64,000 nt of DNA, taken from positions 4,025,501-4,089,500 of the forward strand of contig OX637398.1 in the NCBI GenBank assembly GCA_951799425.1, given 5' to 3'. The translations under genes were made by a program, and so were the position numbers. This document shows, piece by piece, positions 1 through 64,000 of the stretch. Within the stretch, counting starts at the first letter, position 1; each line of letters begins with the position of its first letter. Source of the stretch: Ilex aquifolium (taxonomy: Eukaryota; Streptophyta; Magnoliopsida; Aquifoliales; Aquifoliaceae). Under the pieces are notes generated by a model. The model ran no database searches and had not been told where the DNA came from. It saw nothing but the letters and a program-made list of their open reading frames with translations.

Positions 1-539
1 CGTTGGGAGTTATGTCCTTAAACTAGCTCGAGCTACAGTGGCTCATCTCAGAGTTCAAAGGAGTAATCATCGCAAGCCTGGACACCCTATGACCAAAAAA
101 AAACATATACAAGTGTATTATATATATATAAATTACTCTTGCAAAATAATAATCAAACATAAGCTATTAGAAAAACAATAATAAAAATATAAAATCTTCA
201 TCGCCTTAAAGATGGTATGAATTACGTCCGCAGAACAAACTAATACGCAATTAACATAGAACAGCAAATCCAGAGTAAAAAATACTGCTCTGACGATTAG
301 AAAGCCAGATGATGATGGGAAGCTGAAACCAGAATACTCTACTTCGAATCAGGAGGGCATATACTATCCTACAGTGCTAATAAGGAGGTACCAAAGACTG
401 ACCCATGATACATTAGTAATTAAGACTCCAAACTCGAATCATCAATTGGCAAGATTTGTCATCCCAAATTCTTGGTATCACTTCACACCATCAGTTTCCA
501 AACAGAAGCATAAATAAAAACCTTTAAGAGGCATTGCAA
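1..539. other. 3' flank of the NASP gene; no gene seen
   Basis: AT-rich sequence downstream of the minus-strand NASP stop codon. It probably includes that gene's 3' untranslated region. No coding exon, RNA gene or repeat end was recognised. Confidence 0.4.
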
Positions 540-3500
540 TCACCTTTGTATTGTGATTTGTGAGGGATCTAATGTGGGCTTTTTATCTGCACTAGACACT
601 GCTGTGCCTGAATCCATCACAACCCGCTTGACTCCTCTACCCACCACGCCAAGATGTGTCACTCCAGCAGCACCATTTGTGTGTGCAGTGGAAACAGAAG
701 GAGACTCAAAATCTCCACTGCTGCTAGCAGTACCCATCTGTGACGAGCTCATCATCACCGAAGCAGCACTCTTATCAGCACTTTTTGCCTTAGCAGATAC
801 TATTCCAAGTATATCTGAGAGGATCGATTTTGGGTTCGAAACAAGCTGTTGGAGATCTTCAAGCTGCAAATTCAAAGAATTCCACTTAACAAACCTTAGT
901 GAAATACTAATGCAGTGACATCCAATAGGATGTTAAGACCGACTTGCCTTCTTTTCCAGCTCAACAGAGAGGCCAGTGAGTGTTTCAATCTCGGCTTCTT
1001 TATCTGCAACAGAAACAACAGACTGGGATGCACTAGAAGAGTGTTGGACACTTAGCTCTGATTCAGGAGCAGCTGATGTTGCTGTTGCTCCTGAAAAACT
1101 CTTTAGGTCACTCATGAGCCGCTGCACCCGGGACTTGCAAACTGAAATAGCCTTTTGACAATAAGGAATCGCATCCTGAGCTTCTGAACCAATTTCCAAA
1201 CACAAGCATATCCTGAAATTTCTGGATTCTCCTGTCAAGGTGGTGACTTAGAAAACCTAAAGTACACAAAAATCAATAATTCTAAGCACAATTTATATGA
1301 AACACAGGTTTCAACCTTAAAAAGGATACAGTTCAGCTATATGTCTGCTGTCTGGTTCAACCACGTGCTCCAAAATGGAAAGTGCTTTCAGGTAATCACT
1401 GAGGGAGGTTTCAATGTCCTCTGAACAGAGATAAACAAAGTTAAAATGCACTAAACAGAATATTAAGCACAGAATTTCCAGAAAGTGTTGATCTAATATG
1501 TACTAAGATTCTCATTTTAGACAAAAGATAACGGACCTCTTTCCAAAGCAACCTCTGCCAATGCTGACAATATTTCAACTTTCTCCATTGTGTCATCAGA
1601 GTGTTTCTCAACAATTGCTCGAGCAACATCTAGCATTTTCCATGCCAAATCCAGGTCAGATTCGTCCTCATCTGCTTCAGCCAGGTCTTCAGCATCGCTT
1701 TCCTCATCTTCTTCCTGATCCTTCCCACTGACAACTGCATCACATAAAACATAAAGCAACAAATTGTGAACAATTTCTACTTGTGCGTACTATAGATAAA
1801 CAAGTCACATAAATGCCAGAAACTCAGCTTTCGATGGACATACACCGCAATTCTTAGAGTTCTTATCCAACAACAGCAGAATTTGCCAACATAGGTCTCA
1901 TTTGCTAAGAATTACAAAGGTCCTTCCAATCATTGAAATCTATAATTCAATAACCCCTTCGATATTATTTTTCTAATAACACCAATTTAGTTGTTTGCTG
2001 GTTAGTGACATAGCAATTAGCAACAGACAGGATGCTCCTAGTGTGGGGATAGAATGCGGAAAAGTTCTTCATCTGTTTTGGACAGTATGGATTCAATTGC
2101 CATGTAGGTAGCCTTTGGACCTGTATTCACTGCCAAAAAGTTCCATATATATTGTTGATGGGAATTAAGAAAAGACTCCTTAGAAATTGTTCATGATAAA
2201 AGACTGCATGAGATCGGTGTATTTGTGTATCTTAGAGGTTGATGCACTAAAGTTACAAAAACATGAAAAGAGATGTTATTTTGGTTTCAAACTAATCTTC
2301 AGAAGTTACAGAAACCGATCAATGGCATTTTCAACATTAGCCGCTCAGCATAATGGTCCATTTCAGATTATTTATACCTCAGATGATTGTTCTATTATCA
2401 ACTTCACTTTAAATCCTTGTAATGAAATATTTGCTGTTGCCACATAAGTTTCTGAATAAAACCAGAAGTCTGCCACACTGATTAACTGTTTGCTCTATTG
2501 TCAGGTCAATATTCCTGAATGATTCTAGTAGTTTCAAGTGATGACCTTTTGGTGCGACCACTAAAGAATTGCTTATACAGTAAACAACTGCTTATATATG
2601 CTTATTAAAAGACTGACTTTCATTCATTAGGCCAACATGAAACTAAGAAAGAGGTTGATGGCCAAAGCATTACGCACGAAGCTATCTGTGAAAATAGGCT
2701 GTCCAAGAAGATAGGTTCCTTGACGAATCAACAATCAAGCAGCTGACCTAGTTTCATTGTTTCGGGATGCCTCTTGTCTTGCTTGCGTCAATGAGTTTAC
2801 GAAGGCTTCGAGTAGTCGCGGGATAGGCTAATCATCTCTGGAAAAGGTTAATCATCAAAGACAAGAACGAGTGCATCTAGTTTCGAGAGCCTGACAAATA
2901 GACCGGTCTAATTGGGTGTCCATTTAGGTACAAAACAAACCCCGTCATTGATTAGAGATATTGATAAGGTGGAATACCCAGTCCTTGTCCAGTAAATCCC
3001 CTATGGGCGATTGTCCGCCATCGCTAGCCATGTTGCATAAGAAGGAAATACTGAACAACTTACTTATGTAGGGACAACTTAAAGTTTCTAGGCGGTATGG
3101 TCACCTAATCCTCTATGCCTGAGAACCGAATTGGACCAAAAAGAAAGATGTTCCACAGCATCCTCCCTTTACTACAACATACATTCAAAAGGAAACCTAG
3201 AACAATGTTCAAAAGTCCCACAGCCTGACCGAAATAAATCAAACCAGAAAGATTTAAATATTGGACTGATAAGAATAGAATAAATAAAACCGACAAATAC
3301 AGTCAGGAAGTATTTGTGCTGGTTTATACAAGACATCCAGGTTTCATAACTTCTTCCATAAATCACAACCAAAGTCTAATAATTTTTAAGAGTCAAAATC
3401 CAATACTAAACAGACTTTAATGGGATATTAAGTTTTAAACAAACTGACTTAAGTATCCAAACGTAGACCAGAGATTCATTTTGTAAGGAGGATGGGAAGA

Positions 3501-5618
3501 CTCGCTGAACACTGTCCTAGTGTGGACTGCATAGCCCATGTTTGCAGATTCCAAAGTGTGACATGCACAAAGTTAGTCAACATACTCGCTGGTAAGAAAT
3601 AAGAATATGGTACAGCCTATTCCATCTCAAAGTCACATGGTACTCCATTCTCATTATAAATGAAGATATTACCAAATATTCTCAATGATGAAATCCAGAA
3701 AAGCCTTGGAAAAAAATTTACACAAAAATGAGGCCCAATCAGAAGTACGCTGATTCATTGCAAGAAGATCAACCAAAGAAAAATAAGTGTACAAATTTAA
3801 TCATACAGGAAGACTGTTTAATGCATAGATTTAATATTCAAACAAAATAAGCAGAAGCTATACAATCAACTCACGAAGACCCACTGATTACTTCACAGGA
3901 CATTATTTCTATAACGAAATTGGCCATCACAAAATTCTACAAGTGTCTAAAAAAGTAAATATAGGTGTCATCTTAACAATTATAAAGTGTGGCCATGCCT
4001 ATAGGATTTCCCTACAGTTCATAGCCAGAAATGCAATTATACATTAACCTGTTCTGAAGGGAAGCATATATCTTTTTCACCTGTAAGCATGCTACAAAAA
4101 AAATCAAAGTTCATGAATAATTATCATAAGCATCTATACCAACCATCAGCATGCGATCCTTTCTGGTGATTTGAACTCCCCTCTGGTACAGCATTACTTG
4201 AAACAGAAGCTGCAGAAGATTCACCATTAATGACACTCTTAACAGATTCATCTTTAACAGATTCTTGTTGAGATTCTCCCTGTTTCTTGGGCACAGTAGC
4301 CAATGGATCAGCCTCTTCTTGAGCCTTGTACAGCAAGGCACATCCATATTTATAGTACGCATTGACGCATTCAGGAGCAAGTTCACCAAAATGTGCAGCC
4401 CTGTCAGACAAAACAATGATTAGAATACTTGCCATCAAGTAACCATGTGTAAATCTTTTTATGTTGTGATTGTAGTGCTGCTGTAGCTCTACATTACTGA
4501 TTAAACATCTTACTAGAATATCTTTGCACGACATGGAAAGAGTACAATCAACAAAAAAAACAAAAAACAGAGATCAGCAAATCAACCAGGCAAAATTTTT
4601 TTGAAGCATTATGAAGCAATCATGCACAGCAAGGATATGCCCGGGTGGGTCTTCAATTTATTTTATAGAGAAAAAATATTGTCTCCTGAAGAGCAGAACC
4701 CTCAGTTTGAAGGAAAACTACACTGGCTGGTTTGACAACTTTGACATCCAATCTCCAGCAATGGAAAGGGTATTTGTGCACCAGAATAGGGTATACTCTA
4801 GTCAATAAAGTTATTTTATCAATGCATTTGCCACAACAACCATCAACCATACATCTCTTCAATGTTATGATGCCGGGGTTCCACAAAGGCACAAGACAGA
4901 ACAAATAACTCCTTTAGATGCGTCAGTTTGGGCTCAAAAGGGCAATGCTCATACATACATACCAAAATCTCAATGTAAGCTAGTTAGCATTCTCTGGGAA
5001 GATATTATCCAAAACTAATACATAAATGTAGTCACTCTCAATGTGGCCCTTTCAATTTCACTATATCCTTCTCGTCCATTATCTGTGAAGTAAGTTAATA
5101 AAGTATTACCCAAAACTAATATTTAAATGTACTCACTCTAACTATGGCCCTTTCAATTTCACTATATCTTTCTCGTCCATTAGCTGTGAACTACGTAAAT
5201 TGTATTTTTTTTAAAAAAAAAAAAAAAAAGAAACTCTAACCCACATGAAGGCAAACGAACTATCTGAGATTATAGAACAAAAGGAGAGTAAGCAAACAGA
5301 CCATGAAAATTCCAATTTCGCGTTAAATTTCCATAAACCTAACCTGATTTCTAGGGCACGACTGAAGCAGTCGGTCGCTTCAACATAATCTCGCTCTTTC
5401 GCAGCATTCGAGCCTCTTTCCATCAACTCGTCAGCGTACTCCAATGACTTCTCACGGTCGACTTCGGATATCAGACCAGAACTCTCAACATTGTCGTTGT
5501 TGTTACACGAAGAATCTGTCCCTCCTTGATCGCTCAATTCCATAATCGCTTCGACAGAATTTTGCGTCTGCTCCACATTCGGAGCTAGGGTTTCCGATTT
5601 CGCAGCTTCTTCGGCCAT
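540..5618 (-). CDS. NASP: NASP/Sim3-type histone H3 chaperone (SHNi-TPR protein)
   Basis: Six exons on the minus strand: 5618-5344, 4400-4144, 1734-1537, 1420-1330, 1221-948 and 863-540. They total 1419 nt, giving 472 aa with all phases consistent, close to the length I recall for Arabidopsis NASP (about 490 aa). NASP binds H3 or H3-H4 and supplies it for chromatin assembly, mainly in the nucleus. Seen: an acidic N-terminus; a first TPR (EYADELMERGSNAAKERDY, about residues 60-90); a TPR2 interrupted by a Glu/Asp-rich tract at about residues 183-206, the family hallmark; the SHNi-TPR segment from EDIETSLSDYLKAL to LNFRICLCLE (about 244-285); and a C-terminal GVVGRGVKRV basic segment. The start is the ATG at 5618, followed by MAEEAAKSE. 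Intron 2 is long (1735-4143), and intron 5 has a GC donor. No lesion seen. Confidence 0.93.
864..947 (-). other. GC-AG intron of NASP
   Basis: This 84-nt intron begins AAG|GCAAGT and ends TTTGCAG|CTT. It is the only placement that keeps LEKK-LEDLQQL in frame. The rest of the donor matches consensus strongly, as is usual for the minor GC-AG class. Confidence 0.8.
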
Positions 5619-6440
5619 ATCCAACTTCGATGCGACTAGAAATGGAAATGCAGACGTAAACTCTCTCTGTGCCGTACTTCAAACTCACTTCTGGCGGAAA
5701 AATGGAGACGAAAATATATACATCGAGGGAAGGGAAACTTGTTTCTTCTTCCAGCTTCCAAATAAATAATCAAATTCAAAAGAAAAATAAACTGTTAGGC
5801 TGCGTCGGTTTTCATGTAGGATACGATGTCGTTTTGTTCTATTAACCTCCAGCCTTCATTTATTAATTTATGTCACGTCAAATTCGTGTCTGAATCGTAT
5901 ACAACTGATATATAAATAAGTAAAATCGTATATTTTTTTTAATTGACTCCACACATACCTAATTCATTTATTAATCGTGTGGTATTGAGTTCACTTTTTT
6001 ATGAAATAGATAGTTTAAGGAAGACACAAATTCTCTAATTTTATACCGTACTAATGAGTCGTGTCATATTTTGATAACTCTAACACAAACATATTAACAA
6101 TATTTGAATAGGAAAACAAAACTTATCTAATATTATAGCTGGAAGTTGATTTCTTAACTTATAAAAGCACAAAAAAAATTAAGATTTATCTAATTTTTAT
6201 TTATTTTGATTCAATAATATAAAATTTATCCCAAATATTTTTTTTCTTAAGCTAAAAAAAATGGCTGTTAATATCAAACAATTCAATTAATACATTCTTT
6301 AATGTCAAACAACTTCACTAATTTACATTTACTCCTCTTTTCTCACTCTCTCTCTCTCTCTCTCTCTCACTTTTCCCTTATTTTCTTTTTATTTATTTTA
6401 ATTTTAAATTACATAATTAAAAAAACACTATTAAAATTAC
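5619..6440. other. NASP 5' flank and AT-rich intergenic DNA
   Basis: The 5' untranslated region and promoter of NASP should lie just above 5618. The rest is AT-rich with a CT microsatellite near 6342-6368. No gene was recognised. Confidence 0.4.
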
Positions 6441-7587
6441 TCTAGTGTCTACAAACTCATAGGCTGAAGCCAAAAATCTTTGAAATGGCATCTGGTAGCC
6501 GACATCCGACAAGTTTGAAAAACTTAGGGAAAATTTCAACCACACCCCCTCTAGTTTATCATATATTCAAAGACACTCCCTCTAGTTTCTAAATTTTCAG
6601 TGATACCCCTGTCAGATTAAAAATATTAATTATAATACAATTTTACTAAATTGTTCATGATATATTTGAGGACAAACTTCATTCACACCCCCTCGAGATA
6701 AATATATTTTCAATGAGACCCCCTCTAGATAAGTATATTTTCAATGAGACCTCCTCTAGATAAGCATATCTTCAATGAGACCCCCTGAATTTTCTAATTT
6801 TTTTGACGTATTAAAATTCGAGTGAATTAAAATTCGATTCAAACTAATTAAAATTTATTTTTTTACATATTAAAATTTGAGCCAATTAAAAATTATTTTT
6901 AATCGACTCAAATCAAATTTTAATCAACTCGTATTGAATTTTAATCAGTCCAAATTTTAATACATAAAAAATATAAATTTTAATTGACTTCAATTTTAAT
7001 AAATCGAATTTTAATTGACACGAATTTTAATAAGTAAAAAAATATAAATTTTGATCGACTCGAAAGCGAATTTTAATCGGCGCTAACAACTCGGGTAGAG
7101 TTCAAATCGATTCAAATTTTAATATGTAAAAAATAAATTTTAATAGGCTCGAATTTTAATAAGTTAAAAACATAAAATTTATTCAGCTTCAATCGAATTT
7201 TAATTGGTTCAAATTTTAATATGTAGAAAAATAAATTTTAATCAACTCGAATTTTAATAAAATTTTATGTAGAAAAATTACTTGAGATTTATGTAGGGGC
7301 ATTTTTGATATTTTAGATTTTTTTTTTTTTGTTAGAAATGATAGTTTAATGGTGGGGGGTGTTAGTGATGTTTAAATATAAACTAGAAGGGGTGTCACTG
7401 AAGATTTAGAAAATAGAGGGGGTGTCCTTAAAGATATGATAAACTAGAGGGTGTGTGGTTGAAATTTTTCCAAAAATTTAAGATTCCGCTGGCATACATT
7501 GGTCAAGAAATCATCTTTATTGTTCAAGTTACACTAACACAGACGTCAGTCCAAATCTTTGTCACTTGCTCTTTATATAAATACAGT
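6440..7587 (+). pseudogene. Fossil of the KS promoter (third copy), split by a TIR element
   Basis: Sequence at about 6447-6500 (CAAACTCATAGG, TGAAGCC, GGCATCTGGTAG) and 7476-7587 (TTTAAGATTCCGC, CAGTCCAAATCTTTG, CACTTGCTCTTTATATAAATACAG) matches in order the promoter at 16165-16350 and 41290-41480. A TIR element interrupts it at 6528-7471, and a solo LTR abuts it at 7588. No KS coding exon follows, so this is a truncated remnant of another KS copy. Divergence is clearly higher than between the A and B promoters. Confidence 0.65.
6528..7471. repeat. Non-autonomous TIR element, MULE-like
   Basis: The terminal inverted repeats are more than 60 bp, beginning GGAAAATTTCAACCACACCC on the left with the reverse complement ending at 7471. 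The interior is AT-rich, made of repeated AATTTTAAT motifs without coding capacity. The flanks AAAACTTAG and AAAAATTTA may be a decayed 9-bp target duplication, suggesting a Mutator-like element. A related copy lies at 40560-41269. Confidence 0.7.
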
Positions 7588-8368
7588 TGATGGGTCCTCG
7601 AAAATAAGGGCCTAAGTTCAAAAAGTTAACCAACTATCTCAGAGTAAGTATATAAAACAGTAAAATAAATTGAACAGTGAGGGGGAGCTGAACGCACAGT
7701 ATAAGTGGTTAACCTTAGTCGAGAGACTAAGACTACGTCCACTGTAAGAGAATCTTTTTTTTCTTGGGGGTGTATTATTCAATCTTATTGAGGTTACAAA
7801 GGTGTAGCTAACTTAAAGCCTTTACAATATTCAAGGGAGTAGTGAGCCTGGAGGAGCAAGGGAAAGAGAGCCTCTCATTGTAATGGAACATTATTCTATT
7901 TATACGAGCGACACCTTCTAGGGTTTCCTGCGGCTCCTTTCTTTTTTCTGTTGATTCTGTGGGCCCTCATTCGTCCTGCAGTGATCTCTGTCGTGCGGCG
8001 CCACTACGCCCGCTGCCTCTGGATGGTTGTGCACACCAATACTCTCTGTACTAGGGAGTACGTGTTTGTTATGGATGTTAGGAATGGTTTTCTTGTCTCT
8101 AGGACACGTGGCGTGGTGAAGGCATTTTAAGATAAGCACTGGGCTGAGTTTCCTTCTTGGGATGGCATATGGCTGAACTGGACTGGGGCTGGGCTGGAAT
8201 TTAGGTTCACTGGTATTGCTGGGCCTTTCCCTTTGGGCTTGATCCGCTCTGCCATAGGTGTGGAAAGGTTGTGGATGCTCCACATGGACCAGTGCGCGAG
8301 TAATGGCTTCCTGGGCTTGTTGGACTCTTTGATATTGGCGGCTCATACCCAAAATCTCATCCTTATCA
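7588..8368. repeat. Solo LTR with 5-bp target duplication
   Basis: A 781-bp unit beginning TGATGGGTCC and ending CCTTATCA, flanked on both sides by ACAGT (7583-7587 and 8369-8373). TG..CA ends, a 5-bp duplication and no internal retroelement genes fit an LTR left by LTR-LTR recombination. The family is not recognised. It sits in the KS promoter fossil. Confidence 0.75.
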
Positions 8369-8504
8369 ACAGTTATTTTCCGTGCTCGAAGGCACGAAGT
8401 AATAAAAAAAATAATTAATAATAAATAAATTTGTATTCACACCCAAAATTAAATTATAAAAGATAGATGAAAGAGAAATGAATTTAAGTACCGATTGTAG
8501 TTGG
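8369..8504. other. Short AT-rich stretch, nothing recognised
   Basis: Sequence between the solo LTR and the GGT-rich tract. No match to the KS leader could be followed past the target duplication. Confidence 0.3.
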
Positions 8505-9235
8505 GGCGAGTGGTGGTGGGAGACGGTGATGATTATGGTGGGTGACAACGATCATTATTGATGGTGGCAGTCGTAGGTGGCAACGATAATAATGGTGGTG
8601 GGGCGGTAGGGGTGATGGTGGGATAGTGACGATGGTGGTAAGGTGGCGGCAACAGGGGTGATGATATGGGTGATGGTGGTAGTGGTAATAAATATAAGAA
8701 TAAGATGACGATGGTGGTGGGTTGGTGACGGTTGGGGTGGGGGTAGTAGTGGTGGAAGTGGGGATGGTCGTGGGGGGTGGTGGTGGGGCAAGGAGGATGA
8801 TGGTGGTAAGGGTAGTGATGGGGCAGTGGCAGTGGTGGTAGGCTAACGACAACGATGGTGGTGATAGTGATGGTGATGGTGGGGGTGGGGGTAGTTGGGA
8901 TGATGGTGGTGGGGCGGTTGGGGGGGTGGTGGTAGAGTGACGACAATTGTGGTGGGGCAATGGTGGTAGTTTTTGTGGAAGAGGTGGTGGCAGCAATAGT
9001 GGTGGTGGGGGTAATAGAGGTGGTGGGTAATGAGTGTGGTGGTGGTGGTGGGGAGGCGACAGTGGTGGTGGTTGTTATAGCAGAGATGGTGATGAGGTGG
9101 TGGCGGTGATGGTGGTGGTGGTAGTGGTGATGGTGGGGGTAATGAAGCGGCGATGGTGGTGGTGGGGTGATAGTGGTGGCGGTAGTGTTGATGGTGGTGA
9201 GGCGGTGGGCATGGTGGGAAGATTCCAAGAGTCTT
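8505..9235. repeat. GGT/GAT-rich low-complexity tract (cryptic minisatellite)
   Basis: About 730 bp of nearly pure purine-and-T trinucleotide-like sequence (GGTGGT, GATGGTGG, GGGGTGG) on the plus strand. Open frames on both strands are simple His/Pro/Thr or Gly/Val/Trp runs and are not considered genes. The tract abuts the truncated Gypsy body. It is G-rich enough to contain many possible G-quadruplex motifs. Confidence 0.8.
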
Positions 9236-12187
9236 TCTTCTTGTTCCGCATTCAAGGTCGAGCTTATAACTACCCGAAAAGTTTCACATTCACCAAGATA
9301 GGCGTACTTCAAATGGGAGGGTAAAGGCTTCAACTCCAAGTTTGGATTTTGTTTATTCGATGGAAAGATTTTCTTTTCTTGAAGAGGTAACTCTTCAAAT
9401 GTAGGGGTCCATCTTTCCACCCCTTTCAAATCTTCTACCTCCTCTTACTCATTCAACTCCTCAAGATCAACAATTTCTTCATCCTTGAATTTTAACATGC
9501 CCTCCATCTCCAAGTGCTCTTCAACCAAAGTGTCGATTCTATTGACCTCACTTACTTCTCGTCATCACCTGGTTGCTTTGCCAAGTTGAATACATTGAGC
9601 TCCATTGTCATATTCTCAAATGTCAACTTCATTAGACCATTCCTGCAATTTATCACAGCATTAGATGTAGCAAGGAAGGGTCTTCCAAGTATTACAGGAA
9701 TTTGGGAGCTAAGGTTTACAACAGGGTGTGTATCAAGAACAATAAAATCGACGGGAAAGTAAAATTTATCAATTTGAACTAAGACATCATCAACTACTCC
9801 CCTTGGTGTACGGACACTACGGTCCGCCAATTGAAGTGTGATTGAGGTGGGCTTCAACTCCTCAAGCTTGAGTTGTTGATACACGGAGTAGGGAAGGAGA
9901 TTGACGCTCGCTCCCAAGTCAAGCAATGCTTGTTCCACCTGGCAATTCCCTATGGTGATGGCAATTGTTGGACAGCCAAGATCTTTGAATTTGGGAGGAG
10001 TATTGGTCTTCAATATTGAGCTGACTTGCTCGGTCAAGAATGCCTTCTTCCGGACATTCAATCTCCTCTTCACCGAGCATAGATCCTTTAGAATTTTGGC
10101 ACAAGACGGTATTTGATTGATGGCATCGAGGAGAGGGATGTTGATCTTTACCTGCTTGAACATTTCGAAAATGTCAGTATAATTTGCCACATTCACAGGT
10201 GGCTTCAAATGATGTGGGAAAGGGACAGGCATAGGAGGCACAAAGAAGGAATCATCGATCATTTTTTCTTTCTCATCACCCTCCCCTTTTTTCTCTTTAC
10301 TCAACTCACCCTCATTGGTCTCACTCTCCTTCTCTTGTTCTATTGGCAATGAAGCTTTGGGTGAGACCCTTGGAAAAATGGTTTTGTCAATTTGTTTGCC
10401 ACTACGAAGGGTGGTGATTGCCTTGAGTTGCTCACAACTCTCTTTGGTGGGGTCGGATGACTCAATGGCATGTTGCCCCTTAGGGTTCTCTTGGGGTTGA
10501 GCGGGGAATTTCCCCTTCTCTTGTTGTGATAACCCTATGACATTGGTAATCTTGGTGAGTTGGGCCGAAATGTTGTTATTGAAGGTGGTTTGGCTTTGAA
10601 TGAAATTATAGAGCACATCCTCCAAGTTTCTCTTATGGGGAGGTTGGTAGGTGGAAGAATTTGATGGACCTTGTTGGGAGAAGTTTTGGGATGGTGGACT
10701 GGATGAATACCCTTGCGGGTTGGACCGGGGGTATTGGGAGCTAGATGCTTGCCCTTGACCGTGGTATTGGTTGTGGTGTTGACCTTGCTTAGGTGGCACA
10801 GGAGATGTGTATGTGTTTGATCCATGAGGGACGGGGTTGTCATTTCTCCAACTGAAATTAGGGTGATTACTCCACCCCGGATTATAAGTGTTAGCATTTG
10901 GAGAAAATGAGTGCCTCGGTTGATTGAAGGCATGGACTTGTTCATGGTATGCTTCCTTAAGTGCCAGAATGCTCGGGCACTCCGATATTGGGTGCTCGAC
11001 ACTCTCACAAATTGAACAAACCCCCTCGGTCTTTGACATATGTGACACCTCATGCCTCCTATTGACCTCTAGACTATCAACTTTTCTTGATAATTTGGCA
11101 ATTTGTGAAAGCAAGTCTTCCCGGTCTCTCAAATCATAGATCCCCCCCCCTTTGTGGCTGACTACTACCCGGAGATGTCCTAGGTACATCGTTAGGATCC
11201 CTAACGTCCCAAGATTGTGCATTTTGAGCAAATGTACTAAAGTAGTCTTGGGCTTCATCAGGGTCTTTGTTCAAGAACTCGCCATTGCACATCATGTCAA
11301 TGAATTGTCTATGGGTTGGTGTGATTCCTTCGTAGAAAAAACTTACCAATTGTCACGACTCAAAGCCATGATGTGGTATGGATTGCAATAACTCTTTGTA
11401 ACGATCCCAGCAATGATAAAATTGCTCATTGGGCTTCTCAGAAAAAATTTGAATTTCCTTTTTCAAAGCAGTGGTTCTATGAACCGGAAAAAATTTATTC
11501 AAAAATACCGAAGCCATTTGAGCCCAGGTGGTAATGGATCGAGGTTGCATGCCATCAAACCATGATTTGGCCTTATCACTAAGGGAGAAAGGAAACAATT
11601 TCAATCGAGTTATGTCCTCCATCACATAGTTAGCATTGAATGTTGCAACTATATCCTCAAACCCTTTTATGTGTCGGTACGGGTTTTCGTTTTCAATCCC
11701 ATGGAATGTGGGAAGTAGTTGCAACATCCCCGACTTCACTTGGAAAAGCTGAGCTTGGACTGGGAGGAAGACACATGAGGGTGTGGTGCTACGAGTTGGT
11801 TGAAGGAAATCCCTTATAGACCTTGCCGGAGGATCCATTGGAATGTTATTCCCTTCATTCACGGGAGGGGGAAATTGCATTTGTGGATTTGGCATCCTAT
11901 GTTCGGGCACTCCCCCACCCCTTTGAACATTAGGAATGTCTCCCATATTGTCAAAAGTTTCACCTGCATCCTCGGGTAGGTCTAGGTCAAGGTTCATGTT
12001 GGGGCCCAAGGGTTGTCTAACTAGTCGATTTTGTTCATCTCTACCCCACATGCAACAAAACTATCTGTAAATGAAAATGTAAACAAACAAAAGTATATAC
12101 AAGGATCAACGTACCTCAGCCCATGATGAACATCACGGGACTTACCTCCGTTGTCCGAAAATCACCTTCTAGGTTTAACGCTTGCCT

Positions 12188-12205
12188 TCCCTGGCAACGA
12201 CGCCA
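12188..12205 (-). other. Gypsy primer-binding site (tRNA-Asp type)
   Basis: On the minus strand this reads TGGCGTCGTTGCCAGGGA, close to the tRNA-Asp-complementary site used by many plant Gypsy elements. It lies four bases inside the LTR end. Confidence 0.75.
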
Positions 12206-12209
12206 AAAA

Positions 12210-13729
12210 TGATGGATGAAAAATCTTGTTGGTTCCTAACCTCTAAACATCACTCCTTCACATGTGTATGTATGATGTGTGAATGAAGGGGAGTGTCACA
12301 CTCCCTTGGAAATGATGTCAAAAGAAAGGGCAAGGAGATAAGAAAAATGGAAATGGTGGAAATGTGATATGTGTATGAATAAAAGTGCTCCCCAATCGCA
12401 AGGAGACTTTCGTGGGTCGTGTTTTACTTGGTGGTATTCCAAGGTCATTTCCACGGGGAATGAAATAAACTGAGGGGAAGGTGATTTTGAGTAAAAGAAA
12501 GTGTAAAATCTTTGTGGTTTGAAAGTTATTTGGTGAAGTGTGTTTTGGTAAAAAAAAATGAAATGTGGAACAAATGTTGGCAAATACAAGAGGTCACTCC
12601 AATAGGAATATCATCTCAACTCGAATCCCTCCTCAGATAGAGCATGACTGAACGATTGATTCGTGGGAAGTAAGGGATAAAATGGTGAGCATCTAAGCAT
12701 AAACCGTGACTAGGCCTACGGAGTATCAAAGACTCACCAAGTTATCCACCCTCAACCCAGTCAAACCGAACCATTAATCTCTGAAAAGAGGAAGAAGAAA
12801 TGAGTTGAGATGGCATACCCAAGTGGAGGTTTCCCTTGGATTTGCCAACTAAAAACTTAGCTACTCATGCTTAAAAGGGAAACAACAATGAAATGGGAAG
12901 ACATTATGAAAAAATAAAAATTAAAGCTAAGCATAAAAGAAATGCATCAATATAACTTCGACATATTACAAAAAGAGCCGATCTTCGACAAAGAATGAGT
13001 GAATCACGTTCCACCCTTCACGGCTTTGGTAAAGCTCTAGAAAAGTGGAAGAGTTTCACTCCTCTAAGGGAAGAAGGAAGCTCCAACAATGGAAGTAAAA
13101 GAAAACAATACTTAAATTAAAAGAAAGCAATAATTACTTGGCGGGTATTCCACAACCAAGAGATGATAATACCATAAAAGAAAGCAATAATACAAAGAAA
13201 GTAATAACAACTTTGAGGGTATTCCACAACCAAGAGAAATCTAGTAAGCATACAAAGAAAATAACAACTTTGAGGGTTTTCTACAACCAAAAGCTCTAGC
13301 AAAAATTTGATGATTTTACAAGCTAAAAAGGGGTGGTATTTATAGGCAACAAAAAGATGTCCTTTACAAACTCCAAGGGATGACATTCACAAGCCCCAAA
13401 GATGCCATTCACAAGCTTCCAAAAATTGTCATTCACAAGCTTCCAAAAGATGACATTCATAATCCCCAAATATGCCATTTGGATTACTTTAATCTCTCTT
13501 TGTTTTGAGCTTTAATAATTGTCATCCTAAAGATTGTAACTTTGTCACAATTGGCTCCCCGGTAGTTTGTAGTTTTGACGCATAAAACCCTGAAAAGAAG
13601 AACATTCAATGCGTTATCCTTAATTCACACATTAACCCTAATTAGATTTATTTTGACTAGTTTAACTTTATTTAATTACACAATTGACCTATTTACTTAA
13701 TTACATTTTGCATTAATTAGGGTTAATCA
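12210..13729 (-). repeat. Gypsy 5' LTR
   Basis: About 1520 bp with TGAT...ATCA ends. The outer edge is set by hAT coding sequence that resumes at 13730, and the inner edge by the primer-binding site. No partner LTR is in the window, so its age cannot be estimated from LTR divergence. Confidence 0.75.
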
Positions 13730-14981
13730 CCTTTTACATGAGGCTCCCACAACATTCACAATATTAGCAACCAAGTTAAAAAGAGTCGCGATTTTAATAT
13801 GATTTTTTTGCAACAGCCACAAGAGTTAATTGCAATTGATGCGAAAAACAATAGACATAATATGCATATTCATTCTCCTTCATTATAAGTGTCTTGAGAC
13901 CATTGAACTCACATCGCATATTACTAGCCACATCGTAACCTTGCTCGCGCAATTTTGACAAGCTTAACTCATGTCTAGCAAATAAATCTTCTACAACTGC
14001 CTTAAGGGAGAGAGCACTAGTATTAGTAACATGTTCAAAATCTAAAAGGTGTTCAACTACATGTCCTTTCTTATCCACAAATCGCAACACAACTGTCATT
14101 TGCTCATTTGTTGATATGTCGCGTGATTCATCAATAAGAATAGAAAAAAGTGCATCACCAAGGCGGGTCATAATAGAATTTCACGTTTCAACAGAAGCTG
14201 CAGTTACAATGTCTTTTTGAATTTCAGGCGAAGTCAACTTGAGATTCTCATGAGCAGTTTTCAATACAACAGCTTTAATATCCTCATTGTGATCCGCAAG
14301 AAATCTAAGAAGTTCAAAGAAGTTTCCTTGATTACTTGAATTTTCAGATTCATTGTGACCACGAAATGCAAGCCCTTGCCTTAGAAGAAATCGAATACAA
14401 TCAATGGATGCATTCAACCAGGTTTTGTACTCACTTCGAGCTTGGTCTGACTGTTTAAAGAAAATAGTTTCAATATTTTGCTTTGGATTTAATAAATCTT
14501 GACATTTTCTCCAAACTTGGTTATGAGAACTATTAACGCCTCCAACATGCATTTGGAACTTCTCTATTTTCTTCCAATTTGAAAAGTCCGAGCTAACAAA
14601 GGTTTCGCCACCCGATTGTTCTCCCATATCTGATTTAAAAAGATAACAACACAAACAAAATGCTGCATATTTTGCTACACTATACTCAAGCCAGTTACCA
14701 AACTAAGAAAACCAAGCTTTGTTAAATCGTCATAGTTTAACACCAAATCCTTTTTGTGAAAAATTATGGTCGCGGGGTTGACAAGGACCCTTTTGTAGAT
14801 AAACTCTACGAATTTGGTCTCGATCACTAGGATTATAATCCATAATCTGAGGTCGTAGTCCGGGTTCTGATGGAAGATCCGCCAAATTAATATCTACATG
14901 ACTTTTCTTTGAAAAATCACCACCTCTGTTTGAAGAAGGTGATAACTCTGACTCAGACTTTCTCTTGAAGTACTTCTCCAT
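13730..14981 (-). pseudogene. hAT transposase (ZMYM1/DUF4371-type), 5' part, decayed
   Basis: Minus-strand coding matter for a ZMYM1-like hAT transposase. It starts MEKYFKRKSESE at 14981, then GLRPQIMDYNPSDRDQIRR, a TTF-type zinc-finger region (NWLEYSVAKYAAFCLCCYLF), SNWKKIEKFQMHVGG, and the start of the RNase H-like core with ILIDESRDIS and YCFSHQLQLTLVAVAKK. It ends VNVVGASCKR at 13730, where the Gypsy LTR begins. In-frame stops interrupt it after FGVKL, after KAWFS and after ASVET, and a frame slip follows AVAKK. The 3' half (catalytic end and dimerisation domain) is missing. It is a dead DNA-transposon gene, not a host gene. Confidence 0.85.
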
Positions 14982-16146
14982 GACTGTTTCAAAAAATTAT
15001 TCAAGAAAATGGGTTTATACATACACTTCTACAATTAATTAAAAAAACTATTTTGTCAATTTTATCGCTATCATTCTAAAGAATATATTGTATTAGGAAG
15101 CAAATACAAGTACAAATGCATAAAAATATTCAATTCATAATTTTAATAAATCCAAATAATATCATTCAAAGTATTAAAAATAGGTTCGAATTGAGAGTTA
15201 CCGAAAAATATTTTTTACTGTCGACTCAATAACCGCAACTCAAGGTCTTCAAGGCATCCCCAATTACTAATCCGGGCTATAACAAATCAAGAAAATAATT
15301 AGGGCAAAATGCATAGAAAAATAAATTAGGGAAAATTGCATAAAAATTCAAATAAGGGCAAAATGCACAAAAATATAAATTAGGGTTAAAAATTAAAATG
15401 CACAGACTATGTATTGTGTGCACAGTGCACAGACTGTGTATTGTTGTTAAAAATGCACAGACTGTGTGTTGTTGTTAAAAATTAATTTATTTTGTGTTGT
15501 TGTTAAAAATGCACAGATTGTGCCGTTGTGCGCGTGTGTGTTGATAGAGAGAGAGAGAGTATTTACTTTTTGTCGGTGCTCGGTCGGTGGTGGTCCTGCT
15601 GTGTCGATGCAAGGAACGACAAAAACCAGAAGCACATTTACTCTTTAGTCTCTCTGTTCTTGGGCTGGCAAGTGTAAGTGAGTGAGCTGTGAGACAGAGA
15701 AAAAAAAAAGCTTCCTTTTTAATAGGTGTTGCTATGTTGGCCAAAAACTTTGTTTTTTAATTGTGATCCAAAAGTTTTGTTTTTAATGTTGGGCCAAAAA
15801 TTTTAGTTTTTTCAAAAGTTTTTGTAATAGGTTTGAGTGGATTTTAATAAGTTTGGGTAAATAATATTGGGCTCAAATTTTTTTGTTTTAAATGATTTTA
15901 ATTTTTTAATTCTTTTGAGTAAATAATGTGAACCTAATATAAATGAGGAGACACACATAATATATTATATCAAAATATAATACATATACCTAACTAATAA
16001 ATTTTTTTATTTTTTTTAGGGGGTACTTACTCACCCTGGCCCAGCTGTCCCTCCTGCCCTAGGTGAGTTGGTGTACTTTTAAAAGGAAAGTGTTTACTAT
16101 ATTGCTAATATTTATGCACATGGAGAAACAATAGTTTGGTATTCTT
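14982..16146. other. hAT 5' region and AT-rich intergenic DNA with short tandem repeats
   Basis: Probably the 5' flank of the decayed hAT element. About 15390-15520 holds imperfect tandem copies of a 28-bp unit (ATGCACAGACTGTGT, TTGTTGTTAAA). A stretch near 16061 (GGTGAGTTGGTGTACTTTT) resembles the exon 1 donor and start of intron 1 of the KS genes and may be another KS remnant. No gene seen. Confidence 0.45.
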
Positions 16147-16380
16147 TTCTTAAAATTATCAGTCTACTGTCTACCAAACTCATAGGATGAAGCCAAACAT
16201 CTTGCAATGGTATCTGGTAGGTTTACAGATTTAAGATTCCGCAGTCAAGCTCAACTAACGCAGTCAGTCTACACTCTGTTTCTGTGCAAATCCTCTTCAC
16301 TTGCTCTTTTGTATATGTAACCTTCCACCAAAAACACATACTATACAGATTACTCTCTCTCTCTCTCTCTCTGGCTCAGG
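16147..16380 (+). promoter_or_regulatory. KS-A promoter and leader
   Basis: A TATA-like element GTATATGTAA lies at 16311-16320, about 60 bp before the start codon, followed by CCTTCCACCAAAAACACATAC and a CT-repeat leader. The B promoter reads TATATATAA at this place and has a CACGTG where A has CACTTG. Confidence 0.55.
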
Positions 16381-17057
16381 ATGTCTTTGGCAAGCAGAAG
16401 CAATCTTATACTTCTCTCAGAACATAAGAAGATTTGGGACAGAAATCCATTAGGTGAGGTGGTGTACTTATAAAATCCATTTTAGTTTCTCCATGTAGCA
16501 TATTTCAAATGTACGTTCTGGTTCTTTTGCTCTTGCTTTTGAGCAAAGAATTTCTTTGTGCCATTTTTAAACTTGTCCCTTTAATTTGTTTTCTCAATCA
16601 GATTCACGTCTTCCTCGACCAGTCGTCGTACGAGCACAAAAAAACGCTGCTAAAAATGTTGCTTCTGTAAGCTAACCATCCATATTTTCCAATTATAAAG
16701 AAGTGAAATCATTGAGAAGATAGACATTAGCATTCTAATTTTTATACAATTTGGAATTGTCTGACAGAGTGAACGAGGGCAAATTGCAAGAATCAGTAAG
16801 ATGTTTGACAAGGCTGAGCTATCGATTTCTTCTTATGACACTGCGTGGGTGGCTATGGTGCCGTCTAGGGACTGTCCTCAAAGCCCGTGTTTTCCTGAAT
16901 GCTTGGATTGGGTTTTGCAAAATCAGCACCCAGATGGGTCATGGTGCCTCCTCCCAAACCATCCATTACTAATTAAAGACTCCCTTTCTTCAACATTGGC
17001 ATGTATAGTTGCCCTCCAAAAGTGGAAAGTCGGAGAATTACTGGTAAAACGAGGTAT

Positions 17058-17114
<57 letters not shown>

Positions 17115-20100
17115 TCAACGAAAACTCTCATTTTCCGTCTCATCAATAGGCCTCGACTTCATTGGGTTAAATAGTTGGTCTGCAAATGAGAAGAATCAGT
17201 ATTCTCCAATGGGGTTTAATGTGATATTTCCTGGCATGATTAAGTGTGCTAAGGATTTGGAACTAAATCTTCCTCTAGACCCAACTTTTGTGGACACAAT
17301 GCATCACAAGCAAGATTTGGAAATCAATGCAAACAGAGGCCGTCTAGATTATTTTGCTGAAGGATTTGGCGAATCATATAACTGGAAGAACGTCATGAAA
17401 CACCAAAGAAGTAATGGGTCGCTCTTTAATTCACCAGCCACAACTGCAGCTGGTTTGATTCACCTTCATGATCATAAAAGCTTCGTGTACTTACAGAAGA
17501 TTTTGGAAGTATACAAAAATGCAGGTAAAAAACATTCCTAATTCAATTGTTTTTCATTATTTGACAGGATAATTCCTATTTCCTATGCTCCATAATCCAT
17601 TCTAATGGCCACCCTTTTCTCCTTTCCTTCAGTTCCTACAATTTATCCACTCGATATATACAGTAGGCTCTGCATGGTTGATCGTTTTGTGAGATTGGGC
17701 ATAGATCGATATTTCAAAAATGAGATAGAAAGCGTTCTCCATGAAACATACAGGTATTTTCAGGAGTATGTTACAACTATATCTAGTATAAATCATGCTG
17801 TTTAGACTTATCGTTAGTTGGTGAAAGGTGCTGGATACAGAGGAGTGAAGATATACTTCTAGACATCACTACTTGTGCCATGGCATTTCGCCTGCTACGA
17901 ATGAATGGATACGAGATTTCCTCAGGTATGTTCTACAAGTTTTAATAGACAACATCATACGTGGATGGGGATGGTGAATCTAATAGATAGAAGGTGCAGA
18001 TTCATTGGCAGAATTCGATAATCTAGTACACTTCTTCAATTGTGTAAGCGCAAAATGCACAGATACGAACACAATTCTCGAGTTATACAAGGCTTCACAG
18101 ATCAAGATATCCCAAGAAGAACCCATTCTTGACAAAATAGGGGTCTGGACAAGCTCTTTTTTGAAGAACCAAGTATGGAGTCAGACAATTGAAGACCCAA
18201 GACTACACAAGGAGGTAATAGGTCTGGAAACCACATATACATTTGCTCTTGCAGCAACCTGAGGTTGTATTAGCAATCTAGGAACTCATGACATGAAACT
18301 CAACCCCATTTATTGGGTGAGGAACCTATAAGATAAAAATAAAATATGTAACCCATGACTAATTAGATACTACTGGATCTTGATGTTTCCTATCAACCCT
18401 CTAATAAACATATTTACAGTGTATTAGGACACTCAGTTTGTTACTTATTCAATGTGAGATTCTCACATGTGATTTTCGAAACAGGTGGAGTATGCTTTGA
18501 AGCACCCCCATGGTTATCTCGACCGACTTGATAAGAGGAGAACCATTGAGCAATATGACATAGACAATATTCAACTTCTTAAAACATCCTGTAGGTGAAA
18601 CATATGCTTTCATTCTAAAGATGTGTATTTCTTCTTTTTTGGTTAAAAGCTCATATTCGAGATACATTTTTCCTTTTTTCCAGACTGCAGTGGCTCCACA
18701 TTTTATAACAGAGACTTGTGGTCATTTTCACTGCAAGATTTCAACATTTGCCAAGCCATACAGCGCGAAGAACTTAGAGAACTTGAGAGGTATATATCTG
18801 TCCAACTAAAATTTTCTTAGCTGAAGGAAGGCAACATATATACATTAACAATATGATTGCAATTTGATACATGCAGATGGGGGGAAGTTACTGGATTGGG
18901 TGGTCTCAAGTTTGCTAGGCAAAGGATATCATCCTGCTATTTCTGCATCGCGGCCACTCTTTTCTCCCCCGAATTATCTGATGCTCGCTCCTGTTGGGCC
19001 AAGAATGCCTCTCTTGCCACGTTTGTGGATGATTTTTTTGATGTAGGAGCCACCAGAGAAGAAATGCTCAACCTTATTGAATTGGTTCAAAGGTATGATT
19101 CCTCTGTCTAACGACAATTTTAAACATCATTTTAACTTCTTTGGATGCTATGTCCATTGAATGGAAACAAGAATTACGACCATATGCAATGATAATAGGT
19201 GGGATGGACTCTCAACTGCTGTTTACTGCTCTGAAAATGTTAAGATCCTATATTCTGCACTTCATGACACCATAAATGAGCTTGCAGCCAAGGCTTTGAT
19301 ACAGCAAGGACGATGCGTCAAACATCACCTAATTGAAGTAGTAAGGGATTTAAACACTTGATATCCCTTCTTTGATCCACATATTGATTGATGGGATTCT
19401 AACTTGGCAGATAATAATATGCAGTGGCTTGATTTTCTCAAATGTATGATGCAAGAGGACGAGTGGGTGAGAAGCAAGTCAGCACCGACGCTGGAAGAAT
19501 ATTTGCCTAATGGCCGCATATCAATAGCCTTAGGACCTACAGTTCTAACAACACAATATTTTCTTGGATCAGCATTATCAGAGGAAATAGTAAGAAGTGC
19601 AGAATATGGTAGTCTGTTCCTCCATATGGGCTGTACCGCACGACTTTTCAATGATCTTCAAACAAGCAAGGTAAAGTTGTTTATTTCGGGCTCTATGTTA
19701 TTGGATAGAAAATGTGATTATGCAAAGCAAATAATGCCTACTAGGAGTGCTAGCAGCACTATGACTAAAAGTGCTCATAGAACGGTATCCATTTCTTTTT
19801 CACAGAGAGAAAGCGAACAAGGGAAACTGAATTATTTGCCGTTGCTGGTACTGCACAGTCGTGGAGAAATTACAGAAGATGAGGCCATGGAAACAGTGAG
19901 GGGAATCATTGAAAGTCACAGGAGACAGCTTCTATCGATGGTGGTCCAAACAAAAGGGAGCAAGGTTCCAAAGCCCTGCAAGGATCTATTTTGGGAGACA
20001 ACCCAGGTACTTCGCTATTTTTACATGAGCAGCGACGACTACACCTCTACAAGCAAAACAATTGGCGATATTAAAGCGGTCATTCATGATCAACTCAGTC

Positions 20101-20120
20101 TCGCTCCATGTCTAAGCTGA
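16381..20120 (+). CDS. ent-Kaurene synthase-like class I diterpene synthase, copy A (intact; Thr at product switch)
   Basis: Thirteen exons: 16381-16453, 16602-16666, 16768-17053, 17150-17524, 17633-17753, 17828-17925, 18000-18214, 18485-18590, 18684-18789, 18877-19092, 19199-19340, 19425-19670 and 19806-20120. They total 2364 nt, 787 aa, the usual KS length (TPS-e family). KS converts ent-copalyl diphosphate to ent-kaurene in plastids, for gibberellins or specialised diterpenoids. Seen: an N-terminal Ser/Arg/Lys-rich, transit-peptide-like stretch; [13 protein letters not shown]; a class II centre degenerate to DITT (319-322) in place of DXDD; class I DDFFD at 533-537; NSE/DTE motif N677-D678-T681-E685. 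Odd: residue 640 is Thr (LGPTVL), where kaurene-forming enzymes carry Ile. The product is therefore predicted to be pimaradiene-type (inference). Intron 3 holds a long CT repeat (17057-17110). Confidence 0.93.
17057..17110 (+). repeat. CT microsatellite in KS-A intron 3
   Basis: About 27 CT units directly after the GTATGTT donor. The same site in KS-B (42179-42196) has only about nine units, so this repeat expanded or contracted after duplication. Confidence 0.95.
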
Positions 20121-21131
20121 TAAAAAGACCAAGTAGAAAAGAAACAATGAGATTGATTGGAATAATGGTATGGTGAAAACAAGCATTTGAAGCCTTTACC
20201 AGATTAAATTCATGAACCGATTGTTGGGTATCAGGCTATGTACTAGTTTATGATCATGAATATGTGTTGACCAGCAAACTGAAGATCATGAATATATGCT
20301 ATGTCTCTACATTTGGTTTTTTCATCGCCATGTACAATCGTTGCATTTTGCAAGCCTTAACTTGGTGCTCTTGCAAGCCTAAAGATGGAAGGTGCAACAA
20401 CAGCCTAGACGTGTAAATAGCTCCGGCAATTCTTGACACCATCCAAGAAACCAACGAAATGGATATTAGACACATTAAATAAATGGGTTGTCACGAATTC
20501 ACACTTATACAAAATACTAATCTGATGCAATATGAATTCAATTGTATAAGATTAAAATATCAGCATACTTTAAGAATACTAGGGCTCAATGTTGACGAGA
20601 AAATGCAACCCTAAACTGCTTAAACAATATTTAAGAATTAAAAAGTTGAAAATGATTTTTAACATGTATCGTAACTTAATTTATTGCCATTAGGAATGGT
20701 AGTGGATCGGAGAATAACAAGTATTCATCTAAATCAGTCTTATTTAAATCGAGGGTGGACCATACGTATTGAACGATAGACGTATACGGGGATACCCATA
20801 TAAACATGTGCAGGAATAGAAGCGGAGATGAATTTTGAGTGTAAAAATTAAAATATTTAACATTTTATTTTTGATTGGAGTATTTTTTATTTAAGTATAA
20901 CATTTTAAATTTGAGTATAATTTACTAACGCACATGCACATTGACGATAGAGATCTAAGTATTACATGTGTACAAATATTAGAGGATTTATATATAATAT
21001 TTTAAATGTTAAAATATCTAAGTGATTAAATCACAAATCTGAAGGAATTTTGGTGTAATTCTCCAAAAAAAAAAAAAGGCAAAACCCTAACCCTAAATTC
21101 GCAAAAATGTGAGACTTTGAGCTCCGAAACG
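20121..21131. other. KS-A 3' flank and promoter of the nucleolar-type gene; half-MITE
   Basis: Holds the KS-A 3' region and then, at about 20830-21065, AT-rich sequence matching the 3' half of the MITE at 29366-30387 (ATAATTTACTAACG, GTGTAATTCTCC). It lies just upstream of the next gene's start, so it may form part of that promoter. An uninterrupted AATATTTTA at 20996-21004 is the empty site for a MITE inserted in unit B. Confidence 0.6.
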
Positions 21132-23196
21132 ATGGCGGGAAGAGAAGAAGATAGTGACTCCGACGCTCCTGACGAATTCACATCCCAACAGGTTTGTCAC
21201 TCTCAACAGTCTGATTAAGAAACGTTTTTAACTACTCTTAATTAGAGTTTATATTTTCATTGCAGGGAATTCAGCAAGACGAAGAGATAAGAAAAGTTCA
21301 AGTAGATAATAAAGCTAGGTATGGAGGTTCTAATTACATCTTGACAAGCATGCATTTGTTCGATCTTCGCAATTATGTGTTTTATTCTGAAATTCTTCTG
21401 AAATTCAATTATTGTTCTTCTATATTTTCTCCTTGGGATGGTGGATTTTTTTTTCTGGTTCTTCCTTTTTTTTTTTTCTCCTGATGTAGTGGCTTGGTGA
21501 ATTTGTGTATGCAATATGATTTTTTTTTGGAAAAAAAATTACCTATGGCCTTGAGGTGGAAATTGCAATTTTAGGGATTGCACTGATGTTGTCTCTTTTG
21601 GCTTATTGTTTGATGCAACAGCAGTTACTTTACTTAAAATATATGCTGATGGAGGTGCACAAACAAGTTTGATTGACAGTTCTCATGGAGAATGAGTTCT
21701 CAAATATGAGAGATTCTATAGCTATTGCTAAATGAGGTTAATTAGGAGTTTGGGAAACTTGCACCACTCATGCATAATGTTTTTGCCTATTTTTGATACT
21801 CAATTTATAATGATCCGAAGATCTATTTTCCTACTTAGTAGAACATTTCTCCTTGGTCGATTATCAGGGAGGAACTAGTTTACTTGCCAACAGTTCTTTC
21901 TTAAAAGGTTGGTTCCCCTTCAAAGAGCAACTATCTACACCCTCTGTGTATGCACCCTCTGTGTATGGTTCTTCCCTTCCTTTGTTCAAAGAAACTCTTA
22001 ACTTGGGTACTACATTGAAATGCCTGTGAATTCCCCTTCCTGTGGGTCATTATAACCGAAGCAGGTTGGCGTCACCTCCTTGGAGAAGATGCCTCGACCA
22101 GAAAATATTTTCCTTTGCTCAAAGTCCCTGAATTACTGCACCTGCAAATTTATACATAGTAAACTTTCCTGTCTTGAACCATTTTACATTTAGTAAAAGA
22201 GAGTCTGTACCTTTTTCATGTGTAGAAACCATTGACAACCTGTTTTTGACCTGTTTAAATTAAGGGAAGTACATTTTACATTGGAATATGAGACAGAAAC
22301 AGTTCTTAGAATGATTGATGCAGAAAATTTGAATCTACTCAGTTGCTTCATGCTTGTTGTGCGCCAGGTCATAAACTGTCACATTTGCCCTCTTGTAGTG
22401 TAATTGAGTTGTGAAGTAAACCGCTTGCTTAATTAAGAATCAACCTCGGTGGCGGTTTAAATTCTTGAAGCCCATTTAAGTAGCACATTGTAGATGCTAT
22501 TCTGTATGGCTTGATTTGGTGCTGGTGGTGTTATATTCCACATGCTCTCTTTAGGATTGTTCGTGAAGGAAAAGAGCGTCGAAGGCAATGGGCTCAAAAG
22601 TTAACACCACGTCCATCACGTGGGGATGTCAGTGTTCAAGATGTGATAAACACTGAAACACACCAGGATTCTCAGGATAACCGGGGAATGCTCCCAGATG
22701 ACATTGTCCAACTTCTTGCAGCTCGTGAAAAGTATGTTATGTTACTCTCTTCTTCCCCCCCCCCCCCCCCCCCCCCCCCCCACACCTGCCCTTTCCTCTC
22801 TTGTTCTGTGTGTGCCTTATAAGATAACAATGTCATCTGCAGGAAAGTTTTCCTGTCAGACTCAGAGGAAGACAAGATTGAGAAAAAGCCTAACTCAAAA
22901 AAGAAAAGACCCAAAACCTCTGGGTGGGTTCTTTTTTTCCTTTGTTTCTTCCACAGCAGATAAATTATTTGTTGGATATGCAAGCTTTTGAACCAAAGTA
23001 ATTTTCTTCTTTTTTTTCGATTGACAGGCTCGAACCTGTTATTTTGAAGGACATACCGCCTGCTCAATGCTTACAGAGCTCATTGGAGTTCTTAAAGAAG
23101 CGGAAGATGCAGGTTTCAAGATCGGTGGCAGTTTTGAAAAACTCTGACCAAGCACTACGCTTCCTTTCTATGTCTGGCTTGTTAAGTAAGAAGTAA
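21132..23196 (+). CDS. Small charged nucleolar-type protein, possibly NOL7/UTP16-like, copy A (intact)
   Basis: Five exons: 21132-21191, 21266-21318, 22555-22731, 22843-22923 and 23028-23196. They total 540 nt, 179 aa, all phases consistent. The protein starts MAGREEDSDSDAPDEF, has a basic central block (REGKERRRQWAQKLTPR), an acidic/phosphosite-like DSEEDK, a lysine-rich nuclear-localisation-type run (KKPNSKKKRPK), and ends LRFLSMSGLLSKK. The C-terminal segment, with SRSVAVLKNSDQALRFL, is reminiscent of the NUC129 domain of NOL7/UTP16 ribosome-biogenesis proteins; that identity is only a suggestion. Intron 2 is long (1.2 kb). Intron 3 contains a 27-C run. It is the only intact copy of this gene in the window. 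Confidence 0.8.
22755..22781 (+). repeat. Poly-C run in intron 3 of the nucleolar-type gene A
   Basis: Twenty-seven consecutive C just inside the intron. The B copy has 13 (53525-53537). Such a run can form an i-motif or G-quadruplex and is prone to slippage. Confidence 0.95.
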
Positions 23197-23506
23197 TGTA
23201 GAACAAGTGAGCAAGGACGTAGCTTTATGTTGTTCTGTTATAATGATGTAACTGCTGATTTATTGCCCCGCACTATGAGTGATATGATGAATACTTAGAA
23301 TTGCAGATGTGAGACATTACCATGACTTGTCATATTAGCAACTAAATATTACAGCGACCAATTGTGAGAAACAAATGCCTGATATGATTTTATCTAGAAG
23401 AATAATATTGTTCCAAAAAACATACTAATGTATGTACTCTTATGAACTTGATAGAAGTGAAGGAGAAAGAGGAAAACTACTACACTTTGGAGAGCTGATC
23501 GATAAG

Positions 23507-25754
23507 TCAACAAGCTGCTTGCTTCTCTGGCAGTAGGCAGCAATTTGCATCTTCAGCTGTTCGAAATATGATGACTTTCAGCAAATTTTCATCACCATTT
23601 ATGAGTTCGAAGACACAAACGTCACCCACAGCCAGAAAATTGTCTTGTACAAATTTATTCCAGCCGCTTTGGATTTTCGCATCGCGTGGATAGATAGTGT
23701 ACTTAGCAGAGCATGTTCTCCCATCTGGAACTTGAAGGGTAACAGTTGTATGCTTCTTGGCAAGAAATTTCTGAGCAAAAATCAGTGGCATGTTCTGTAA
23801 AAAAAAATAAAATCATATTGTGGATTAAATTAAATCACACATGCAAAGAAAAATAGAGAAATAAGAGTCTTCCTGTTCTAAAACTGGCCATGCAAGGAAG
23901 AATCAAGAGTAATTTAAGGGGAAAGAAAATGTTTTCCGTATCGAAAGAGGTACGGTGTCGAGATGGATTCTAAAATGTCTAAAATTGGTTGAATCGATCC
24001 CGACACTCCCATTTTGTTGACATACAATGCCTCAAGTTGAAAAGCTCACCAAAGAGAATCCGGCAACGTAATATGGTCCCATGATAACCATAAAGAAAGG
24101 GTTTTTAGATTTGAAAGCTTTAGCTAATTGAAGAGCTCTAACTCTTCCGGTGTCACTTGCCAAACGCTTCATCCAAGTTGGAAATTCCCAGTGCTGACAT
24201 CTCTTAGGTCCATCTGAAAATAAATCCACATTATACACTACATCATCCAAAGTAGTATACCTTAAACATGTTCCAAATATAAAAGTTCAGCAATAGCACT
24301 CGCCATCTATTTTCATTGTTCCACTCTTTGACAACATGAAAAAATCGAAACCTCTGCCCCTCCGCCTCTATCTATGCAAAGGATGGAAGGGCAAAGGCCT
24401 ACAATACCTAACTCAATTTCCTTACCTCCAACTTTCTGCATGGAACAGTGTAAATATTGGTCCAATTCTGATTTCACTGGCTTCACCCTGTTATCTTGAG
24501 GACCTGTGGATCGATTGTGATTGGAACTATTCTCTAATTCATTGGTTTGTTTAGGTCTCCTCCTTGTAGTGAACCGAAGATGTGGCTGTAGTGATTTCTC
24601 TCTTCTTCTCTGGCTTGGTGGAAAATCATCCAAGCTTTTAACTGAATCATCTCTTGTACTTCTTCCATTTTGGGAACCCTGCATCCCCTTTCTGCATGAG
24701 TCGCTTCAGTTTTCATCTTCTTACAAGGCCTAGAATATGCTACTGGAGATTTCTCCCTCGTAGTCTGGCATATTGGAAATTCTTCGAGGATTTCAACAGA
24801 ATCATCCATCTCAACATCATTGGTTTTGGCTTGAAATTTCCCAGTGAAGCCTGTCCATGGCAAGGGTGATTGCAAGCTTTGGGGAAATGGATAGGGAATA
24901 GGAAATCTCACAGCCTCATTAGAACCAAACTGATAAAGTTCGTCATCACTCTTATGTTTTGAAGATTTCTCAAGCTTTTTGCCCATCGTAGGATTAGTGA
25001 TTTTATTGATGATTTTTCCGCTACGAAGAGTGGAAATGTTCAACTTGTGTTGCAGCTTTTGTGGTGGCTGTGGCATTTGACGGATATTCTATTTCCGAAG
25101 CACGTATACCAAATATAAGAACATGGAAATGGGAATTCCCGTCATATCTGAATACTAAGAAGTACCCAAAGCCAATTGAGTAATACTCCTTAAATTTCTG
25201 CCACTCTAGCCAAGAGTCGCCATTGCATTTTCCCAATACTACTGGCCATACTGCACCATTTGGAACGTTGAGGAACACACGATTTGGCAGAATATTTCCA
25301 TATTGTCTGATAAACTCTTCCGGGATCCTCTGTAAAAAAAAAAAAAACTTACATAAAAACCTCAAAGGATTTATAGAACGTTCAGGACAAGTGGAAAAAT
25401 AATATCTTCACTACATATGGCATATCAATACAGAACTTTCGTCGAACACATTATATGAAATAGCCCTAGTACTAAAAAACACTAAATTACAGGGACCAAA
25501 GGCAGAATCTATATGTCATTTTCGACAAAATTATCAACAACAAATCGTCTAAATTGAATGTTAGGCCTGAACGAAACTGGGCTGGGCAGGGTTTGGGGGA
25601 GGATGTGTTGTCTACGTGCTTGGATAAATACCAGTTTGCTTGCGAGAATGAGAGATTTAACACTCACCAGTCTGTGATTTCGAGAAGAGCGCGAAAAGAT
25701 AATGCTGAAAAAGTGCGGTGAATTCGCCGGAAAATTTGTCCTGTTGGGCTCCAT
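23507..25754 (-). pseudogene. REM-type B3 transcription factor, copy A (frameshifted)
   Basis: Four exons on the minus strand: 25754-25668, 25329-24426, 24213-24050 and 23794-23507. The product would have two B3 DNA-binding domains: the first from NSPHFFSIIF through RIPEEFIRQYGNILPNRVFL to FLVFRYDGNSHFHVLIF; the second from NPFFMVIMGPYYV across intron 3 to MPLIFAQKFLAKKH and VGDVCVFELI. Relative to copy B an 11-bp deletion after 25039 (between two ATGT repeats) and a 1-bp deletion near 24660 put the linker out of frame. Translation from the ATG would stop at 25021, giving about 131 aa with only the first B3 domain. It could still make a one-domain protein, but the two-domain gene is broken. 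Confidence 0.85.
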
Positions 25755-26206
25755 GTTGCTTCGCCGCCGCCGCTGGGAACTATCAGCTAGCTATGACTTC
25801 TCTATGGAGCAATGCCGGTTGTGTAATCATGATCAGTTTTGCCATTAAATAGCTTGACTCTTCAGTTGATACTGAGAGGTGGTTAGGCTTTATGGTAATT
25901 CAATGCTTCCTTCCTTCCTTGTACGCCACATGGCATGAGAAAAGTAGAAGAAAATGGTATTTAAACTTGGTGTAAATCCCATTTTGCCCCGGAAGGACAC
26001 AAATTTTCAGTTTCCTCCCTAAATGATTAATTTTTTTACATTAATCTTTTAAAGAAATAAAAATATTGTAACATGGTCCACCATCTTATTTCTATTTGAT
26101 CGTCCGCCTGCTTTGTTACGTGGACAAAAATATTGGCTGAGATTCGGAATTTGGCAAGATAGAGGAGGAGACTAACGTAATTACAAGTTTACAACATACA
26201 TTTATT
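25755..26206. other. B3-A 5' flank, no gene seen
   Basis: Promoter side of B3-A, collinear with 56486-57660 of unit B minus the B-only MITE. Nothing further recognised. Confidence 0.4.
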
Positions 26207-26214
26207 GACCCACG

Positions 26215-27297
26215 CAGTGGCGGATTTTGGGACTTATGTGTAATTTTAAAAATTTCAAGAATTTCTTAAACTTGTCCCCACTGAAATTTTCTTAAAATAT
26301 AGGGCATATTAATATAATTTTCAGCTGCCCCCACTGAAAATTTAAAAAATTTTGGGACATAAATATAATTTTAAAAATTTCAAGACTTTCTTAAACTTAC
26401 CCCACTGAAACTTTTTTAAAATATAGGGTATATTAATATAATTTTTAACCTAACTTTTGGCAGCTAACTTTTGGGCAGCTCTCCTTTTCACGCTTACTTT
26501 TTTTATTTTTCCCGTAAGCCTTCGCTTCGTCTTCTTCGAGAGAGAATACCAGTCCAGTCCAGCGTCCAACCCTCTTCTCTCTTTTATTTAGTTTCTTTGT
26601 TAGTTCCTTACTTCCTTTTGGTGTATTCATCAACAAATCAGTCTATTGAATTCAATCATTGTGCAAATCAAATTTGAAGAAACTCTGGAAGATTATGTTG
26701 AAGCTAAGGAGAGGTAATCCATTAACCAAATTTTTTAATAGTAGTATTAGCACTAATCTAAAATCAGATTTTTTATATTATAAAATTAGTTTAGTTCTTG
26801 TAGAATTGATGGTTGTTTGGTGTATTATTTATGGACTTATGTATGTTTTCTTTGTTTCGTCTTAGATCACCACTTAACTATTTTGAATTTTTGTTGAAGC
26901 CATGTTCAGATTGGCTATCTAAGATTCTTGGTTAGTGTTATTTTTCTTCCCTATGATTAAATTGTTTTAATTGATTTCTTGAAATTCTAGTTTGGATTAT
27001 ATTTTGGATTTATGGATTATATTTTAATTATGTGTAGTCCATTACCTCATTTGTTACGAACTTAATGACAAACTCTTAAACTTGAATCTAATTAGATAAA
27101 AAAAAAAAATTTAATCAACTATGGATAAGTTTCTTATAAGAAAATCAACATTGGAACAACCGTCTCCTACTCAAGAATGTTACAATTATACTTTGAAATT
27201 TAAGAATTTAGGTTGATGAAAACAATGTTATAATTATACTTTGAAATTTAAGAATTTAGGTTGCCCCCACTGAAACAAAATCCTGGCTCCGCTTCTA
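26215..27297 (+). mobile_element. hAT deletion derivative with perfect 8-bp target duplication
   Basis: Ends CAGTGGCGGATTTTGGG (left) and CCTGGCTCCGCTTCTA (right), an imperfect TIR, flanked on both sides by GACCCACG (26207-26214 and 27298-27305). Eight-bp duplications are diagnostic of hAT. Near the right end an ATG at 27121 opens MDKFLIRKSTLEQPSPTQE, like the N-terminus of ZMYM1/DUF4371-type transposases, then stops; so this is an internally deleted copy needing transposase from elsewhere. A 48-bp direct duplication (27178 onward and 27226 onward) precedes the right end. Unit B keeps the empty site (ACCCACG near 57661), so insertion followed the segmental duplication. Confidence 0.9.
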
Positions 27298-27305
27298 GAC
27301 CCACG

Positions 27306-27894
27306 ACCCGACATAAATTTGTTACTAGTCTCCACCATAATATATATATTGGCTTTAATGCTGATGTTATCATCTAATAAAAAATTTATACGTGGACAAA
27401 GTGAGCTTCATTTCTTCACATAAGATAATTATTTTCATATGTAGACAAGATAGTTACTATATTAAGTATAATCCTTTTATTTACAAGTTAATTTATTATT
27501 AAATGATAATATCACATGATAATAATGAAATAATATCACTGTCGCATTCAATATTTTCTCTTGAGCCACAGTCCGAGCGTTGAGCCAAAAAAGTTGATAG
27601 GTGTTAAATTTTTTCATTAAAAAGTTGATGTGTTAATTTTTTTATTTAAATTGTTACCTTTGGTATTTCACTTCCATTTCCAATAAAAAGTTGATACGTG
27701 TTAAATTTTTTATTTTTTATTTTTATAATTAATAATTATAAATGTAACAAAGATCTACATTTATCTAACTATTTTTAGTGTGATACTTTACCACAATCTA
27801 ATCTATCTTAAACTATGATGAAAAGTATATCAAAAAATATTATAGTGTCTTACAAAATGATCTAACACATTTTTTATTATATATTAGGGTTAAT
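27306..27894. other. AT-rich intergenic DNA shared by both units
   Basis: Collinear with about 57670-58249 in unit B. No gene or RNA recognised. Confidence 0.4.
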
Positions 27895-28164
27895 AGTACT
27901 TTTGGACCTTTAGTTTCTAAAATATATATTTTTTATCAGTTTAATCTTCATTATATCAATTATATCAATTTGATCTCTAAAGTATTCAATTCGTGTCATT
28001 TTTATCTTTACATAGACGGATCGTTAAGTTTTTGACGGAATGATCACGTATTGGGCATGTAATACTGTCTAAAAAAATTACAAGTGCTAATTTCAGTCAA
28101 AAAAACTTGATGGATTGTCTGATTAAGGACTAAAGTGACATGAATTGAATACTTTAGGGACTAA

Positions 28165-29199
28165 GAGCATCTCCAACCCACTAGCTAAATCCATATTTTT
28201 TAGCTATTTTGGCGAGGTTTGCTCCAAAAATCTGCTTGAACCGACTAGCTATCTTTTTCACCTAAACCTAGGAGGTCTTTGTGGGCTGTCCCACATCGAT
28301 AGCCTTGTGTGTGTGTGGTGTGTTTCTATATCTTCACCTGGCCTACCTCTTTTAAGAGGTAGTGTTAGGTTGTTGATTAAAAAATCAAAAAAAAACTGTC
28401 TGGGCTGTGGGCTGTCCCACATCGATAGCCTTGTGTGTGTGTGGTGTGTTTCTATATCTTCACCTGGCCTACCTCTTTTAAGAGGTAGTGTTAGGTTGTT
28501 GATTAAAAAAAATCAAAAAAAAAAAACCTAGGAGGTCTTTCATGCTCGACAAATCTGGAAAGGGAGCAGAAACTCGTTATCCTTCTTGTAGCCTTTTTCT
28601 TCTTCATATTTTCCAACCACTGCTGCTAGGTATCATCTCCCCTTCCAGACACCCACCCCTATGTGTTGTTGCCGAACCTCTCCCCTTCAGCACCCCAAGT
28701 TGTGAATCTGAAACCCACCTCCCCCTATTCCGAAACCCTCCTCTGCCTCCCCCTCCCTATGTTGAAACCCCACATCCCCTCATTCCTATTGTTATTGATT
28801 TTTGGTTAAATAGGTGTTTAAATTGCTATTGTTTTTTAGTTAAATTTATATAATGTATGGTTGAATTGTTATGATCAATTGATTTTTATTTTTGAAGTGG
28901 ATAGGTGTTAAATTGCTATTAGGTTGTATTATTTGAAGTTTGATTAGAATTATCGTTATGATATGATTTTGATTGGGTTGATGATAATATATGCTTTGAG
29001 TTGAATTACATGAATAATGTATGTTTTTGGTTGAATTCTAGGCATTTTTAAATTATATTATTGAAAATTAGTTAAAGTAGTCAGTTCAAATAAAGAACGT
29101 AGTTAGAGTGAACTTGTAAAAATGACTAGCCAAAATAGAAAATGCAATATTTAAAAATATTTTGGCTAACCATTTTAGAGAGTTGGGTTGAAGTTGCTC
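28165..29199. repeat. PIF/Harbinger-like element (GAGCATCTCCAAC ends), unit A
   Basis: Left end GAGCATCTCCAACCCA, right end TGGGTTGAAGTTGCTC, both flanked by TAA, the 3-bp duplication of PIF/Harbinger elements. The interior has a C-rich stretch (28620-28790) present in both units that could be captured gene sequence, but no protein family was recognised in it. Confidence 0.65.
28281..28526 (+). repeat. Dimeric SINE-like retroposon carrying an snRNA-type USE motif
   Basis: Two near-identical 126-bp units in tandem, ending in A-rich tails and flanked by a 14-bp direct repeat CCTAGGAGGTCTTT (28267-28280 and 28527-28540). Long target duplication plus poly-A tail indicates LINE-type retroposition. 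Each unit contains GTCCCACATCG, matching the upstream sequence element of plant snRNA promoters, then TATATC about 28 nt later, then a short palindrome (ACCTCTTTTAAGAGGT). Unit B has the empty site near 58620. The source RNA is not recognised. Confidence 0.7.
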
Positions 29200-29365
29200 T
29201 AAATTGACAAATTTAATACAATAAGGACTAAACTGATAAAAAAATATATATTTTAAGGATTAAAAGTGATATTAATCCTATCTACTATAATAATTAATTT
29301 AAGAGAGAAAATTTATAAGTCTTTTTTTTGTCAAAATATAAAATTTTTATTATTTTATAAAATAG

Positions 29366-30387
29366 AGAATTACACCCAGTTCTCCTAAGGTTTGTCACTT
29401 AATCACTCAGACGCCATGACATTTGAAATATTACACACAATCCTCTGAAATTTGTATATACGTAACACTTATACCCCTGTCATTTTGTTACTATATCCGT
29501 TAATAAATTGTATTCAGACCTTCTGAAATTTATAGACGTATAATACTTAGACGGCTCAAGTTTAAAATGTTATTATACTTAGACTGCAAAAACTCTAATC
29601 AAAGATAGAATATCAAATATTTTAAATTTTACAACCAAGATTCATATTCTATTGTATCATTTTTTGAAATAAAAATAAAAATAAAAATCTAATTTTTTCT
29701 TAAAAAATCGTAATTAGTATACAATTATACTTACTTATTAGAATAAAATTAAAAAAATCAAACAAGGGGTCTAAGTCATTCATAATAGAAAATGAATTTT
29801 ACAACAAAAATTTATGTTATATTATATCATTTATTAAAATAAAATCAAAAATAAAAATTAAATTTTTTTTCTTAAAAAATCATAATTAATATACAATTAT
29901 ACTATCTATTAGAATAAAATAAAAAAATAAAAAAGGGTCAAACTGTAATGGACACAATATCTTCTAACTTTAATTGGGGTAATTTGGTAGTTTAATTTGA
30001 TTGTTTAAAAATGACCAAATTAAATTTCAATAAATAGTATAATTGTATACTAATTATAATTTTTTTTTTAAAATTAGATTTTTATTTTTGATTTCACTTC
30101 AATAAATGTCATAATAAAACATAAATTTTGGTTGTAAAATTTAAAATATTTGATTAGAGTGCTTTTGGTCTAAATATAACATTTTAAAATTGAAGAGTCT
30201 AAGTGTTACATGTTTACAAATTTCAAGAGATTTGAGTATAATTTACTAACGGATACACTAAAAGACATTGACGACAGTGGTTTAAGTGTTACGTGCGTAC
30301 AAATTTTAGGAGGTTTGTATGTAATATTTTAAATATTAAAGGTCTTAGTGATTAAGTGACAAACCTCAGAAGGTCTGAGTGTAATTC
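29366..30387. repeat. MITE with long inverted ends, unit A only
   Basis: The ends GAATTACACCCAGTTCTCC and GGTCTGAGTGTAATTC are inverted over at least 45 bp (CACTTAATCACT / AGTGATTAAGTG). The interior is AT-rich and itself partly palindromic. The corresponding place in unit B (about 60030) lacks it. Its 3' half is related to sequence upstream of the nucleolar-type gene in both units. Confidence 0.7.
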
Positions 30388-30517
30388 TTTCTTTGAAAAA
30401 TATATTAGTATCTTCCAATTAATTTTTTCGGTACTCCTAGCCGATTAGTTTAAACTTTAAAACGTCTTCCTACGGTTAAAACCCTAAACCCCGTCACTCC
30501 CACCCGGAGACGCCACC

Positions 30518-30963
30518 ATGCGCCATATTCTAACCACCCTTCGCCACCACCAGTACTGGCGGTGTCTCTGCTATCCCTCAATCCTCTTTCCCTCCCTCCG
30601 TTTGGTCCACTATAAGCCCCAAAAACCCAACCACCACCATCCCCACCCAAATCCCCAAAACCACCCCAAAAACCAGTAACCTTCACACTCCACAACGAGT
30701 CTTGGGAAGATCCATACAGTTGGATGTCCCAACTTAACGATAAAGTAGCCATGCGTCACATGGATGTCTACATGGAGCAAGAGGAGAAGTACACCGAGGC
30801 CGTCTTGTCCGACACCGAACGCCTCCAATCGAAGCTCCAATCTGAGATGGCCTCGGACCTCTCCACACCTCCCCTCCGTTGGGGCCCATGGTACACCTCT
30901 CTCCAATTCGAATCGATAATTTGTGTTGCGGTTCAGAATTCAAGAGTATGATGAATTTTGCTT
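30518..30963 (+). pseudogene. Prolyl oligopeptidase-family gene, 5' stub (copy A)
   Basis: Matches exon 1 of the gene at 60142 (MRHILTTLRH..., MSQLNDKVAMRHMDVYMEQEEKY). A one-base deletion in a C/A run shifts the frame, so translation from the ATG ends at about 30678. It also lacks nine bases of the ASRMAS repeat. Similarity stops at 30963, a little into intron 1, marking the right edge of unit A. No downstream exon is present. Confidence 0.9.
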
Positions 30964-31452
30964 GGGGAAGACAGCATATTAAGCAGCAGGATACATGCGG
31001 AATATTTCCACCACAGGAAAAAATGGAAAGAAATAATGTATATTTCTGATTAACAACCATGATACAGGAAAACACACATTATATGATTTGGCCAAAATAT
31101 GGAACTTGAAATACCAAATACAAAAGTGCACATTATTTTAAGGTTATACCTTTGAACTTAACTCAAGAAAGTCAACCACATTATTTTATGTTGATCACCA
31201 AAGTAGACTAATTTTATCATTATGAATAAAATTGGTTGTTCACAAGGTAGAAGATAATAGGTGACTAGTTCCTTCTCTTTTTCCCTTTTCTCATCTCCAC
31301 TCTTCTCCAAAGATCCATGCCAATTGTACCCATCCACAATTAAGCATGCCCAAGATGCTCATTGCGTTTTGAGGATATTTGTGTATATGTGTGTGTAAAC
31401 ATCCTCAAAACACAACCAATGCAATTATAGTCATGAAATAGTCATCACTGAC

Positions 31453-31565
31453 CTCATTTCTTTCTCCATCATTATGATTTGGGTAATTTACATCCTTTTC
31501 AGGGTTCTCAGCCATCCGAGCAGCAAATATGAAGTCCACTACTTCATTTATAGGGGCATCTTCAC
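31453..31565 (-). pseudogene. Isolated exon-like fragment, unrecognised
   Basis: Minus strand. An acceptor (CATAACAG) and a donor (GAG|GTCAGT) bound 113 nt open in one frame, coding EDAPINEVVDFIFAARMAEN and then an Asp/Asn-rich tail. It looks like a genuine spliced exon, but I do not recognise the family and see no neighbours from the same gene. Confidence 0.4.
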
Positions 31566-32947
31566 CTGTTATGCAACAAGAGGATAAGAACTTAGATACA
31601 TCAATGATTAACCATACTATCCTTTCATATTGTCCTTTCGTACTAACAGCAAAGAAACAAAAGTAAATCTACAATGGACTACCATAGTCTTGATTAAGAT
31701 ATCATAAATTGCAATTTTATACTTATGTGAGTGTTTAAGAATCATGAGGAGTCTTCTCACTTCAAGACCTTGGCACAAACTTTTTTGGAATTGCAAGAAC
31801 CGCTTCATTTGTTTCAAGTTCTATGGTGACAAATCAAGTTTTTCAACTTACTTTACTCCTCTTGAGAGCAATCTAGCTGCCATGTATATTGCTTAGCCTT
31901 CTTTAGACTGATTACACAACTTCATTGTCTATTCAAGACCATTACTTCAGTGAAAAATGCAATGCTTACTACCAAGCATATTCTGTAGAGGTCCACAAGA
32001 AATGAACTTTTCTTTTGAAAAAGTTTCCACCTCCAAGTAATGGACCTGAAGGCTACAGATTGTTTTTCTCTTTGAAAAACACTGTTGCTTTGCAAGGGAA
32101 AGTCATTACTGGAGGGATCTTTTATCCAATGTAGAAGGCAAACCCTTTTATGAATGCTTTAAAGTTTCAAATATCTTCAAATTTGTTGGTAATGTTGCTG
32201 TTCATGATATACGATTGGTAGTTTATGTTATATATACAGACATTAGCATGATCCGCTGAAGAACAAACTTTCAGGTATACATTAAGCAGAGGAAAAGATT
32301 CGGGAAGACTTAATGAACTGCAAAGCCAAACCTAGAACAAGTTCTTTATGAAAGAAGTATCACACTACTTATAGATGTAGAGTTAGTGGGTAGGCCTAGC
32401 CTTTGGCCTACAACATTAAAATAAATGGGAAACATAGGATTAGGTGTTTGTTAATTGGGGGTATGCATTAACGGTGCTGGAGTTTCTAAATGCTTTAACT
32501 AAATTATGTGAACGTTTGAATGAGTACATTATAGCTCCCATGAAGTAAATAGTTGAATATACTTACCAATGCTTGCATATTATAGAATGTGTACACCTAT
32601 TTGTGTTGTGTGGAAAGATAAGTTTTTGACATACTGTTTTCCTTCTATGAATATACAGGGGCCTGATGGCCATTAATAGTTTAGTGATTCACCTCTAACA
32701 AGTGGAAGAATACTTTATTTAGGCCAGTCAATTGCCAAGAAAACAATTCATTATTGCTCATACATACAATTGATATAGTTCTTTATCAACACAATTTACA
32801 CTTCTTATCCACCTAACTGACTTTTCCGACGCTTATTTGAATTAGTTAGTCACACACTCACAATTTCAATATCACAATCAAGTTGGTTACTCCAATACAA
32901 TCGTGTACGTAATGGGTTCTAGAGTAGCAGCGTACCAATGAAAACTA

Positions 32948-33211
<264 letters not shown>

Positions 33212-33587
33212 CTATTCATGAAAACATATGAAACGAGAGCAACTCAAATTCACTTACCCTTAAACCAATGTTTGTAGCATATGATGACTATGAATAGCTA
33301 CTTATGCATTTGTATAACACCACAAGAACCATTCGATTTATTTGACGTACAACAGCGATAACCATTGTTAAGTGATAGCACAATACAAACATGAGAAAGT
33401 GATAGCACAATAGTAAAGCTTCAAAAAAAATCAACAGGCGTAAATAATACAAAAACTATAAGTCAAAAGATACAGAAGAAAACAAATTAATATATCAATA
33501 AAGGATATGCAACATTAATATATCATTAATCGATTAATCACAATAAGCCCAGTTCCGATCAAGAAGAGACTATGGCCTCAAGCTCAC

Positions 33588-33790
33588 ATTGAGAACTCGA
33601 GAAATCCCCTGAGTCTTGAGAAGCTCAGCCCGCGAAGCGTTATCATAGCTACCCAAATACAGGAACTCCAGCCAGATCTCCGACGGAAAAGCGCTAACCT
33701 GAAGCAAACTATTCTCGGTGGCAACCGGCATACTGTGGTCACAGACCCCACAAACCTCTCCCTCTTTGTACTTGTGGTAGTGCCCACTAG
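33588..33790 (-). pseudogene. IBR5-like dual-specificity phosphatase, exon 1 fragment
   Basis: Codes GHYHKYKEGEVCGVCDHSMP, then SAFPSEIWLEFLYLGSYDNA and LLKTQGISRVLN, ending at a GTGAGC donor. This matches the N-terminal region of INDOLE-3-BUTYRIC ACID RESPONSE 5. The 5' end of the exon is cut by the foldback array at about 33791, and the catalytic CX5R exon is absent. A broken fragment. Confidence 0.8.
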
Positions 33791-36700
33791 GATCGGTCGC
33801 TCATTCCAACAGCCGGTCTTAGTGCATAAGTAAATTATACTTACACCCCTGAAATATAACAATATTTATTTATTCATTTATTTTGGACATATGTGGTCTA
33901 CAATAACTTTATCTCTCTCCCGTTCCCGCCTTTTTTGCCTTTCCCGCCGTTTTCTTCTTTTCCCGCCCAAATCACTTTCTCTTACCTTCCCTCCATCCCT
34001 TTACTGTACATATATTTGAGAATTGAGAATAAAAAATATTTTTTTGATGCAAAGTATATATTTTTTGAAAAAAATTTTAGGCGGAATGTTTCCTTAGGAA
34101 ACAGTTGAATTTTTTGAAAAAATTCAATTCCCACTTTTATTGGATCCATCATCGACATCCGTCGCAACTCCAAAAAGGTGTAACTCAACACAAAATACTA
34201 TCAAAGTAACATTCAATTTATTAAATTAACATTCAATTTCATCAAATTAATATTTAATTCATCAAATTAATATCAAATTAACATTTAATTCATCCAATTA
34301 ATATTCAATTCATCAAATTAAGACTAAACCGACATTCAATTCATCCAATTAACACTCAATTTATCAAAATTAACATCCAAAATAATCCAATAAAAATTCA
34401 ATTTATCAAATCAACACCAAAGTAATATGAAAATTAATTAAATAAACATTTAATTCAGTAACTCAATGCTAAATTAACATTACATTTCATCTAATAAACA
34501 TTCAATTAATAAAATTAACATTTAAATTCAACTATTAACATTAAATTCATCCAATACATATTCATTCGTCAAATTAACATCAAATTTATGTTCAATTGAT
34601 GAAATCAATACAAAATATATATCCAATTCATACAATTTATATTAATTTAGTGTTAGTTTGATGAATTGAATGTTAATTTGGTATTGATTTGATGAATTAA
34701 ATGTTAATTTGATGTTAATTTAATGAATTGAATGTTTATTATACAAAACGAAATGTTAATTTGTTGAATTGAATGTTAATTTGGTGTTGATTTGATGAAT
34801 TAAATGTTTATTCGATAAATTTCTATATTACATTAGTGTTGGTTTGATAAATTGAATTTTATTTGATGATTTTGGATGTTAATCTGATGAATTGAGTGTT
34901 AATTAAATGATTTTGAATATAAATTGGATGAATTGAATGTTAATTTAGTATTAATTTGATGAATTGAATATTTATTTGATGAAATTGAATGTTAAGTTAA
35001 TTTGATGAATTAATTATTTATTAGATGGAATTAAATGTGAATTTGACGAATTGAATATTAATTTTGTGTTAATTTGATGAATTGAAAGTTAATTTAGTAT
35101 TAATTTGAAGAATTGAATATTAATTTGGTGTTAATTTGATGAATTGAATATTAACTGGATGAAATTGAATCTTAATTTGATGAATTTAATTTTAAATAGT
35201 TAATTTAAATGTTAATTTAATGAATTGAATGTTTATTATACGAAATGGAATGTTAATTTGTTGAATTGAATGTTAATTTAGTGTTGATTTGATGAATTAA
35301 ATATTTATTCAATGAATGTTAATTTGTTATTTATATAATGTTTATTAGATGAAATTGCATGTTACTTTGGTGCTAATTTGTTAAATTGAATCTTTTTTGG
35401 AGGATTTTCTATGTTAATTTTATGAATTGAATGAATTTGAATACAAATTGGATGAGATTGATGAATTAAATGTTTATTAGTTGAATTTTAATGTTAATTT
35501 AATGAATTAAATGTTTATTAGGTAAAATTAAATGTTGATTTGAAGAATTGAATGTTAATGTGGTGTAAATTTGATGAATTGAGTATTAATTGGATGAAAT
35601 TGCATGTTATTTGATGTTGATTTGATAAATTGAATATTTATTGAATGATTTTGGATGTTAATTTGATGAATTATAATATCAAAGGGTTAAAAGTGTAATA
35701 TCAAATGGATAAAAGTGTAATATAATAGGATAAGTAAGCGTAATTATATACACGACCGGTCCACCATTCTTACGGCCGATCTTAGTTTAAATTACACTTA
35801 CACCCCTAAACTATAACAATATTTTCATTTTGTTCCCAATGTAACCCAACACAAAATAGTACTCCCTCCGTTCCTAAATAAGTGACATTTTACACAATTT
35901 TTTTTATTTCATAATATCTGACATTTAATGAAACCAAAACACAATTAATATTTTTTCTTCCAAATTTACCCTTAACTCTTCAATGCATCAGATTAGGTGT
36001 AGGCTAAGTGTCTTTCGTATTATTTTCCTTCTCAATACGTATTGAATAAGAGTATTTTAGTCTTGTGTAATTATTTTTTACTCATATTAGAGCTATTTAA
36101 TAGCTTCCTTAATCCTTGTGCAAAAACCTTAAACGTCACTTATTTAGGAACGGAGGGAGTAACATTCAATTGATTAAATTAAAATTCAATTTCATCAAAT
36201 TAATATTTAATTCATCAAATTAATATCAAATTAACATTTAATTCATCTAATTAATATTCAATTCATCAAATTAACACTAAATCGACATTCAATTCATCCA
36301 ATTAACACTCAATTTATCAAAATTAACATCCAAAATCATTCAATAAATATTCAATTTATCAAATCTACATCAAATAACATGCAGTTTCATCCAATTAATA
36401 CTCAATTCATCAAATTTACACTCAATTAACATTCAATTCTTCAAATCAACATTTAATTTTACCTAATAAATATTTAATTCATTAAATTAACATTAAAATT
36501 CAACTAATAAACATTTAATTCATCAATCTCATCCAATTTATATTCAAATTCATTCAATTCATAAAATTAACATCGAAAATCCTCCAAAAAAGATTCAATT
36601 TAACAAATTAACACCAAAGTAACACACAATTTCATCCAATAAATATTATATAAATAACAAATTAGCATTCAATTCTTCAAATCAACATTCAATTTCATCT

Positions 36701-39700
36701 AATAAACATTTAATTCATCAACTTAACATTCAATCATATCGAATTAATATTCAATTCATCAAATTAATACAAAATTAACATTCAATTCATCTAATTTATA
36801 TTCAAATTCATTAAATTAACACTCAATTTATCAAATTAGCATCGAAAATCATCCAATAAAGGTTCAATTTAACAAATCAACATCAAAGTAATATACAATT
36901 ACATCCAATAAACATTTAATTCATCAAATCAATACCAAATTAATATTCAATTCAACAAATTAACATTCAATTTCATTTAATAAACATTTAATTCCTCAAA
37001 TTAATTTAACATTTAATTCCATGCAATAAAATTTCAATTTATCAAATTAACACTAAATTAACATTCAATTCATCCAATATATATTCAAATTCATCCAATT
37101 TACACTCAATTCATCAAATTAACATCCAAAATCATCTAATAAAAAATCAATTTATCAAAATAACACCAATGTAATATAAAAATTCATTGAATAAATATTT
37201 AATTCATAAAATCAACACTAAATTAACATTCAATTCAACAAATTAACATTCCATTTCGTATAATAAACATTCAATTCATTAAATTAACATTTAAATTAAC
37301 TATTTAAAATTAAATTCATCAAATTAAGATTCAATTTCATCCAATTAATATTCAATTCATCAAATTAACACCAAATTAATATTCAATTATTCAAATTATC
37401 ACTAAATTAACTTTCAATTCATAAAATTAACACAAAATTAATATTTAATTTATCAAATTCACATTCAATTCCATCTAATAAATAATTAATTCATCAAATT
37501 AACTTAACATTCAATTTCATCAGATAAATATTCAATTCATCAAATTAATATTAAACTAACATTCAATTCATCCAATTTATATTCAAAATCATCTAATTAA
37601 CACTCAATTCATCAAATTAACATCTAAAATCATCTAATAAAATTCAATTTATCAAACCAACACCAATGTAATATAGAAATTTATCGAATAAACATTTAAT
37701 TCATCAAATCAACACCAAATTAACATTCAGTTCAACAAATTAACATTTTGTTTTGTATAATAAACATTCAATTCATTAAATTAACACCAAATTAACATTC
37801 AATTCATCAAATCAATACCAAATTAACATTCAATTCACCAAACTAACACTAAATTAATATAAATTGTATGAATTTAATATATATTTGGTATTGATTTCAT
37901 CAATTGAACATAAATTTGGTGTTAATTTGACGAATGAATATGTATTGGATGAATTTAATGTTAATAGTTGAATTTAAATGTTAATTTTATTAATTGAATG
38001 TTTATTAGATGAAATGTAATGCTAATTTAGTGTTGAGTTAATGAATTAAATGTTTATTTGATTAATTTTCATATTACTTTGGTGTTGATTTGATAAATTA
38101 ATTTTTTATTGGATTATTTTGGATGTTAATTTTGATAAATTGAGTGTTAATTGGATGAATTGAATGTCGATTTAGTGTTAATTTGATGAATTGAATATTA
38201 ATTGGATGAATTTGCTATTAATTTGATGAATTAAATATTAATTTGATGAAATTGAATTTTAATTTAATCAATTGAATGTTACTATTTTGTGTTGGGTTAC
38301 ATTGGAAACAAAATGAAAATATTGTTATAGTTTAGAGGTGTAAGTGTAATTTAAACTAAGACCGGCCGTAGGAATGGTGGACCGATCGTGTGTATAATTA
38401 CGCTTACTTATCCTATCATATTACACTTTTATCCCTTTGATATTACCCTTTTAACCCTTTGATATTATAATTCATCAAATTAACATCCAAAATCATTCAA
38501 TAAATATACAATTTATCAAATCAACATCAAATAACATGCAATTTCATCCAATTAATACTCAATTAATCAAATTTACACCAAATTAACATTCAATTCTTCA
38601 AATCAACATTTAATTTTACCTGATAAACATTTAATTCATTAAATTAACATTAAAATTCAACTAATAAACATTTAATTCATCAATCTCATCCAATTTATAT
38701 TCAAATTCATTCAATTCATAAAATTAACATCGAAAATCCTCCAAAAAAGATTCAATTTAGCAAATGAGCACCAAAGTAACACGCAATTTCATTCAATAAA
38801 CATTATATAAATAACAAATTAACATTCATTGAATAAATATTTAATTCATGAAATCAACACTAAATTAACATTCAATTCAACAAATTAACATTCCATTTCG
38901 TATAATAAACATTCAATTCATTAAATTAACATTTAAATTAACTATTTAAAATTAAATTCATCAAATTAACACCAAATTAATATTCAATTCTTCAAATTAA
39001 CACTAAATTAACTTTCAATTCATAAAATTGAAACAAAATTAATATTCAATTCATCAAATTCACATTTAATTCCATCTAATAAATAATTAATTCATCAAAT
39101 TAACTTAACATTCAATTTCATCAAATAAATATTCAATTCATCAAATTAATACTAAACTAACATTCAATTCATCTAATTTATATTCAAAATCATCCAATTA
39201 ACACTCAATTCATCAAATTAACATTCAAAATCATCTAATAAAATTCAATTTATCAAACCAACACCAATGTAATATAGAAATTTATCGAATAAACATTTAA
39301 TTCATCAAATCAACACCAAATTAACATTCAATTCAACAAATTAACATTCAATTCATCAAATCAATACCAAATTAAAATTCGATTCATCAAACTAACACCA
39401 AAGTAATATAAATTGTATGAATTGAATATATATTTGGTATAACATAAATTTGGTGTTAATTTGACGAATCATCAATTGAAAGTGATTTGGGCGGGAAAAG
39501 AAGAAAAATGCGGGAATGCTAAAAAAATGCGGGAACGGGGTAGAGAGATAAGGTTATTGTGGAATATGTCAAAAATAAATGAATAAATAAATAACTGGAT
39601 CAATAAACATTGTTATATTTTCAGGGGTGTAAGTGTAATTTATTTATAGATAAATTAAGACCGGCCGTTCGAATGAGCGACCGATCATGGTGTAATATTA

Positions 39701-39720
39701 CACTTTTATCCTTTGATATT
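33791..39720. repeat. About 5.9-kb AT-rich nested foldback array
   Basis: The outer ends are inverted copies: GATCGGTCGCTCATTCCAAC at about 33791, its complement ending near 39690, each followed inward by a GGCGGGAA-type G/C block and a TTACACCCCTGAAATATAAC block. A second inverted pair (about 35700-35840 and 38300-38460, with GACCGGTCCACCATTC) is nested inside. The rest is thousands of bases of short AT-rich motifs (AATTAACATTCAATTCATC and its complement) that switch strand between blocks. No coding capacity. It may be a composite foldback or MULE-type element grown by repeat amplification. Confidence 0.75.
35862..36159. repeat. Stowaway-type MITE
   Basis: A 298-bp element with ends CTCCCTCCGTTCCTAAATAA and the exact complement, flanked by TA on both sides. 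This is the Tc1/mariner Stowaway signature. It is inserted in the AT-rich array. Confidence 0.92.
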
Positions 39721-40003
39721 ATACTTTTAACCTTTTATATTACACTTTTGATATTATAATTCATCAAATTAACATCCAAAATCATCCAATAAATATTCAA
39801 TCTCTCTCTCCACCATCTCCCCCTTCCAGGTATATCTCTCTCTCTCCACGATTTGCCATCACCACAGCCCCATCCAAACATGTTTCTTCCAAACTCGCTT
39901 CGCCTTTTGGTGTTGTCCCAATTCACCAGAAAACACCACATTCTTGTGCAACACGATCGAGAATTCCCTGGTCAAGCCACCAGCATTACTATCATTAGTG
40001 CAA
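39721..40003. other. Transition from AT-rich array to CT-rich single-copy DNA
   Basis: Contains another short piece of the array motif and then sequence with CT runs. No gene recognised. Confidence 0.35.
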
Positions 40004-40290
40004 CACAATTTTTTTGGGTAGGGGTTCCAATTTTTTGGGTAGAGGTTCCAACTTTTTGGGGGAGGGGTTTCAACTTTTTTGGGTAGAGGTTTCAACTTTT
40101 TGGAGGAGGGGTTTCAACTTTTTTGGGTAGAGGTTCCAATTTTTTGGGGGAGGGATTCCAACTTTTTTGGGTTGGAGTTCCAACTCTTGGGAGGAGAGGT
40201 TCCAACTTTTTTGAGTAAGGGTTCCAAATTATTGGTCGTGGTACAACTCTTTGGGCTTGGTACAACTATATTGGATCTGTTAGAACTCTT
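40004..40290 (+). repeat. Minisatellite, about 22-26-bp unit
   Basis: Degenerate tandem copies of TTTTTTGGGTAGAGGTTCCAAC alternating with a TTTTTGGGGGAGGGG variant, about a dozen units. Open frames across it simply reflect the repeat. Confidence 0.85.
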
Positions 40291-40384
40291 TTGGGCTATG
40301 TACAACAACCGGTTTCATCAGTTTTAAAGAGGTACATGTCACGTATACAGCCCACCTTACTGTGGGTTGGCGGTATAGTAGTGT

Positions 40385-40432
40385 TACCCTTTGTATATAT
40401 AACCTTCCACCAAAAACACATACTATACTGAT

Positions 40433-40506
<74 letters not shown>

Positions 40507-40515
40507 GTGGCTCAA
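40385..40515 (+). pseudogene. KS promoter/leader fragment (fourth copy) with expanded CT repeat
   Basis: TTTGTATATATAACCTTCCACC, ACACATACTATACTGATTA and a (CT)n run of about 68 bp, then ATGTGGCTCA, matching the B promoter from TATA to just before the start codon. It ends at GGCTCA without the ATG. The TATATATAA form is shared with promoter B, not A. Confidence 0.75.
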
Positions 40516-40559
40516 GTTTCGAGTGTACCGGTACACTATTCCATGAGTACCGGTACGTT

Positions 40560-41269
40560 TTGCCAAAATCATCCAATAAATTTTATTTTTTTAAATATTA
40601 AAATTTGAACCAATTAAAATTCGATTAAAGCTGATTAAATTTTATTTTTTAAAACGTATTAAAATTGAGCCTATTAAATTTTATTTTTTACATATTAAAA
40701 TTTGCGCCGATTTGAACTATACTTGAATTGTTAACACCGATTAAAATTCACTTTCGAGTCGATTAAAATTTATATTTTTTTACTTATTAAAATTCATGTC
40801 AATTAAAATTCGATTTATTAAAATTTGAGTCAATTAAAATTTATATATTTTTTATGTATTAAAATTTGGACTGATTAAAATTTAATGCGAGTTAATTAAA
40901 ATTTGATTTGAGTCGATTAAAAATAATTTTTAATTGGCTCAAATAGAATTTTAATTAGCCCAAATTTTAATACATAAAAAATATAATTTTAATCGGCTCA
41001 AATTTTAATATGTAATTAATCGAATTTTAATCGGCTTGAAGTTTAATACATAAAAAAAATTAGAAAACATAGGGAGTCTCATTGAATATATGTTTATCTA
41101 GAGGGGGTGTGGATGGAGTTTGTCCTCAAATATATAATGGGCAATTTAGTAAAATTGTATTCTAATTAATATTTTTAATCTAACAGGGGTGTCACTGAAG
41201 ATTCAAAAAATAGAGAAGGTGTCCTTGAAGATATGGCAAACTAGAGCGGAGTGTGGTTGAAATTTTCCC
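40560..41269. repeat. Second copy of the TIR element, left end missing
   Basis: Related to 6528-7471: the same AATTTTAAT-rich interior and right end (GGTGTCACTGAAGAT, GTGTGGTTGAAATTTTCCC). The left inverted end is not present. It directly abuts the left edge of unit B. Confidence 0.65.
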
Positions 41270-41506
41270 TTCTTAAAATTATCAGTCTAGCGTCTACCAA
41301 ACTCATAGGATGAAGCCAAACATATTTGCAATGGTATCTGGTAGGTTTACAGATTTAAGATTCCGCAGTCAAGCAACTAACGCAGTCAGTCTACACTCTG
41401 TTTCTGTGCAAATCCTTTTCACGTGCTCTTTTGTATATATAACCTTCCACCAAAAACACATACTATACAGATTACTCTCTCTCTCTCTCTCTCTCTGTGG
41501 CTCAGG
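41270..41506 (+). promoter_or_regulatory. KS-B promoter with G-box and consensus TATA
   Basis: CACGTG at 41420-41425 (G-box core; CACTTG in copies A and in the 7.5-kb fossil), then GTATATATAACC at about 41433-41444 and a CT-repeat leader. The G-box could bind bHLH or bZIP factors; this is inferred from the motif only. Confidence 0.55.
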
Positions 41507-44500
41507 ATGTCTTTGGCAAGCAGAAGCAGTCTTATACATCTCTCAGAACATAAGAAGATTTGGGACAGAAATCCATTAGGTGAGGTGGTGTACTTATAAA
41601 ATCCATTTTAGTTTCTGCATGTAGCATATTTCAAATGTACGTTCTGGTTCTTTTGCTCTTGCTTCTTTGTGCCATTTTTAAACTTGTCCCTTTAATTTGT
41701 TTTCTCAATCAGATTCACGTCTTCCTCGACCAGTCATCGTACGAGCACAAAAAAACGCTGCTAAAAATGTTGCTTCTGTAAGCTAACCGTCCATATTTTC
41801 CATGTAAACGTATTATAAAGAAGTGAAATCATTGAGAAGATTGACATTAGCATTCTAATTTTTATACAATTTGGAATTGTCTGACAGAGTGAACGAGGGC
41901 AAATTGCAAGAATCAGTAAGATGTTTGACAAGGCTGAGCTATCGATTTCTTCTTATGACACTGCGTGGGTGGCTATGGTGCCGTCTAGGGACTGTCCTCA
42001 AAGCCCGTGTTTTCCTGAATGCTTGGATTGGGTTTTGCAAAATCAGCACCCAGATGGGTCATGGTGCCTCCTTCCAAGCCATCCATTACTAATTAAAGAC
42101 TCCCTTTCTTCAACATTGGCGTGTATAGTTGCCCTCCAAAAGTGGAAAGTCGGAGAATTACTGGTAAAACGAGGTATGTTCTCTCTCTCTCTCTCTTATC
42201 ATAAATCAACGAAAACTCACATTTTCTGTCTCATCAATAGGCCTCGACTTCATTGGGTCAAATAGTAGGTCTGCAAATGACAAGAATCAGTATTCTCCAA
42301 TGGGGTTTAATGTGATATTTCCTGGCATGATTAAGTCTGCTAAGGAATTGGAACTAAATCTTCCTTTAGACTCAACTTTTGTGGACACAATGCATCACAA
42401 GCAAGATTTGGAAATCAAGGCAAACAGAGGCCTTCTAGATTATTTTGCTGAAGGATTTGGCGAATCATATAACTGGAAGAACGCCATGATACACCAAAGA
42501 AGTAATGGGTCGCTCTTTAATTCACCAGCCACAACTGCAGCTGGTTTGATTCACCTTCATGATCATAAAAGCTTCGTGTACTTACAGAAGATTTTGGAAG
42601 TATACAAAAATGCAGGTAAAAAACATTCCTAATTCAATTGTTTTCATTATTTGACAGGATAATTCCTATTTCCTATGCTCCATAATCCATTCTAATGGCC
42701 ACCCTTTTCTCCTTTCCTTCAGTTCCTACAATTTATCCACTCGATATATACAGTAGGCTCTGCGTGGTTGATCGTTTTGTGAGATTGGGCATAGATCGAT
42801 ATTTCAAAAACGAGATAGAAAGCGTTCTCCATGAAACATACAGGTATTTTCAGGAGTTTGTTACAACTATATCTAGTATAAATCATGCTGTTTAGACTTA
42901 TCGTTAGTTGGTGAAAGGTGCTGGATACAGAGGAGTGAAGATATACTTCTAGACATCACTACTTGTGCCATGGCATTTCGCCTGCTACGAATGAATGGAT
43001 ACGAGATTTCCTCAGGTATGGTCTACAAGATTTAATAGACAACATCATACGTGGATGCGGATGGTGAATCTAATAGATAGAAGGTGCAGATTAATTGGCA
43101 GAATTCGATAATCAAGTACACTTCTTCAATTGTGTAAGCGCAAAATGCACAGATATGAACACAATTCTCAAGTTATACAAGGCTTCACAGATCAAGATAT
43201 CCCAAGAAGAACCCATTCTTGACAAAATAGGGGTCTGGACAAGCTCTTTTTTGAAGAACCAAGTATGGAGTCAGACAATTGAAGACCCAAGACTACACAA
43301 GGAGGTAATAGGTCTGGAAACCACATATACATTTGCTCTTGCAGCAACCTGAGGTTGTATTAGCAGTACCTACATCCATGAACCAAAAAACTACATCGAT
43401 GTATTAGCAATCTAGGAACTCATGACATGAAACTCAACCCCCTTTATTTGGTGAGGAACCTATAAGATAAAAATAAAATATGTAACCCATGACTAATTAG
43501 ATACTACTGGATGTTTATGTTTCCTATCAACCCTCTAATAAACATATTTACAGTGTATTAGGACACTCAGTTTGTTACTTATTCAATGTGAGATTCTCAC
43601 ATGTGATTTTCGAACAGGTGGAGTATGCTTTGAAGCACCCCCATGGTTATCTCGACCGACTTGATAAGAGGAGAACCATTGAGCAATATGACATAGACAA
43701 TATTCAACTTCTTAAAACATCCTGTAGGTGAAACATTTGCTTTCATTCTAAAGATGTGTATTTCTTCTTTTTTGGTTAAAAGCTCATATTCGAGATACAT
43801 TTTTCCTTTTTCCCAGACTGCAGTGGCTCCACATTTTATAACCGAGACTTGTGGTCATTTTCACTGCAAGATTTCAACATTTGCCAAGCCATACAGCGCG
43901 AAGAACTTAGAGAACTTGAGAGGTATATATCTGTCCAGCTAAAATTTTCTTAGCTGAAGGAAGGCAACATATATACATTAACAATATGACTGCAATTTGA
44001 TACATGCAGATGGGGGGAAGTTACTGGATTGGGTGGTCTCAAGTTTGCTAGGCAAAGGATATCAGCCTGCTATTTCAGCATCGCGGCCACTCTTTTCTCC
44101 CCCGAATTATCTGATGCTCGCTCCTGTTGGGCCAAGAATGCCTCTCTTGCCACGTTTTTGGATGATTTTTTTGATGTAGGAGCCACCAGAGAAGAAATGC
44201 TCAACCTTATTGAATTGGTTCAAAGGTATGATTCCTCTGTCTAACTACAATTTTAAACATCATTTTAACTTCTTTGGATGCTATGTCCATTGAATGGAAA
44301 CAAGAATTACGACCATATGCAATGATAATAGGTGGGATGGACTCTCAACTGCTGTTTACTGCTCTGAAAATGTTGAGATCCTATATTCTGCACTTCATGA
44401 CACCATAAATGAGCTTGCAGCCAAGGCTTTGATACAGCAAGGACGATGCGTCAAACATCACCTAATTGAAGTAGTAAGGGATTTAAACACTTGATATCCC

Positions 44501-45254
44501 TTCTTTGATCCACATATTGATTGATGGGATTCTAACTTAGGCAGATATTAATGTGCAGTGGCTTGATTTTCTCAAATGTATGATGCAAGAGGACGAGTGG
44601 GTGAGAAGCAAGTCAGCACCGACGCTGGAAGAATATTTGCCCAATGGCCGCATATCAGTAGCCTTAGGACCTATAGTTCTAACAACACAATATTTTCTTG
44701 GATCAGCATTATCAGAGGAAATAGTAAGAAGTGCAGAATATGGTAGTCTGTTCCTCCATATGGGCTGTACCTCACGACTTTTCAATGATCTTCAAACAAG
44801 CAAGGTAAAGTTGTTTATTTCGGGCTCTATGTTATTGGATAGAAAATGTTATTATGCAAAGCAAATAATGCCTACTAGGAGTGCTAGCAGCACTATGACT
44901 AAAAGTGCTCATAGAACGGTATCCATTTCTTTTTCACAGAGAGAAAGCGAACAAGGGAAACTGAATTATTTGCCGTTGCTGGTACTGCACAGTCGTGGAG
45001 AAATTACAGAAGATGAGGCCATGGAAACAGTGAGGGGAATCATTGAAAGTCACAGGAGACAGCTTCTATCGATGGTGGTCCAAACAAAAGGGAGCAAGGT
45101 TCCAAAGCCCTGCAAGGATCTATTTTGGGAGACAACCCAGGTGCTTCGCTATTTTTACATGAGCAGCGACGACTACACCTCTACAAGCAAAACAATTGGC
45201 GATATTAAAGCGGTCATTCATGATCAACTCAGTCTCGCTCCATGTCTAAGCTGA
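41507..45254 (+). pseudogene. ent-Kaurene synthase-like diterpene synthase, copy B (premature stop; Ile at product switch)
   Basis: Thirteen exons with the same lengths as copy A: 41507-41579, 41713-41777, 41888-42173, 42241-42615, 42723-42843, 42918-43015, 43090-43304, 43618-43723, 43817-43922, 44010-44225, 44332-44473, 44559-44804 and 44940-45254. Motifs are preserved: DITT, DDFFD, ND..T...E. Residue 640 is Ile (LGPIVL), the kaurene-type state. Codon 341 is TAA (43092-43094) where A has TCA, cutting the protein before the class I domain. An AG at 43100-43101 could serve as an alternative acceptor, removing 12 nt (four residues including the stop) without a frame change. Other differences from A include several exon 7 and exon 10 substitutions. 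It is either a very young pseudogene or a splice-rescued gene. Confidence 0.88.
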
Positions 45255-46947
45255 TAAAAAGACCAAATAGAAAAGAAACAATGAGATTGATCGTGAATAT
45301 ATGCTATCAGGCTATGTACTAGTTTATGATCATGAATATGTGTTGACCAGCAAACTGAAGATCATGAATATATGCTATGTCTCTACATTTGGTTTTTTCA
45401 TCGCCATGTACAATCGTTGCATTTTGCAAGCCTTAACTTGGTGCTCTTGCAAGCCTAAAGATGGAAGGTGCAACAACAGCCTAGACGTGTAAATAGCTCC
45501 GGCAATTCTTGACACCATCCAAGAAACCAACGAAATGGATACTAGACACATCAAATAAATGGGTCATCACGAATTCACACTAATACAAAATACTAATCTA
45601 ATGCGATATGAATTTAATTGTATAAGATTAAAATATCAGGCGTGAATGCAAATTTACCCGATTTATGTTTTCGCAACATGCTAACCACTAGCACATAAAA
45701 ACACAACTTTTTTTAAATTGCTTTTTTTGGGTGAACAACTTTTTCTAGTTTAGCGTTAACAACTCAATTTCTTTTAATTTTTCCAGCATACTTTAAGAAC
45801 ACTAGGGCTCAATGTTGACGAGAAAATGCAGCCCTAAACTGCTTAAACAATATTTAAGAATTAAAAGGTTGAAAATGATTTTTAACATTTATCGTAACTT
45901 AATTTATTGCCATTAGGGATAGTAGTGGACTGGGAAAAAATAGGTATTCATCTAAATCCGTTCTATTTGAATCGAGGGTGGACCATACGTATTGGACGGT
46001 AGACGTATACGAGATACCCATATAAACTTGTGCAGGCATAGAAGCGGGGATGAATTTTGATTGTAAAATTTAAAATATTTGATATTTTATCTTTGATTGA
46101 AATTTTTTTGTTTAAGTATAACATTTTAAATTTGAGTAATCTAAGTATTATACGCTTATAAACTTTATGGAGTTTGAATATAATTTACTAACGGATATAC
46201 ACATTGATGGTAGAAATCTAAGTATTAGGTGTGTACAAACATTAGAGGATTTATATATAATATTTTAGGGTTAATTGCACTAGAGGTCCCCAAAGTATGA
46301 GGTCTGTCTCATTTTGGTCCTCAATATTTCAATTGTATCATTTTAGTCCCTGAAGTATTAAATATGTTTCTATATGGTCCTTCAAGCAGACAACATCCAG
46401 ATTGCTAACGATTTTTTATCATAAACTTGTCACGTAATATCTAAATATGAACAAAAAATAATTTTGATAGCTCTTAAACAAAATTTGGATAGCTATTGAC
46501 CAAAAAATGTGTAATATTGGTAGCTTTGACCAAAATTTGGATAGCTCATGATCAAAACTGTGTAATTTAGGTAGGTATTTAACCAAAATTTGAGTAAAAA
46601 TTTGGTCAAGAGTAATCCAAATTATTTGTTTGTCCATATTTAAGTATCATTTGACAAGTTTATGATAAAAAATCGTTAGCAATCTGGACACTGTCTTCTT
46701 GGGGTACCATATAGAAACATATTCAATACTTTAGGGATTAAAATGATGCAATTGAAACATTGGAGACCAAAATTAGACAAATTCAATACTTTAGGGACCT
46801 CTAGTGCAATTAACCCAATATTTTAAATGTTAAAGGATCTAAGTGATTAGTTGATAAACTTCAGTAAATTTGGTGCAATTCTCCCAAAAAAAAGGCAAAA
46901 CCTTAACCCTAAATCTGCAAAAAGGTGAGACTTTGAGCTCCGAAACG
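45255..46947. other. KS-B 3' flank and promoter of nucleolar-type gene B
   Basis: Collinear with 20121-21131, with two extra insertions: about 144 bp at 45640-45783 and the MITE at 46268-46816. No gene seen. Confidence 0.55.
46268..46816. repeat. Foldback MITE with 9-bp target duplication (Mutator-like)
   Basis: Ends GGGTTAATTGCACTAGAGGTCCC and its complement, with inverted similarity extending about 150 bp inward. Flanked by AATATTTTA on both sides (46259-46267 and 46817-46825). The same 9 bp occurs once, uninterrupted, at 20996-21004 in unit A. Nine-bp duplications are typical of Mutator-like elements. It lies about 130 bp upstream of a start codon. Confidence 0.85.
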
Positions 46948-47993
46948 ATGGCGGGAAGAGAAGAAGATAGTAACTCCGATGCTCCTGACGAATTCACATC
47001 CCAACAGGTTTGTCACTCGCAACTGTCTAATTAAGAAACGTTTTTAACTACTCTTAATTAGAGTTTATATTTTCATTTCAGGGAATTCAACAAGACGAAG
47101 AGATAAGAAAAGTTCAAGTAGATAATAAAGCTAGGTTTGGAGGTTCTAATTACATCTTTACAAGCATGCATTTGTTCGATCTTCGCAATTATGTGATTTA
47201 TTCTGAAATTCTTCTGAAAGTTCATTTCTTCTGAAATTCAATTATTGTTCTTCTATATTTTCTCCTTGGCATGGTGGATTTTTTTTCCTGGTTCTTCCTT
47301 TTTTTTTCTCCTGATGCAGTGGCTTGGTGAATTTGTGTATGCAATATGTTTTTTTTTTTTTTTTGGAAAAAATTTACCCATGGCCTTGAGGTGGGAATTG
47401 CAATTTTAGGGATTGCACTGATGTTGTCTCTTTTGGCTTATTGTTTGATGCAACAGCAGTTACTTTACTTAAAATATATGCTGATGGGGGTGCACAAACA
47501 AGTTTGATTGATAGTTCTCATGGAGAATGAGTTCTCAAATATGAGAGATTCTATAGCTATTGCTAAATGAGGTTAATTAGGAGTTTGGGAAACTTGCACC
47601 ACTCATGCATAATGTTTTTGCGTATTTTTGATACTCAATTTATAATGATCGGAAGATCTATTTTCCTACTTAGTAGAACATTTCTCCTTGGTCGATTATC
47701 TGGGAGGAACTGCTTTACTTGCCAACAGTTCTTTCTTACAAGGTTGGTTTCCCTTCAAAGAGCAACTATCTACACCCTCTGTGTATGCACCCTCTGTGTA
47801 TGGTTCTTCCCTTCCTTTGTTCAAAGAAACTCTTAACTTGGGTACTACATTGAAATGCCTGTGAATTCCCTTCCTGTGGGTCATTATAACCGAAGCAGGT
47901 TGGCATCACCTCCTTGGAGAAGATGCCTCGACCAGAAAATATTTTCCTTTGCTCAAAGCCCCTGAATTACTGCACCTGCAAATTTATACATAG

Positions 47994-48191
47994 TGTTGGA
48001 TATCATGTTTATTTCTCAGTCCGTAATTATAGGATCACGTCCGTTACGATCCTATAATTACGTGATTTGGTTTGATCATTATATATTTGTATTTATTGCT
48101 TTTTATTTCCTTCCTTTCTTGTAATATACTCTTGTGAATATAAATACATTGCTTGGCTCCTCCATTGAGTAAGCCAATACAATCTCCTTTT
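47994..48191 (+). repeat. Copia 5' LTR
   Basis: 198 bp, starts TGTTGGATATC and ends CTCCTTTT, an unusual end for an LTR (TG..CA expected). It contains a strong hairpin (TAATTATAGGATC and its complement separated by about 11 bp). Confidence 0.93.
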
Positions 48192-48203
48192 TGGTATCAG
48201 AGC
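48192..48203 (+). other. Copia primer-binding site
   Basis: TGGTATCAGAGC immediately after the 5' LTR, complementary to the initiator methionine tRNA 3' end. Confidence 0.9.
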
Positions 48204-51200
48204 CAAAACACATTTTTTTTTTCTTTCAGTGGTCTTTCTAGACTTATTGGGACTGTTCGTAGCCGTGTTTTTCGGCTGTTTTCAGCGAGGTTTCACTTTT
48301 CGCCGGTTGATTTTTTTGTGGAATTCTTACTCGGGTAAGGTTTGATTGGTGTTCAACTTTTTTTGTGGTTCAAATATTGTTCTTGTTGGAGGCTTGTTCG
48401 TGTTATACTCCGTATTGTTTTCTCGTGCAATCCTATTTTTTTGTTATGGAGGATTTTAGTGGTAAAAGTGCTGATGTAACTCCCGCTCAACATACACCTG
48501 CCCAGCGTGTGACTAGTGTGCTCTTGAATGGTACAAATTTTGCTTCTTGGTCTCAATCATTTCGTCTTTATTTAGGTGGAAAAGGAAAGACAGGGTGGAT
48601 TCTTGGCACTGAAAAAAAATCGGCGATAGGCGATCCCAAATTTGCCCAATGGGACATTGACAATTGTACAATTCTAGGCTGGCTCTTTAATTCTATGGAG
48701 CCTAGGATTTACAATATGTTCATGTTCCATGAGACCGTCTATGAATGTTGGAGTGATTTATCACAGATGTACGCACATGCTCGCAATGAGGCAAGAATAT
48801 TTGAGCTTTATCGGGATATCTCTCATGCGTCTCAGGTTCTTTTAAAACTATCAGTAGCCGATTTTTTTGGGTACCTGCAATCTAGATGGGAGGAATTGGC
48901 TTAGTATGAACCTTTGAGCGATTTTTCAGCAGATGCAACTACTATAGTGGTCAAAAGGCTCAATCGGCAGCACACATATCAATTTTTAATGGGGTTGAAA
49001 CTTGAGTTTGAACCTCTTCGTGCTCAGATTCTCAACACCTCACCTATGCCATCACTGTATGAGGCCTTTGCCACTATTGAGAGTGATGAGCGCCACATGC
49101 GCCTGCTTCAGATGCCTCCTACTCATGCCTCAATTCCTGAGTCAGTTGTTGTTCCTGATCAAATAGCCTTTGCAGCTCATTCTAGGACCCGTCCTACTGG
49201 AGGCCCTATGACTTGCCATCACTGTGGGGCAATGGGTCACCTTAAGGCCCGTTGCTTCAAACTTCACCCTGAGCTAAAACAGAAATTTGTGAGGAACAGG
49301 CCTGGGGGGTCTTCACGTTCTGCTGCTGTTGCTGAGACAACTTCAGGACCCGCCACTTCTCAGTCAGATTTGAGCCAGCTTCAGACACAGTTTGGTTTTC
49401 TCCAGCGCCAACTTGGCTCTCTTGTTCAGCACAACGCAAGTACAAGTGTCACTCCTACTGCCACAGTGGCTACAGGTACTCCCACTGCTCTTCATGTTAG
49501 GCCTGAGACACCTACTTGGGTTCTAGATTCAGGAGTCAATGATCACATGACTGGTGAGTTATCACTTTTTTCCTCTCCTGTTACTCCTGTTCACCAGTCT
49601 GTTTGCTTAGCTGATGGATCCACTACTCAGATACAGAGTAAAGGCAATGTGTCTTTATCTCCCCATATTACTCTTTCTTCAGTTCTTTATGTCCCAAATT
49701 TTGCCTTTAACCTTTTGTCTGTTAGTAAACTTGCTAAAAGTTTTAATTGTGCGATCATTTTCTTACATGATCATTGTTTGTTACAGGACCTGAGTTCGAG
49801 GAAGATTTTTGGCAGGGGATATGAGCGCGATGGGCTTTATTACTTTGGGGATCCTCCACCTTTACCTCCTGAAGCTTCTGTTCTCCAGGCCTCTGTGTTA
49901 CCTGAATCACACTCTTATGTTTTTTCTTTAAAAACATTGTCTTTATGGCATGCTCGTTTGGGTCATATCAATTTTCAGTATTTATGCAAATTGTTTCCAT
50001 CTTTAATAAAAGCTTGCAAGACTCATAATTTTCGTTGTGTGGTTTGTGAACTGTCAAAACATATTCGCTCTAGTTATATTCCCCGTATGCATCGTGCTTC
50101 TGCTATATTTGATCTTATTCATTCTGATGTGTGGGGACCCTCTCCTGTCACTGCCCTTTCTGGTCACCGTTATTATGTGACTTTCATAGATGACTATTCC
50201 AGGTGCACTTGGGTTTACCTTCTTAAGAAAAAATCTGAAGTCTTTCCGTTGTTTTCTCAATTTCTTAAGATGATTCAAACTCAATTTAATACCACTGTTA
50301 GGAATATTCGATCTGATAATGGTCGTGAGTACATTTCTAATGACTTCCGATCTCAGCTTAACCAACAGGGCATCTTGCAACAATTAACGTGTCCTTACAC
50401 CCCTGAGCAGAATGGTGTGGCCGAACGAAAAAAACGACATATTATGTCTGTTGTTCGCTGCCTTTTACGTGGCATGGAGGTTCCCAAATATTTTTGGCAT
50501 ATGGCTGTCCTAACTGCAATTTATTTAATCAATCGCACTCCTAGTAGAGTCTTGTCCGGCAAAGCCCCAGTTCAGCTTCTTTATCCTGATCAAGTTCTTT
50601 TTCCTATTCTTCCACGGGTGTTTGGATGCACTTGTTTTGTCCAGGACCGACGTCCTACTCGTACCAAATTAGATGATAAGGCTATCTGATGTGTGTTCTT
50701 AGGATACTCTGCCATGTCTAAAGGGTACCGTTGTTATGATCCTATGTCCAAACACCTATATCACTCATTTGATGTCACGTTTTTAGAAGATGTTCCGTTT
50801 TTTGGTACATCTCCTTCTGTGCAGGAACCTCCCTCTCTTCCTCCTGAAGAAGCTAGTCCCGTTTACCCTTTACCCATATTTGATCCTTCTCCAGAACAGG
50901 TGTCATCTACACCTATCCCCTCTCCCCTACAGGTTTATTCCAGGCGCCCTCGTCCTTAGAATTCTCTGTCAGAAACATCCTTGGATTCAGGTATACCTTC
51001 TCCCCCTGTCCCTGTTCTTACTCCTCCTACTTCTCCACGTTATCCTACCCGTATCCGTAACCCCCCTAATTGGTATGGTTTTTCTAGTAGCACTAATCAC
51101 CCAATATCCCAGTTTGTCTCTTATGATGGCATTTCAAATTCTTATCAGGCTTTTTTGGGGAAGTTTGACTATATTTCTATTCCCCGCTCTGTATCTGAGG

Positions 51201-52730
51201 CTTTTCAGCATCCACAGTGGATCTCTGCTATGCGCGCAGAAATGGATGCTCTCCAGAAGAATCACACTTGGGATCTAGTGACTCTTCCTCCTGGTATGAA
51301 GACTGTGGGATGTAAGTGGGTGTTTAGTCTGAAGTACTTACCTGATGGTTCCATTGAGCGTTACAAAGCTCGTCTTGTTGCTAAAGGATTTACTCAAGTT
51401 CCAGGGAAAGACTTTAGTGCTACTTTTGCCCCGGTGGCAAAGCTGACTACAGTTCGGTTGGTTATCTCTCTTGCAGCATCTCATTCTTGGCCTCTTCATC
51501 AGCTAGATATCAAGAATGCCTTCTTGAATGGTGATTTACTCGAGACTATTTATATGGATCCACCCCCTGGATTTCGGGCTGAGGGGGAGTATGCGGGAAA
51601 TGTATGTTGTCTCCGCAAATCCCTTTATGGGTTAAAACAGTCTCCAAGTGCATGGTTTAGCCGTTTCAGTGATGTGATTTTATCCATGGACTTTATTCGT
51701 TGCCAATCTGATCACACATGCTTCACTCGTCGCCAACCTGATGGACGGTGTATTATTCTTTCTGTGTATGTTGATGATATTATCATTACTGGAGATGACT
51801 CAGTGGGTATTGCTCAAGTTAAGAAGGATCTTGCCAACTTCTTTGATGTTAAGGATTTGGGCCTTCTTCGATACTTCATTGGGATAGAGGTTGCCAGATC
51901 TAGTCATGGGATTTCTTTATCTCAAAGAAAGTATACGTTAGATCTTTTATCAGATACGGGGATGCTTGGATGCAGACCAGCTTCTACCCCTATGGATCCA
52001 AATCAGAAGCTCTCTGCAGAATCAGGAGATTTACTTGATAACCCTGCTTCATATCAACGTCTGGTAGGCCGTCTCATTTATCTGACCAATACCAGACCTG
52101 ACTTAGCTTTTTCAGTGAGTATCGTGAGTCAGTTTATGCATGCTCCACGCACAACTCACTTGGATGCTGTCTATCACATCTTGAGATATCTCAAAGCGAG
52201 TCCAGGCCTTGGATTGTTCTATGGTTCGGGTACTCAGTCTGGAGTCTCATGTTTTACAGATGCTGATTATGCTGGATCCAAGACAGATAGACGATCTACC
52301 TCTGGCTTCTGTACTTTCTATGGTAAACACCTTTTATCATGGAAAAGTAAGAAGCAATCTGTTGTTTCTCGATCCTCTGCTGAAGCAGAATATCGTGCCA
52401 TGGCACAAGGCACCTGTGAGCTTCTTTGGATTCGATCGTTACTTACTGAGTTGGGATTTCCAGAGACGGATTCTTCTTACTTATTTTGTGATAACAAGTC
52501 TGCCAGAATGCTTGCCTCCGATTCAGTGCTCCATGAGAGATCGAAACACATTGAGGTCAATATCCACTTTATTCGAGAGAAAGTTCGAGCTAGCATTATT
52601 ACTCCATCATTTGTTCCGTCTTCAGAGCAGACAGCAGATATGTTCACAAAGTCAGTGGGGCCGTCCCTTTTGAAGTCTTCTATAGTCAAGCTTGGCTTGA
52701 TTAACATCTTCGCTTCAGCTTGAGGGGGAG

Positions 52731-52928
52731 TGTTGGATATCATGTTTATTTCTCAGTCCGTAATTATAGGATCACGTCCGTTACGATCCTATAATTACGT
52801 GATTTGGTTTGACCATTATATATTTGTATTTATTGCTTTTTATTTCCTTCCTTTCTTGTAATATACTCTTGTGAATATAAATACATTGCCTGGCTCCTCC
52901 ATTGAGTAAGCCAATACAATCTCCTTTT
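52731..52928 (+). repeat. Copia 3' LTR
   Basis: 198 bp, preceded by the purine tract GAGGGGGAG (52722-52730). Two differences from the 5' LTR. Ends are confirmed by the CATAG duplication. Confidence 0.93.
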
Positions 52929-53524
52929 CATAGTAAACTTTCCTGTCTCGAACCATTTTACATTTAGTAAAAGAGAGTCTGTACTTTTTTCATGTGTAGA
53001 AACCATTGACAACCTGTTTTTGACCTGTTTAAATTAAGGGAAGTACATTTTACATTGGAATATGAGACAGAAACAGTTCTTAGAATGATTGATGCAGAAA
53101 ATGTAAATCTACTCAGTTGCTTCATGCTTGTTGTAGGCCGGGTCATAAACTGTCACATTTGCCCTCTTGTAATCGAGTTGTGAAGTAAACCGCTTGCTTA
53201 ATTAAGAATCAACCTCGGTGGTGGTTTAAATTCTTTGAAGCCCATTTAAGTAGCACATTGTAGATGCTATTCTGTATGGCTTGATTTGGTGCTGGTGGTG
53301 TTATATTCCACATGCTCTCTTTAGGATTGTTCGTGAAGGAAAAGAGCGTCGAAGGCAATGGGCTCAAAAGTTAACACCACGTCCATCACGTGGGGATGTC
53401 AGTGTTCAAGATGCGATAAACACTGAAACACACCAGGATTCTCAGGATAACCGGGGAATGCTCCCAGATGACATTGTCCAACTTCTTGCAGCTCGTGAAA
53501 AGTATTTTATGTTACTCTCTTCTT

Positions 53525-53537
53525 CCCCCCCCCCCCC
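53525..53537 (+). repeat. Poly-C run in intron 3 of nucleolar-type gene B
   Basis: Thirteen C, against 27 in the A copy at the same place. Confidence 0.9.
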
Positions 53538-54262
53538 ACACCTGCCCTTTCCTCTCTTGTTCTGTGTGTGCCTTATAAGATAACAATGTCATCTGCCGGA
53601 AAGTTTTCCTGTCAAACTCAGAGGAAGACAAGATTGAGAAAAAGCCTAACTCAAAAAAGAAAAGGCCCAAAACCTTTGGGTGGGTTCTTTTTGTCCTTTG
53701 TTTCTTCCACAGCAGATAAATTATTTGTTGGATATGCAAGCTTTTGAACCAAAGTAATTTTCTTCTTTTTTATTGATTGACAGGCTCGAACCTGTTATTT
53801 TGAAGGACATACCGCCTGCTCAATGCTTACAGAGCTCATTGGAGTTCTTAAAGAAGCGGAAGATGCAGGTTTCAAGATCGGTGGCAGTTTTGAAAAACTC
53901 TGACCAAGCACTACGCTTCCTTTCTATGTCTGGCTTGTTAAGTAAGAAGTAATGTAGAACAAGTGAGCAAGGACGTAGCTTTATGTTGTTCTGTTATAAT
54001 GATGTAACTGCTGATTTATTGCCCCGCACTATGAGTGATATGATGAATACTTAGAATTGCAGATGTGAGACATTACCATGACTTGTCATATTAGCAACTA
54101 AATATTACAGCGACCAATTGTGAGAAACAAATGCCTGATATGATTTTATCTAGAAGAATAATATTGTTCCAAAAAACATACTAATGTATGTACTCTTATG
54201 AACTTGATATAAGTGAAGGAGAAAGAGGAAAACTACTACACTTTGGAGAGCTGATCGATAAG

Positions 54263-56485
54263 TCAACAAGCTGCTTGCTTCTCTGGCAGTAGGCAGCAAT
54301 TTGCATCTTCAGCTGTTCGAAATATGATGACTTTCAGCAAATTTTCATCACCATTTATGAGCTCGAAGACACAAACGTCACCCACAGCCAGAAAATTGTC
54401 TTGTACAAATTTATTCCAGCCGCTTTGGATTTTCGCATCGCTTGGATAGATAGTGTACTTAGCAGACCATGTTCTCCCATCTGGAACTTGAAGGGTAACA
54501 GTTGTATGCTTCTTGGCAAGAAATTTCTGAGCAAAAATCAGTGGCATGTTCTGTAAAAAAAAATAAAATCATATTGTGGATTAAATTAAATCACACATGC
54601 AAAGAAAAATAGAGAAATAAGAGTCTTCCTGTTCTAAAACTGGCCATGCAAGGAAGAATCAAGAGTAATTTAAGGGGAAAGAAAATGTTTTCCGTATCGA
54701 AAGAGGTACGGTGTCGAGATGGATTCTAAAATGTCTAAAATTGGTTGAATCGATCCCGACACTCCCATTTTGTTGACATACAATGCCTCAAGTTGAAAAG
54801 CTCACCAAAGAGAATCCGGCAACGTAATATGGTCCCATGATAACCATAAAGAAAGGGTTTTTAGATTTGAAAGCTTTAGCAAATTGAAGAGCTCTAACTC
54901 TTCCGGTGTCACTTGCCAAACGCTTCATCCAAGTTGGAAATTCCCAGTGCTGACATCTCTTAGGTCCATCTGAAAGTAAATCCACATTATACACTACATC
55001 ATCCAAAGTAGTATACCTTAAATATGTTCCAAATATAAAAGTTCAACAATAGCACTCGCCATCTATTTTCATTGTTCCACTCTTTGACAACATGAAAAAA
55101 TCGAAACCTCTGCCCCTCCGCCTCTATCTATGCAAAGGATGGAAGGGCAAAGGCCTACAATAACAAACTCAATTTCCTTACCTCCAACTTTCTGCATGGA
55201 ACATTGTAAATATTGGTCCAATTCTGATTTCACTGGCTTCACCCTGTTAGCTTGAGGACCTGTGGATCGATTGTGATTGGAACTATTCTCTAATTCATTG
55301 GTTTGTTTAGGTCTCCTCCTTGTACTGAACCGAAGATGTGGATGTAGTGATTTCTCTCTTCTTCTCTGGCTTGGTGGAAAATCATCCAAGCTTTTAACTG
55401 AATCATCTCTTGTACTTTCTTCCATTTTGGGAACCCTGCATCCCCTTTCTGCATGAGTCGCTTCAGTTTTCATCTTCTTACAAGGCCTAGAATATGCTAC
55501 TGGAGATTTCTCCCTCGTAGTCTGGCATATTGGAAATTCTTCGAGGATTTCAACAGAATCATCCATCTCAACATCATTGGTTTTGGCTTGAAATTTCCCA
55601 GTGAAGCCTGTCCACGGCAAGGGTGATTGCAAGCTTTGGGGAAACGGATAGGGAATAGGATATCTCACAGCCTCATTAGAACCAAACTGATAAAGTTCGT
55701 CATCACTCTTCTGTTTTGAAGATTTCTCAAGCTTTTTGCCCATCGTAGGATTAGTGATTTTATTGATGATTTTTCCACTACGGAGAGTGGAAATGTACTC
55801 AACATGTTCAACTTGTGTTGCAGCTTTTGTGGTGGCTGTGGCATTTGACGGATATTCTATTTCCGAAGCACTTCTATCAAATATAAGAACATGGAAATGG
55901 GAATTCCCGTCAAATCTGAATACTAAGAAGTACCCAAAGCCAATTGAGTAATACTCCTTAAATTTCTACCACTCTAGCCAAGAGTCGCCATTGCATTTTC
56001 CCAATACTACTGGCCATACTGCACCATTTGGAACGTTGATGAACACACGATTTGGCAGAATATTTCCATATTGTCCGATAAACTCTTTCGGGATCCTCTG
56101 TAAAAAAAAAACTGACATAAAAACCTCAAAGGGATTTATAGAACGTTCAAGACAAGTGGAAAAATTATATTTTCACTATGTCTGGCATATCATACAGAAC
56201 TTTCGTCGAACACATTATATGAAATAGCCCTTGTACTTAAAAACACTAAATTACAGGGACCAAATGCAGAATCTGTATGTCATTTTCGACAAAATTATCA
56301 ACAACAAATCGTTTAAATTGAATGTTAGTGGGGATATGTTGCCTACATGCTTGCATAAATACCAGTTTGCTTGCGAGAATGAGAGATTGGACACTCACCA
56401 GTCTGTGATTTCGAGAAGAGCGCGAAAAGATAATGCTGAAAAAGTGCGGTGAATTCGCCGGAAAATTTGTCCGGTTGGGCTCCAT
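54263..56485 (-). pseudogene. REM-type B3 transcription factor, copy B (nonsense codon)
   Basis: Four exons on the minus strand: 56485-56399, 56097-55182, 54969-54806 and 54550-54263. They total 1455 nt with consistent phases (485 codons). The 11-bp and 1-bp deletions of copy A are absent. Codon 73 is TAG (55968-55966), inside the first B3 domain, where copy A has CAG (EWQKF). The second B3 domain (NPFFMVIMGPYYV / MPLIFAQKFLAKKH) remains open. Re-initiation downstream could give a C-terminal single-B3 protein, but the full two-domain product cannot be made from this allele. Confidence 0.85.
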
Positions 56486-56707
56486 GTTGCTTCGCCGCCG
56501 CCGCTGGGAACTCTCAGCTAGCAATGGCTTCTCTGTAGAGCAATGCCGGTTGTGTAATGACTATCAGTTTTGCCATTAAATAGCATGACTCTTCAGTTGA
56601 ACTTGAGACTGAGTGGTGGTTAGGCTTTATGGTAATTCAATGCTTCCTTCCTTCCTCGTACGCCGCATGGCATGAGAAAAGTAGAAGAAAAATGGTATTT
56701 ACACTTG
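56486..56707. other. B3-B 5' flank
   Basis: Collinear with the A unit upstream of B3-A. No further feature recognised. Confidence 0.35.
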
Positions 56708-56732
56708 GGGCTTGTTTGGTACGGGGGTTTGG

Positions 56733-56768
<36 letters not shown>

Positions 56769-57182
56769 TGAGAAGATGGGTGGGGGAGTAAACCCCCTTA
56801 AACCCATGTTTGGTATGTGTGAAGTATGGATAGGATTTCAAACCCGGTCCGCTCATGGCCCGGTCATGAAACCCTCATACTTGGGTTTCATGAAACCCAA
56901 GGGGGGTGGGTTTCATATGTTGGTTTGGGGGTTTAACATGCAAATGACATTTATACCCCTATATATCATATATACCTCATATATATACAAATTGATTAAG
57001 GGTCAAAATAGTCATTTATATACAAATATATTATCATAATAATCATATATCCCTGCGCATACCAAACATGGGTATGGATAACATTGAATGTTGAATCCTA
57101 TCTTTGAATCCCATCTTTGGGTCAAACCCGGGTTTGGACAATCCAATCCAAACCCTTCCCAAAAAACGTATCAAACAAGCCC
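56708..57182. repeat. MITE with a 32-G tract, unit B only
   Basis: Ends GGGCTTGTTTGGTACG and CGTATCAAACAAGCCC, perfectly inverted. The interior repeats AAACCCATGTTTGG-type motifs. A run of 32 G lies at 56735-56766. Unit A lacks the element (near 25970). The target duplication is not clear. Confidence 0.8.
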
Positions 57183-58249
57183 TTAAGAGTAAATCCCATT
57201 TTGCCTTGAAAGACGCACAAATTATCAGTTTACTCCTTAAATGATTAATTTTTTTATATTACCCCTTCAAAGAAATAAAAATATTACAATGTAATCCACC
57301 ATCTTATTTTCGTTAATCGTCCATCTATTTTGTTATACCTGATTGGTTGATTTTGCACAAAACAGATGGACGACCAAATAAAAATAAGACAATTGACTAT
57401 ATTGTAACGTTTTTATTTTTTTGAGGGACAATGTAAAAAAATTAATCATTTACGGGACAAATTGAGAATTTTTGTATCTTTCGGAAGACAAAATGAAGTT
57501 TTTCCTTGAACTTAAAAATTAATTTAATTTGTTGATTTAATTAATCACAACCATAAAATAGTGACAATTTTATACCTAGGCGTGGACAAAAATATTGGCT
57601 AAGATTCGGAATTTGGCGAAATAGAGGAGGAGACTTACGTAATTACAACATACATTTATTAACCCACGGCTCCGACAAAAATTTGTTACGATTATCTCCA
57701 CCATAATAAATATATTGGTTGTAATGATGATGTCATCATCTAATAAAAAATTTATAACTACACAAAGTGAGTCTTATTTCTTCACATAAGATAATTATTT
57801 TCTTATGTAGATAAGATAGTTACTATATTAAGTATGGTCTTTTTATTTACATGTTAATTTATTATTAAATGATTATAACACGTGATAATAGGGAAATAAT
57901 TTCACTTTGCATTCAATATTTTCTTCTGAGCCAGAGTCCAAATGTTGAGCCAAAAAAGTTGATGTGTTAAATTTTTTATTTAAATTGTTACCTTTGGTAT
58001 TTCACTTCCATTTCCAATAAAAAGTTGATATGTGTTAAATTTTTCATTTTATTATTTTTATAATTAATAATTATAAATGTATCAAATCAAAGATCTACAT
58101 TTATCTAATTAATTTTAGACTTTTAGTGTGATACTTAAAAAATTAGATACCACAACTTAATCTATCTCAAACTAAGAAAAAAAATATCTCAAAAAATATT
58201 ATAGTGTCTTACAAAATCATCTAACACATTTTTTTATTATATAATAAGG
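57183..58249. other. AT-rich intergenic DNA collinear with unit A
   Basis: Includes the empty site of the unit A hAT insertion near 57655-57667. No gene seen. Confidence 0.5.
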
Positions 58250-59935
58250 TTAATAGTACTTTTGGTTTCTAAAATATGCATTTTTTATCAATTTAATCCT
58301 CATTATATCAATTTTATTTATTTGATCCCTAAAGTATTCAATTCGTGACATTTTTGTCTTTACGTAGATAGACCGTTAAGTTTTTGATTGAATAATCGCG
58401 TGTTGGACACGTGATACAATCTAAAAAAATGACAAGTAATCACTTCAGTCAAAAAAATTTGACTAATTATCTGATTAAGGACCAAAATGACACGGATTGA
58501 ATACTTTAAAGACTAAGAGCATCTCTAATCCACAAGCTAAATCCATATTTTTAACTATTTTGGCAAGACTTTACTCCAAAAATATGCTTGAACCGAATAG
58601 CTATCTTGCTTGCCTAAACTTTGGAGGCCTTTAATGCTCGCCAGATCTAGAGAGGGAAAAAAAGCTCGTCATCATTCTTGCCGCCTTTTTCTTCTTCATT
58701 TTCTCCGATCGTTGCTGCCAGGTATCATCCCCTTTACCACACCCCCATCCCTCTGTCTTGCTGCTGAACCCCTCCCCCTCCCCCTACCCCAAGCTGTGGA
58801 TCCCCCCTATTCTGAAACCCTCCATCGCCTCCCCATGTCGAAACCCACCCCCCGGCCTCCCCCCATTTTTCTGATTATTATTGATTTTTAGTTAAATTTA
58901 TACAATGTATGCTTGAATTGCTATGATTACTTAATTTTTGTTATTTGAAGTGTATGAGTGTTAAGTTGTTATTAGTGATGATGAACAAATTGGTTTTCGT
59001 GCAAGATCAACAGTCAAGTATATAAACGGTTGCAATTAATAAACAATAATGACAGACCAATGACAAAACAATAAATAATGAGTCAACACAAAGATATATA
59101 GTGGTTCGGTCCGGGTGACCTACTCCACTCACGGAAAACGGCAGCGGTGGCCGGAGATCTTTATTGATGAATAAAATAACTGGGAGAATTACAGTAGTAA
59201 GGGGAGAGAAGCTATGGTGCAGAGAGGCAAAACTCTAGGTGTAATGTGTGTAGGAGTTTCAAGGTGTAGATGTCTCAAAAATGTGATTCTGTCATCTATG
59301 TGGAGAGGGCTTACATTATATAGGTTTGGTGAGGCGGTGACGTGAGGGAGAGGGCTCTACTCTTATAGTAAGTACAATTAAGGTAGGATTGGATTCCCAT
59401 AAGTGCGTATCCCGATAATTTCTCCCACGTGCTCCTATCTCTCTGGGCTTCTTGGATCCTGAACTGGGTCGAATTGGATCGGACCGGCAAAGCGGGACTG
59501 AGTCGACCTTTAGCTGTCTTGGGCCTTCTTGATTTATTGGGCCTGACCCAGTTAATTTTGGGCTCATCAATTAGGTTGTATTATTTGAAGTTTGATTATA
59601 ATTATTGTTATGGTATGATTTTGATTGGGTTGATGATAATACATACTTTGAGTTGAATCGCATGAATAATGTATTAGTTGTGTTAAATTCTAGACATTTT
59701 CGAATTATATTATTGAAAGTTAATTAAAATTAATTTAAGTAATTAATTAAAATAGAAAACGTGGTTGAAGTGAACTTGTAAAAATAGTTATTCAAAATAG
59801 AAAATGTAATATTTAAATATATTTTTGCTAGCCATTTTAGAGAGCTGGATTGAAATTGACAAATTTGATATAATAAGAACTAAATTAATAAAAAATATAT
59901 ATTTTAGGAATCAAAAATATTATTAATCATATATA
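58250..59935. repeat. TIR/foldback element, unit B, with nested PIF-like element and solo LTR
   Basis: Counterpart of 27895-29280. The nested GAGCATCTCTAATCC end is at about 58518. It lacks the SINE-like dimer of unit A but carries a solo LTR. Confidence 0.6.
58976..59569. repeat. Solo LTR with 5-bp target duplication
   Basis: 594 bp, TGATGATGAAC...GGGCTCATCA, flanked by ATTAG (58971-58975 and 59570-59574). Unit A has the uninterrupted site (CTATTAGGTTGTATT near 28916), proving a single clean insertion after duplication. No retroelement genes nearby. Confidence 0.92.
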
Positions 59936-60141
59936 TTATTTATATTTATAATATAAAATAATACAGACTTCATGCAGTGAGCTTTTGGGTACGGTTTACC
60001 CCAGTAATAATTAAATTAAGAGAGAAAATTTATAAGTCCTTTGGGTCTAATTGATTTTTTCCGTACTCCCAGCTGATTAGTTTAAAACGTCTTCCTACGG
60101 TTAAAACCCTAAACCCGTCACTGCCAGCCGGAGACGCCACC

Positions 60142-63100
60142 ATGCGCCATCTTCTAACCACCCTTCGCCACCAACAGTACCGGCGGTGTCTCTGCTACCC
60201 CTCAATCCTCTTTCCCTCCCTCCGTTTGGTCCACTATAAGCCCCAAAAACCCCAACCGCCTCCATCCCCACCCAAACCGCCAAAACCACCCCAAAAACCA
60301 GTAACCTTCACACTCCACAGCGAGTCTTGGGAAGATCCTTACAGTTGGATGTCCCAACTCAACGATAAAGTAGCCATGCGTCACATGGATGTCTACATGG
60401 AGCAAGAGGAGAAGTACACCGAGGCCGTCTTGTCCGATACCGAACGCCTCCAATCGAAGCTCCAATCTGAGATGGCCTCGCGTATGGCCTCGGACCTCTC
60501 CACCCCTCCCCTCCGTTGGGGCCCATGGTACATCTCTCTCCAACTCGAATCGATAATTTGTGTTGCGGTTCAGAATTCAAGAGTATGATGAATTTTGCTT
60601 CTGAAAGCAAGATATTTTATGAAAGAAAGATTTTGATTATGAATTTTAAAGAAAATTTTATAATTGAAAGATGCTTTTGAAATGCCTCAAACTGGGACTT
60701 AGAAAAAGTAGAGATGATGCTTTTGAAATGCCTCAAACTGGGACTTAGAAAAAGTAGAGATTTTGCTTTACGAGAGCAAGAACTAGTCTATTTTTTTTCT
60801 TTCGGAAGCCGAAATTTGTTACATATCTTGTTTTGGGACAAGTGGAGTGTTCTTGAAATGCCAATCGAATAGTGTTTAGCTGTGGATCTTGATTTGGCCT
60901 CTGAATGTTTGTTTTACTATTTGGAGGGGAATGTTTGTTGCCGCAGGTTGTACTATAGGCGGGTTGAAGAAGGAAAGCAATATCCTGTGCTATGTAGGAG
61001 ATTAGCTAGCTTGAATGAAGAGTTCATTTCGAATAAATCTCCATCAGCCGGGTTTGATTTTTCTTCTGGCAAGAGAATCGAGCACAAGCTGTTAGATTAC
61101 AATCAAGAAGCCGAAAGATTTGGAGGTATCTCACCATTCTGGATTTTTGTTGATTTGATTTCAGTAACGATGATATTTATTTTGATTTATAGGTTATGCT
61201 TACGAGGAATTATCCGAGGTGTCTCCAGATCACAGATATCTTGCATACACTATGTATGATAAGGACAATGATTATTTTAAATTATCTGTAAGGGATTTGA
61301 ATTTTGGTTCATTGCTTAGTAAGCCTCAAGCTGATAGAGTTTCAAATTTGGCTTGGGCCAAGGATGGACAAGCACTGCTTTATGTCGTTACTGATCACAA
61401 TAAGAGGCCTTGTAGGTTGGTAATTTGTTGAATTTCTTGTAACTTTATGTGTCTAAACTGTTTGATGTAAAACCACACGTGTTTGTTTTTTGTTTAAATC
61501 AGGATATATTGTAGCTTGCTTGGATCAAAGGAAGGAGATATATTGCTTTTGGAAGAGCCTCAAGATAACGTTCATGTAAACATAAGACACACCAAGGATT
61601 TCCGGTTTGTGACTGTAAATATGTTATCCACCACATCTTCTAAGGTATTATTTAGATTTTTTTTTGTAGCCACCTTTATATTATTCTTATTATTTGTTGA
61701 ATCAACTTTTATACCTGTGACCATTTTCTAGGTGTTTGTAATAAATGCAGCTGATCCTTTGTCTGGCTTGACACTAGTGTGGGAATGTGAGGGACAAGCT
61801 CACTGCATAGTTGAGCATCATCAAGGGTATTTCTATCTCTTTACAGATGCTGCCAGAGAGAGCCAACCTGTTGATTACCATTATATCCTCCGCAGTCCCG
61901 TTGACTCGTCTTCCAGTCCAAGGAAGTGGGAGGTTAGACTGTGTCCGTAATATTAAACAGATTATGTATATCCATAATGGTGCTTGCATATGCATTCACC
62001 TACATTTTTGAACTCATTTATATAAGTATGTATTTCTTGAGGCCTTATTGTCACATTTTGCTTCTGAGATTTCTTTGAAGTTTCAACCAGTGTGCTCTTC
62101 CTACTCCATTTGAATATTACTCTTACTTTCTTATCTTGTTTCTTTAAGCGATGGTTTGCCTATCTCATTGACTGCAGAATGTATTTATTGATGACCAAGA
62201 ATTTATTGTTGAGGATGTTGATTTCAGTGACTCTTACTTGGTACTTATTGTAAGGGAAGGACGAAAGTTTAGACTGTGTTCAGTTGCTCTACCTCTGCCA
62301 AGTGGGAAGGTAATAAATTTTTCTGTTGCTTATAATTTTGTGGTTGTGCTTCTGAAGATCAAATTTTATAGGCTGGTGAAATCAAGATATTATTTCCCAT
62401 TAAATGTCTTTATGTATATATATTCATATATCTTTTTTGTTTGTTCACCTGCTTTCTGTAATTTCTTATTGGATATGGGTAATGGACCTATAGTGGTTGT
62501 TTAAACATGAAATCATTGCTCAAATTGAGGTTCCATAGTCTCAGGCTTCTACTAGTATTGGAGAATGGCTAGGATGTTTTGGCTTCAGGAATGTAAGGTC
62601 TAATGCCAAGTCCTGATTTAAATATCAAGACTAACTCTTCTGGGGAAGTAGTAATTTTTAAAAGTTTACTTTTTCTCATGTGGATGAGATTCCCAGATTT
62701 TGCTGATAATAACTGTTATCTTAAGATTTGTAATTTCCATTTTCCTTTGTCCTTTTTCCTCCTTTTTTTCCTTTCCTTTTTTTTTTCCCTACTTTGCTGA
62801 GTGAGTGATAACTACTCTCTTAGAATTCCTTCCTTGTTCTTAGGAAATGATACCATGTTTTGAGTTACAGAAACTAATAATACAGAGCCTAACCTGAAAG
62901 CTGGGCTTTGTGTTCATCATTAAACACTGGTATTGAGTTACAGGTTTTTCCATGAATATGATTGTATAGTGTGCCTGATTGTTTATATTGCTATTTTTTT
63001 TGGTTCTTGTATGGACAGGGAGCAGTTCATCTCAAAGAGCTTAATCCATATTTTCTTCCTCTTCCAAAGTATGTTTCTCAAATCTCACCTGGACCAAATT

Positions 63101-63147
63101 ATGACTTCTATTCCTCAACCATGCGCTTCACAATATCATCACCAGTG
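60142..63147 (+). CDS. Prolyl oligopeptidase-family serine peptidase (S9), N-terminal part, continues past the window
   Basis: Exons: 60142-60527, 60947-61125, 61193-61415, 61503-61644, 61732-61932, 62178-62309 and 63019-63147, 464 codons in phase. The encoded part is an organelle-type N-terminus (MRHLLTTLRH, Arg-rich, then a Pro/Lys-rich linker), DPYSWMSQLNDKVAMRHM typical of S9A/oligopeptidase B proteins, and the beta-propeller (YYRRVEEGKQYPVLCRR, LSEVSPDHRYLAYTMYDKDND, PLRW). The catalytic alpha/beta-hydrolase domain with the Ser-Asp-His triad would lie beyond 64000. It resembles plant protease 2-like proteins. No lesion seen in the visible part. The last exon ends at a GTATGT donor. Confidence 0.85.
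60671..60762 (+). repeat. 46-bp tandem duplication in oligopeptidase intron 1
   Basis: Two direct copies of a 46-bp unit beginning ATGCTTTTGAAATGCCTC. Only in the complete (B) gene, as unit A ends before it. Confidence 0.85.
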
Positions 63148-64000
63148 GTATGTGATTGATACGCGACTTTACTTTTCGTGTATTGTTTTATGTCCTGTGC
63201 TTACACATGGTAAATTTCCTTCTGTATCACTCAACAATCCGTTTATCGTAGGTCTTTGTCCAAATTGATGAAGTCTGTAGTAGAGTTAATTTATGTTTAG
63301 ATGCATATCTATCTACCTACCTACATACCGGCACATAAACATATTTATATGCACAGAATAGGTCCACACACACACACACACATCTTTTTAAGAACCCAAC
63401 CATATACAGAGAATTGGCACACTTTACGATTGATATTCTCTAAACTGTTGACTTCTACTGTCCAATATATTTTCTGTAAACTACTTAGCAATAAATGACT
63501 CGTTTTATATATATGTATACTCTACAAACTGGCCTGGATTGTGGCTTTAGTACTCAACTAAACATTGCAGGTTATTTTTTTTGTATCGGGTATAAACTTT
63601 GTAGATTGTAGATAGTGTGCATGCATGTGTACCTAATTGCTTTTGTGGGTTCTCATCACAATTTTTAGGTTAATGCCTCATCAGGAAAGAAGTAAAAAGC
63701 TAACCTTTGTTGAGTTCATTGATGCCGACCGATGACTTCTTGGAAGTAAATATGATGAAAATGATTTCTACTGATACTTTTAGAAAAAGTACATATAAAT
63801 CAAACACAGATAAAAATATTGTTCTCAGTTATGAACTTTGTAGACGACCCAACTGCATGTGATATTGTCCGATTTGGTTGCCCCTCACAGCTTTAAAACG
63901 CGTCACAACAATTAAGGCAAAGCTTTTACATATATAGCGCAACAACTTTCTCTAACTAGGCGATGTGAGATGGGTTCATGGATCAAGCACCTCACCAACC
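63148..64000 (+). other. Oligopeptidase intron, probably long, to window edge
   Basis: Begins with GTATGTG after exon 7. Contains a short CA repeat near 63366-63381. No continuation of the S9 protein (expected to begin with a MPDA-like segment) was found, so the next exon likely lies outside. Confidence 0.5.

Follow-up and report, generated by a model that had tools for sequence, protein, structure and literature searches.

RESULTS AND DISCUSSION

Two kaurene-synthase-like genes in a segmental duplication

The window, by which we mean the whole stretch of 64,000 nucleotides that was analyzed, carries two kaurene-synthase-like (KSL) genes, copies A and B, each lying in one unit of a segmental duplication (Table 1). 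The two units (about 15-19 kb) match in several blocks at 71-99% identity, and a comparison of their edges finds the flanks unlike each other on both sides. Besides the KSL, both units contain a B3-domain gene, a short gene that was placed by eye near 21.1-22.8 kb, and part of a prolyl-oligopeptidase-like gene, namely its first-exon region. The unit 2 copy of this last gene has a match to PF02897 and, judged by eye, extends beyond 60600, and its later exons have no match in 30964-41269, the interval after unit 1. Immediately to the left of unit 2 lies a probable transposon, which matches 6527-7240 at 82% in the opposite orientation. Unit 2 also holds an LTR retrotransposon at 47992-52928, with 200-nt LTRs that differ at 2 of 200 positions; by eye its open reading frames (ORFs) are of Copia type, and the 6 bases flanking it on each side do not form a matching target-site duplication. 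Between the two KSL copies lie long AT-rich, degenerate tandem-repeat arrays (34199-35690 and 36160-39470; repeat units of about 20, 31, 41, and 51 nt), which occur in both orientations, with inverted arms of up to 1081 nt that are 95% complementary.

Table 1. Features of the duplicated locus, with positions counted from the first base of the window
Feature	Position	Strand	Remarks
Gene with weak TPR match	543-5678	-	Pfam, sub-threshold
Retrotransposon gag/protease ORF	9555-11270	-	Pfam, PF13650; upstream of copy A
Transposon-like ORF	13797-14180	-	Pfam, DUF4371 (PF14291); upstream of copy A
Unit 1, carries copy A	16147..30963	+	BLAST limits; ends just past first-exon region of prolyl-oligopeptidase-like gene
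Copy A, kaurene-synthase-like gene	16381..20120	+	Intact frame, 13 exons, 787 aa; PF01397 and PF03936
Copy A exons 1-7	16381-16453, 16602-16666, 16768-17053, 17150-17524, 17633-17753, 17828-17925, 18000-18214	+	
Copy A exons 8-13	18485-18590, 18684-18789, 18877-19092, 19199-19340, 19425-19670, 19806-20120	+	
Copy A DDFFD (DDxxD)	19028..19042	+	Residues 533-537
Copy A exon 12	19425..19670	+	Met609, A636-L-G-P639-T640, start of NSE motif NDLQTSK
Copy A codon 640	19539..19541	+	ACA = Thr; middle residue of PIx (ALGPTV), phase 0
B3-domain gene	23510-23812	-	Pfam, PF02362 match
Unit 2, carries copy B	41270..60600	+	BLAST limits; LTR retrotransposon inserted at 47992-52928
Copy B	41507..45254	+	13-exon structure as in A; frame cut short by a stop at codon 341; a pseudogene in this assembly
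First 12 nt of copy B exon 7	43090..43101	+	ATTAATTGGCAG; contains stop codon, ends in second AG
Copy B codon 640	44673..44675	+	ATA = Ile; ALGPIV, kaurene-synthase-type PIx

Of the 73 ORFs with a length of at least 90 aa, 10 were searched against Pfam, as was the copy A protein. The leftmost gene of Table 1 resembles, by eye, a NASP/SIM3-type histone chaperone. A six-frame scan of the window, which intron-split genes can escape, returned neither the heme-binding nor the I-helix pattern of cytochromes P450, and the class II motif DxDD was found only at 30261 (+) and 34162 (-), by eye not in a terpene synthase. A diterpenoid gene cluster was therefore rejected: with no P450 signature and no credible copalyl diphosphate synthase (CPS) signature in the window, the neighborhood gives no sign of a pathway.

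Gene models and predicted enzyme class

The gene models of both copies were reconstructed from the sequence by splice sites, and all 12 introns are GT-AG in each. The reading frame of copy A is open through 787 codons, with all splice sites and both metal-binding motifs retained, in agreement with the preliminary description, which had called this copy intact. Those motifs, DDFFD at residue 533 and NDLQTSKRE (NSE) at residue 677, stand in the frames of both copies; the class II site DxDD was not found in the copy A protein. Spliced, this protein shows the Pfam terpene synthase N-terminal (PF01397) and metal-binding (PF03936) domains. Its best match among solved structures is abietadiene synthase 3s9v (residues 52-764 of 787, E = 5.4e-123), which ranked first of 47 distinct solved-structure sequences with E up to 1e-10 and which we take to be a three-domain (gamma-beta-alpha) enzyme. 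Among the solved-structure matches listed, none is named kaurene synthase or TPS-e, and according to a review no TPS-e structure was known (PMC11795633). By architecture and motifs, copy A is thus a putative kaurene synthase(-like) enzyme of TPS-e: a monofunctional class I diterpene synthase with three domains, presumably located in the plastid.

No third KSL copy was found by tblastn of the protein against the window, all matches outside copies A and B having E above 2. A loose motif pattern gave a third match at 62484, with about 1 expected by chance; it lies, by eye, inside an intron of the prolyl-oligopeptidase-like gene, has no tblastn match, and was rejected as a gene copy. Intron 3 of the KSL contains a CT-repeat microsatellite, at about 17060-17109 in copy A and about 42180-42196 in copy B, that is 29 nt longer in copy A.

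Copy B has the same exon structure and a single premature stop, codon 341 being TCA in copy A and TAA in copy B, upstream of the catalytic domain. The stop falls within the 12 nt that separate two AG splice acceptors. Splicing at the second acceptor would bypass it in frame, at the cost of four codons including the stop, and the frame is otherwise open for 783 codons.

Residue 640 at the published switch position

The preliminary description had placed Thr640 of copy A at the residue that switches the product of kaurene synthases, and three landmarks agree in supporting this placement. The first is the motif context. The key Ile of kaurene synthases is the middle residue of PIx, a motif also described in the longer form AxxPIx (PMC11795633, PMC13098426). 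In copy A this stretch is A636-L-G-P639-T640-V641; in copy B it is identical except for Ile at 640, so that PIx is present there as PIV, in the stop-truncated frame. Judged by Ile in PIx as the mark of kaurene synthases proper, copy A falls outside that group, and its Thr in an otherwise kaurene-synthase-like AxxPIx context is that of the OsKSL5j type.

The second landmark is the alignment to 3s9v, in which the VSIAL alanine of abietadiene synthase falls on A636, in line with reports that the kaurene synthase Ile lies four residues beyond this alanine (PMC11795633, PMC9945934). The same alignment rules out residue 640 as the abietadiene synthase switch itself.

The third is spacing from Met609, the hydroxykaurane-controlling position, which is present in both copies, 31 residues upstream of 640. 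In PpCPS/KS, the hydroxykaurane-controlling A710 (PMC4625925) and the Ile I741 (PMC5118566) are likewise 31 residues apart, as are M607/T638 and M608/I639 in the Tripterygium KSLs (PMC10813164). The PpCPS/KS residue is printed as A610 in PMC13098426 and as A710 in PMC4625925.

Much weaker than these landmarks is residue 694, 54 positions beyond 640, which is Leu in both copies; its mapping assumes no gaps, and Leu is frequent in this stretch. We take a Leu/Val residue described near the switch to be OsKSL5 position 718. Position 718 lies 54 residues downstream of the switch (PMC10813164), and the Leu/Val residue near the switch is described as a Leu conserved in kaurene synthases, where Leu is reported to keep the switch clean (PMC11795633). 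The change is printed as I718V in PMC10813164 and as Leu/Val in the review PMC11795633; we treat both this and the A610/A710 conflict as misprints. The switch is also restated in PMC6779861, and nothing further on the switch residue was found in PMC7497057 and PMC11399519.

Divergence of the two copies

At codon 640, the copies differ by a single C/T transition (LGPTVL in copy A, LGPIVL in copy B), and the gene models place both codons exactly where the preliminary description had reported them. That description had also called the genes otherwise near-identical. This is apt insofar as only 33 of 2364 coding bases differ, and needs qualification in that 24 residues besides 640, as well as the stop, also differ, some of them in the catalytic domain. 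At the codon level, 26 of 787 codons carry nonsynonymous differences (stop included) and 7 synonymous ones, corresponding to 25 amino acid differences, residue 640 among them, plus the stop. Those in the catalytic domain, written from A to B, are S501A, C505S, V532L, K569E, I635V, and A673S. The KSL copies have diverged by 1.4% in their exons and by 1.65% in their introns, and the aligned flanks by 4.9%.

With this level of divergence, copies A and B might be two alleles of one gene that a misassembly has placed next to each other, with a Thr/Ile polymorphism like that of OsKSL5j and OsKSL5i. In our judgement, 1.4% exon divergence is within the allelic range for outcrossing plants, and the AT-rich repeat arrays at 34.2-39.5 kb between the copies are prone to erroneous joins. 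We nevertheless consider this very doubtful: the window does not contain a single N, the flanks of the two units mismatch at either edge, and only beside unit 2 does the prolyl-oligopeptidase-like gene continue past its first-exon region, as in a true segmental duplication.

The pairwise dN/dS is 1.01 (dN 0.0141, dS 0.0140; 26:7, with the stop counted as nonsynonymous), and over the whole pair selection is relaxed, with no trace of purifying selection. A ratio near 1 is in part expected if copy B decays; it lends no support to constraint on copy A. The probability of at least 26 nonsynonymous changes among 33 is 2e-5 at an average dN/dS of 0.2, 0.016 at 0.4, and 0.15 at 0.6, the last value, with one copy constrained and the other free, being compatible with the counts. 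With respect to chance, a single codon named in advance would be among the 26 changed codons of 787 with a probability of 3.3%, and any of 12 product-determining codons (the number 12 is our assumption) would be hit with a probability of 33%, indicating that the difference at residue 640, though real, would not be surprising as an outcome of chance.

These figures, together with the similar substitution levels in exons and introns, would also fit a copy A that is likewise nonfunctional or unexpressed, in a locus that drifts neutrally, with Thr640 as a chance difference. We regard this as quite improbable, given that copy A keeps its full-length frame, every splice site, and both metal motifs, and that the counts also accommodate an average ratio near 0.6, although ratios of 0.4 and 0.2 fit them poorly.

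Direction of the change at codon 640

Conservation of Ile across the family favors Thr as the derived state in copy A. A C-to-T change in the disabled copy B could alternatively have restored Ile. The ancestor would then have been a KSL with Thr640, and copy A would still be a pimarane maker, so this reversed direction is compatible with the explanation we prefer. We consider it possible, at somewhat short of an even chance: copy B is disabled, the difference is a transition, and the contig scans found no outgroup, but Ile is reported in all known plant kaurene synthases (including in PMC11795633), so that a reversed polarity needs two changes at the site. In addition, transitions with C/G in copy A and T/A in copy B (7 exonic, 1 intronic) are fewer than those in the reverse direction (11 and 5), and copy B therefore shows no C-to-T excess. 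As for the outgroup, no relative was found in a scan of genome contigs with exon 12 or of viral contigs with the whole protein, and of five sequence motifs looked for in print, one was found, in a single paper.

Predicted product of copy A

The literature agrees with the preliminary description that Ile-to-Thr at the switch gives mainly ent-pimaradiene (PMC5118566, PMC11795633). The hydroxyl was proposed to stabilize the pimarenyl cation, and in a later view to deprotonate it (PMC11795633, PMC9945934). On the strength of these published mutants, we infer that copy A would stop mainly at ent-pimara-8(14),15-diene, provided that it accepts ent-copalyl diphosphate (ent-CPP), a reading to which we give a probability of roughly 0.6 and in which ent-CPP as the substrate is assumed. 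The metal sites of copy A, DDxxD and NSE, would ionize a copalyl diphosphate, which is most likely ent-CPP, and closure of the third ring would give the pimarenyl-8 cation. Since Thr640 occupies the position of the kaurene synthase Ile, its hydroxyl may stabilize or deprotonate this cation, and the cascade would end at an ent-pimara-8(14),15-diene-type tricycle, not at a tetracyclic kaurene-type product. Copy B, the counterpart of copy A in the other duplicated unit, carries the Ile form and is disabled by its stop codon.

The effect of a single-residue swap can be incomplete owing to epistasis (PMC11795633). Alternatively, the KSL lineage of A and B may have diverged earlier, with a product that depends on other residues or on a different CPP stereoisomer and to which Thr640 is only a contributor; an abietane, sandaracopimarane, or hydroxylated product would be examples. 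The 24 other amino acid differences (S501A, C505S, V532L, and I635V among those in the catalytic domain) leave room for this, as do the product variety, substrate promiscuity, and epistasis of KSLs described in reviews (including PMC11795633, PMC9945934) and the loss of PIx in angiosperm enzymes making mainly labdanes and abietanes (PMC10813164). We hold it to be rather unlikely, as A636, P639, V641, and Met609 are kaurene-synthase-like in both copies, so that the switch is the sole one of these known determinants to be altered.

The preferred reading, in which Thr640 shortens the cascade of copy A, concerns one of the best-understood single-residue controls of a terpene cascade. The switch determines whether the product has three rings or four, and the intact copy holds the three-ring version, as in some rice enzymes. 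The preliminary description had presented copy A as a natural example of the switch; this stands insofar as an intact gene carries Thr at the switch, with the reservations that the copies also differ elsewhere and that rice (OsKSL5j, OsKSL4) and, apparently, Tripterygium had already provided natural Thr carriers. Among the literature matches listed (titles and beginnings of abstracts), there is no earlier published account of this gene pair, which is a new natural instance of the known Ile/Thr difference. Reviews trace natural Thr/Ile variation at the switch to rice (PMC11795633, PMC9945934). A natural Thr carrier with an Ile sister 25 kb away would independently test whether evolution uses this one residue to divert kaurene-type enzymes into specialized metabolism, and such a natural test would gain in value with a plant from outside the grasses.

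Read jointly, the observations might describe a locus that changed its output from the kaurene type to the pimarane type inside a single young segmental duplication, the copy with the switch residue being kept and the Ile copy silenced, with copy B perhaps still yielding some enzyme through its in-frame acceptors and one locus giving both products; we put this forward as a speculation with little chance of being right in full.

Comparison with known systems

The closest parallel is in rice, where OsKSL5j is an ent-pimara-8(14),15-diene synthase and OsKSL5i and OsKSL6 make ent-isokaurene (PMC11795633, PMC9945934), with the same Ile/Thr difference at the same residue between near-identical KSLs as in copies A and B. 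OsKSL5 and OsKSL6 are tandem duplicates, with products that are the same or different depending on the cultivar (PMC11795633, PMC9945934). The rice genes have measured products and belong to a diterpenoid cluster that includes P450s (PMC9945934), whereas copies A and B are known from sequence only, the Ile copy is disabled, and the window contains no P450 or credible CPS signature. OsKSL4, also from rice, naturally has Thr at the switch, as copy A does, and its Thr-to-Ile change lengthens the cascade; it acts on syn-CPP, unlike the ent-CPP assumed here (PMC11795633). Outside the grasses, TwKSL1v2 of Tripterygium wilfordii is apparently a natural Thr precedent: TwKSL1v2, TwKSL3, and TwKSL2 are listed with M607 and T638(A), M608 and I639, and A608 and I639, respectively, at the same two positions as copies A and B and with the same spacing of 31 residues (PMC10813164).

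In poplar, PtTPS19 and PtTPS20 are, like copies A and B, a near-identical diterpene synthase pair, and a single residue sets their products (PMC4625925). That residue, Met/Thr607, is one that we equate with Met609, the same in both copies here, and its effect is on hydroxylation and not a shortened cascade. Finally, the Ala-to-Ser change in Abies grandis abietadiene synthase introduces a hydroxyl-bearing side chain into the G1/G2 helix break and likewise shortens the cascade to a pimarane (PMC11795633); its switch site lies four residues upstream of that considered here, and the equivalent A636 is unchanged in both copies.
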